DNA of 40,570 nucleotides from an uncultured Bacteroidota bacterium (GTDB lineage: Bacteria; Bacteroidota; Bacteroidia; Bacteroidales; FEN-979): positions 1 through 40,570 of the forward strand of contig CALCGJ010000058.1 of the NCBI GenBank assembly GCA_937900965.1. Reading direction: 5' to 3'. Position 1 is the first letter of the stretch, and every line of letters starts with the position of its first letter. A model generated the notes under the pieces. The model was not told the origin of the DNA and made no database searches. It worked only from the letters and a program-made list of their open reading frames with translations. This document shows positions 1-40,570 of this stretch, piece by piece. The position numbers were made by a program, and so were the translations under genes.

Positions 1-80
1 GGTGTTCCCCTATATTGCGGGAGATCCTCAGATGTGATCACCAGATCGGCCAGGGTTTTAAATTGTTCCTCCTGTTTTCA
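1..80 (-). pseudogene. C-terminal remnant of a second MobB-like P-loop protein
   Basis: Read on the minus strand, positions 77 down to 1 encode KQEEQFKTLADLVITSEDL and continue off the left edge. This aligns without gaps to the C-terminal part of the intact MobB-like protein at 3877-4434, whose matching segment is KKEQVKSMADLIISPEDV; about half the residues are identical and most others are conservative. A TGA codon sits immediately before the matching segment (78-80), further stops follow in the same frame, and no P-loop half is present between here and the sensor kinase. I therefore read it as a diverged, truncated paralogue and not a recent duplicate. The window edge hides its end, so its real extent is unknown. 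Confidence 0.55.
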
Positions 81-144
81 GTGTTGGGAATCAATAGTAT
101 CTTCATTCAATTTCGCAATTAAGCCAGAAGGAGGATCAACAATT

Positions 145-3100
145 TTACGCCTGTTTCTTGCTATGCTTTCTGATTAACGCCTTCAACAACGTAATATCAA
201 CAGGTTTTGAAATATAATCAGTGCAACCTGCATCCATTGCCTTTTGTCTGTCACCTGAAAGCCCGAAGGCTGTTTGTGCAATGATTATTACATCTTTGTT
301 AAATTCCCGGATTTGTTGGGTGGCTTCGTATCCATCCATCTCGGGCATTCTCATATCCATCAGAACCAAATCAATGTCGGGGTTGTTGCTGCAAATCTCA
401 ACAGCTTCAATTCCATTTATTGCTATGAATACTGCTTCTTCAGGCATCTTGAGTGCGGTGGACAGGAACAATTCCGATGCTTCATCATCTTCTACGATTA
501 ATATTTTCAGGTTTTTAATTATATCATCTTTATCCCCCGCCAAAACAGGTTCTTTAGGGATGGCTTTCTTCTCAGCTTCTGCGTTGTAGGGGATTGTGAA
601 ATAGAATGTTGAACCCTTCCCAAGCTCGCTTTCTACCCAAATTTTCCCTCCCAGCATTTCAACATAGGCTTTCGCGATGGATAATCCCAACCCAGCACCC
701 TCATAATTTCGGGTCATTGATTCACTGCCTTGCCTGAACCGTTCAAAAATGATCCCTTTCTTTTCATCAGCAATGCCAATACCCGTGTCTTTCACAAAAA
801 ATTCAAGGAATTTGTCTTTTTTCTTATATCCAAATTCAATGGAGCCTGAGTGTGTGAATTTTGTGGCATTACTTACAAGACTGATCAGTATGGAATAGAT
901 TTTCTCTCGGTCTGATTTAATGATAGCTTCTTTTAACGGCAGGGCTTTTTTAGCAATAAGCTGCATCCCGTTTTGCTCAACATCTGGTTTAAAGAAGTTA
1001 TAAACGAATTCAATTTGTTCGTTCACATTCGTGTCAGAAATAGAAATTTCCATTTGTCCCGATTCTATTTTAGAGATACTGACAATTGCGGTAATGATGT
1101 TGAGCATTCGAGCGCCACTCTTCTCCATAATTCCGAGATACTGTTGCTGTTCTTCCCCCGTTAAATCTGGTTCTCTTAGCAGTTGGGCAAAACCCAGAAT
1201 ACCATTCATTGGTGTTCTGATTTCGTGACTTATATTGCAAAGAAACGCTGATTTCAAACGGTCGCTCTCTTCGGCGTGTTCTTTTGCTTCAATTAATTCT
1301 TCCTCTTTCCACTTCCGTCTGAGTATGTCCCAAAGCATATTGGTCAGACGAATGAGCGCAGTAGTATCTGATTCGGTGTAGTCGCAAGCTTTGTTGGCGA
1401 CGGCAGCCACTGCCACAATCTTTCCACCGTCAAAAATGGGAACTGCCATAAAACGTTCAATCGGGACGTGACCATCGGGAGTCCCTTTTTTATCTTGTGC
1501 ATTGGCATATGAGTTGACAATGATTGGTTCTCGCCGTCTGACACACTCACCCCACAATCCAGCTTCGGGAATGAGAAATTGTATTTGCTTGTTTTGAATT
1601 GCACATTTCTCCATCGCATCGGTTGACCACTTGTGGATGGTCATCACAGCTTCACCTTCGTCCAATGTACCGATAAATGCAAACTGGCTTTGGATTGATT
1701 TCGTAAGGGCTTCCAGCATATAATCAAAAAGAATATCTTGCGAAGCATCAATCATATTACGCAATTCCAATTGTGTTTGCAACCGCACCTCTTCAAGTTT
1801 GCGGGCTTCTTCTACCTGCAAACGGTCGGTTATATTCACATCTGCTCCCCTGTAACCAAGCAGGCTGCCGTGGTCATCAAGTACGGGAACCGCGCTTGTT
1901 GAAACTACTACGGTTCCACCATTTTTAGTTGTGATACGATTAATGTAGTCCCGAAACGGTTGTCTTTGTTTGAATACTTCGAATGCAACATTCTTCAATT
2001 CTTCTCTTTCTGACGGAAGGAAAAAATCATATAAATATTTCTTGCCAATTATTTCTTCGGGATGATAACCTAGCAAATGTTCAACTATCTCATTGGAGTA
2101 AGTGTACAAGCCGTTTGAATCTACTTCCCAAATCCATTCCTGGGAATTTTCAGCTATTTGCCTGAAACGCTCTTCGGAAGTAATAATCTTCCTCTGGGCT
2201 TCCATTTCTTCCGTCTGGTCTTTGAATGCCAAAACAATACCGATTATTTCACCCTCTTTATTTTTAATAGGGGACGCACATTCGGCAATGTAAAATTCTC
2301 TGCCATCTTTTGAAATCAATATCGTGTGGTTGGAAAGTCCAGTAGGTTTTTTTGCCTGTATGACTTTCTCCACTGCACTTTTAATTGGTAGGCGTGTTTC
2401 TTCATTAATTATTTCGAATACCTCCAATAGATTCTTCCCTTTTGCCTCACTTACACCCCAGCCCGTTAATTGTTCGGCAACCGTGTTCATAAATTGAACT
2501 ATCCCCTTCTTATCAGTACTTATTACCGCCTCACCTATACTTTGAAGTGTGATTGTATGTTTTTCTGATGCATTCCATAATTCTTTGTAAATGGTTCTTT
2601 GACGATGACTATAAAAAAATGCAAATCCAGCCCCAGCAAACAGAAGGATGAGAGAAAACCTGATAATGATAAATTTACCTTCCCGATACAAATCGGCATA
2701 CAATTCACCCTTGTCAATTTTTGTCACCATAAACCAATCCAGGACGGGCACTTTCTGGATAAAAGCAACCACATCAACCCCGCGATAATCTTGTCCGTCC
2801 CACAACCCGGTATAACCTAATACTGCCTGAACTGCTGGGAGTTCTTTTGCTGTTAATGGTATTTTTAATCTGAGCGCTGTATGTTGACGGTGTCTTAATT
2901 CATTCAGGACTACAACGCTATCACCTTCTTTCCTGACCAGCACGGTTTCAGATGTTCGGCTGGGGGTAGGCAAGGACTGAATAAGTGGATATAAATACTC
3001 GTTTGGGTCAATATGAAATACCAGAACAGCTATCGTCGTATCTTTTTCATTGACTATAGGCGCGATGATATCGAAATTAAGTTTGTTATCATCATTGCTA

Positions 3101-3627
3101 TAATAAAGATTCGTCCAGGTGATCGACTGTGACGTAACTGCTTCAACGATTTTTTTATATGTGGTCGAATCAAAATGATCTGTTTGGAGTCCAGCAGATA
3201 CAATAATTTCCCCTTTAATGGTGGTCAGATGTATATCTTCATATCCAAATTCTTTTTGAGGAATCGAGAGGTGTTTACTGATAGTTTCTTTGAGTTTGTT
3301 ATTATTTTTATTAACCAGAAATCGCTCCACTGCACTGGTCAATAAAGGTGAGCGGGAAACTGACATCACATCACCGTTCCGTTCTTTTTGCCATTGAACA
3401 AGCTGGTCTATCTTTAGTTTGGAAATAGCGCTGAACTCGGTGTTCTTTCTTTCCCTGACGAGGTCAACCTGACTTCGGAAATAAATGAAACCAATGACAA
3501 TAATTACTATTGGGACAATAATTGCAAATGAAATGATCAGCCATTTACTATTTATAACCTTTTTCAGCAAATCTTCCACCTTCTCGTGCAGAATGGTTGA
3601 TTTTGATTTGTCATCTGTTTTTTTCAT
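145..3627 (-). CDS. Membrane-bound hybrid sensor histidine kinase (Cache-like, PAS, PAS, GAF, HisKA, HATPase, receiver)
   Basis: This 1160-residue hybrid two-component kinase has a transmembrane helix at about 30-50, a periplasmic Cache-like sensor region at about 52-315 and a second helix at about 319-340. It continues with two PAS domains (about 355-475 and 485-605), a GAF-like domain (about 630-770), and a HisKA domain in which H801 of SHEIRTPMNG is the phosphoacceptor. The HATPase carries DTGIGI and GAGLGL motifs. A C-terminal receiver domain has the phospho-acceptor D1091 in LVLMDMRMPEMDG. All catalytic motifs look intact. The ATG at 3627 follows AGGGTGA. The ligand is unknown, and the paired output regulator is not adjacent, so signalling probably goes through a phosphorelay to a distant partner. 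The gene separates two MobB-like sequences, and its link to nitrate metabolism is positional only. Confidence 0.93.
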   Translation of the reverse strand: MKKTDDKSKSTILHEKVEDLLKKVINSKWLIISFAIIVPIVIIVIGFIYFRSQVDLVRERKNTEFSAISKLKIDQLVQWQKERNGDVMSVSRSPLLTSAVERFLVNKNNNKLKETISKHLSIPQKEFGYEDIHLTTIKGEIIVSAGLQTDHFDSTTYKKIVEAVTSQSITWTNLYYSNDDNKLNFDIIAPIVNEKDTTIAVLVFHIDPNEYLYPLIQSLPTPSRTSETVLVRKEGDSVVVLNELRHRQHTALRLKIPLTAKELPAVQAVLGYTGLWDGQDYRGVDVVAFIQKVPVLDWFMVTKIDKGELYADLYREGKFIIIRFSLILLFAGAGFAFFYSHRQRTIYKELWNASEKHTITLQSIGEAVISTDKKGIVQFMNTVAEQLTGWGVSEAKGKNLLEVFEIINEETRLPIKSAVEKVIQAKKPTGLSNHTILISKDGREFYIAECASPIKNKEGEIIGIVLAFKDQTEEMEAQRKIITSEERFRQIAENSQEWIWEVDSNGLYTYSNEIVEHLLGYHPEEIIGKKYLYDFFLPSEREELKNVAFEVFKQRQPFRDYINRITTKNGGTVVVSTSAVPVLDDHGSLLGYRGADVNITDRLQVEEARKLEEVRLQTQLELRNMIDASQDILFDYMLEALTKSIQSQFAFIGTLDEGEAVMTIHKWSTDAMEKCAIQNKQIQFLIPEAGLWGECVRRREPIIVNSYANAQDKKGTPDGHVPIERFMAVPIFDGGKIVAVAAVANKACDYTESDTTALIRLTNMLWDILRRKWKEEELIEAKEHAEESDRLKSAFLCNISHEIRTPMNGILGFAQLLREPDLTGEEQQQYLGIMEKSGARMLNIITAIVSISKIESGQMEISISDTNVNEQIEFVYNFFKPDVEQNGMQLIAKKALPLKEAIIKSDREKIYSILISLVSNATKFTHSGSIEFGYKKKDKFLEFFVKDTGIGIADEKKGIIFERFRQGSESMTRNYEGAGLGLSIAKAYVEMLGGKIWVESELGKGSTFYFTIPYNAEAEKKAIPKEPVLAGDKDDIIKNLKILIVEDDEASELFLSTALKMPEEAVFIAINGIEAVEICSNNPDIDLVLMDMRMPEMDGYEATQQIREFNKDVIIIAQTAFGLSGDRQKAMDAGCTDYISKPVDITLLKALIRKHSKKQA

Positions 3628-3726
3628 TTCACCCTGCTGTTTTGGGTTTCGTCACAATAATAACAGCTAACGCCTTTAAAATATTATCTTATTGCTATGT
3701 CATTATATTAAATAGTATTGTTATGG

Positions 3727-3734
3727 CAAAGATA
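3727..3734 (-). promoter_or_regulatory. Candidate promoter -7 box for the hybrid kinase
   Basis: The minus strand reads TATCTTTG, an exact match to the Bacteroidota -7 consensus TAnnTTTG, about 95 bases before the kinase ATG. An upstream TTG lies about 22 bases away, slightly beyond the usual 19-21 base spacing. The call is motif-based only. Confidence 0.45.
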
Positions 3735-3741
3735 GCTACAT

Positions 3742-3876
3742 TTATTTGAATCCCTTCAATTCAACTACAAATCGTTGTTTAAGACCAGCTATCTCAGCCC
3801 GAAGGATACTTATTTCCTGTGTTTGCATCTCAATAATGCACTTCAAACCCATATCAATAAAATCAAGGGTTTCAGA
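3742..3876 (-). other. Open 44-codon coiled-coil-like tail, in frame after the MobB-like stop codon
   Basis: Directly after the TGA that ends the MobB-like gene (3877-3879), the same frame stays open for 44 codons before TAA at 3742-3744. The predicted residues include EMQTQEISILRAEIAGLKQR, which has heptad-like spacing of hydrophobic residues. An internal ATG at the ninth codon would allow a 36-residue small protein. Three readings are possible: a longer ancestral MobB-like protein cut by a nonsense mutation, a translated small ORF, or chance. Sequence composition favours a real former coding segment, but the window cannot settle it. Confidence 0.4.
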
Positions 3877-4434
3877 TCAGGAGAGTTTCCAGATTCCCTG
3901 ATCTGATTCCAGTTCTCCGGAAAGGGAGAGGACATCTTCAGGTGAGATAATAAGATCGGCCATGGATTTAACCTGTTCCTTTTTTGCACTGAGCTGTCCA
4001 TCAGGAGATTGAATATAGACAAGCAGCCCAGGTTTTACATATCTCGCCAAACCACCGGATTCGCAAATGATCAACCGGCTGCTGAATAAAGCAGCAGTAT
4101 AGGTAAAGGCATCATACAGATGTAAATCACTGGTTTCGATATAAAAAACAGGATCTGCCCCTGCTTCGATGAATTTCCCGCTGTCTTTTCCTGAATTTTT
4201 TTGTTCCTGCCAGACTGAAAACCCTTCGTTGGAATTAAGCTTTTGTAAAGGATAAGCGGAATCGTGGTTATGGGGAGAGATCTTAATAGCTGCTACAGGA
4301 GCTTTTTCCTTAAATTTCCGGATCAACATGCAGCTCAGCCTGGTTTTGCCGGTATCTCTGCCTGAACCACTTATCAGAACCAGGTTTGGAAAGACAGGTC
4401 GGATAATTTTGCCGGTATTCTCTTGATTTCCCAT
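3877..4434 (-). CDS. MobB-like P-loop NTPase, possible molybdopterin-guanine-dinucleotide accessory protein
   Basis: This protein of about 185 residues has an N-terminal Walker A motif, GSGRDTGKT, following a hydrophobic beta strand (NLVLIS). It then has AAIKISPHNH, in the position where MobB proteins carry an IKH-type segment, and a later LIICESGGLARYVKP segment resembling the Walker B region. MobB proteins bind GTP and assist guanine-nucleotide attachment to molybdopterin, which would suit the NarG downstream, but this assignment is family-level. I chose the ATG at 4434, four bases after the exporter stop at 4439; an upstream TTG at 4449 would overlap the exporter by 11 bases. The gene is translationally close to the TauE/SafE gene and probably shares its transcript. 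The in-frame tail after its stop is described separately. Confidence 0.6.
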   Translation of the reverse strand: MGNQENTGKIIRPVFPNLVLISGSGRDTGKTRLSCMLIRKFKEKAPVAAIKISPHNHDSAYPLQKLNSNEGFSVWQEQKNSGKDSGKFIEAGADPVFYIETSDLHLYDAFTYTAALFSSRLIICESGGLARYVKPGLLVYIQSPDGQLSAKKEQVKSMADLIISPEDVLSLSGELESDQGIWKLS

Positions 4435-4438
4435 TTGG

Positions 4439-5167
4439 TTATGCAACAAGGAGTTTAAAGCTGGCCACCACCAAAACGATCATCAGAGTATATTTCACCA
4501 GCGCTGCCGGGAAAAGCCTGCTGCCCATGGTTGATCCAAGTAATCCACCGGTAAAAGCAACCAGGATGCAAATTGTCATGAGTGAAGTGACATGGAGACC
4601 GGTGACAGAGACGCCGATAAGTCCGGAAATGGAGTTAATAAAAATAAAAACAGCTGAAAGGCAGGCCGACTCCTTAATAGTTGTCCACCGCATCAGGATC
4701 AGTAACGGGGAGAGCAGTATTCCACCACCAATTCCGATGATACCGGAGAGGAATCCAATCGCGGTTCCGGCAACGAGTGCCGGAAGGAACGGTATTTCCC
4801 TGGTTTCGTAATGGTTGTTACGGATCGAAAGGAGAAGACGGACCACAGCAATTATCAGTACTCCTCCAAGGAGCATTTTGTAGAGTGGAGTGGCTGTTAA
4901 AATCAAGCCACCCAGAAATGCTGCAGGAACAGATCCAAGTAGAAAGGGGATTAATTTTTTTAGGTTGACAGGCCGGGCAAAATAATAACTGAGGAAAGCG
5001 GTGCCAGACACAATGATATTCAGAAGCAGGGCAGAGGAACGCAATTCAGCAGGAGCAAGTCCATAAATTGTCATTACAGCGAGATACCCGCTGGCTCCGC
5101 CATGTCCTACAGAGGAGTATAGAACAGCAACAAGACCTATAGCCAGATAAAGGTAAATGTCAGTCAT
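4439..5167 (-). CDS. TauE/SafE family sulfite/anion exporter
   Basis: This 242-residue polytopic inner-membrane protein has about eight hydrophobic segments and the duplicated family motif: an early HGGASGYLAVM and a central GIIGIGGGILLSPLL. TauE/SafE proteins export sulfite, sulfonates or other small anions; the substrate cannot be read from sequence. The ATG at 5167 is preceded by GGAAAGGAGAG, a strong ribosome-binding site for this phylum. A longer in-frame start at 5248 would add a charged, non-membrane leader lying in what looks like structured 5' RNA, so I rejected it. The gene is the first of a minus-strand pair with the MobB-like gene. Confidence 0.88.
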   Translation of the reverse strand: MTDIYLYLAIGLVAVLYSSVGHGGASGYLAVMTIYGLAPAELRSSALLLNIIVSGTAFLSYYFARPVNLKKLIPFLLGSVPAAFLGGLILTATPLYKMLLGGVLIIAVVRLLLSIRNNHYETREIPFLPALVAGTAIGFLSGIIGIGGGILLSPLLILMRWTTIKESACLSAVFIFINSISGLIGVSVTGLHVTSLMTICILVAFTGGLLGSTMGSRLFPAALVKYTLMIVLVVASFKLLVA

Positions 5168-5292
5168 AATCTCTCCTTTCCAATTCAGACCCGCAGGTCG
5201 TCGGGAGGTTGGACCGTCACCAGCCCAACCCTTCGGCCTTCTGTTCAATGATTTTCTGGGAATTGATCAGAAAGCTCGGAGCATACAAATAT
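5168..5292 (-). promoter_or_regulatory. GC-rich structured 5' leader of the TauE/SafE gene (candidate cis-regulatory RNA)
   Basis: The expected transcript start lies near 5292 because a TATTTTTG box sits at 5299-5306, giving a leader of about 125 bases. Its 3' half is much more GC-rich than the AT-rich intergenic DNA around it. It contains two perfect short hairpins on the minus strand: GGTTGG/CCAACC (5225-5230 with 5207-5212) and GACC-TGCG-GGTC (5188-5199). These are followed by the strong GGAGAG ribosome-binding site. Size and placement fit a riboswitch or attenuator. I could not match it to a known class from memory. Confidence 0.4.
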
Positions 5293-5298
5293 TGAATA

Positions 5299-5306
5299 CA
5301 AAAATA
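5299..5306 (-). promoter_or_regulatory. Candidate -7 box for the TauE/SafE and MobB-like operon
   Basis: The minus strand reads TATTTTTG, matching TAnnTTTG. No clear -33 TTTG was found at the usual distance. It implies a leader of roughly 125 bases before the ATG at 5167. Confidence 0.4.
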
Positions 5307-5378
5307 CAATTTATCTAGTTCCATAAATTAAAATCTTTATAAATAAGCATTTCAGTACCTAAATAAAATAATATTTTT

Positions 5379-5386
5379 TATTTTTG
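5379..5386 (+). promoter_or_regulatory. Candidate -7 box for the narK pair
   Basis: TATTTTTG matches the Bacteroidota -7 consensus and predicts a transcript start near 5392, about 30 bases before the narK1 ATG. No good -33 element is visible, so an activator may be needed. No copy of the ATGAC-N4-GTCAT palindrome seen before actA was found here. Confidence 0.4.
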
Positions 5387-5421
5387 GAGAAAATTTTCCA
5401 TAATCCATAATTACAGAGACA

Positions 5422-6927
5422 ATGGTTGATAAATTAACCGCTAAATCGCACCGGATGTTGTTTTTCAACACCTTTGCATTCACAATCTGTTTTGCCGTAT
5501 GGACTTTCAACGGTGTGATGATCACCTTTCTTGTCGACAACGGCCTTTACGATTTTAGCGCTGTTCAAATTGGATGGTTGTTTGGGATTCCGATACTTAC
5601 AGGCTCCATCTTCCGTCTTCCTATGGGAATCTATACAGATAAATTCGGAGGGAAATGGGTGTTTAGCGCATTGTTGCTCTTTTGTGCCATTCCTATGTAT
5701 CTCTATTCCTATGCAGACAGTTTCTGGGGATTTTTTCTGTGCTCCCTGGGCTTTGGGATGGCCGGAACAGGCTTCGCGGTGGGTATTGCCAACACCTCTG
5801 TATGGTATACCAAAGAGTGGCAGGGCAGGGCGCTGGGAATTTTTGGCGCCGGAAATGCCGGTGCTGCACTTACCACGCTTCTTGCACCAACTCTTCTGAA
5901 CTGGTTTACGGGTGGAAATGCAATGGAACACTGGAGGGTCCTTCCCCAGGTATATGCAGGAGTACTCGTATTAACAGGAATCATGCTGCTGGTATTTACT
6001 GAAAATAAAAAGCATGCGATTCAGAACCAGACAATGCGTGAGATGTTGCAACCATTGAAGAGCAGCAAAGTGTGGCGGTTCGGACTCTATTATTTTCTTG
6101 TATTTGGTTGTTTTGTAGCAATCTCTCAATGGCTGGTACCCTATTTTGTTAATGTGTATGCTGCTTCTCTGGTGGTGGCAGGCCTTTTGGCTTCCGTTTT
6201 TAGCTTGCCTTCAGGATTGATCCGTGCACTGGGAGGTTGGATGGCTGATATCTTTGGAGCCCGTAAGGTGATGCTCTGGGTATTCGGTATCTCCATTGCC
6301 GGTTGTTTCTTCTTAAGCATTCCGCGTATGGAAGTTTTCTCACCCGGAAGATCGGTGATGGCATCAAAAGGGGGAGAGGTTTCTTTTGTCTCAGACTCGA
6401 TGATACGGGTTGGAAATAAGGAGTATCCTGTTATTCTGAAAGAACAGCTGGAGACAGGTACTGAAGAGTATGGCACACTGATTCTCCCTACAAAAGACAA
6501 ATGGCAATACCCGGTTGTACTGGAAGGCGAACAGGTAAAAAAGAAACAGGTACTGGCAAAAGGCATTACACGGATCTACTTTCAGGCAAACATGTGGATT
6601 TTTGCAATCCTTGTTTTCATCATCGGAACAGCCTGGGGAATAGGAAAAGCCGGTGTTTACAAATTTATACCCGATTATTTCCCCGATAGTGTTGGGGTTG
6701 TTGGAGGGATGGTTGGGGTTATCGGTGGCCTTGGCGGTTTCTTTGGTCCGATTATTTTCGGGTACCTGCTGGAGTGGACAGGGTTATGGACCAGCAGCTG
6801 GATGTTCCTTTTTGCCCTTTCAGTGGTTTGTTTATGGTGGATGCGAAGTACGATTGCACGGATGATAAGAAATGTAGCTCCGGAAATCAGTAACCGGTTT
6901 GACATGAAAAAGCAAACAATCAATTAA
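5422..6927 (+). CDS. narK1: Nitrate/nitrite transporter of the NarK family, with a soluble insertion
   Basis: This 501-residue major facilitator protein keeps the nitrate-signature glycine-rich segments AGTGFAVGIANTSVW and FGAGNAGAALTTLLAP. It also has the paired arginines expected to bind the anion: R65 (SIFRLPMGIYTDKFGG) and R268 (GLIRALGGWMADIFG). These correspond to R89 and R305 of E. coli NarK. Residues about 302-390 form a hydrophilic, beta-rich insertion between two helices, containing FSPGRSVMASKGGEVSF and ending just before YFQANMWIF; this makes it longer than the roughly 460 residues of E. coli NarK. It probably imports nitrate, by proton symport or nitrite exchange. The second transporter follows after 10 bases. 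Confidence 0.92.
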   Translation: MVDKLTAKSHRMLFFNTFAFTICFAVWTFNGVMITFLVDNGLYDFSAVQIGWLFGIPILTGSIFRLPMGIYTDKFGGKWVFSALLLFCAIPMYLYSYADSFWGFFLCSLGFGMAGTGFAVGIANTSVWYTKEWQGRALGIFGAGNAGAALTTLLAPTLLNWFTGGNAMEHWRVLPQVYAGVLVLTGIMLLVFTENKKHAIQNQTMREMLQPLKSSKVWRFGLYYFLVFGCFVAISQWLVPYFVNVYAASLVVAGLLASVFSLPSGLIRALGGWMADIFGARKVMLWVFGISIAGCFFLSIPRMEVFSPGRSVMASKGGEVSFVSDSMIRVGNKEYPVILKEQLETGTEEYGTLILPTKDKWQYPVVLEGEQVKKKQVLAKGITRIYFQANMWIFAILVFIIGTAWGIGKAGVYKFIPDYFPDSVGVVGGMVGVIGGLGGFFGPIIFGYLLEWTGLWTSSWMFLFALSVVCLWWMRSTIARMIRNVAPEISNRFDMKKQTIN

Positions 6928-6937
6928 TGCAATTTAT

Positions 6938-8515
6938 ATGAAGACGACAACCCTTCACAATTGGAATGTTGAAGATCCCGGATTCTGGAAATCAACTGGA
7001 AAAAGGATAGCTAACCGGAACCTTTGGATCTCCATTCCAGCGCTGCTTCTCGCATTCTCCGTTTGGATGATGTGGAGCATCATTATTGTGCAAATGGAGA
7101 ACCTGGGCTTCATGTTTACAACTGATATGGACGCTAACAAGGCGTTGCTCTATTCGCTTCCGGCAATTGCAGGTCTTGCAGGAGCAACCCTACGCATCCC
7201 GAACTCGTTTTTAATAGCCATCGGAGGAGGGAGGAATGTAACCTTCATCAATACGTTTTTATTATTAATTCCTGCAATCGGAACTGCAATCGCACTTCAG
7301 GACATACATACACCCTATATTATTTTTGCTATCCTGGCAGCCACTTCCGGGTTTGGAGGGGGGAATTTTGCCAGTTCCATGTCGAATATCAACTTTTTCT
7401 TCCCAAAGAAGATGGCAGGTACTGCCCTCGGACTGAACGCCGGTTTAGGTAATCTGGGTGTCAGCGTCATGCAGTGGCTGCTTCCGATCACCATGGGATT
7501 TGCACTTTTCGGTACATTCGGAGGCGAAGGATTACCCATGCAAATCGCTTTAAAAAGCAAAGCTGTAGGAGCATTGGTATTTATCCAGAATGGAGGGTGG
7601 ACCTGGGTGCCGTTGCTAATCATAACTACAATTGCAGTCTTTTTTGGGATGAATAACCTGTCATCTGCTTCTCCCGGACTTTCATCCAACCTGAAGGGGA
7701 TGATGCGGACCCTGTACCTGGTGTTGCTGGGTGTGGTAGCTGCTGCCGTTGGAGCGTACCTTCTTGTCATCCTGAAATGGAGTATGTGGATCGTACTACC
7801 TATCACTATTGGCCTTGCCATGGTATTGCTTAAGTTTCTTTCACCTTCCGAGATTAAGGGAAACCTCCAGAACCAGTTCAAAATATTCAACAATAAACAC
7901 AACTGGATCATGACGGTACTTTATGTCATGACCTTCGGATCGTTTATCGGATTCGCAGGAGCCTTTCCAAAGCTCATCCAGGATGTATTCGGATATCTGC
8001 CCAGCGGTGCGGTTAATCCTAATGCCCCAAATCCGCTGGCCTGGGCCTGGATTGGACCGTTTCTCGGGGCTGTGATCCGGCCTGCAGGAGGATGGTTGTC
8101 TGACAAGATCAACAGCGGATCCAGGGTTACTCAATGGTCGACTGTGCTTCAGATCCTCTCTGCCATCGGGGTGGCTTACTTTATTATCCAGGCCAGGCAA
8201 AGTCCTAGTCCGGAGGTTTATTGGGTCCCCTTCTTCATTCTTTTTCTCCTGCTCTTCATTGGAGCCGGTATCGGAAATGGATCTACATTCCGCAGTATCC
8301 CCTATATATTCAGCAAGGAGTTAGCAGGTCCGGTCCTTGGGTGGACATCTGCAATTGCTGCCTATGGGGCATTTATCATTCCAAAGATATTCGGTCAGCA
8401 AATCCAGCACAAAACACCGGAATACGCGATGTATGGATTTGCCGTCTATTATTTGGTGTGTCTTGCCCTGAACTGGTACTACTATGAAAGAAAGAATTCC
8501 GGCATCAAGTGCTGA
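6938..8515 (+). CDS. narK2: Second NarK-type nitrate/nitrite transporter
   Basis: This 525-residue major facilitator protein is encoded 10 bases after narK1 and almost certainly on the same transcript. Nitrate-signature motifs are present: SGFGGGNFASSMSNINFFFP then ALGLNAGLGNLGVS, and a late GAGIGNGSTFRSIPYIF. R86 (ATLRIPNSF) and R381 (AVIRPAGGWLSD) are the expected anion-binding arginines. The middle of the protein (about 257-300) adds two strongly hydrophobic segments absent from a minimal 12-helix NarK, suggesting 14 helices. In Paracoccus, NarK1 and NarK2 domains are fused into one protein; here they are separate tandem genes. Which copy is symporter and which is antiporter cannot be decided by eye. 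Confidence 0.92.
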   Translation: MKTTTLHNWNVEDPGFWKSTGKRIANRNLWISIPALLLAFSVWMMWSIIIVQMENLGFMFTTDMDANKALLYSLPAIAGLAGATLRIPNSFLIAIGGGRNVTFINTFLLLIPAIGTAIALQDIHTPYIIFAILAATSGFGGGNFASSMSNINFFFPKKMAGTALGLNAGLGNLGVSVMQWLLPITMGFALFGTFGGEGLPMQIALKSKAVGALVFIQNGGWTWVPLLIITTIAVFFGMNNLSSASPGLSSNLKGMMRTLYLVLLGVVAAAVGAYLLVILKWSMWIVLPITIGLAMVLLKFLSPSEIKGNLQNQFKIFNNKHNWIMTVLYVMTFGSFIGFAGAFPKLIQDVFGYLPSGAVNPNAPNPLAWAWIGPFLGAVIRPAGGWLSDKINSGSRVTQWSTVLQILSAIGVAYFIIQARQSPSPEVYWVPFFILFLLLFIGAGIGNGSTFRSIPYIFSKELAGPVLGWTSAIAAYGAFIIPKIFGQQIQHKTPEYAMYGFAVYYLVCLALNWYYYERKNSGIKC

Positions 8516-8571
8516 GATGGTTAATGATAGTGTAAAGGAGGGTAATCAATAATGTGCAGTTTATCCTGGAT

Positions 8572-9267
8572 TCAAAGCTGCAAAGCCTTAGGATTCAGGA
8601 TATTATTTTCTAAATGGACATGAACATGTATATCATCCTCAAACTGTTGCAATAGTTTAAACGTTACATGGTAAGTATGACATCCATCATCAGGTACCTT
8701 ATACTGCTTTGTTATTTCATTAATCCTATCTATTGCACCTCCGACATATTCATGTTCTTCATTCATTCGACTTATTTCAGAATGGATTAACTCTCTGGTA
8801 TGCTGCGAGTTATTCTTAAGTCCCTCTTTAATTGCAGGGAAGAGAACCTCTTCTTCTTTTTTAAGATGTTGCAAAAGTTTAACGTTCAATTCTTCAAATA
8901 TCTCAGCAACCTCAAGCAATTCCGTATGATGCCCACCATGTACCGAAGCTATTTTTCGAGTATAAAGAACCAGTTCGGGCAGGGTTTTTAATACATATTT
9001 ATGGTGAGTATTTTCAATGTAATCAGCAAGAAAATCCAATGTCCATTCGTTGAAATTCTGGCCTGGATTTATGGGGGAAGACTCAAGAAATTGCAACTGT
9101 TCAGCAACTATCGCAGGCTTTAGATTTTTTTCAGCACATGCTTGTTCAAGAGATTTTTTGCCTCCACAACAAAAATCAATCCCATAATTTTTAAATACTT
9201 CTGCTGTTCTGAAATCATCGGCAACAATCTCTCCCAGCTGTCTGGTAAAATACTTCTCTTTAATCAT
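8572..9267 (-). CDS. ric: Iron-sulfur cluster repair di-iron protein RIC (ScdA/YtfE family)
   Basis: This 231-residue cytoplasmic protein has an N-terminal ScdA_N domain, with C33-C34 in the typical YGIDFCCGG motif. A hemerythrin-like di-iron domain follows, with the expected histidines and carboxylates: ENTHHKY, HGGHHTEL, HLKKEEEVLFP, NEEHEYVGG and HVHVHLENNIL. RIC proteins repair Fe-S clusters damaged by nitric oxide or peroxide. The gene starts 10 bases after the FNR-like regulator and is transcribed with it, divergently from the ACIII-nitrate reductase operon. That placement suggests protection during nitrate/nitrite respiration, when NO is formed. The protein appears complete, and the C-terminal end is convergent with narK2. 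Confidence 0.95.
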   Translation of the reverse strand: MIKEKYFTRQLGEIVADDFRTAEVFKNYGIDFCCGGKKSLEQACAEKNLKPAIVAEQLQFLESSPINPGQNFNEWTLDFLADYIENTHHKYVLKTLPELVLYTRKIASVHGGHHTELLEVAEIFEELNVKLLQHLKKEEEVLFPAIKEGLKNNSQHTRELIHSEISRMNEEHEYVGGAIDRINEITKQYKVPDDGCHTYHVTFKLLQQFEDDIHVHVHLENNILNPKALQL

Positions 9268-9277
9268 ATCTATAGGT

Positions 9278-9994
9278 TTATGTCATAAGTTTTTTCGTGT
9301 TTTCTGCGAAATAATTCAGATCCAGAATCCTAATCTCTTTCCCTTGGATCTTTATGTGATTTTGCTCGTCCAGATCTCCTAATATTCTGACTACGGTTTC
9401 ATAAGTTGTTGCAGATAGTGCAGCCAGATCTTTTCTTGACAAAGAGAAATTTAAACGGGTCTCGTCTTCCTTTTTCATCCCAAAGGTCTCAATAATTTCA
9501 TTTATTGAATAAATTAGCTTGCCTGATGCATGCATTTTTTGAAAACTCTTGTACCTGATCTCTGCCTTTTTTAATTTCGCAGTCAATAAATTAATGATAA
9601 AGTGTATCATCTCTTTATTTGATTCGAGGACAATCCTGAAAATATCAGCCGGGAAAAAAGTAATTTCACTTTCCGAAAGCGATTCCGCGGTTACTGAATA
9701 AACATTCTCAGGTTCGCCCAATGACCGGCATTCCAAAATATTTTCTTTCGTAATCAAATCGACAATCCATTCTGATTTGCCGTCAAAATCGTACACTTTG
9801 ATAAACCCTGAGAAAACAGTAAAAACTCCTTTTATCTGGTCTCCTTTTGAAAATATTTTTTCTCCCGGTTCAACCTGGTAAGTAATCTTATGTTCCGAAA
9901 GAAAGTGCCTCCACTCATCAGAACAGTATTTGTTGATAAAGCAGTTCAATCGAATGCAATTACTGCATTTTCTCTCTGATTCAATGATGTTCAT
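9278..9994 (-). CDS. Crp/FNR family transcriptional regulator with an N-terminal cysteine cluster
   Basis: This 238-residue regulator has an N-terminal segment with four cysteines (C10, C13, C18, C24 in KCSNCIRLNCF...KYC), then a cyclic-nucleotide-binding-like beta-roll (about 28-130), a dimerisation helix and a C-terminal winged helix with LSRKDLAALSATTYETVVRI as recognition region. The cysteine spacing could hold an Fe-S cluster, as in FNR, but is not proof. The recognition helix lacks the classical E-x-x-S-R of E. coli FNR, which agrees with the local palindrome being ATGAC-N4-GTCAT and not TTGAT-N4-ATCAA. Divergence from the act-nar operon and co-transcription with ric make it the likely anoxia/NO regulator of this cluster. 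Confidence 0.9.
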   Translation of the reverse strand: MNIIESERKCSNCIRLNCFINKYCSDEWRHFLSEHKITYQVEPGEKIFSKGDQIKGVFTVFSGFIKVYDFDGKSEWIVDLITKENILECRSLGEPENVYSVTAESLSESEITFFPADIFRIVLESNKEMIHFIINLLTAKLKKAEIRYKSFQKMHASGKLIYSINEIIETFGMKKEDETRLNFSLSRKDLAALSATTYETVVRILGDLDEQNHIKIQGKEIRILDLNYFAENTKKLMT

Positions 9995-10082
9995 ACCCCC
10001 AGCTGATATTACTCATTTCCAAAATATCATGGTACAAATAACAGATATTTTTATACAACAACCAAACAAATTCATCTGTATT

Positions 10083-10100
10083 ATATGACGAATGTCATAT
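10083..10100. promoter_or_regulatory. FNR-type operator palindrome 1
   Basis: ATATGAC-GAAT-GTCATAT has perfect 7-base arms around a 4-base centre, the arm-and-spacer geometry of FNR/CRP-family sites. It lies 89 bases upstream of the regulator ATG (9994) and about 146 bases before palindrome 2. It could autoregulate the FNR-ric transcript or act as a distal site for the act-nar promoter. It sits within the 311-base gene-free region 9995-10305, which otherwise is AT-rich with no ORF. Confidence 0.65.
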
Positions 10101-10228
10101 TCTTGGAGTATTATTATTGTCCAAACTGATACAATTTTAATTATTGCTCATAAAGGAAGCATGTACAGATTCATGCAATGTAAGTAATTTAGACTGAAAA
10201 TAAATTCAGGATTTTTTAAATATTTATA

Positions 10229-10242
10229 ATGACGAACGTCAT
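10229..10242. promoter_or_regulatory. FNR-type operator palindrome 2, upstream of actA
   Basis: ATGAC-GAAC-GTCAT repeats the core of palindrome 1. Its centre (10235.5) is 31 bases before the centre of the TATCTTTG box at 10263-10270, and roughly 38-42 bases before the predicted transcript start. That is the spacing used by CRP/FNR proteins at class II promoters. The site covers the place where a -33 element would be, and no TTTG is present there, which is consistent with an activator-dependent promoter. Confidence 0.7.
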
Positions 10243-10262
10243 ATTCATCGAAAATTTACTCT

Positions 10263-10270
10263 TATCTTTG
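10263..10270 (+). promoter_or_regulatory. -7 box of the act-nar operon
   Basis: TATCTTTG is an exact TAnnTTTG match, 36 bases before the actA ATG, predicting a leader of about 30 bases. No competing promoter was recognised further downstream in the operon, so this may drive all eleven genes to narI. Confidence 0.6.
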
Positions 10271-10305
10271 GTTCCGAATAAAGATGGTCGCGAAAAATCA
10301 TACCT

Positions 10306-11445
10306 ATGAGATTTTTTATTCCACTGATAACATTTCTTTTATTTACTTTAATAATTTGTGAAGCACAAAACAAAACAGCTTTTTCAGGCGACACGAATGT
10401 GCAAAAAGCCCTGCCTTCGATGCGTTCTGATGTTGAACTTTTTGAGTCGTGTGCCAGATGCCATACAATTGGCAAAGGAAAACTAATCGGTCCCGACCTG
10501 GCAGGAGTCAAAGCAAGGCATTCTGAGGAGTGGCTAATCAATTTCATTCAGACTTCAGACTCTGTAATTGCCTCCGGCGATACATCAGCTACCAGGCTCT
10601 ATGAAGCGTATAACAAACTCCCGATGCCTCGGCACGACTATTCCAGGGATGAGGTCAAATCGCTGATTCATTTCATTGCATTAGAGACAAGAAAATCAGA
10701 AGCGGACCCCAACTTCCTGGATAATGATTTCAGTTTTGCACATCATTCAAACACCTGGCCTTTTATCATTGGAGTTTTGTTTCTTCTTTTTGGAATTTTG
10801 GATTTGGCATTTATTAAATTGATGAAGTTCAAATTTGTTAATGTCATTCTGATTCTAGCCGGCTTGACCATCTCAGGAAAAGCCGTTACAGAAGAGGCGA
10901 TTTATTTGGGCAGAAGCCAGGGATTTGAACCGGATCAGCCGATCAAATTCTCTCATAGAATTCATGCAGGAGAGAATAAAATAGACTGTCAGTATTGCCA
11001 CACTGGTGCCGGTGAAAGCCGGTATGCGCTTGTGCCGTCGGCAGACGTGTGCCTGAATTGTCATAACGTTATCCGCAACGGACCAAATACGGGGGAAGAG
11101 GAGATCAATAAGATTCACGAAGCCTTTGAACAAGGGATACCAATTAAATGGGCCAGGGTATACAGTATGCCCGACCATGTTTTTTTCAGCCATTCGCAAC
11201 ACGTCAATGCCGGAAAAGTGGAGTGCAAGGATTGCCACGGCGAAGTGGAGAAGATGGGCAGGATACAACAGGTAAATGATTTGAGCATGGGCTGGTGCAT
11301 CGACTGCCACCGGACACGTAAAGTGCAGTTTGACAATGGGTACTACCTATCCTACAAACAACACGAAGATCTGTTATCCGGAAAAATAAAAGAGGTTACA
11401 GTAGAGGAGGTTGGCGGGCTTAACTGTCAGAAATGCCATTATTAA
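10306..11445 (+). CDS. actA: Alternative complex III subunit ActA, hexaheme with fused monoheme cytochrome domain
   Basis: This 379-residue exported multiheme cytochrome starts with a signal peptide (about 1-20). A monoheme cytochrome c domain follows, with CARCH at 49-53 and a probable methionine ligand in LPMPRH. A hydrophobic region of one or two helices (about 151-192) leads to five further heme motifs: CQYCH 228, CLNCH 249, CKDCH 307, CIDCH 331 and CQKCH 374. The protein ends one residue after the last motif. ActA of known ACIII complexes is described as pentaheme; the extra N-terminal domain is a fusion that resembles the diheme cytochrome at 18261-19100. Its role is to take electrons from the ActB iron-sulfur chain and pass them to a periplasmic acceptor. 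It is the first gene of the operon. Confidence 0.9.
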   Translation: MRFFIPLITFLLFTLIICEAQNKTAFSGDTNVQKALPSMRSDVELFESCARCHTIGKGKLIGPDLAGVKARHSEEWLINFIQTSDSVIASGDTSATRLYEAYNKLPMPRHDYSRDEVKSLIHFIALETRKSEADPNFLDNDFSFAHHSNTWPFIIGVLFLLFGILDLAFIKLMKFKFVNVILILAGLTISGKAVTEEAIYLGRSQGFEPDQPIKFSHRIHAGENKIDCQYCHTGAGESRYALVPSADVCLNCHNVIRNGPNTGEEEINKIHEAFEQGIPIKWARVYSMPDHVFFSHSQHVNAGKVECKDCHGEVEKMGRIQQVNDLSMGWCIDCHRTRKVQFDNGYYLSYKQHEDLLSGKIKEVTVEEVGGLNCQKCHY

Positions 11446-11485
11446 TCTGACGCAAAACAAACCCACGAAAAACTTTGTGCATAGC

Positions 11486-14400
11486 ATGAAAAAATATTGG
11501 AGAAGCATAGAGGAGCTGGAAGAGGATTCAACCATTGAAAAGTCGCCGGAACGGGAATTCCCAACAGAGGTGACTGCCGGGGGAAATATGGATCTGCCTG
11601 GGACGACCACCACCCGACGCGATTTTTTGAAAATGCTTGGTTTTGGAATTGGATTTGTAACATTTGCTGCAAGCTGCGAAAATCCGATCAACAAAGCCAT
11701 CCCCTACCTGATCAAACCTGAAACAATCATCCCCGGGAATGCGAATTATTATGCTTCGACCTTTTTCGACGGAAATGACTACTGCAGCATCGTTGTGAAA
11801 ACACGCGAAGGACATCCGATTAAAATTGAAGGCAATGAGTTGTGCTCAATTACATCAGGCGGCACAAACGCAAGGGTTCAGGCATCAGTTTTAAGTTTAT
11901 ATGACAGCTTCCGGATTAAGAATCCCCTTAAAAGCAGACTGGAATCAACCTGGGAAGAGGTTGATGGAGATATTGTTGCAAAACTTGATGAAATTGCGGG
12001 AAAAGGAGAAAAGATCGTCATTCTCTCCTCTTCTGTTATCAGCCCTTCAACCCAAAGCATTTTTACCGATTTTATAAGAAAATACCCCACAACAGAGGTA
12101 ATTTATTATGACTCCATCTCTGCATCAGGAATGATTGAGGCAAATCAACAAAACTTCGGACAGCCCTTCCTGCCGTCATACCGTTTTGATAAAGCCAGGT
12201 TAATCGTTAGTTTCGGGGCCGATTTTCTTGGCAATTGGCTTTCGCCGGTTGAATATACAAAGCAATACTCAAAGACCAGGAAAATAAGCAAAGCAAATCC
12301 GGTCATGTCAAGGCATATTCAGTTTGAATCAACACTTACCCTTACCGGAAGCAACGCTGATTACAGAATACCGGTCAATCCATCGCAGGAGGCCGGAACG
12401 ATCCTGAACCTATACAACGGGATAGCTCAGAAAGCGGGAAAAGCAACAATAAACGCTCCCGCTTCCACGATCAATATGGACTCTCTTGTCGATGAGCTAT
12501 GGGCATCAAAGGGCAGGTCGCTTGTTGTTTCCGGTTCGAACGATGTCAATATCCAGCTTGTCGTAAACGATCTTAACCACATGCTTGGCAACTACGGTAA
12601 GACCCTGGATATTAACAAACCGGCATATACAAAACAGGGTATCGACAGTCAAATGGAGCACCTTGTTGAGCGCATGGGAAAAGGCGAAGTTGGAGCTTTA
12701 TTGATGTATAACGTTAACCCAGCATATGACTATCAAAATTCAGGGGCTTTTTCGGAGTCACTCAGTAAGACTCAGCTCTCAATTTCATTTTCAGAAACGT
12801 TGAATGAAACGGCAAAACTTGCCACCTATGTTTGTCCCGATTGCCATTACCTGGAATCGTGGAATGACTCTCAACCGAAAAAAGGGGTTTACAGCCTGAC
12901 ACAACCGGTTATCAACAAACTTTTTAATACCAGGCAGGCACAGGAGAGTCTGATGATCTGGTCGGCAACCGGAAACAGGGCTGACACTGGTGAACCAACA
13001 TCTGAGACTGTTGCCAAAGAGGATGCTTATTACACCTATATTAAAGATTACTGGAGATCGGTTCTTTTTCCAAAGCAGGAGAAATATATCCTGTTCTCCG
13101 AGTTCTGGGACAATGCACTCCAGGCCGGAGTGTTTACAGTTGATCAGGCAGTAGATACGTTTAACCTGAACAATTCTCAGGATGTCGCCGGTTATACCCG
13201 TGTAAGCCTGGACGCTTGCGTATCACAACTTGAACCTCCGGAAGCCGGAGAGAGAGATATAGAATTCACATTGTACGAAAGTATCGGTTTGGGAGACGGA
13301 AGACAAGCCAATAATCCCTGGCTGCAGGAGCTTCCCGACCCGGTTTCAAAGGTATGCTGGGACAACTACCTCGCCGTTTCAAAAACATTTGCAGATAAAA
13401 ACAGGTTGAAATTAGGAGATATTGTAATCGTGAACGACCTGTTTGAATTACCCGTACTCATTCAGGCAGGCCAGGCGGACAATACGGTTTCAATCGCCCT
13501 GGGATATGGCAGGAGCAGTGCAGGGAAGGTAGCAGACGGTCTGGGACAAAATGCCTTCAGACTGGTTCAAACCAAGGGAACCAGGCTGTATAGCGGTCAC
13601 AATATTAACCTCGTACCAACCGGCGTCAATTATATCTTCGCCCTCACTCAGACCCATCACACACTGCATGGGCGCAACCACGTTCACACAGCTCTGCTCA
13701 AAGATTACAAAGAAAATCCATCTTCAGGAAACGAAGCACACCTTCTGGCTGAGGAGAAAAAACAATCCCTCTACGGTGAAAGGGAATTTAAAGGGCATCA
13801 CTGGGCCCTGGCGATTGATCTGAACCTTTGCACCGGATGCAGCGCCTGCGTGATTGCCTGCCAGGCCGAGAACAATGTGGCTGTGATCGGTCGCGATGAA
13901 GTAAGAAAAAAACGTATCATGCACTGGATCAGGATTGACAGGTACTATGCCGAAAAGGCGGAAGACCCGGAAGTTTTTTTTCAGCCCGTCATGTGTCAGC
14001 AATGTGACAATGCCCCATGCGAAAATGTTTGCCCCGTGGAGGCCACACAGAACAGCAAAGAGGGGCTGAACGACATGATTTACAACAGATGTATCGGTAC
14101 ACGCTACTGCATGAACAACTGCCCCTATCGTGTGCGCAGATTCAACTGGTTCGAATATGCAAACAACGATAAGTTTGATTACAACATGAATAGCACTCTC
14201 GGAAAAATGGTGCTGAACCCGGATGTGGTGGTCAGATCCCGAGGCGTAGCGGAAAAGTGTTCATTTTGCATTCAACGGATCCAGGAGAAAAAACTGGGTG
14301 CAAAACTGGAGAACAGAGAACTTAAAGATGGAGAGATCAAACCGGCATGCCTTCAGTCATGCCCTGCGAATGCAATCGTATTCGGAGATCGGAACATGCA

Positions 14401-14530
14401 GGATAGCGAAATTTCCAAAGCCTTTGCAAATGAACGAAATTACTTTTTACTGGAGGAGGTCAACACACAACCTTCCGTTGGCTACCTGACAAAAATCAGG
14501 AATACAGAAAGCAACAAACATGAAACATAA
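11486..14530 (+). CDS. actB: Alternative complex III subunit ActB, molybdopterin-enzyme-like plus iron-sulfur protein
   Basis: This protein of about 1014 residues is a fusion of a molybdopterin oxidoreductase-like domain with a C-terminal four-cluster ferredoxin domain. Near the N terminus lies a twin-arginine motif TTTRRDFLKMLGFG (R44-R45) followed by a hydrophobic stretch and a lipobox-like FAASC (C64), so export and lipid anchoring are likely; lipid anchors have been reported for ACIII subunits. The ferredoxin part carries CTGCSACVIACQ, CQQCDNAPCENVCP, CIGTRYCMNNCP and CSFCIQRI...CLQSCP. In known ACIII the large domain holds no molybdenum cofactor. I chose the ATG at 11486, 40 bases after actA, because the upstream in-frame TTG at 11411 lies inside actA and would only add a non-conserved leader. 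Confidence 0.93.
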   Translation: MKKYWRSIEELEEDSTIEKSPEREFPTEVTAGGNMDLPGTTTTRRDFLKMLGFGIGFVTFAASCENPINKAIPYLIKPETIIPGNANYYASTFFDGNDYCSIVVKTREGHPIKIEGNELCSITSGGTNARVQASVLSLYDSFRIKNPLKSRLESTWEEVDGDIVAKLDEIAGKGEKIVILSSSVISPSTQSIFTDFIRKYPTTEVIYYDSISASGMIEANQQNFGQPFLPSYRFDKARLIVSFGADFLGNWLSPVEYTKQYSKTRKISKANPVMSRHIQFESTLTLTGSNADYRIPVNPSQEAGTILNLYNGIAQKAGKATINAPASTINMDSLVDELWASKGRSLVVSGSNDVNIQLVVNDLNHMLGNYGKTLDINKPAYTKQGIDSQMEHLVERMGKGEVGALLMYNVNPAYDYQNSGAFSESLSKTQLSISFSETLNETAKLATYVCPDCHYLESWNDSQPKKGVYSLTQPVINKLFNTRQAQESLMIWSATGNRADTGEPTSETVAKEDAYYTYIKDYWRSVLFPKQEKYILFSEFWDNALQAGVFTVDQAVDTFNLNNSQDVAGYTRVSLDACVSQLEPPEAGERDIEFTLYESIGLGDGRQANNPWLQELPDPVSKVCWDNYLAVSKTFADKNRLKLGDIVIVNDLFELPVLIQAGQADNTVSIALGYGRSSAGKVADGLGQNAFRLVQTKGTRLYSGHNINLVPTGVNYIFALTQTHHTLHGRNHVHTALLKDYKENPSSGNEAHLLAEEKKQSLYGEREFKGHHWALAIDLNLCTGCSACVIACQAENNVAVIGRDEVRKKRIMHWIRIDRYYAEKAEDPEVFFQPVMCQQCDNAPCENVCPVEATQNSKEGLNDMIYNRCIGTRYCMNNCPYRVRRFNWFEYANNDKFDYNMNSTLGKMVLNPDVVVRSRGVAEKCSFCIQRIQEKKLGAKLENRELKDGEIKPACLQSCPANAIVFGDRNMQDSEISKAFANERNYFLLEEVNTQPSVGYLTKIRNTESNKHET

Positions 14531-14566
14531 TACGGTTTAATTATTAAGGATATTTTAGTGTAATCC

Positions 14567-15937
14567 ATGTACAATACAAAAGTAAGGGGAGTACTTGTTG
14601 AAGGCAATAAATCGTATGCCGATATTACCAGGGACATTATTGAACCCATCGAAAGTAAAGTCCCGGATTGGTGGAAATATGCTTTTATCATCAGCATTGG
14701 CGCTTTGCTGTTTGGCGTTTGGGCTTCTTATATAACCATTTCTGAAGGCATTGGCACCTGGGGATTGAACAATTCAGTGGCCTGGGGTTGGGGGATTATC
14801 AATTTTGTATGGTGGATTGGTATCGGGCACGCAGGAACGGCATTTTCAATCTTCCTGCTGATCGTTCGTCAAAAATGGAGGACCTCTATCAACAGGGCTG
14901 CTGAAGCAATGACGGTATTCGCTGTTCTTTGCGCCGGCCTGTTTCCTCTTATTCACATGGGACGCATCTGGATGGCATTTTATATCATGCCCTATCCGAA
15001 TACCAGAGGTCCGATTTGGGTTAACTTTAACTCACCCCTTTTCTGGGATGTAGTCGCTATCAGTACATACCTGATGGCCTCCGCGGTATTCTGGTATGTG
15101 GGGATGATCCCTGATTTCGCAACCATCCGTGATAAGACTGCCTCGAAAATACGAAAAGCGATCTATGGTTTTCTGAGTTTCGGATGGGTGGGCTCTGCAC
15201 GCGGCTGGCTTCGTTTTGAAGCGCTGGCTATGATTCTCGGTGGACTTACAGCCCCGCTGGTCATCTCCGTTCATTCTATTGTAGCTATGGACTTTGCTAC
15301 CTCGGTCATGCCAGGCTGGCATACAACGGTATTCCCACCCTACTTTGTAATTGGCGCCATATTTTCAGGTTTCAGTATGGTGCTTACACTGATGATTATC
15401 ATCCGGACAGTTTATAAGTATCAGTCGTACGTTACCGACAGCCACATAAACGCCATTGCCAAAATTCTTGTTTTCATCAGTTTGATTATGGGAACAGCCT
15501 ACAGTACCGAAATCTTTATTGCCTGGTATTCAGGCAGTGAGTATGAATACTATACCTTTTTCAACAACCGTATTTCCGGCGATTATACCATCGCTTTCTA
15601 CGGAATGATCATCTGTAACGCGATCATTCCTCAGCTTTTCTGGTTTAAGAAGATCAGAAAAAATATAATCCTTGTATTTATCATCTCCCTGTTTGTCAAT
15701 CTTGGCATGTGGTTTGAAAGATATGTAATCGTAGTTACTTCACTGTCAAAAGATTATCTGCCGTCTAACTGGTCAACCTATACTCCCACTGTTGTAGAGA
15801 TAGGTGTTTATGTTGGCACACTCGGTCTGTTTATTTGCGGGGTACTTCTGTTTCTCAAATTCATCCCCATGATTGCCATCCACGAAGTAAAAGGAATTTT
15901 AAAACCCACAAGCAATGGTCGGTACCATAAAAAATAA
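14567..15937 (+). CDS. actC: Alternative complex III subunit ActC, NrfD-like quinol-binding membrane protein
   Basis: This 456-residue NrfD/PsrC-type integral membrane protein has about ten transmembrane helices. Its N terminus is soluble (about 1-45), then WWKYAFIISIGALLFGVW starts the membrane part. The conserved histidine-rich positions include WIGIGHAGTAFS, FPLIHMGRIW and ISVHSIVAMDFATSVMPGWH. In ACIII, ActC forms the menaquinol site facing the ActB iron-sulfur clusters and is proposed to take part in proton translocation. It follows actB by 36 bases. The start of actD overlaps its end by 23 bases, indicating translational coupling. Confidence 0.93.
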   Translation: MYNTKVRGVLVEGNKSYADITRDIIEPIESKVPDWWKYAFIISIGALLFGVWASYITISEGIGTWGLNNSVAWGWGIINFVWWIGIGHAGTAFSIFLLIVRQKWRTSINRAAEAMTVFAVLCAGLFPLIHMGRIWMAFYIMPYPNTRGPIWVNFNSPLFWDVVAISTYLMASAVFWYVGMIPDFATIRDKTASKIRKAIYGFLSFGWVGSARGWLRFEALAMILGGLTAPLVISVHSIVAMDFATSVMPGWHTTVFPPYFVIGAIFSGFSMVLTLMIIIRTVYKYQSYVTDSHINAIAKILVFISLIMGTAYSTEIFIAWYSGSEYEYYTFFNNRISGDYTIAFYGMIICNAIIPQLFWFKKIRKNIILVFIISLFVNLGMWFERYVIVVTSLSKDYLPSNWSTYTPTVVEIGVYVGTLGLFICGVLLFLKFIPMIAIHEVKGILKPTSNGRYHKK

Positions 15938-16457
15938 TAACATTTTCGGGGTTTTTGATGATGAGGATGTATTCCTGTCAGCCATGAGAAGTATGGAAGA
16001 GACAGGTATCAGGATAAAGAATGTTTTTACCCCTTACCCGATACCGGAAGTGTTCAGAATAATGGGACTGAAAACCAGAATGCCTTACGCTGCATTTATC
16101 TACGCTACAATAGGGGTCATCCTCACCTACGCTTTCTTGTATTGGACCTCGGTAATTGATTACCCGGTTATCATTGGTGGAAAACCTACTAACACGCTTT
16201 CATTCGTGATCATCCTGTTTGTAATGACGATAAATATCGGGATCGTGATGTCGCTGGTCACTTTTTTTATCATACAAAAGCTTGGCCCGGGAAAATCTGC
16301 CCGAATAGTACACAAAGGGATCACCGACGATAAATATGTAATCGTTATCGAAAAAACCAAAGAGATGTCAAAGGAAGATTCGCAACGAATTAATTATACC
16401 TTGTTTGAATACGGAGCAATAGAGGTGGGAGAAAAAGAACATGTTGAAAATATTTGA
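15915..16457 (+). CDS. actD: Alternative complex III subunit ActD (DUF3341)
   Basis: This 180-residue protein has a soluble N-terminal domain beginning IFGVFDDEDVFLSAMRSMEE and the conserved FTPYPIPEV segment. Two transmembrane helices follow (about 56-76 and 93-115), then a short basic and charged C terminus. This is the DUF3341 architecture of ActD, a structural subunit that sits against ActC and ActF with its soluble domain in the cytoplasm. The ATG at 15915 lies inside actC; a start this far upstream is needed to keep the whole conserved N-terminal domain. Its own end overlaps the actE start by 17 bases. Confidence 0.9.
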   Translation: MVGTIKNNNIFGVFDDEDVFLSAMRSMEETGIRIKNVFTPYPIPEVFRIMGLKTRMPYAAFIYATIGVILTYAFLYWTSVIDYPVIIGGKPTNTLSFVIILFVMTINIGIVMSLVTFFIIQKLGPGKSARIVHKGITDDKYVIVIEKTKEMSKEDSQRINYTLFEYGAIEVGEKEHVENI

Positions 16458-17049
16458 TACCATTATCTTTATGCAAAATAAGCCAGGACATAGGATCACT
16501 ATTTTTACCCTCACTATCCTACTGATTTTTTCTGGTTGCAGCAGGGAGAACAGAAATCATCCGGGCTATAGGTATCTCAATGACATGGCTCCTTCGGTAC
16601 CCTACGACTATTATTCGGAAAATCCGAATTTTGCTGATGGAGCAACAGCCCAGGCCCCTGTTCCGGGTACGATTCCAAGAGGAGCCATCCCGTATCCCTA
16701 TCCCCGAACTGATGCCGGGCAAAAACAGGCTGGCGCTGAACTCAAGAATCCGCTGATTGCATCGAAAGATGACCTTGAAACAGCCAAAAAGATTTACGAT
16801 GTCACTTGCATCATGTGCCACGGTGAATCAGGAAAAGGCGATGGCTTCCTGGTCTCTTCCGGAAAATTTACAACAGATGTCACTTCACTGGTAGGTGAAT
16901 TTGTACAGAATAAACCTGACGGAGAGATCTACCATGTGATCACAATGGGTTCTTTATCTGGTTTCATGGGATCACACAGCGCGCAAATTAAACCTGACGA
17001 CAGATGGAAGATAGTGGCCTACATTAAAAATAAACTGCAGACCAATTAA
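16441..17049 (+). CDS. actE: Alternative complex III subunit ActE, monoheme cytochrome c lipoprotein
   Basis: This 202-residue exported monoheme cytochrome c has a hydrophobic signal ending in the lipobox LIFSGC (C33), so the mature protein is probably lipid-anchored on the outer face of the inner membrane. The only heme motif is CIMCHGESGKGDG near residue 123, with a likely methionine ligand in ITMGSLSGFMGSH. A proline-rich linker precedes the cytochrome fold. In ACIII, ActE sits next to ActA and offers a possible exit for electrons. The ATG at 16441 is preceded by GGTGGGAG; an internal ATG at 16471 would still keep a complete lipoprotein signal. Confidence 0.9.
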   Translation: MLKIFDTIIFMQNKPGHRITIFTLTILLIFSGCSRENRNHPGYRYLNDMAPSVPYDYYSENPNFADGATAQAPVPGTIPRGAIPYPYPRTDAGQKQAGAELKNPLIASKDDLETAKKIYDVTCIMCHGESGKGDGFLVSSGKFTTDVTSLVGEFVQNKPDGEIYHVITMGSLSGFMGSHSAQIKPDDRWKIVAYIKNKLQTN

Positions 17050-17080
17050 CTTAACGAGAATATATTCTAGTACAACCCAA

Positions 17081-18274
17081 ATGACCATTGACAAAGCATA
17101 TACCGTTCCCCCCGGATTAAGAGTTCTTTCATTGCTCCTGATCGTTACCGGTATAGCCACGTTCACAGCTGGCATTTTGATTGACCCGCAGAGAACCTGG
17201 GCTAACTACCTGATAGATAGCTACTTTTTTATCTCTCTTGCCATTGGTGCAATGTTTTTTCTGGCCATACAATACATCACACAATCCGGCTGGTCTTCTA
17301 TGTTTAACAGAGTTCCTGAAGCAATGGGAAGCTACCTTCCCTATGCAGGGGTACTGATGCTGATTTTTATCATCTTTGGCTCACACTCTATCTATCACTG
17401 GACACATCATTCTGCGGTAGAAAGCGATGTACTTCTCCAGCATAAATCGCCCTATCTGAATCTGCCGTTTTTCATTATCCGCTTCGTTGTCATTTTCGGC
17501 GCATGGATCTCACTGATGGTCCTTTTGCGCAGATTATCCCTGAAACAGGATATCGCAGGCGGTTTGACCAATTTTCACAAAAGCGAATATTACTCGAAAG
17601 TATTTATCTTTGTTCTGGCGCTCACCTTCAGTCTTGGAACCTTTGACTGGATCATGTCAATCGATGCGCACTGGTTTAGTACCCTGTTTGCGATTAAAAA
17701 CTTTATTTCAGCATTTCTCCACGGTTCTGCCGTTGTTGCTTTAATAGTAATTCTCCTTTATCAGCAGGGTTATTTCCCAAAACTTAATAAAGCGCATCTT
17801 CATGATTTTTCAAAATACATGTTCATCATAGGGATTATCTGGGCCTATATGTGGTTTACACAGTATTTACTGATCTGGTACGCGAACATGCCCGAAGAGA
17901 CCGTCTATTATCAAACAAGGATCAGCAGCGAGTGGAGGGTGCTTTTTTATGGTAATGTGGTGCTTAACTGGCTTTTCCCATTTCTTTTCCTGATGCTGAA
18001 CAAAATAGCAGATAACAAGTATGCTCTTCTCTTTACAGCGGCCGTTTTGATGGTTGGAATGTGGGTTGATTTATATGTGCAAATTATGCCGGGATCAACA
18101 ATGTCGGACACATCCCCGATGGGTTTAAACTCCATCGGATTAGTTGAAATAGGCACATTCCTTGGATTTTTGGGAGTATTTACCTTTGCTGTATCGAGAT
18201 CGCTCAGCAAGGCAAATCTGATTCCCGTGAAGCATCCTTACCTTGAAGAGAGTTTGATGCATGAATTACATTAA
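17081..18274 (+). CDS. actF: Alternative complex III subunit ActF, second NrfD-like membrane protein
   Basis: This 397-residue integral membrane protein has about ten predicted helices and is distantly related to ActC. Characteristic segments are SIYHWTHHSAVESDVLLQHK, FDWIMSIDAHWFSTLFA and MWFTQYLLIWYANMPEET. ActF is the partner of ActC in the membrane arm; it lacks a clear quinol site in known structures and is proposed to conduct protons. The gene lies 31 bases after actE and its end overlaps the next cytochrome gene by 14 bases, so the cytochrome is translationally tied to the ACIII genes. Confidence 0.92.
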   Translation: MTIDKAYTVPPGLRVLSLLLIVTGIATFTAGILIDPQRTWANYLIDSYFFISLAIGAMFFLAIQYITQSGWSSMFNRVPEAMGSYLPYAGVLMLIFIIFGSHSIYHWTHHSAVESDVLLQHKSPYLNLPFFIIRFVVIFGAWISLMVLLRRLSLKQDIAGGLTNFHKSEYYSKVFIFVLALTFSLGTFDWIMSIDAHWFSTLFAIKNFISAFLHGSAVVALIVILLYQQGYFPKLNKAHLHDFSKYMFIIGIIWAYMWFTQYLLIWYANMPEETVYYQTRISSEWRVLFYGNVVLNWLFPFLFLMLNKIADNKYALLFTAAVLMVGMWVDLYVQIMPGSTMSDTSPMGLNSIGLVEIGTFLGFLGVFTFAVSRSLSKANLIPVKHPYLEESLMHELH

Positions 18275-19100
18275 AATACGCATGGATATGAAATATTTAA
18301 CTCCGCTTATCGCAACTTTTTTGTTTCTGACAGTGGCAGTTAGCGCTCAGGATGGCGCTGCGCTTTTCAATAAACATTGCAAAGCCTGCCATACGATCGG
18401 GGGAGGTAATAAAGTCGGACCGGATCTGGCAGGGATTACTTCAAAAAAGGATTTTGACTGGCTTGTTAAATTCGTAAAATCATCAAAAGACTTAATTGCA
18501 AGCGGCGATCCCGATGCAGTTGCCATTTTTGAAGAATTCAAGAAAACACCCATGCCATCTCACTCAAATTCAGTTGCGGAGATCAAGGCAATGTTGGATT
18601 ATATAGCAAGCGGAGGCGTTTCTCCCGGTGGCCCGGAGATCGAAAAAAAAGAGATGTCAATGGTATTTGAACCCGATGCCGAAAAGGGAAGAAAACTGTT
18701 TACCGGAGAGCTGGCTTTTGCCAACGGAGGGCCAGGTTGTATCGCCTGCCACAGCGTCAGGCGTAACGATGTATCGTTCGGCGGACTATTGGCAATGGAT
18801 TTGTCTGTCTCCTATAAGGAAAACATCGTTGAGACAATGGAAACAAGCATGCCGGCCATGATAAATTCCTACGGCAACTCGCCTCTTGCTGTGGATGAAC
18901 GGGCGAATCTTGACCTGTTCCTGAAAATAACAAAGGAAGATCAGTTATATCAGTCGCCCGGACAATTCAACGGTATGTTTTTCCTTTTTGGATTTATTGT
19001 ATTCGTATTCATTCTGATCATTATTCATATTTTCTGGAGAACCAACAAAAAAATTGGTGTTTTAGATAATATTTTCAAACGTCAGATACGAACTCAATAA
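18261..19100 (+). CDS. Membrane-anchored diheme cytochrome c between ACIII and nitrate reductase
   Basis: This 279-residue cytochrome has a signal peptide (about 10-30) and a first class I heme domain with CKACH at 40-44 and a probable ligand in TPMPSH. A second heme domain has CIACH at 160-164 and SMPAMINSYG, and a single C-terminal helix (238-258) is followed by a basic tail; the heme domains therefore face the periplasm. The first domain aligns with the extra N-terminal domain of this operon's ActA at about 34 of 79 positions by eye. Its place directly before narG resembles that of the diheme cytochrome NarC in Thermus, but its anchor is C-terminal and I infer analogy, not orthology. Starts at 18282 or 18288 would give a shorter n-region. 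Confidence 0.9.
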   Translation: MNYIKIRMDMKYLTPLIATFLFLTVAVSAQDGAALFNKHCKACHTIGGGNKVGPDLAGITSKKDFDWLVKFVKSSKDLIASGDPDAVAIFEEFKKTPMPSHSNSVAEIKAMLDYIASGGVSPGGPEIEKKEMSMVFEPDAEKGRKLFTGELAFANGGPGCIACHSVRRNDVSFGGLLAMDLSVSYKENIVETMETSMPAMINSYGNSPLAVDERANLDLFLKITKEDQLYQSPGQFNGMFFLFGFIVFVFILIIIHIFWRTNKKIGVLDNIFKRQIRTQ

Positions 19101-19140
19101 ATCATGTTTGTGAAAAAGTAAGAATTAATATCTATATGAA

Positions 19141-22100
19141 ATGAGTTGGATACAGGATTTAATCAGACCCGGTTTCAGAGAATGGGAAGAGTTTTACCGC
19201 AACAGAAATCAACACGACAAAGTGGTACGAAGCACCCATGGTGTTAACTGCACAGGAGGCTGTAGTTGGAATATTCATGTGAAAGATGGGATCGTTGTTT
19301 GGGAAACACAGGCTATCGACTATCCCGAACTGGAAAGCTCACTTCCTCCATACGAACCAAGAGGATGCCAGCGGGGAATTTCTTTTTCCTGGTACCTCTA
19401 CAGCCCAATCCGTGTAAAGTATCCACTGATAAGAGGCGCTCTTATTGATTTGTTTAAAGCGGAAAAAGAGATAACAGGCGATGCGGTAAAAGCATGGGAA
19501 AATATCCAGAACAACCCAGAGAAGAGAAAAAGATATCAAAAAGCACGAGGAAAAGGCGGATTCAGGCGCATATCCTGGGATGATGCCCTGGAGCTGATAG
19601 CCGCTTCAAATATCTATACGGTGAAGCGTTATGGTCCCGACAGAATCACAGGATTTTCTCCGATACCGGCAATGTCGATGCTAAGCTATGCAGCAGGATC
19701 GAGATTCCTACAGCTAATGGGAGGCGTCAATCTGAGCTTTTATGACTGGTACTGCGATCTTCCCAATGCATTCCCTGAAATCTGGGGAGAACAAACTGAT
19801 GTAGCCGAAAGCGCTGACTGGTACAATTCAAAGTACATTGTTGCTATGGGGGCCAACCTTGGAATGACAAGAACTCCCGACGTCCACTTCTTCTCCGAAG
19901 CCAGACACAACGGCACGAAAACCGTCGTGATGTCGCCTGATTTCAATATGGTCGCCAAATATTCAGACCAGTGGATTCCAATACATGCAGGGCAGGACGG
20001 AGCCTACTGGATGGCGGTTACCCATGTGATCCTGAAGGAGTTCCACGTAGATAAAAAGACTCCCTATTTTATTGATTATACAAAAAGATATACTGACAGT
20101 CCCTACCTGGTTGAATTGGTTGAGGAAGGGGGAAAGTTTACCCCTGCCCATCTGTTGAGGGCCAATCAAATTGAAAAATACAGGAACATAGAAAACGGCG
20201 AGTGGAAATTCCTGAACTTCGACTCAGAGACAGGAAACCTTATATGTCCTGGCGGTAGCTCCGGACATCGATGGGACAGCAAACCCGGTAACTGGAACAT
20301 GAAATTTGAAGATGCCGAGGATGGAACAACCTATGATCCCATTCTATCGTTGATCGACATCAGAGATGAGGTTTTTCAGGTTGAGTTTACTGAATTTGGT
20401 CTTGGTGTGAAAGCAGAACGAGGAGTCCCTGTCAGATATGTGGAGACCACCAGAGGAAGAGTTCCCGTTACTACTGTTTACGATCTGATCATGGGCCAGT
20501 ATGGAATAGACCGCGGACTTGCAGGCAATTATCCTGCATCATACGATGATAAGAATGCCGCCTATACACCTGCATGGCAAGAGATTTTTACAGGAATTGG
20601 CAAGGATACGATCCTGCAGTTTGCACGCGAATGGGCAAGAACAGCTGAAGTCACCAATGGAAAATGCATGATTATCATTGGTGCAGGCGTCAATCACTGG
20701 TATCACAATAACTTGATTTACAGAGCCGGAATCATGGCGCTGATGCTTACTGGAAGCATCGGAGTAAATGGCGGAGGCATGAACCATTATGTCGGACAAG
20801 AGAAACTTGCCCCCATGGACTCCTGGTCTGCAATTATGTCGGGCAAAGACTGGCAGTCGGCTTTCAGGCTCCAGCAGGCTCCGATCTGGCACTATATACA
20901 TTCAAACCAATGGCGTTACGATGGAAACCAGGCTGACTACAATACCGTTCCGAAAAACGAACTCTCGACCCAGCATACAGCCGACCTGATCGTTAAGTCT
21001 GTCAAAAATGGATGGATGCCATTTTTTCCTCAGTACACCAGAAGCAACTTCGACATCGTAAAAGATGCAGAAGAGGCAGGAGCCACCAATGATGATGAAA
21101 TAAAAAAATACGTTGTAGATAAGCTGCAAAGCAAAGAGCTTGTATATGCTGTTGAAGAGCCTGATCATGAAATGAGCTTTCCCCGTATATGGTACATCTG
21201 GCGGGGAAACGCGATCAACTCAAGTGCAAAGGGACATGAATATTTCCTGAAGCATTACCTCGGGACACACAACAATGTGATTTCGGATGAAGTGGCAAAC
21301 GAGTTTGTCAAAGAGATTGAATGTACAGAAGATAATCCGGAGGGAAAGATGGACCTGATTGTTGATTTGAACTTCCGGATGGATACTTCGGCTCTGTACT
21401 CGGACATCGTACTGCCTGCCGCATCATGGTATGAAAAAGCAGATTTGAACAGTACCGACATGCATTCTTTCATTCATCCGCTCTCCTCTGCAATCAACCC
21501 TGTGTGGGAAGCAAAAAGTGACTGGCTGATTTTCAGAGAGATTGCCCGTGTAACCAGTGAACTGGCTCAGGAACACCTCCCTTCTCCCATGAAAGATATC
21601 GTGAATGTACCTATCATGCATGATACAGTGGGAGAGATCTCTCAACCGGGGATCAAAGACTGGAGCAAAGGAGAGTGTGACCCGATACCGGGCAAGACAA
21701 TGCACAATATCTCGATCGTTGAACGGGATTACACAAAAATTTATGAGAAATTCACCCTCCTTGGCCGGAATATTAAAAATGGTCTGGGAGCTCACGGAAA
21801 TTCATATCAATGTGGTGATTACTATGATATGATGCTGGATAATCCGGATCATATACAGAGCATGGATGGTGAGATTTACCCGTCGATAAAGGATGATGTT
21901 GAAGCAGTTGAAGCCGTATTGCACCTGTCTTCACTGACAAACGGTGTCCTGAGCGTTCGGGCATACGAAAATGCTGAGAAAAAGACCGGACTAATACTCA
22001 AAGACCTGAGTGAAGGAAGTAAAGATGTGAAACTTTCATACAAAGATCTCCTGGCACAGCCTCGGCGGTATAATAATTCACCATTATGGTCGGGTTTAAT

Positions 22101-22761
22101 GAATAACGGGAGAGCCTATTCTGCATATACTTACAATATAGAGCGCCTGGTGCCATGGAGAACACTTACAGGCCGGCAGCACTTTTATCTCGATCATGAA
22201 GGGTATATAAAATTCGGCGAACATTTGCCAACTTATAAACCCTCGCCGAAACCTGAAGTTTATGGAGAACTGAGGAAAACTGTAGTTGAAGGCAATGCCA
22301 GGGTATTGAATGTGCTTACTCCTCATGGGAAATGGCATATTCATTCAACATACGGCGACACACTACGTATGCTGACCTTGTCGAGAGGTACCGAACCATG
22401 CTGGCTAAGCGAAGCAGATGCGGAGGAGTTGGGTATCCAGGACAATGATTGGGTTGAAGTACACAACGACAATGGCGTTTACTGCACACGGGCCTGTGTG
22501 AGCGCACGTATTCCCAAAGGAGTATGCATCGTATACCATTCACCCGAGCGCACATACCAGCTTGCAAAATCACAGGTTCGGGGTAACCGTAGAGGTGGAG
22601 GACACAACAGCCTTACCCGCATTCACCTGAAGCCAAATCTGCTGGTAGGCGGTTACGGCCAGTTTACCTACCATTTCAATTACTGGGGCCCCGTTGGGGT
22701 AAACAGAGACACCCACGTGGTGGTCCAAAAAATGAGCAAAGTTGTTCTTGATGAACATTAA
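19141..22761 (+). CDS. narG: Respiratory nitrate reductase catalytic alpha subunit NarG
   Basis: This 1206-residue molybdenum bis-MGD enzyme reduces nitrate to nitrite. It matches E. coli NarG along its length. The FS0 cluster ligands are H33, C37, C41 and C76 ([11 protein letters not shown] and EPRGCQRG). The molybdenum ligand equivalent to E. coli Asp222 is D206 in [10 protein letters not shown]. Further conserved segments include [27 protein letters not shown] and [15 protein letters not shown]. There is no twin-arginine signal; the N terminus goes straight from a short amphipathic stretch to the cluster motif, so the enzyme is of the cytoplasm-facing type. It is the first of narGHJI, 40 bases after the diheme cytochrome gene. 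No promoter was recognised in the gap. Confidence 0.97.
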
Positions 22762-22794
22762 ACATGAATCATAGACTATTCAATACAAAATAAG

Positions 22795-24285
22795 ATGGAC
22801 GTAAGATCGCAAATATCAATGGTATTCCATTTAGACAAATGCATTGGATGCCATACCTGTTCGATTGCGTGTAAGAATATCTGGACTGACAGAAAAGGGG
22901 CTGAATATATGTGGTGGAATAATGTGGAAACAAAGCCCGGAACCGGATATCCGACGAAGTGGGAAGATCAGAAAATTTATAAAGGAGGATGGGAAAAAAA
23001 AGGCAACTCAGTTGACTTGATCGGCGCAGGCAAGACAAAGGGAATGAGCAGGATCTTCCACAACCCGAACCTGCCCGTTATGAATAACTATTATGAGCCA
23101 TGGACCTATAAATACTCCTATCTTTTTGATGCGCCTGAAGGTGATGACCAGCCTGTAGCCAGAACAATATCTCTTGTAACCGGCGAGCCGATTGACGTAA
23201 AAGCCGGGCCGAACTGGGATGATGACCTGGGTGGTTCCATTGACTATGCCCGGCAGGATGTAAACATGGAGACACTCACCGAAGCAGAAAAACAGGCGAT
23301 GTTCCAGCTGGAAAGGATGGTTATGTTTTATCTCCCAAGGATATGTAACCATTGTCTCAATCCATCATGTGTGGCATCATGCCCGTCAGGAGCCATCTAC
23401 AAACGCGGGGAAGACGGTATCGTACTCATCAACCAGAAACGATGCCGTGCATGGAGAATGTGTATAACAGCCTGTCCTTACAAAAAAAGCTACTACAACT
23501 GGAATACCGGCAAATCAGAGAAATGCATCCTCTGCTTCCCGAGGGTTGAAACCGGACAGGCTCCTGCGTGCATGCACACGTGTGTGGGTAGAATCCGATA
23601 CCTGGGTGTCATGCTCTATGATGCCGACAGGATTAAAGAAATTGCTTCATGCGATACCGGTGATTTGATTGAAAGACAGTTGGAAATTTATCTGGATCCT
23701 TTTGATCCGGTAATCATTGCTGCAGCAAAAAAGAATGGCATCGCCGATTCAACTATTGATGCTGCTCAGAAATCTCCGGTGTACAAATTCGTAAAAAAAT
23801 GGGGGATAGCTCTGCCCCTTCATCCAGAATTCCGGACCCTTCCAAATTTGTTCTATGTTCCGCCATTATTGCCCACCATGGCAAGCACTTCAGGTGGATT
23901 GTACGACAGTACTACGGATTCCCTCTGGGGGAAAGCTGAAGATACACGACTTCCCCTCAGATATCTGGCAAGTCTGTTTACTGCCGGCGATACAGAAAAG
24001 ATCAAGGAGGTGCTCCGAAAACTTCAAGCCGTCAGATTACACCGCCGGGCAGTAACGGTGGGTGATCTGGATAAAAAAGAGACTGAAGAGGCGATGAAGC
24101 GCTCGAACCTTGATAGTGAAATGGCCGATGCTATTTTCAGGCTCACTTCACTTGCCAAATTTGAACAACGGTTTGTTATCCCTGACGCGCATAGGGAAGA
24201 GGCAATTGAGATGATTGAAAATACCGGAGATGTGAAAGGAGATGCCGGTTTTGGATTTTTAAGTAAACCGAACAGAGGGTTGTAA
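22795..24285 (+). CDS. narH: Nitrate reductase iron-sulfur beta subunit NarH
   Basis: This 496-residue electron-transfer subunit carries four ferredoxin-type cysteine groups: CIGCHTCSIACKN, CNHCLNPSCVASCP, CRAWRMCITACP and CILCFPRVETG...CMHTCVGR. The tryptophan replacing one cysteine in CRAWRMC is typical of NarH and marks the [3Fe-4S] cluster. It passes electrons from the NarI hemes to the FS0 cluster of NarG. Length and motif order match E. coli NarH (512 residues). The gene starts 33 bases after narG. Confidence 0.97.
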   Translation: MDVRSQISMVFHLDKCIGCHTCSIACKNIWTDRKGAEYMWWNNVETKPGTGYPTKWEDQKIYKGGWEKKGNSVDLIGAGKTKGMSRIFHNPNLPVMNNYYEPWTYKYSYLFDAPEGDDQPVARTISLVTGEPIDVKAGPNWDDDLGGSIDYARQDVNMETLTEAEKQAMFQLERMVMFYLPRICNHCLNPSCVASCPSGAIYKRGEDGIVLINQKRCRAWRMCITACPYKKSYYNWNTGKSEKCILCFPRVETGQAPACMHTCVGRIRYLGVMLYDADRIKEIASCDTGDLIERQLEIYLDPFDPVIIAAAKKNGIADSTIDAAQKSPVYKFVKKWGIALPLHPEFRTLPNLFYVPPLLPTMASTSGGLYDSTTDSLWGKAEDTRLPLRYLASLFTAGDTEKIKEVLRKLQAVRLHRRAVTVGDLDKKETEEAMKRSNLDSEMADAIFRLTSLAKFEQRFVIPDAHREEAIEMIENTGDVKGDAGFGFLSKPNRGL

Positions 24286-24297
24286 AGCACACAAACA

Positions 24298-24873
24298 ATG
24301 GAGCATTATTCAGCATTGGCATGCCTTTTTACCTATCCTGGCAAAGGATTGGCAAAAGATGTTGCAAATGTGAAAGAGATTTTACTAAAAGATTACCCTG
24401 AAAAACTGGGAAACATCAATGCTTTTTTATCTTTTGTCGAAGAGACTCCTCTTGAAACACAATCCGAGTATTATATTAAAACATTTGATGTACAAGCGTT
24501 ATGTTATCTTGATATCGGATATATCCTATTCGGGGAAGATTACAAGAGAGGTGAGTTTCTTGTGAATTTACGAAGTGAGCACAAAAAAGCTGCAAACAAC
24601 TGTGGATCTGAACTTGCAGACCATTTGCCAAACATGCTGAGGTTGTTGCCGAAAATTGCGGACCGGGGTTTTGCCGGGGAGCTTGGTTATTGTATCATGA
24701 TCCCGGCCCTGAAAGAGATGCTGAAGAATTTCAAAGTGGAAGACAATATTTACAGGGGGAATCTTGAAATACTGCTTAATGTATTGGAAGTCGATTTTAA
24801 AGGACTTGATTTTCCGCAATTCCGCATAAATAACAAAGACAAAACAGATTTCCTAAAACATCTTAAAAAATGA
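24298..24873 (+). CDS. narJ: Nitrate reductase assembly chaperone NarJ
   Basis: This 191-residue all-helical cytoplasmic chaperone of the NarJ/TorD family has the typical N-terminal LACLFTYPG and the central DIGYILFGEDYKRGEFLVNL followed by ELADHLPNMLRLL. NarJ binds apo-NarG, allows insertion of the molybdenum cofactor and FS0 cluster, and is not part of the finished enzyme. It lies 12 bases after narH and overlaps narI by 4 bases (ATGA), the usual coupling in nar operons. Confidence 0.95.
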   Translation: MEHYSALACLFTYPGKGLAKDVANVKEILLKDYPEKLGNINAFLSFVEETPLETQSEYYIKTFDVQALCYLDIGYILFGEDYKRGEFLVNLRSEHKKAANNCGSELADHLPNMLRLLPKIADRGFAGELGYCIMIPALKEMLKNFKVEDNIYRGNLEILLNVLEVDFKGLDFPQFRINNKDKTDFLKHLKK

Positions 24874-25589
24874 GTGATTTTTTCTTTATCGGACTACCCT
24901 ACGGATCCATAGTTATCATGGTAATCGGTACAATATACAGGTATCGCTCTTCTCAATTCGGGTACTCGTCCCTCTCCTCACAGTTTCTCGAGAGCAATAA
25001 CCTGTACAAAGGAATACGTCCGTTTCATTGGGGCATTATATTTTTATTCTTCGGGCACCTTGTTGCTTTCCTTTTCCCCCGGAGTGTTTTGATTTGGAAT
25101 GGAGATATATTACGACTTCTCATCATTGAAATTACAGCTTTTGGATTCGGACTCCTCACACTCTGGGGACTGATCATACTCATCATCCGAAGAGTTCAGA
25201 CAAAAAGAATCCACGCGGTAACATCCAGGATGGATGTAGTGGTATATATCATCTTGCTGGTTCAGGTAATTACAGGCCTGTTCTCTGCTTATCTTTACCG
25301 CTGGGGAACCTCCTGGTTTGCATCCGTGATGTCGCCTTACCTTAAATCCCTCTTCATATTTTCGCCCGACACAGCTGCACTTCAGGCTATGCCTTTATGG
25401 GTACAGATTCACGTTGTTTCGGCATTTACCATGCTTGCACTCATTCCCTTTACCAGGTTTGTTCATATCCTGGTTTATCCTCTGCTGTATTTCTTCAGAA
25501 GCTATCAGCGTGTAGTCTGGAACTGGGATAAGAATAAAATCCGGAATTCCTCCAAAATGAATGTCGGAAAACCTCCTGAAAACAACTAA
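24870..25589 (+). CDS. narI: Nitrate reductase cytochrome b gamma subunit NarI
   Basis: This 239-residue integral membrane protein with five helices binds two b hemes and oxidises quinol at the periplasmic side. The four heme ligands are visible as H53 and H63 (FHWGIIFLFFGHL) and H181 and H199 (QIHVVSA and FVHILVYP). Spacings of 10 and 18 are identical to those of E. coli NarI (56/66 and 187/205). The ATG overlaps the narJ stop. This is the last gene of the act-nar operon; its stop lies one base from the stop of the convergent methyltransferase gene, leaving no room for a separate terminator. Confidence 0.96.
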   Translation: MSDFFFIGLPYGSIVIMVIGTIYRYRSSQFGYSSLSSQFLESNNLYKGIRPFHWGIIFLFFGHLVAFLFPRSVLIWNGDILRLLIIEITAFGFGLLTLWGLIILIIRRVQTKRIHAVTSRMDVVVYIILLVQVITGLFSAYLYRWGTSWFASVMSPYLKSLFIFSPDTAALQAMPLWVQIHVVSAFTMLALIPFTRFVHILVYPLLYFFRSYQRVVWNWDKNKIRNSSKMNVGKPPENN

Positions 25590-25590
25590 T

Positions 25591-26628
25591 TTATTTAGAG
25601 CAAACGATTATACCAAACCCGGGCGCATGCAGTTTTTTAAGTTCAGCGCTTTTAAATCCGGATTTTCGGGTGAATGCATCAACTTCAATTTTTGAATAGG
25701 TTTTCCCCCCTGCCTGATGCAGAAGATTTAATGCCATATAGGAGGTTGTCGCCTTTGACAATTGAGAACTGCCTCCTATTCCTTTTATCTGGTCAAGTAT
25801 TACATAGATCCCTCCGATGTTCAGGGAATTGTAGACCTTTTGAGCAAGCGCTTCGTTTTCGGACGGATTTAGTCCATGAATTATGTTGAAAGCAAGGATG
25901 ATATCATTATTTTCAGGAAGTTCATCATTCATAAAGTCCGAAGCAAGAAATGAAACACTGCTACTGGCATTATACTGAACAATACATTCTTCCGCATATT
26001 TTTTTACCGGAGGCAGGTCCATAATTGTCGCTTTCAGATTAGGATTTCGTTTACAAATCTCAATACTATATAACCCGTGAGAACCACCAAGGTCGAGCAT
26101 CTTTAATGCACTTTTAGCAACAGGTACTTTTCCTGCAACTTCTTTATAATTTGTCCTTGAGATGTCAATCATAGCTCTTGAAAATAATTCCCACTCATGA
26201 TCGGACATCTCTTCAAGCATGGTTGATTGAGGATTTTTGCCTAATCTAACCGTTTCATCTAAATGAATATATCCCTTATACAAATAATCACAGAACAAAA
26301 TGAAATTACGGAAGTTTTTAGGCGACCCGGGGGATAGGTTTTTGAATCCCCTTTTCGTAAAGGCATACTGGTCGCCTTTTTTTTGAACATAACCCAAGGC
26401 ATCTAAACAGTCAAGGATTAATTCTGCACCCGTCTCACTTACATTAGCTGAGCGGGCAATACTCCCAACATCCTTATATTCCATGGTAAGCTGATCGGCA
26501 ATTTTCAACTTTACGGAACAACCCAGCGCAAAACCCAGCCCGACAGAGGATGAAGCATCAGCAAAAGGATGCGGTATAACATCATTAGACAATAGTATTT
26601 TTTCAATCAATGAATATTTGTAAATCAT
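25591..26628 (-). CDS. SAM-dependent methyltransferase with winged-helix dimerisation domain (O-methyltransferase type)
   Basis: This 345-residue protein has an N-terminal winged-helix dimerisation domain (about 45-100, with SIARSANVSETGAELILDCL) like that of plant-type and acetylserotonin-type O-methyltransferases. A Rossmann domain follows, with the SAM-binding LDLGGSHGLYSIEICK and an acidic strand-end DLPP. The later segment FNIIHGLNPSENEALAQK holds the histidine expected near the general base in O-methyltransferases. The substrate is unknown. The gene lies 46 bases downstream of the AraC-type regulator on the same strand and is likely controlled by it. It converges on narI with a one-base gap. 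Confidence 0.85.
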   Translation of the reverse strand: MIYKYSLIEKILLSNDVIPHPFADASSSVGLGFALGCSVKLKIADQLTMEYKDVGSIARSANVSETGAELILDCLDALGYVQKKGDQYAFTKRGFKNLSPGSPKNFRNFILFCDYLYKGYIHLDETVRLGKNPQSTMLEEMSDHEWELFSRAMIDISRTNYKEVAGKVPVAKSALKMLDLGGSHGLYSIEICKRNPNLKATIMDLPPVKKYAEECIVQYNASSSVSFLASDFMNDELPENNDIILAFNIIHGLNPSENEALAQKVYNSLNIGGIYVILDQIKGIGGSSQLSKATTSYMALNLLHQAGGKTYSKIEVDAFTRKSGFKSAELKKLHAPGFGIIVCSK

Positions 26629-26674
26629 TTTGCAGGTGTTAATTAGACTACTGCAAAATTGAGGAACCCTGACC

Positions 26675-27520
26675 TTAAAGAATTGTATAATTCGGACAAG
26701 TTAAAGGCTGAGTGTAAATATGTCCGGGAAGGCCACTCATTGTTTTCCGGTATTCTTTTGGTGTCATACCGGTAAAAGACCTGAACTCTCTGATAAAATG
26801 AGATTGGTCGTAATATTCTGCATAAAACCCGATTTCGGTTAATGACAGGTTGGCATAATGTAATAAATTCAAGGCGTTAAGATACTTGTGATAAAGGATA
26901 AACGCTTCAGTGTTCATTCCTAACCATTCAACAGCCAGTCGCCTCAAATGCCTTTCGGAGTAATTGTACTTTCGGCAGATATTATTGACCTTCATGGTTA
27001 TAATTTCATTGTCAAAGTAAAACCTGCTAACGCGGGTTATTTCCGTTTTGTGTTTTACCGCAGCAATTTTACGATTAAACCATTTCAGAATGTAATTCAC
27101 CTGATCATTAAATGCCGATGTTGAGGCAATCTGATAAAACAATGGTTCAAGCGATTTGCAGATAAGAGATCCATCAATAACCCTGTCATTAAACTCTTTT
27201 ACAGGTACGTTAAATAGAAATTTTAAGACAAAAACATTTAACTGGAGACCCAAAAACAGTTGATGCCCATGTTTTATTAAATTGACCGGAATACTATTTA
27301 CCCCGTTAATAACACAACGCGGTAAAGGGTTAATATTTTCAGTATTTAAGGTAAAAAAGAGGGTTGTTTCTGTCAGGTTGAAGATGATTTCTGCGTTCCC
27401 TTTAGGAAGTATAGTTTCAAGCCTTTCATGTGAATTAAATTCATTCATCCGCCATATACATTTGATTAAGCTCCTTTCAAGATCATTTTCAGGCACGTAT
27501 ATATCAGTTGTATTGACCAT
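26675..27520 (-). CDS. AraC family transcriptional regulator
   Basis: This 281-residue protein has a variable N-terminal region (about 1-165) and a C-terminal pair of helix-turn-helix motifs: NNICRKYNYSERHLRRLA, and LTEIGFYAEYYDQSHFIREF followed by TGMTPKEYRK, the standard end of the AraC/XylS domain. The N-terminal part lacks an obvious cupin and resembles the DUF6597-type sensor of many Bacteroidota AraC proteins, so the effector is unknown. The ATG at 27520 is only about 18 bases from the predicted transcript start. It is divergent from the Rrf2 gene and leads the methyltransferase gene. Confidence 0.88.
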   Translation of the reverse strand: MVNTTDIYVPENDLERSLIKCIWRMNEFNSHERLETILPKGNAEIIFNLTETTLFFTLNTENINPLPRCVINGVNSIPVNLIKHGHQLFLGLQLNVFVLKFLFNVPVKEFNDRVIDGSLICKSLEPLFYQIASTSAFNDQVNYILKWFNRKIAAVKHKTEITRVSRFYFDNEIITMKVNNICRKYNYSERHLRRLAVEWLGMNTEAFILYHKYLNALNLLHYANLSLTEIGFYAEYYDQSHFIREFRSFTGMTPKEYRKTMSGLPGHIYTQPLTCPNYTIL

Positions 27521-27544
27521 TCTATGCGTTTCCTAAGGGAAAGA

Positions 27545-27552
27545 CAAATGTA
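27545..27552 (-). promoter_or_regulatory. -7 box for the AraC regulator and methyltransferase genes
   Basis: The minus strand reads TACATTTG, an exact TAnnTTTG match, 25 bases before the AraC ATG. It faces the Rrf2 promoter across the inverted repeat at 27569-27588. Confidence 0.55.
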
Positions 27553-27568
27553 TTAAAATATTTTTATA

Positions 27569-27588
27569 AAAAGACTAGAAGGTCTTTT
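27569..27588. promoter_or_regulatory. Inverted repeat operator between divergent AraC and Rrf2 genes
   Basis: AAAAGAC-TAGAAG-GTCTTTT has perfect 7-base arms and a 6-base centre. It falls in the -33 region of both flanking promoters, so a protein bound here would affect both genes. Rrf2 proteins commonly bind their own promoter at AT-rich dyads of this size, so the adjacent Rrf2 protein is the favoured binder. No run of T follows on either side to suggest a terminator. Confidence 0.55.
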
Positions 27589-27608
27589 AGTATTATAAAT
27601 ATTTTGCC

Positions 27609-27616
27609 TACTTTTG
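27609..27616 (+). promoter_or_regulatory. -7 box for the Rrf2-hemerythrin operon
   Basis: TACTTTTG matches TAnnTTTG. The transcript would start near 27622, leaving a very short leader before the ATG at 27634. Confidence 0.55.
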
Positions 27617-27633
27617 TGTCATACAAAATGCTT

Positions 27634-28035
27634 ATGTTCAGTAAGGAAACCGAATATGCTCTCAGAGGTTTGGTGTATATACAAACACAGAATATTCTGG
27701 GCAACAGACCGGGAACTGATGAAATTGCCAGGGAAATTGAAGCCCCGCGCTTTTATACCGCAAAAATACTGCAGCGTTTAGTCAGGATGGGGTTTTTGAT
27801 GTCACTTAAAGGGAAAGGCGGTGGGTTCTTTTTCGATAAAAAAAAACCTGAACTAACCATAAAAGAGTTAATTCTTGCCACCGAGGGAGATAAGATTCTC
27901 ACAGGTTGCGGTTTTGGACTCAATAATTGCACTCCTGACCGCCCATGTAAGTTGCATGAACAATATATACTTATCAGAGAGGATATTGACAAGCTGGTCT
28001 CTTCCGAAACGATTCAATCGCTTGCAAAAAAATAA
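27634..28035 (+). CDS. Rrf2 family iron-sulfur transcriptional regulator
   Basis: This 133-residue protein has an N-terminal winged helix beginning MFSKETEYALRGLVYI, and the wing LKGKGGGFFFDKKK. Three cysteines, C92, C99 and C105, with H108 (GCGFGLNNCTPDRPCKLHEQ), are in the position of the Fe-S ligands of NsrR and IscR. This suggests a sensor of nitric oxide, oxygen or cluster status. Rrf2 homologues start at MFSK, so I take the ATG at 27634 over the upstream TTG at 27604, which overlaps the promoter. A hemerythrin-like gene follows after 24 bases. Whether it is an NsrR orthologue cannot be decided without a tree. Confidence 0.88.
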   Translation: MFSKETEYALRGLVYIQTQNILGNRPGTDEIAREIEAPRFYTAKILQRLVRMGFLMSLKGKGGGFFFDKKKPELTIKELILATEGDKILTGCGFGLNNCTPDRPCKLHEQYILIREDIDKLVSSETIQSLAKK

Positions 28036-28059
28036 AAAAATAACTTAAAAAAATCAACC

Positions 28060-28569
28060 ATGAAAAATGTAACACAGGTTCTGTCTGATGAACATCAAAC
28101 CATCCTCAAGGTAATTGATGTTGTGCTTGAAAAATGCGACCAAATGGAAAAGAGTGGCGAATACGATGCCGGTTTTTTCGAAAAAGTCATCCAATTTATC
28201 AAGAGTTATGCCGATGGCTTCCATCATGCAAAAGAGGAAGATATACTTTTTAAAGCCATGCTTGAAAATATGGACCACATGCATTGCAATCCTATTCCAG
28301 TGATGCTGCACGAGCACGATGCCGGCAGGGAATACGTGAAAGGGATGGAAGAGGCGATGCAGAGTGGAAACAGTAAAGGACTCATTGAAAATGCAAGAGG
28401 CTATTGCTACCTCCTTCAGAGTCATATTGAGAAAGAGGACAACATTTTATACCCCATGGCCGAACAGGCTCTTGATGATCTGCAGAAGGAGGAGGTAGAG
28501 AAATTATACAGCTCCGTAAACAAAGGAGATTTTCTTAAGGAAGATATTCAGGGACTTATTTTTCCTTAA
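28060..28569 (+). CDS. Hemerythrin-like HHE cation-binding protein
   Basis: This 169-residue single-domain protein has the HHE pattern of metal ligands on a four-helix bundle: H12 in DEHQTIL, H55/H56 and E60 in FHHAKEEDILF, H84/H86 in LHEHDAGREY, and H122 with E126 in SHIEKEDNILY. Such domains hold a di-iron site and bind oxygen or nitric oxide. Unlike RIC, it has no cysteine-containing N-terminal domain. Co-transcription with an Fe-S-type Rrf2 regulator suggests an inducible role in NO or oxygen handling. Its 3' end overlaps the end of the convergent pseudogene by about 14 bases. Confidence 0.9.
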   Translation: MKNVTQVLSDEHQTILKVIDVVLEKCDQMEKSGEYDAGFFEKVIQFIKSYADGFHHAKEEDILFKAMLENMDHMHCNPIPVMLHEHDAGREYVKGMEEAMQSGNSKGLIENARGYCYLLQSHIEKEDNILYPMAEQALDDLQKEEVEKLYSSVNKGDFLKEDIQGLIFP

Positions 28570-29388
28570 TGTCGTAAGCCATGAGGACATTTCCATGGCG
28601 GATGTATAGGATCCCATCGTTGATAACGGGGTGTGCGAAATGTTATTCAGGATCACAAATCCTCCCATATAGTTGTCGATCCCTTTGTTTCGCCATACCT
28701 GCCTGATCTTTGTTCCATCGTCGAGAAGCTCAAGTTTCACGGAGCCATTTCCGTCACCAGCAATATAATAGATAAACCCATCTTCATACCACGCCGAATT
28801 GCTGTGGGTATCTCCATTTCCCGGTTTTCTCTCCGATGGAGGGATGTTCACCTGATCATGGCTCCAAAGAAGTTTTCCGTTCCGGGTATCGATGCCAAGG
28901 AACGAATAGGCAGTAAAAAGTACAAGGATATCACGTTTTGGTAAGTGAATCAGGACTGGAGAGTTGTAGCCGGAACGCTCACCATTTCCCTTACATACCC
29001 ATCTGATATCTCCTGTAAACCTGTCAAGGGCTACCACATTGGTATCTGGTCCGCCTGGCGTAATAAAGACCAGGTTTCCATCAGGATCGAAGGTAAACAG
29101 AAACGCTGTATCATTAACTTCTCCGGTAATATAAAGGATATCTCCGGCAACCGTAGGGGAGCCATACCCATTCCCAATGCCTTCGTAAACCCTGATCAAC
29201 ATGGGTCCCTCTGCCGGCCAGCTGTTCTGCAAGCCTGTATCGGGATAGATACCGCGTCGGTCAGCTCCCCGCCACTGGGTTGAAACCTGGGAAATGGAGG
29301 TCAGTGGGAAGAGAAATGCCAGAAAAACAACCATAATGAAATCGCCTAATGCGATATAACGTGGGATTCTTTGAGTAATTGAGGTCAT
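28556..29388 (-). pseudogene. Decayed PQQ-type beta-propeller protein gene (internal deletion, frameshift, nonsense codon)
   Basis: The first about 240 codons encode an exported beta-propeller of the PQQ-binding-like repeat family, with a signal-like N terminus, QWRGADRRGIYPDTGLQNSW and VVALDRFTGDIRWVC. After the GGFVIL segment (about 28665), the reading frame changes to a non-propeller tail. In another frame, 28639 down to 28556 encode FAHPVINDGILYIRHGNVLM and then AYDIKEK and a stop, the normal end of this family. Just before it stand GAA-TAA-CAT, where homologues have E-Q-H, so a CAA codon appears mutated to TAA. About 100 or more codons of the propeller are missing. The gene is most likely non-functional, although a truncated secreted product of 294 residues is still encoded. 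Confidence 0.75.
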
Positions 29389-29471
29389 GTTTTATAAAAT
29401 CAGTGTTTGCTGTATGGAAATCCTATTTGCTATGTTGAGCGTGTTGTTGGGTTGGCTCACAATATGAGAAT

Positions 29472-30230
29472 TTACCATTTGCAAATTACTCCCCATTCCA
29501 GGGCTGGGAAGATATGAGGACCGGAACGGACCTGCTGAACATCATAGCTGAATCCGATAGCTGCGTTAATACCGATGTATTTGTTGAAAAACCAGTCACC
29601 ACCTGTTGTTAAGGAGGGCCCGTGCAGAACAACCTCTCTGGTTCCATAATATTGGGGAGATGAATAGTCATAATACCTGTTATCCCTGGCCACCAGGAAA
29701 GTACCATACTGAAGGTCGATGTATAATCCTCTGAAATAGTAGAATTTCAGCCCGCCGCTAACCAAAAAATAGGTATGATCAATGTTACGCATGGCAGGGA
29801 AAATCCCTCCACCAACATGCCAGCCAAATCCAAGCTCTTTCCCGATACGCCCCTGGTAGCGGATACCTATCCAGCCATAACTGGGACCGTGGCCGAGGGC
29901 AAAGCTGGCAAAATAACGGTTGCTGCCGTATTTGAAAAAGTTGTTCTTCGCAATCCACTTCTTCTCAACGGGATCACGCGGATCGGGATCAAAGAACTCC
30001 TCTGTACCATTCTGATACCGGATCATGTATACAGTTGCCGGGTTAATCACATGGACAGGCCCATCCTGGTAGTTGTACTCTTTGTATTTAATATCGAGCT
30101 TACTTACCTCCTCTATTTTGGCTTCAATCTTTTCACCGGAGCGCAGGTAGACCATATCCTGGCTTAAAGAGATAATTGGGATAAAAAACAGGCAGGAAAT
30201 AATGACCGAAATAGAAAGACAAGTTTTCAT
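29472..30230 (-). CDS. Secreted outer-membrane beta-barrel-like protein of unknown function
   Basis: This 252-residue protein has a signal peptide (about 1-23, cleaved after ISLSQ). A short N-terminal domain has the pattern VYLRSGEKIEAKIEEV...DIKYKEY, common in secreted Bacteroidota proteins. From about residue 100 to the end there are alternating hydrophobic and aromatic strands rich in glycine and tyrosine, ending in tryptophan, as expected of an outer-membrane barrel. I do not recognise a specific function. It stands alone between the beta-propeller pseudogene and a divergent Cache lipoprotein. Confidence 0.7.
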   Translation of the reverse strand: MKTCLSISVIISCLFFIPIISLSQDMVYLRSGEKIEAKIEEVSKLDIKYKEYNYQDGPVHVINPATVYMIRYQNGTEEFFDPDPRDPVEKKWIAKNNFFKYGSNRYFASFALGHGPSYGWIGIRYQGRIGKELGFGWHVGGGIFPAMRNIDHTYFLVSGGLKFYYFRGLYIDLQYGTFLVARDNRYYDYSSPQYYGTREVVLHGPSLTTGGDWFFNKYIGINAAIGFSYDVQQVRSGPHIFPALEWGVICKW

Positions 30231-30294
30231 AAAATGAGGATTAGATGTTATTGTGAAGTAAATGTATATATTTTTTGTTTAAACATATTTATTT

Positions 30295-30302
30295 TATTTT
30301 TG
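30295..30302 (+). promoter_or_regulatory. Candidate promoter for the double-Cache lipoprotein
   Basis: TATTTTTG matches the -7 consensus, with TTTG at 30274-30277 as a possible -33 element; the 17-base spacing is a little short. The predicted start leaves a leader of about 50 bases. Confidence 0.45.
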
Positions 30303-30357
30303 ATCCTGTTCTTAAACCTAAACCAATAAACCGAGTATCAACCAAAAATCTAAAAGT

Positions 30358-31272
30358 ATGAAAAAAAATTCTCAAAACGTTGGATTATCCATCTTATCCG
30401 GGTCTCTTCTCCTGCTATTTTTTGTCTTCATCATCTCCTGTAAGCCAATGAAGCAGAAAGAGTTAACAAAAGAAGAAGTTGTAGCGCTGGTAACGGATGG
30501 AGTCGCCATGATCCAGGAAAAAGGTGAAGCAGTATTCTCTGACTTTGAAAAAACGGGAAGTAAATGGAGGGCTGGAGATGCCTATATTTTTGTTACAGAC
30601 ATGGATGGACAATTTGTCGTTCACCCGAATCCCGAGCTGGTTGGAGTCGATATGATTGATATGGAGGATGATAACGGAAAGCCGATCATGCAATGGTTTA
30701 TTAAAAAGGCCAAAAGCGAAAAAAAAGGAGGCTGGACCCATTACTTATGGAAAAAACAGTGGGAAGAGGTTCCTGCATGGAAGTCAACCTTTGTTGAGCT
30801 GGCAACAGCTCCTGATGGAAGTGAGTATGTAGTTGGTTGCGGGGCATACGATATCGCGATGGAAAAGGAATTTGCCATGGAAGCAGTTAATGAAGCAATA
30901 GATCTGATGATTGCAGAAGGAGATTCTGCCGCTTTCATACAAATGAGAGAAGAATCCTCACCATTCCTGTTTAAGGGCACCTATATCTTTGTTATGGATT
31001 CGGCCTATATATTGGTTGTTGATCCCCCTTTCCCCGATCTGGAAGGCACCAATGTTTTTGAATATCAGGATTCCAATGGAAAATATCTCTTCCAGGAGTT
31101 TATGCAGGTGGCTAATACTCAGGGAGCCGGTTGGGTTGACTATATGTGGCCGAAGCCGGGTGAAACTGTCCCGTCTTCCAAATCATCCTATATCAAGATG
31201 GTAGTCATTGATGGCGAACCTTATATAGTAGGGATGGGAATGTATCTGACAGAAGAACCTCCGGTTGAATAG
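30358..31272 (+). CDS. Lipoprotein with two tandem Cache sensor domains
   Basis: This 304-residue protein has a lipoprotein signal ending in FIISC (C28). Two consecutive single-Cache domains follow (about 40-165 and 175-300). Each contains the family pattern of a tyrosine-rich core strand (DAYIFVTDMDGQFVVHPNP and GTYIFVMDSAYILVVDPP), then a glycine and tryptophan turn (GGWTHYLW and AGWVDYMW), and ends with a GCGAYD or GMGMYL strand. Cache domains bind small molecules such as carboxylates, but here no transmembrane signalling domain is attached. It could therefore present ligand to another receptor or act as a binding protein. No partner gene is adjacent. Confidence 0.8.
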   Translation: MKKNSQNVGLSILSGSLLLLFFVFIISCKPMKQKELTKEEVVALVTDGVAMIQEKGEAVFSDFEKTGSKWRAGDAYIFVTDMDGQFVVHPNPELVGVDMIDMEDDNGKPIMQWFIKKAKSEKKGGWTHYLWKKQWEEVPAWKSTFVELATAPDGSEYVVGCGAYDIAMEKEFAMEAVNEAIDLMIAEGDSAAFIQMREESSPFLFKGTYIFVMDSAYILVVDPPFPDLEGTNVFEYQDSNGKYLFQEFMQVANTQGAGWVDYMWPKPGETVPSSKSSYIKMVVIDGEPYIVGMGMYLTEEPPVE

Positions 31273-31296
31273 ATGGATTAACCATCATTATTTTTT
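31272..31296 (+). terminator. Probable intrinsic terminator of the Cache lipoprotein gene
   Basis: GATGG-ATTAA-CCATC forms a 5-base stem followed by ATTATTTTTT. The stem is short and only moderately GC-rich. It occupies the 26-base gap to the convergent metG end. Confidence 0.4.
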
Positions 31297-31298
31297 AC

Positions 31299-33377
31299 CT
31301 ATTTCACAGTTGCTCCATTGACTGTTCCTTCATCCGGAGTGATGAAATAAAGTTTCCCATCCGGGTTTTCAGCAGTCAGGATCATTCCCTGGGATTCGAT
31401 GCCTCGGAGTTTCCTGGGAGCAAGGTTCACCAGGATAGTAACCCGTTTGCCGATAAGATCTTCGGGTTTGAAATACTGTGCAATACCTGAAACGATGGTC
31501 CGCTGATCAAGCCCTGTGTCGACCTTCAGTTTTAGCAGTTTGTCGGTTTTGGGAACAATTTCAGCTTCAAGGATAGTACCTGCGCGGATGTCGAGTTTGA
31601 TGAAATCATCGTATTGGATTTCGGGCAGGGCGGGGGATATATCGCTGGCTTGAGCCGCAATGAAATGCGGCTGAATATCGGCATCAGCATTTCCTTTACG
31701 TGTGTCCAGAAGTTTCTGGACCTGGGTTTCGATGGTTTTGTCGTCGATCTTCTCAAAAAGCAATTCGGGCTTAGCCAACTGATGCCCAGCCCGGAGCCAG
31801 TTTAGCAGGGTGGCATCCTTCCAGATGTATTCTGGAAGGCCAAGCATTTTTCGGATCCTGGCGCTTGTGAACGGGAGGAAGGGTTCGGCAACGATCGAGA
31901 GTTGAGCACATATTTGCAGGGAGATGTTCAGGACTGTTCCCACCCGCCCGGGATCAACGGCAAAGACTTTCCAGGGCTCATTTTCGGTAAGGTATTTATT
32001 GCCCAGCCGTGCAAGGTTCATCATGGCGGCAAGTCCTTCCCGGAACCGGAAATGATGCAGGCTGTCTGCGATCCGGCCGGGGATCTGTTTCATCTCTTCG
32101 AGGGTAGCGTTATCCAGATCATCCAGAGTTCCCTGGGGAGGAACCACACTGCTGAAATACTTCTCTGTAAGAACCAACGTTCGGTTTACGAAGTTGCCGA
32201 AGATAGCTACCAGCTCGTTGTTATTTTTCGCCTGGAAGTCCTTCCATGTGAAGTCGTTGTCTTTGGTCTCAGGCGCATTTGAAGTCAACACGAACCGAAG
32301 TACATCCTGTTTCCCGGGAAACTCTTCCAAATATTCATGCAACCAGACAGCCCAGTTTCTGGAGGTGGAAATCTTGTCGTTCTCGAGGTTCATAAACTCA
32401 AATGCAGGAACATTTTCCGGCATAATATAGGTGCCTTCACCTTTCAACATCGCCGGGAAGATGATACAGTGGAAAACGATGTTATCTTTTCCAATGAAAT
32501 GGATCAGTCGGGTCTCCGGGTCTTTCCAGTATTTTTCCCAATCAGGAGTAAGCTCTTTGGTAGCAGAGATGTATCCGATAGGAGCATCAAACCATACATA
32601 GAGAACCTTTCCGTCAGCACCTTCAATAGGAACCTTAACACCCCAATCGAGATCACGGGTTACTGCCCGTGGCTGGAGGCCCTGGTCGATCCAGGATTTG
32701 CACTGACCGTATACATTGGTTTTCCAATCATCTTTATGGCCTTCCAGGATCCATTCCTGCAACCAGGATTCATACTGATCAAGCGGAAGGTACCAGTGTT
32801 TCGTCTCCTTCATCACCGGCTTATTGCCACTCAGTACTGATTTGGGGTTGATCAGGTCGGTAGCATTGAGGGAAGAGCCGCACTTTTCACACTGATCGCC
32901 ATATGCCTGGTCATATCCGCAAACAGGACAGATTCCTGTGATATACCGATCGGCAAGGAAGTGACCCGTATCTTCGTCGTAATATTGTTCAGTGGTCTTC
33001 TCGATAAACTGCCCGGCATCATACATTTTCCGGAAAAACTCAGATGCAGTTTCGTGATGGATTTTATTGGAAGTGCGGGAGTAAATGTCAAATGAGATCC
33101 CGAAATCCTCAAATGATTTTTTAATTATTCCATGATATTTGTCCACAATCTCCTGTGGTGAAATCCCCTGTTGCCGTGCTTTGATCGTGATTGGAACGCC
33201 GTGTTCATCCGATCCTCCGATGAAGATCACATCTTCTCCTGTCATTCGCAGAAACCGCACATAGATATCAGCCGGAACATAGACACCGGCCAGGTGTCCG
33301 ATATGAATAGGTCCGTTGGCATACGGTAATGCCGAAGTGACCGTATAACGTTTGTAGTTTTTTTCTCCTGCTTGCAT
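31299..33377 (-). CDS. metG: Methionyl-tRNA synthetase with C-terminal tRNA-binding domain
   Basis: This 692-residue class I synthetase charges tRNA-Met. It has the HIGH motif at 25-28 (PIHIGHLAG), a zinc knuckle with C150, C153, C163 and C166 ([18 protein letters not shown]), and the second signature as KISTS at 335-339 (the KMSKS variant common in Bacteroidota). An anticodon-binding helical domain follows. From about residue 590 to the end there is an EMAP-II-like OB-fold ([17 protein letters not shown]...[15 protein letters not shown]), which adds tRNA affinity and dimerisation. It is monocistronic on the minus strand with its own -7 box. Confidence 0.97.
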
Positions 33378-33399
33378 GTATGGTCTTTATGAATAGTGA

Positions 33400-33407
33400 C
33401 AAAGATA
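33400..33407 (-). promoter_or_regulatory. -7 box for metG
   Basis: The minus strand reads TATCTTTG, an exact TAnnTTTG match, about 23 bases before the metG ATG at 33377. No clear -33 element was seen. Confidence 0.5.
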
Positions 33408-33461
33408 CGGAATATTGAAGTTTATATGTATGATATGTCAGGATGGGTGGGATGAAACGAC

Positions 33462-33469
33462 TAATTTTG
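33462..33469 (+). promoter_or_regulatory. -7 box for the peroxiredoxin-like lipoprotein
   Basis: TAATTTTG matches TAnnTTTG, about 22 bases before the ATG at 33492, and forms a divergent pair with the metG promoter. Confidence 0.45.
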
Positions 33470-33491
33470 CAGTTGCATTAATACGAACATT

Positions 33492-34094
33492 ATGAAATTA
33501 CAAATAGTTATATGGATTCTGGTATTTGCAGGAGTATCCTGCTCATCATATTCCCAGCTACCTAAAAACCCTGAAGATGTCCAACCCCTTCAGGTAGGTG
33601 AAAGGATACCTGATGTCAAAGTCAGAAATATCGATGGGAATCTGATTGATATGGCGACATTGCTTAAACAAAAACCCACGATTCTGGTCTTTTATCGTGG
33701 TGGCTGGTGTCCCTATTGCAATCATCATCTCGCTGAATTGGCCGATTTCGAAACCCAGATCCTCGGACAAGGATATCAGATCGTTGCTGTCAGTCCCGAT
33801 TCACCTGAAAATCTTAACAAGACTCTGGATAAAAATGAAATTCAATATACTCTTCTTTCAGATAGTCGTGGAGAGCTGATCAAGGCCATGGGCATTGCTT
33901 ACCAGGCTACTTTCCTTTATGAGAGCATCAGAAGCAAAGGAGCTACGGGAGAGAAACTTGATCTGCTCCCGGTTCCATCTTTATTTGTTGCAGATCAGAA
34001 AGGGATCATCCGGTATGAATATGTCAATCCCGATTACAAAGACAGGATGAGCGGAGAGGAGTTGATGAAGGTCCTTTCTGCCCTCGTGAAGTAA
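33492..34094 (+). CDS. Exported peroxiredoxin-like (AhpC/TSA, thioredoxin-fold) protein
   Basis: This 200-residue protein has an N-terminal hydrophobic signal with a possible lipobox (FAGVSC, C17). A thioredoxin-fold domain carries FYRGGWCPYCNHHLAEL, in which C73-P-Y-C76 is the redox motif. Later segments, AVSPDSPENL and LLPVPSLFVADQKGIIRYEY, match the AhpC/TSA family, including the conserved proline before the substrate strand. It probably reduces peroxides or other oxidants in the periplasm, receiving electrons from an unknown donor. The CPYC arrangement is closer to the peroxiredoxin-like bacterioferritin-comigratory group than to disulfide isomerases; the exact subfamily is uncertain. Confidence 0.87.
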   Translation: MKLQIVIWILVFAGVSCSSYSQLPKNPEDVQPLQVGERIPDVKVRNIDGNLIDMATLLKQKPTILVFYRGGWCPYCNHHLAELADFETQILGQGYQIVAVSPDSPENLNKTLDKNEIQYTLLSDSRGELIKAMGIAYQATFLYESIRSKGATGEKLDLLPVPSLFVADQKGIIRYEYVNPDYKDRMSGEELMKVLSALVK

Positions 34095-34107
34095 CCTTTC
34101 CAGGTAA

Positions 34108-34132
34108 CCGGGTTAGAAGTCCCGGCGTTTTT
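34108..34132 (+). terminator. Probable intrinsic terminator after the peroxiredoxin-like gene
   Basis: CCGGG-TTAGAAGT-CCCGG forms a 5-base GC-only stem with an 8-base loop, followed by CGTTTTT. It starts 13 bases after the stop codon. Confidence 0.55.
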
Positions 34133-34184
34133 GTATCTTTAGAGGTCAATTCACTGAAACACTCGTTCCTGCAAACCTCTATCT

Positions 34185-35012
34185 ATGTTTTCAAAACGAA
34201 ACCCTTTCCGGGACAAGCTTCTGGTTGTCATTTTTGGTACAGATACCAAAGCCGGTAAACTTTTTGATCTGATCCTTCTTTGGGCCATCATCCTGAGTGT
34301 TTTTGTGGTGATCCTGGAGAGCATGGAGGTTATCGAACTGGCTATTGGAAAATTTTTAATGATCCTGGAGTGGATATTCACGATCATTTTTACAGTGGAA
34401 TATTTCCTTCGAATCTATTCAACGCGGCATCCGAGATTGTATATATTCAGTTTCTGGGGGATCATCGACCTCTTTTCTTTTCTGCCAACTTATATTGGGG
34501 TCTTCTTCGCCAGTGTACATTTTTTAGTCGCAATCCGGATTCTCCGGCTTATCCGGATCTTCAGGATACTGAAACTAACACGATACTTTCGGGAATCACA
34601 GGAACTAGGCAAAGCTCTATGGGCCAGCGCTCACCGGATTGCTGTTTTTTTTCTGGTACTCATCCTTATCGTGTTGATTATGGGTTCGCTGATGTATGTT
34701 ATCGAAGGAGGGCAGAACGGCTTTGAGAGTATTCCCCAGAGTATATACTGGGCAATCATCACAGTTACCACGGTTGGTTATGGTGATGTGGTACCTGTCA
34801 CCTCTTTGGGTAAAATAGTTTCATCCATAATTATGATCATCGGTTATTCGATCATTGCTGTTCCAACGGGTATCATTTCTGCGGAGATGGCACGTTCTAA
34901 GAAAGATCCCGTCAGTACAAGGTGTACGAACTGCAATTTCATAGAAACCGAACCTGGATCAAAATTCTGCAGGGAGTGTGGAAAGTCATTATCCGAATCA
35001 AATCAGACATAA
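34185..35012 (+). CDS. Voltage-gated-type potassium channel with C-terminal zinc ribbon
   Basis: This 275-residue six-helix channel has an S4-like helix rich in arginine (RILRLIRIFRILKLTRYFR, residues 118-136) and a pore loop with the potassium selectivity filter TTVGYGD at 195-201. The C-terminal tail carries C247-x2-C250...C262-x2-C265, a short zinc ribbon (RCTNCNFIETEPGSKFCREC) of the kind found at the end of many prokaryotic Kv-like channels. It conducts potassium across the inner membrane; the voltage sensitivity is presumed from S4. It is the first of a run of ion-handling genes, followed after 48 bases by an MscS channel. Confidence 0.92.
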   Translation: MFSKRNPFRDKLLVVIFGTDTKAGKLFDLILLWAIILSVFVVILESMEVIELAIGKFLMILEWIFTIIFTVEYFLRIYSTRHPRLYIFSFWGIIDLFSFLPTYIGVFFASVHFLVAIRILRLIRIFRILKLTRYFRESQELGKALWASAHRIAVFFLVLILIVLIMGSLMYVIEGGQNGFESIPQSIYWAIITVTTVGYGDVVPVTSLGKIVSSIIMIIGYSIIAVPTGIISAEMARSKKDPVSTRCTNCNFIETEPGSKFCRECGKSLSESNQT

Positions 35013-35060
35013 TAATCGATATTTTCTCCGGGTAAAACTTCAACCAATAAACAACAAATC

Positions 35061-35966
35061 ATGGAAAAGCAGATTGAAGAGTTTTTATTTCATCCAACGG
35101 TTGGGAGACTGGTTGCCATTTTCCTGGGTGTTTTCATCATCTGGTTGCTCATAACAATTTCTCAGAGGAAAATATTGCGTAAAATCAAGGATACGGATAG
35201 CCGGTACCGGACGAGGAAAGTCTTGATTTTTACTGGATATTTACTGACTGTTATATTGATTATCGTTGTCTTCAGTGATAAACTTGCAGGGTTTACGGTA
35301 GCTTTAGGAGTTGCAGGAGCCGGGATTGCATTTGCCCTTCAGGAGGTGATTGCCAGTTTTGCCGGCTGGCTGGCTATCATGTTTGGAGGATTTTACAAGA
35401 CCGGCGACAGGGTACAACTCGGTGGGATTAAAGGAGATGTTATTGATATAGGGATGCTCCGGACAACCCTGATGGAGACCGGTCAATGGGTTGACGGGGA
35501 TCTGTACAACGGAAGGATTGTAAGAATTGCCAACAGCTTTGTATTTAAAGAGCCGGTTTTTAACTATTCAGCCGACTTTCCTTTCTTATGGGATGAGATC
35601 AGAATACCGATTCAATATGGCAGTGATTATCAGGCAGTAAGAGAGATTCTTAATCGTGCAGCATACGATCTCGTTGGGGATTATATTAAAACCGCCCAGG
35701 AGACATGGCAACAAATGGTTAATAAATATATGATTGAAGATGCATCAACGGAACCAATGGTGACATTGATAGCCAACGATAACTGGGTAGAGTTCACCCT
35801 CCGCTATACAGTGGATCTGAAGAAAAGGAGGACAATAAAAAATAATCTCTATTTACGAATATTGGAAGAGGTTGAAAAAACAGGAGGAAAGATAAAATTT
35901 GCGTCTGCCACTTTCCAGATGGTTGAAGGATCTGAATTAAATGTTACTCTTAAAAAAGAAAAATAA
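35061..35966 (+). CDS. mscS: Small-conductance mechanosensitive channel, MscS family
   Basis: This 301-residue protein has two N-terminal helices (about 15-35 and 53-70) and the pore-lining third helix, with the glycine and alanine packing pattern LGVAGAGIAFALQEVIASFA. A beta domain follows (FYKTGDRVQLGGIKGDVIDI) and an alpha/beta C-terminal domain. MscS channels open under membrane tension to release solutes during osmotic down-shock. The overall length is close to E. coli MscS (286 residues). It is encoded 3 bases before the next gene, so it is co-transcribed with the GNAT-nitrilase gene. Confidence 0.93.
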   Translation: MEKQIEEFLFHPTVGRLVAIFLGVFIIWLLITISQRKILRKIKDTDSRYRTRKVLIFTGYLLTVILIIVVFSDKLAGFTVALGVAGAGIAFALQEVIASFAGWLAIMFGGFYKTGDRVQLGGIKGDVIDIGMLRTTLMETGQWVDGDLYNGRIVRIANSFVFKEPVFNYSADFPFLWDEIRIPIQYGSDYQAVREILNRAAYDLVGDYIKTAQETWQQMVNKYMIEDASTEPMVTLIANDNWVEFTLRYTVDLKKRRTIKNNLYLRILEEVEKTGGKIKFASATFQMVEGSELNVTLKKEK

Positions 35967-35969
35967 TTT

Positions 35970-37493
35970 ATGGAGAATATTGAAATACGTCAACTGAACA
36001 TGAATGACTACCTGGAGTTGAAAGACTCCATGATAGAGGCTTACCACACCTGGGCAGGGTCGCACTGGCAAGAACATCACATCGAAACACTGTTGAATAT
36101 ATTTCCTGAAGGGCAGATTGCTGTCACTGTCGGAGGAATAGTGGTGGGAGCGGCTCTCTCTATTGTGATCAAATACAACGACTATGGGGATGATCATACT
36201 TACCAGCAGATCACAGGGAACTTTACCTTCAAGACACACAATCCTAAGGGGGATGTGCTCTATGGGATTGAGGTGTTCATCCATTCCGAATACAGGGGCA
36301 TGCGTTTAGGTCGCAGGTTATATGATGCAAGGAAAGAGCTGTGTGAATCCTTCAATCTGAAAAGTATCATTGCTGGAGGGCGCATCCCAAACTACCATAA
36401 ATATGCCGATGAACTTACACCCAAGGAGTACTTACAAAAAGTAAGGATGCGGGAGATCCTGGATCCGGTCCTAACCTTTCAGATCGCCAACGATTTTCAC
36501 ATAAAGAAAATCCTGAAAAACTACCTTAGCACCGATGAAGAGTCGGGGGGATACGCTACGTTACTGGAGTGGAACAATATTTTCTATGAAAAGGACCCCC
36601 GGAAGATCAGCTTGCAGAAATCGGCTGTCAGGATCGGCCTGGTACAATGGCAGATGCGCCTGTTTGCCAACCTGGATGCCCTTTACGAACAGATTGAATT
36701 TTTTGTGGATACAGTGTCGGGATACAAAAGTGATTTCATCCTTTTTCCTGAATTATTCAACGCTCCCCTGATGGCTGATTACAACCATCTCTCTGAAGCT
36801 GAGTCGATCAGGAAGCTGGCCGAATTCACCTTTCGGTTGCGGGATAAGTTCATCGAGTTAGCGAAATCCTACAACGTGAACATCATCACCGGGAGTATGC
36901 CACTGGTACGAGACGGAGACTTATACAATGTAGGATTCCTATGCCGCCGCGACGGGTCATCGGAAATGTACGAGAAGATCCACATCACCCCCAACGAGAT
37001 TCATTACTGGGGACTGACAGGAGGGAACAAGATCAGGGTCTTTGATACCGATGCCGGGAAGATCGGTGTGTTGATCTGTTACGATGTTGAATTTCCTGAA
37101 TTACCAAGATTGCTGGCTGATCAAGGGATGCAGATCCTGTTCGTCCCTTTTCTGACGGACACTCAGAATGCTTATACACGCGTCAGGGCATGTGCCAGGG
37201 CAAGAGCTATTGAGAATGAATGTTTCGTTGCAATAGCCGGATGTGTTGGAAACCTGCCGAAAGTGGAAAATATGGATATTCAGTTTGCCCAATCGGTGGT
37301 TTTTACGCCTTCCGATTTTTCTTTCCCAACCAACGGGATAAAAGCAGAGGCTACTCCAAATACTGAGGCCGTGCTGATTGTTGATGTCGACCTTGACCTG
37401 CTAAAGGAGTTGCATCATTTTGGGAATGTTAGGACACTGAAAGACAGACGAAAAGATCTTTACGAAGTGAGATATCTTAAGGAGATGATCTGA
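35970..37493 (+). CDS. Fused GNAT acetyltransferase and carbon-nitrogen hydrolase (nitrilase superfamily)
   Basis: This 507-residue cytoplasmic bifunctional protein has residues about 5-200 as a GNAT domain, with the acetyl-CoA loop HSEYRGMRLGRRLYDARKEL. Residues about 218-505 form a nitrilase-type amidohydrolase with the catalytic triad E261 (LFPELFNAP), K336 (YEKIHITPNE) and C370 (VLICYDVEFPE). The two-domain arrangement is a known family in Bacteroidota and other bacteria. The substrate is unknown; an acyl transfer followed by amide hydrolysis on the same compound is possible but inferred. The start lies 3 bases after mscS. Confidence 0.93.
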   Translation: MENIEIRQLNMNDYLELKDSMIEAYHTWAGSHWQEHHIETLLNIFPEGQIAVTVGGIVVGAALSIVIKYNDYGDDHTYQQITGNFTFKTHNPKGDVLYGIEVFIHSEYRGMRLGRRLYDARKELCESFNLKSIIAGGRIPNYHKYADELTPKEYLQKVRMREILDPVLTFQIANDFHIKKILKNYLSTDEESGGYATLLEWNNIFYEKDPRKISLQKSAVRIGLVQWQMRLFANLDALYEQIEFFVDTVSGYKSDFILFPELFNAPLMADYNHLSEAESIRKLAEFTFRLRDKFIELAKSYNVNIITGSMPLVRDGDLYNVGFLCRRDGSSEMYEKIHITPNEIHYWGLTGGNKIRVFDTDAGKIGVLICYDVEFPELPRLLADQGMQILFVPFLTDTQNAYTRVRACARARAIENECFVAIAGCVGNLPKVENMDIQFAQSVVFTPSDFSFPTNGIKAEATPNTEAVLIVDVDLDLLKELHHFGNVRTLKDRRKDLYEVRYLKEMI

Positions 37494-37531
37494 TTTTTGT
37501 AATTTCACTTGTATAAAACGAAGCAAACTGC

Positions 37532-39532
37532 ATGGAGATACCCATCCTCAAAGACATCGTCATCATTCTGGGCCTTTCGGTTCTGATTATCCTGATTTTT
37601 CACAGACTACGGATTCCTTCAATCCTTGGGTTTTTACTTACTGGTATTATCATTGGCCCATATGGCCTTAGTCTTATAAGTGCTTCGCATGAAGTGGAGC
37701 TGATGGCGGAACTCGGGATCATCTTTTTGCTGTTTGTGATTGGGATTGAATTTTCGATCAAAGGCTTAATGTCAATCAAGCGAACGGTATTTCTGGGAGG
37801 ATTTTTGCAGGTCACACTCACTATTGGAATTATCTCTTTGATTAGCCTTGGCTTCGGATTGCCTTGGCAACGTGCTGTTTTCATGGGATTCTTATTTTCT
37901 TTAAGCAGTACTGCGATCGTTCTCAAACTTCTTCAGGAGCGGGGCGAGATCACTTCTCCGCAGGGAAGGGTGGCTGTAGGAATCCTGATTTTCCAGGATA
38001 TCATCGTCGTACCGCTTATTCTCATTTCCCCGATTCTGGCCGGGAATTCTCCGGATGTGCTGATGACGCTACTGATCCTGGTGGGGAAATTCGTTGCCAT
38101 CATTGTGGTCCTCTTCTTACTTGCCCGTTACCTTGTGCCAAGACTGCTTGACCTGGTGATACGGACGAAAAATAATGAACTGTTTCTGCTCACCATCATC
38201 GTACTCTGTTTTGCCACTGCATGGCTCACCAACAGCATGGGATTATCATTGGCGCTCGGAGCTTTTTTTGCCGGACTGGTTATCTCTGAATCTCCTTACA
38301 GCCACCAGGCAACTGCAATTATTCTTCCGTTTCGTGAGATTTTCATCAGCTTCTTTTTTGTCTCTATTGGGATGTTGTTGAATCTACAGTTCTTTTTTCA
38401 GGAAATTTTCTACATCCATTTCCTTGCAATCGTCTCCCTGATTGCCAAAATGTTGATCATTGCCATTGTGGTGATCATTCTCCGTTATCCGCTGCGGGTG
38501 GTTTTATTGTCGGCGCTGACTCTCTTCCAGGTGGGGGAGTTTGCCTTCATTCTTTCTTCAACAGGAATTTCAGAAGGGTTATTGTCGCCCGAAAATTATC
38601 AGTATTTCCTTGCAGTCTCGATCATGTCGATGGGAGCCACTCCATTTATCGTTGGTTGGTCCCCGAAAATCACCGCTTTCCTTCTCAAACTCCCCCTTTC
38701 ACAAAAGGTAAAGCAAAGATTGGATTCCTTTCAGAAGGTTAAGGCACAATCTCATCGGCTTCCTGAAAAGATGGAGGATCACCTTGTTATCATAGGCTAT
38801 GGCATCAATGGAAAAAACGTCGCGAAAGCAGCCCATGGGGCCGACATCCCATACATTGTGGTTGAACAGGATCACGAAGCATTGAAAGAGGCACAGGGAT
38901 TTGGTGAAACGGTGGTTTTTGGAGATGCCACACAGGAAGTCATCCTGAGTCATGTACATGCCTATTCTGCCCGGGTTGTAGTCATAGCAATTTCAGATCC
39001 GGATGCTACTCGGCTGATCGTATCGAAAATACGGGAACTCTCCGATACGGTCTATATTATTGTCAGGACCCGAAACCTGAAAGAAATTGACGGAAACCTT
39101 AGGCTCGGAGCAGATGAAGTTATTCCGGAAGAGTTCGAGACATCCATCGAGATCTTTGCCCGGGTACTGCATAAATACCTTGTTCCTGAGAGTGAGATCG
39201 TCACATACATTGAATCGATCCGGGCGGATAACTATGAGATGCTCAGGGATGTCAAAGGGATGTTCAGGAAAGGACCGCTTCATCTCGATATCCCTCATGT
39301 CCGGATCTATTCGATCCAGGTACAGTGTGAAGCTAACCGTGTAGTGGGGAAGAGTGTGGCGGAATCAGCTCTCCGCAAGGAGTTTTCCGTCACCCTGCTT
39401 GCAATACAACGTGGACAGAAGTATATTACACATATTGAGCCAGGTACAGAGATTAATATGGATGACATTCTGTTTCTGATTGGCACACCGGAAAACATCT
39501 CACGGGTGAGCAAGTTTCTTCAGCTTTCTTAA
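37532..39532 (+). CDS. KefB-type cation:proton antiporter (CPA2) with TrkA-N and TrkA-C domains
   Basis: This 666-residue protein has about 12-13 helices of the Na+/H+ exchanger fold (about 1-390, with FLLFVIGIEFSIKGLMSIKR and ALGAFFAGLVISESPYS). A cytosolic RCK/TrkA-N nucleotide-binding domain follows (VIIGYGINGKNVAKAAHG, a GxGxxG dinucleotide-binding turn), then a TrkA-C ligand domain at the end (about 585-666). It most likely exchanges potassium for protons under nucleotide control. It follows the GNAT-nitrilase gene by 38 bases and completes a potassium and osmotic set with the upstream channels. Confidence 0.93.
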   Translation: MEIPILKDIVIILGLSVLIILIFHRLRIPSILGFLLTGIIIGPYGLSLISASHEVELMAELGIIFLLFVIGIEFSIKGLMSIKRTVFLGGFLQVTLTIGIISLISLGFGLPWQRAVFMGFLFSLSSTAIVLKLLQERGEITSPQGRVAVGILIFQDIIVVPLILISPILAGNSPDVLMTLLILVGKFVAIIVVLFLLARYLVPRLLDLVIRTKNNELFLLTIIVLCFATAWLTNSMGLSLALGAFFAGLVISESPYSHQATAIILPFREIFISFFFVSIGMLLNLQFFFQEIFYIHFLAIVSLIAKMLIIAIVVIILRYPLRVVLLSALTLFQVGEFAFILSSTGISEGLLSPENYQYFLAVSIMSMGATPFIVGWSPKITAFLLKLPLSQKVKQRLDSFQKVKAQSHRLPEKMEDHLVIIGYGINGKNVAKAAHGADIPYIVVEQDHEALKEAQGFGETVVFGDATQEVILSHVHAYSARVVVIAISDPDATRLIVSKIRELSDTVYIIVRTRNLKEIDGNLRLGADEVIPEEFETSIEIFARVLHKYLVPESEIVTYIESIRADNYEMLRDVKGMFRKGPLHLDIPHVRIYSIQVQCEANRVVGKSVAESALRKEFSVTLLAIQRGQKYITHIEPGTEINMDDILFLIGTPENISRVSKFLQLS

Positions 39533-39559
39533 CTTTGTAAGATCTGCATATACGAATCT

Positions 39560-40462
39560 ATGATCCTGCCACCATATCTCCGGAAAGGCGACAAAGTCGC
39601 TATCGTTTCTCCTGCACGCAGTGTCACATTTGAAGAGGTCTTTCCATCGATGAAGCTGTTTCAGAAATGGGGGCTGGAAGTTGTGCTTGGAACACATGTT
39701 TTTGGAAAACATCATCAGTTCAGCGGGACAGATGAGCAGCGGCTTCAGGACTTCCAGCAGGCACTCGACGATCCCTCCATCAAGGCAGTCATTGCTTCCA
39801 GGGGAGGGTACGGAGCGGTGCGGATTATTGACAGGCTTGATTTCAAACGGTTTTCCCTTCACCCCAAATGGATTGTTGGCTACAGTGATATCACCGTATT
39901 TCATTCCCACATCTCCCGGCATCTGGGGATTCAAACCCTTCATGCTACCATGCCATATAATATCAACGAACAGAATATCAATGAGATATCTATTGAATCA
40001 TTACGAAAAGCACTGTTTGGTGAAAAAATTTCTTATTCCAAACATATAACCTTTTGGGATCAAACCGGATTAACGGAAGGTGAACTGGCAGGTGGCAATC
40101 TCTCCATTCTTTGTAGTCTGTTTGGAACAGCCTCGGATATTGATACCAAAGGAAAAATCCTGTTGATTGAAGATGTAGATGAATATCTGTACCACCTCGA
40201 CCGGATGATGATGAACCTGAAACGAAGTGGCAAATTGAAGGGATTGAAGGGGTTGATTGTCGGAGGATTAACAGATATGAAAGACAATACAGTACCATTT
40301 AGCATGAATGCAATGGAGATCGTCAGGGAGGCTATTAAGGAGAATGAGTACCCTGTTTGTTTTGACTTCCCGGCCGGCCACGGCAACATGAATGTCGCAC
40401 TCTACCTTGGAAGAAAGGCAAAGCTGATTGTGGACAAAGAAGTTTCCCTGATGTTTGATTGA
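39560..40462 (+). CDS. LD-carboxypeptidase (peptidase family S66)
   Basis: This 300-residue cytoplasmic peptidase is expected to remove the terminal D-alanine from murein tetrapeptides during peptidoglycan recycling. The N-terminal domain has PPYLRKGDKVAIVSPA and ASRGGYGAVRIID. The nucleophile is S109 in WIVGYSDITVFH, and the Glu and His of the triad are in LLIEDVDEYLYHLDRM and FPAGHGNMN. All three are present, so it should be active. There is no signal peptide, in line with the LdcA family. It starts 27 bases after the antiporter gene. MccF-like immunity proteins share the fold and cannot be fully excluded. Confidence 0.92.
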   Translation: MILPPYLRKGDKVAIVSPARSVTFEEVFPSMKLFQKWGLEVVLGTHVFGKHHQFSGTDEQRLQDFQQALDDPSIKAVIASRGGYGAVRIIDRLDFKRFSLHPKWIVGYSDITVFHSHISRHLGIQTLHATMPYNINEQNINEISIESLRKALFGEKISYSKHITFWDQTGLTEGELAGGNLSILCSLFGTASDIDTKGKILLIEDVDEYLYHLDRMMMNLKRSGKLKGLKGLIVGGLTDMKDNTVPFSMNAMEIVREAIKENEYPVCFDFPAGHGNMNVALYLGRKAKLIVDKEVSLMFD

Positions 40463-40470
40463 TAGATGCA

Positions 40471-40529
40471 CCCCTCCCCGGCCCTCCACTGAAGGGGAGG
40501 GAGCAAGTCCCCTTTAGGGGATTTAGGGG
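40471..40529. repeat. GC-rich palindromic intergenic repeat
   Basis: CCCTCCCC at 40472-40479 pairs with GGGGAGGG at 40494-40501. It is followed by a second hairpin, CCCC-TTTA-GGGG (40509-40520), and a further ATTTAGGGG. Such CCCC/GGGG elements occur dispersed between genes in many Bacteroidota genomes; only one copy falls in this window. It begins 8 bases after the LD-carboxypeptidase stop and might also end its transcript, but no T run follows. Confidence 0.5.
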
Positions 40530-40570
40530 TTCAGTTTCACCATTTCACCATTTAAGTCATGGCAGCAATA

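Follow-up and report, generated by a model that had tools for sequence, protein, structure and literature searches.

What does a membrane-anchored cytochrome c do between the genes of ACIII and those of a respiratory nitrate reductase? In textbooks NarGHI takes its electrons straight from quinol, and it is a caa3 oxidase that normally stands behind ACIII. A gene at positions 18261-19100 of the window (the whole stretch of 40,570 nucleotides analysed here), on the forward strand like the other window genes described below, raises the question whether nitrate can be respired by way of complex III and a cytochrome dedicated to the purpose, an arrangement put forward for Streptomyces spores, at a gain in energy. 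We assign this gene as narC (probability about 0.93), coding for the fourth subunit, a cytochrome c, of a respiratory nitrate reductase of the NarCGHI type; its identity, its architecture and its tie to narG are read from sequence.

Using Pfam, hydropathy, AlphaFold2 and a search of plasmid records, we annotated the 279-residue product as a secreted-type diheme cytochrome c with a Sec-type signal, CxxCH motifs at aa 40-44 and 160-164, two haem-c domains and one C-terminal membrane helix. The C-terminal anchor described in an earlier note on this DNA is borne out by one strong hydrophobic segment (aa 240-258, mean hydropathy 3.11) and by a helix at aa 236-264 of the AlphaFold2 model (18966-19052; mean pLDDT 85.5, pTM 0.60), followed by a short tail. 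Haem domain 1 (aa 29-117, 18345-18611) matches Pfam Cytochrom_C (PF00034, E 6.7e-15) and is of the ActA/SCO-cytochrome type, with NarC profile A3 matching 2l4d (E 6.5e-26) and the ACIII subunit ActA (6btm_A, E 2.7e-24) and VIA-align giving Z 12.9 to the R. marinus cytochrome c 3cp5 and Z 12.5 to 2l4d. Its haem motif is CKACH (18378-18392) and its axial ligand probably Met98 (18552-18554). Haem domain 2 (aa 137-229, 18669-18947), recognised by profile A3 and alignment with Thermus NarC, is the NarC-defining, QcrC-like part; it carries CIACH (18738-18752), with Met200 (18858-18860) as the probable axial ligand. Across 34 aligned NarCs, C40, C43, H44, C160, C163, H164 and M200 are invariant and M98 is present in at least 90%. 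The gap to narG is exactly 40 bases, as the earlier note had it. The overlap with actF that it also reported holds, at 14 bases, only for a start at the ATG of 18261, and disappears with the ATGs at codons 8 and 10, which lie past the actF end at 18274; in the orthologue of genome G085 the first start is 25 bases past actF.

Upstream lies the ACIII operon: actA (10306-11445), with six CxxCH and a monohaem domain at its N-terminus that is homologous to domain 1 of NarC; actB (11411-14530), with a homologue in the ACIII operon of G085; the NrfD-type actC (14567-15937; PF03916, E 2.5e-21); actD (15915-16457; PF11821, E 1.2e-36); actE (16441-17049), with one CxxCH, annotated by PF13442, PF00034 and its place; and actF (17081-18274), which has no Pfam match at 1e-3 and was assigned from its place in the operon and the weak similarity of a homologue to ActC. 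Downstream, narG (19141-22761) scores 1472 bits on TIGR01580 (cut-off 1084) and belongs to the NarC-associated NarG clade, and narH (22795-24285) is above the cut-off of TIGR01660. The narJ gene (24298-24873) falls below the curated cut-off of TIGR00684 (E 2.9e-12) and was also assigned by its place, and narI (24870-25589; PF02665, E 2.4e-60; TIGR00351; alignment) encodes the diheme b anchor. Two MFS-type transporters (5422-6927 and 6938-8515) cluster with an annotated MFS transporter of a Thermus nar operon and are probably nitrate/nitrite carriers.

The best-characterised counterpart is the NarC of Thermus, which took the top 13 ranks when plasmid records were searched (among the best 20 of 30 records). 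Comparison with these 13 records by tblastn aligned NarC residues 30-226 at 28.5-30% identity (E 1e-8 to 3e-8). The 262-residue Thermus protein bears a signal peptide, a pair of CxxCH motifs and a single C-terminal transmembrane helix (226-244), and its domain 2 aligns throughout with that of the window NarC. The partner NarGs agree at 58.6-59.3% identity, against at most 47.6% for non-Thermus rows (best 40 of 316 records), and the NarG tree places the window NarG in the Thermus-containing clade. The window gene thus shares with narC of the Thermus thermophilus narCGHJIKT operon the position directly 5' of narG on the same strand, the predicted signal, the two haem-c domains, the single C-terminal helix with a short tail, a homologous domain 2 and the NarG clade, but haem domain 1 is c6-like in Thermus and ActA-type here, overall identity is only about 29%, and the window gene shares one operon with ACIII. 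The comparable place that the earlier note saw is therefore confirmed. The different anchor that it described is contradicted by the Thermus helix, and an independent evolution does not agree with the common domain 2, helix, place and NarG clade, only domain 1 differing in type. A review of Thermus states that mesophile nar operons lack NarC (PMC7694296). We detected it under 18 phylum names, with cultured species such as Algoriphagus alkaliphilus and Geomonas paludis among the carriers. In one open-access library, covered mostly at title level, we found no report of NarC outside Thermus, of NarI-Rieske fusions or of nar-ACIII clusters as a complex III inlet.

Domain 2 and the helix also resemble QcrC of the actinobacterial bcc complex, which has two haem domains and a C-terminal transmembrane helix and links complex III to its acceptor. 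Profile A3 matched the QcrC chains 6hwh_M (E 3e-12, 103-239) and 7q21_C (E 1.2e-10, 104-264), and domain 2 through the helix aligns with QcrC at E 3e-12 to 5e-10. The QcrC model NF050122 matched 28 of 34 NarCs at E <= 1e-3, but the window protein reaches only 39.7 bits against a cut-off of 200, and NarC is tied to narG; we therefore do not annotate it as QcrC. With the whole NarC model, the Foldseek match to QcrC (7e1w_O, E 0.94) was not significant, and QcrC was absent among the best 50 VIA-align rows. An oxidase-type (caa3) cytochrome was also rejected: the phylogeny that the earlier note had called for nests domain 1 with NarC domains 1, and the five CoxB c-domains tested fall outside (support 90/52). 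Nor is NarC an ACIII subunit, being missing from the ACIII operons of G103, G040, G145, G067, G124 and G119, while most NarC loci have no ACIII in the DNA seen.

We found that NarC follows one NarG clade. Among the 80 loci scanned (the best 80 of at least 590, which is no random sample), 51 have a NarG 53-78% identical to that of the window and 29 one of 46-49%; NarC lies directly 5' of narG in 47/51 and 0/29, respectively, a contrast confounded by taxon in that the 29 comprise 20 Bacillota and 9 Pseudomonadota. The four clade loci without NarC offer only 1-236 bases of upstream DNA, and all 47 loci with enough DNA have it. For the trees and the NarI counts the clade was defined by NarG identity (>=53% versus <53%), not by NarC itself; split by this cut, the 61 clade rows form one side of a branch with support 100 in a FastTree phylogeny of NarG. 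A reciprocal search of 395 genomes, scoring up to six candidates per genome, placed 25 of 25 hits with domain 2 (E <= 1e-20) before narG. A pattern scan of genome contigs, with NarC itself as the query, gave 30 hits, none of them confirmed. Two or three haems are encoded in one open reading frame at 41 of the 47 NarC loci and a one-haem frame at six (L054, L057, L071, L081, L087 and L090), of which L090 consists of two adjacent frames and L057 is cut by its contig. Among the sequences compared, L050 and G103 are the same genome and L048 and G067 are near-identical; the match in G005, cut by its contig, was left out of the 12-genome set, and a second narG in G130 is cut at the end of its stretch, its upstream side lying outside the view.

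The clade has a signature on the periplasmic side of NarI, comprising R82, E87 and W149 in the window protein. In an alignment of 49 clade and 26 outside rows (rows from 63 of the 80 loci, 39 clade and 24 outside, plus 12 other rows), E87 occurs in 49/49 clade rows versus 0/26 and W149 in 47/47 ungapped clade rows versus 0/26. R82 is the quinol-site arginine at the E. coli K86 position. It is kept in the window and in all 11 ACIII-linked NarIs aligned, and is lost in 3/3 Rieske fusions, 2/3 genomes with an NrfD module and three others, a pattern recognised post hoc in what amounts to about two lineages. In the lineages with a fusion and in some of those with an NrfD module, whose NarI lacks the K86-position residue, quinol oxidation may perhaps be gone.

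Complex III-type genes recur beside this nar clade. ACIII is near narG in 9 of the 51 clade loci and Rieske/cytochrome b in four, three of which have NarI fused to Rieske (L076, L086 and L095), as against none of the 29 outside loci for any complex III-type gene. One of the ACIII counts, L088, rests on actA/actB at a contig end, and in another, L063, the contig begins 18 bases before narG so that NarC is not visible; the Rieske/cytochrome b count leaves out L078 (a partial cytochrome b on the opposite strand) and L084 (an opposite-strand match about 7 kb beyond narG). In the other 38 clade loci, many of them cut short, no complex III gene was counted within the available DNA. In L083, NarC has an extra transmembrane helix and haem domain and stands behind cytochrome b and Rieske genes; no COX1 match was found in its genome. 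FeS/NrfD/cytochrome modules accompany the nar genes of three order-level relatives (G170, G002 and G168) and none of the 51 clade loci. On sequence grounds, then, the linkage of nar to complex III is recurrent and includes fusions of two kinds to parts of complex III, which makes the connector role suggested in the earlier note plausible.

The order seen here, with ACIII upstream of nar, is shared with G085 and is rare, actF being found in the 1.5 kb flank of none of 24 other NarC loci. The opposite order, with a six-gene cluster resembling ACIII after the nar genes, which we find in nine named loci, is already in print for metagenome-assembled genomes with a different reading (PMC10732223): its authors suggested a nitrite reductase resembling NrfAH, or else a respiratory complex, in a section that names neither NarC nor NarI fusions, and report five cases with oxygen reductase genes after the ACIII-like cluster. 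Reading such clusters as a route into Nar would change their annotation, one set having been taken earlier for a possible nitrite reductase. The opposite gene orders and at least seven label changes on the NarG tree, where absences are partly contig ends, hint at independent origins of the ACIII-Nar linkage, which we do not claim, as a single origin was not rejected (AU p 0.136) by an ActC tree that holds no non-Nar controls from other phyla. In the NrfD-module tree (14 rows, three nar-linked), two changes are forced by starred branches.

For the whole route from menaquinol through ACIII, NarC and NarI to nitrate, we put the chances at about even. Domain 2 and the C-terminal helix would probably dock NarC on the periplasmic face of NarI, the side on which the clade-specific E87 and W149 lie, with the ActA-type domain 1 facing the electron donor. 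ACIII would oxidise menaquinol and its haems would pass electrons to NarC, from which they would enter the periplasm-side b haem of NarI, cross the membrane via NarI and NarH and reach nitrate at NarG. NarGHI would stand in place of the caa3 oxidase behind ACIII, both steps could conserve energy, and NarI may also still oxidise quinol directly in the window organism. In favour of this route, genome G000 has a single true ACIII, which lies at nar, whereas the one COX1-family oxidase of that genome follows an FeS/NrfD/cytochrome module. Transfer from QcrC to NarI haem bD has been proposed in Streptomyces and judged feasible (PMC7931247); Nar1 of Streptomyces coelicolor, with its bcc-aa3 supercomplex, is likewise a nitrate reductase proposed to be fed by a diheme cytochrome of complex III, but the partner there is QcrC/bcc rather than NarC/ACIII, and NarC does not appear in the abstract or Discussion of that paper.

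Genetic work in Thermus shows that without NarC the NarG subunit does not mature and growth on nitrite or NO fails (PMC7694296), which agrees with a part in assembly or as an outlet no less than with an inlet. As proposed for Thermus, NarI would oxidise menaquinol and NarC would divert some of the electrons to acceptors in the periplasm, taking over from complex III under nitrate scarcity. Strain PRQ16, which lacks NarC, cannot grow on nitrite or NO under repression of complex III (PMC7694296), and the R82 kept in the window NarI suits such a role, but we consider it unlikely here, since replacing complex III seems pointless with ACIII in the same operon and a NarI-Rieske fusion joins complex III to Nar instead of dispensing with it. 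We detected no second COX1-family gene in G000, and hence no NorB candidate, and no NirK, NirS or NosZ match (the NosZ model PF18764 matched in G067 and in 0 of 14 control genomes), which leaves a Thermus-style outlet without a denitrification acceptor. NrfA is present in G000, but is usually fed by quinol via NrfH.

NarC might instead be chiefly structural, maturing and attaching NarGH, with its haems off the main route and ACIII merely co-regulated for anaerobic growth. NarG does not become a mature membrane-bound enzyme in Thermus narC and narI mutants, and two-hybrid assays show NarC binding to NarI (PMC7694296, PMC10609526). NarGs of the clade are also shorter at the N-terminus, with the ATG in most cases 32-42 residues ahead of HGVNC, as opposed to 47-55 in most NarGs outside the clade (the window NarG, at 32, was not included in the comparison, and three NarGs without the motif were dropped). 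We nevertheless hold a chiefly structural role to be improbable: the CxxCH motifs and Met200 are invariant, domain 1 changes type yet keeps its haem motif, the distal haem is reported to matter for growth on nitrite or NO (PMC7694296), and the fusions with complex III parts would be left unexplained. Operation in reverse, as a nitrite oxidoreductase sending electrons out via NarI and NarC to a cytochrome oxidase, appears very improbable, as ACIII, the MFS transporters and NrfA are consistent with respiration of nitrate and with ammonification. The NarC profile does match the Kuenenia diheme protein Kustd1711, which belongs to an NXR cluster. The Thermus cluster, too, has been likened to a Nitrobacter hamburgensis cluster with a NarC homologue (PMC7694296), but among the sequences placed the nearest characterised NarG, that of Thermus, is a nitrate reductase.

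Taking NarC as an inlet, we tentatively suggest, at somewhat less than even odds, that NarCGHI is a broad class of nitrate reductase fed partly or wholly by cytochrome c and joined, lineage by lineage, to whichever quinol:cytochrome c oxidoreductase was present: to ACIII, to FeS/NrfD/cytochrome modules or, by fusion with NarI, to Rieske/cytochrome b. On this view the respiration of nitrate would depend on complex III and yield more protons, with Nar in the place of the terminal oxidase. The strict tie of NarC to one large NarG clade and that clade's repeated joining to complex III make the question posed at the outset testable.

Haem domain 1 has a history of its own. ActA is the only other match to NarC at E <= 0.001 in the window's genome (residues 33-117, 43% identity, E 3.1e-20). 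The paralogous link to ActA drawn by the earlier note thus applies to haem domain 1 and does not extend to domain 2 and the helix, which resemble QcrC; the ActA N-terminal domain (6btm_A) and the SCO1-fused cytochrome c (2l4d), alike to domain 1, have no domain 2 or C-terminal helix of the NarC kind. We rejected recent duplication of the ActA domain of the window as the source of domain 1, since domain 1 is nearer to the NarC domains of G085 (86% identity) and G170 (56%) than to that ActA (43%). In a tree of 96 columns with many unresolved forks, where long branches make the places of G040 ActA and L058 unsure, ActA and SCO-type domains lie among the NarC domains 1, with the Thermus type apart, and a single clade of NarC domains 1 was rejected (AU p 0.009); domain 1 may therefore have been exchanged more than once. 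To the domain 1 of G002 NarC and to ActA, the window domain 1 is nearly equally close.

The open reading frame at 18261-19100 on the forward strand, which we read as narC, encodes 279 residues with an N-terminal signal helix, CxxCH motifs at residues 40 and 160, and a single hydrophobic helix at the C-terminus. The gene order is actABCDEF, narC, narGHJI, and the reading frame, motifs and neighbours confirm the diheme cytochrome c that the earlier note had seen between the quinol-oxidising complex ACIII and the nar genes. The 40-base gap to narG holds whatever the start; the reported overlap with actF (14 bases) exists with only one start codon. The AlphaFold2 model, built from a 34-row alignment (mean pLDDT 85.5, pTM 0.60), has two helical haem domains spanning about 32-116 and 140-227; residues 236-264 form a membrane helix, which a short terminal helix follows. 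All 34 aligned NarCs have C40, C43, H44, C160, C163, H164 and M200.

In a protein search of plasmid records, the 13 best-ranked rows among the matches listed (best 20 of 30 records) were Thermus NarC, matching over residues 30-226 at 28.5-30% identity. The NarCs of Thermus JL-18 and NAR1 follow the same layout and are likewise anchored at the C-terminus, so the anchor is not different from that of Thermus as had been claimed, and the earlier interpretation is supported in part. The window NarG shares 58.6-59.3% identity with Thermus NarG, and the other rows among the matches listed (best 40 of 316 records) reach 47.6% at most.

NarC goes with one NarG clade. Of at least 590 loci confirmed when genomes were scanned with a NarG alignment, the best 80 were kept. 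NarG is 53-78% identical to that of the window in 51 of these (clade loci), and 47 of them have a NarC-profile match directly upstream of narG on the same strand; in the other 29 (outside loci) NarG is 46-49% identical, and none has such a match. The four clade loci lacking a match have merely 1-236 bases of upstream DNA. In a NarG tree of 91 rows, the 61 above the identity cut form one side of a branch (FastTree support 100). NarC was found under 18 phylum names, although the labels of some metagenome-assembled genomes (MAGs) may be mistaken or due to transfer. Among 395 genomes of the window's phylum, 25 NarC-profile matches, one of them from the window, included domain 2 at E <= 1e-20, and in every case narG follows directly; the remaining matches listed cover domain 1 only by query range, and two of the five read were ActA. 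One genome (G040) carries two nar operons in one stretch, with NarC only at the one with window-like NarG. Given this strict tie, the description of NarC as absent from nar operons of mesophiles, in the accessible part of PMC7694296, fails. Clade NarGs start about 15-20 residues later than others, in line with PMC10609526, the part available of which remarks that Thermus NarG has neither the NarJ site at the N-terminus nor the NarI-touching hairpin.

Variants were also seen. Four further loci (L170, L171, L172 and L173) have shorter NarCs (249-259 residues) with a divergent domain 1; these too lie directly before narG, whose product is 56-59% identical to the window NarG over the part seen. 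At L090:8674-9946, NarC is split into two adjacent one-haem reading frames before narG, one resembling domain 1 and the other domain 2.

Domain 1 belongs to the ActA/SCO-cytochrome type by profile (2l4d, E 6.5e-26; ActA 6btm_A, E 2.7e-24) and by structure (Z 12.9 to Rhodothermus marinus cytochrome c 3cp5, 12.5 to 2l4d), unlike the c6-like domain 1 of Thermus and two Actinomycetota NarCs. In a domain-1 tree of only 96 columns, the window domain groups with NarC domains of its relatives and most ActA domains are near neighbours of those in Bacteroidota NarCs; the five caa3 c-domains lie outside, which speaks against the grouping with oxidase-linked cytochromes that the earlier note had considered. 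A single clade of NarC domains 1 was rejected on these 96 columns (AU p 0.009), and the domain may therefore have been exchanged. Domain 2 and the C-terminal helix match QcrC of the actinobacterial bcc complex by profile (E 3e-12 to 5e-10); the window NarC falls far below the cut-off of the QcrC model and has no significant QcrC fold match. The NarC profile also finds a Kuenenia diheme cytochrome, Kustd1711 (PDB 7zs0-7zs2), at E about 6e-14; if its gene lies in the NXR cluster, as we assume, it may be a functional counterpart of NarC.

Genes for quinol oxidation recur beside nar. In the window and G085, ACIII precedes narC; in 9/51 clade loci (L061, L063, L064, L066, L069, L072, L088, L091 and L096) it follows narI on the same strand, and NarC itself is visible in eight of these, L063 being cut. 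A FeS/NrfD/monohaem-cytochrome module precedes narC in two genomes (G170 and G002), with one small reading frame between, and its parts lie on two contigs bearing narC and narG in G168; it was found in none of the 51 named clade loci. In three loci (L076:15672-16946, L086:15706-17019 and L095:15730-17139) NarI is fused to a membrane-anchored Rieske domain (PF02665 + PF00355) with intact CTHLGC...CPCH, followed by a cytochrome b gene (Pfam-checked in L076 and L086). In a Chloroflexi MAG (L083:6614-9936), genes for cytochrome b, a C-terminal cytochrome b part and Rieske protein precede a NarC of three haems, which has one more haem domain and one more membrane helix, the latter at its N-terminus; its start codon is ambiguous. 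COX1 had no match in this possibly incomplete MAG. Around the 29 outside loci, the search applied to the 51 clade loci gave no ACIII, cytochrome b, Rieske or NrfD module, but these loci are from Bacillota (20) and Pseudomonadota (9), so taxon confounds the contrast.

In the window's genome the single true ACIII is the one at nar, and the single COX1-family oxidase, a caa3 oxidase, lies behind a FeS/NrfD/cytochrome module rather than ACIII. G170, G002 and G168 each have two modules of this kind, one at the oxidase and one at nar; G040 and G103 have ACIII near the oxidase. The window's genome (95.85% complete) has NrfA and cytochrome bd; NirK, NirS and NosZ had no match there, and no further COX1-family gene that might be NorB was found. 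A second FeS/NrfD-type module, with 7- and 5-haem cytochromes and a small membrane protein, lies on another of its contigs (L129, G000:C132, about 7556-15512); G085 has a similar cluster (L131), and related modules occur in G145 (L142) and G067 (L145).

NarI was aligned for 49 clade and 26 outside rows. R82 aligns with E. coli K86, a position that we take to have a role in quinol binding, and is kept in 41/49 clade rows, among them the window and each of the 11 ACIII-linked rows. Its loss in 3/3 Rieske fusions, 2/3 NrfD-module genomes and three others is a post hoc pattern resting on about two lineages. E87 is found in 49/49 clade rows versus 0/26 outside, and W149 in 47/47 ungapped clade rows versus 0/26; assuming the E. 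coli topology, both are periplasmic. Judged from these residues, this face should be where NarC touches. Thermus NarC binds NarI in two-hybrid tests, according to the part of PMC7694296 at hand.

The simplest account is that NarC would act as electron inlet, from quinol through complex III and NarC to NarI and nitrate, because a NarG-tied cytochrome has ActA-like and QcrC-like haem domains and is recurrently joined by complex III. The outlet model proposed for Thermus NarC and a purely structural role are both live rivals, and ACIII-linked NarI may oxidise quinol directly as well. The inlet step has a proposed precedent in Streptomyces Nar1, with QcrC as donor: as far as the text available goes, Falke and colleagues proposed transfer from QcrC to NarI haem bD and argued it feasible, with more protons moved (PMC7931247). 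The nar-ACIII gene order is already published: the accessible part of PMC10732223 describes a six-gene cluster that follows the nar genes in 13 cases and is, judged by the parts listed, an ACIII; it was read there as a possible NrfAH-like nitrite reductase or respiratory complex. In the literature searched, we found no earlier report of the NarC link, the NarI-Rieske fusions or the clade-wide tie. In the window NarC a known subunit takes a new form, and its gene neighbourhood makes it possible to test whether nitrate respiration can depend on complex III.

Divergent from actA, the window also carries (8572-9994) a presumed iron-sulfur repair gene of ScdA/RIC type and a Crp-like gene. Homologues recur in several NarC loci, which suggests anaerobic or NO-linked control.
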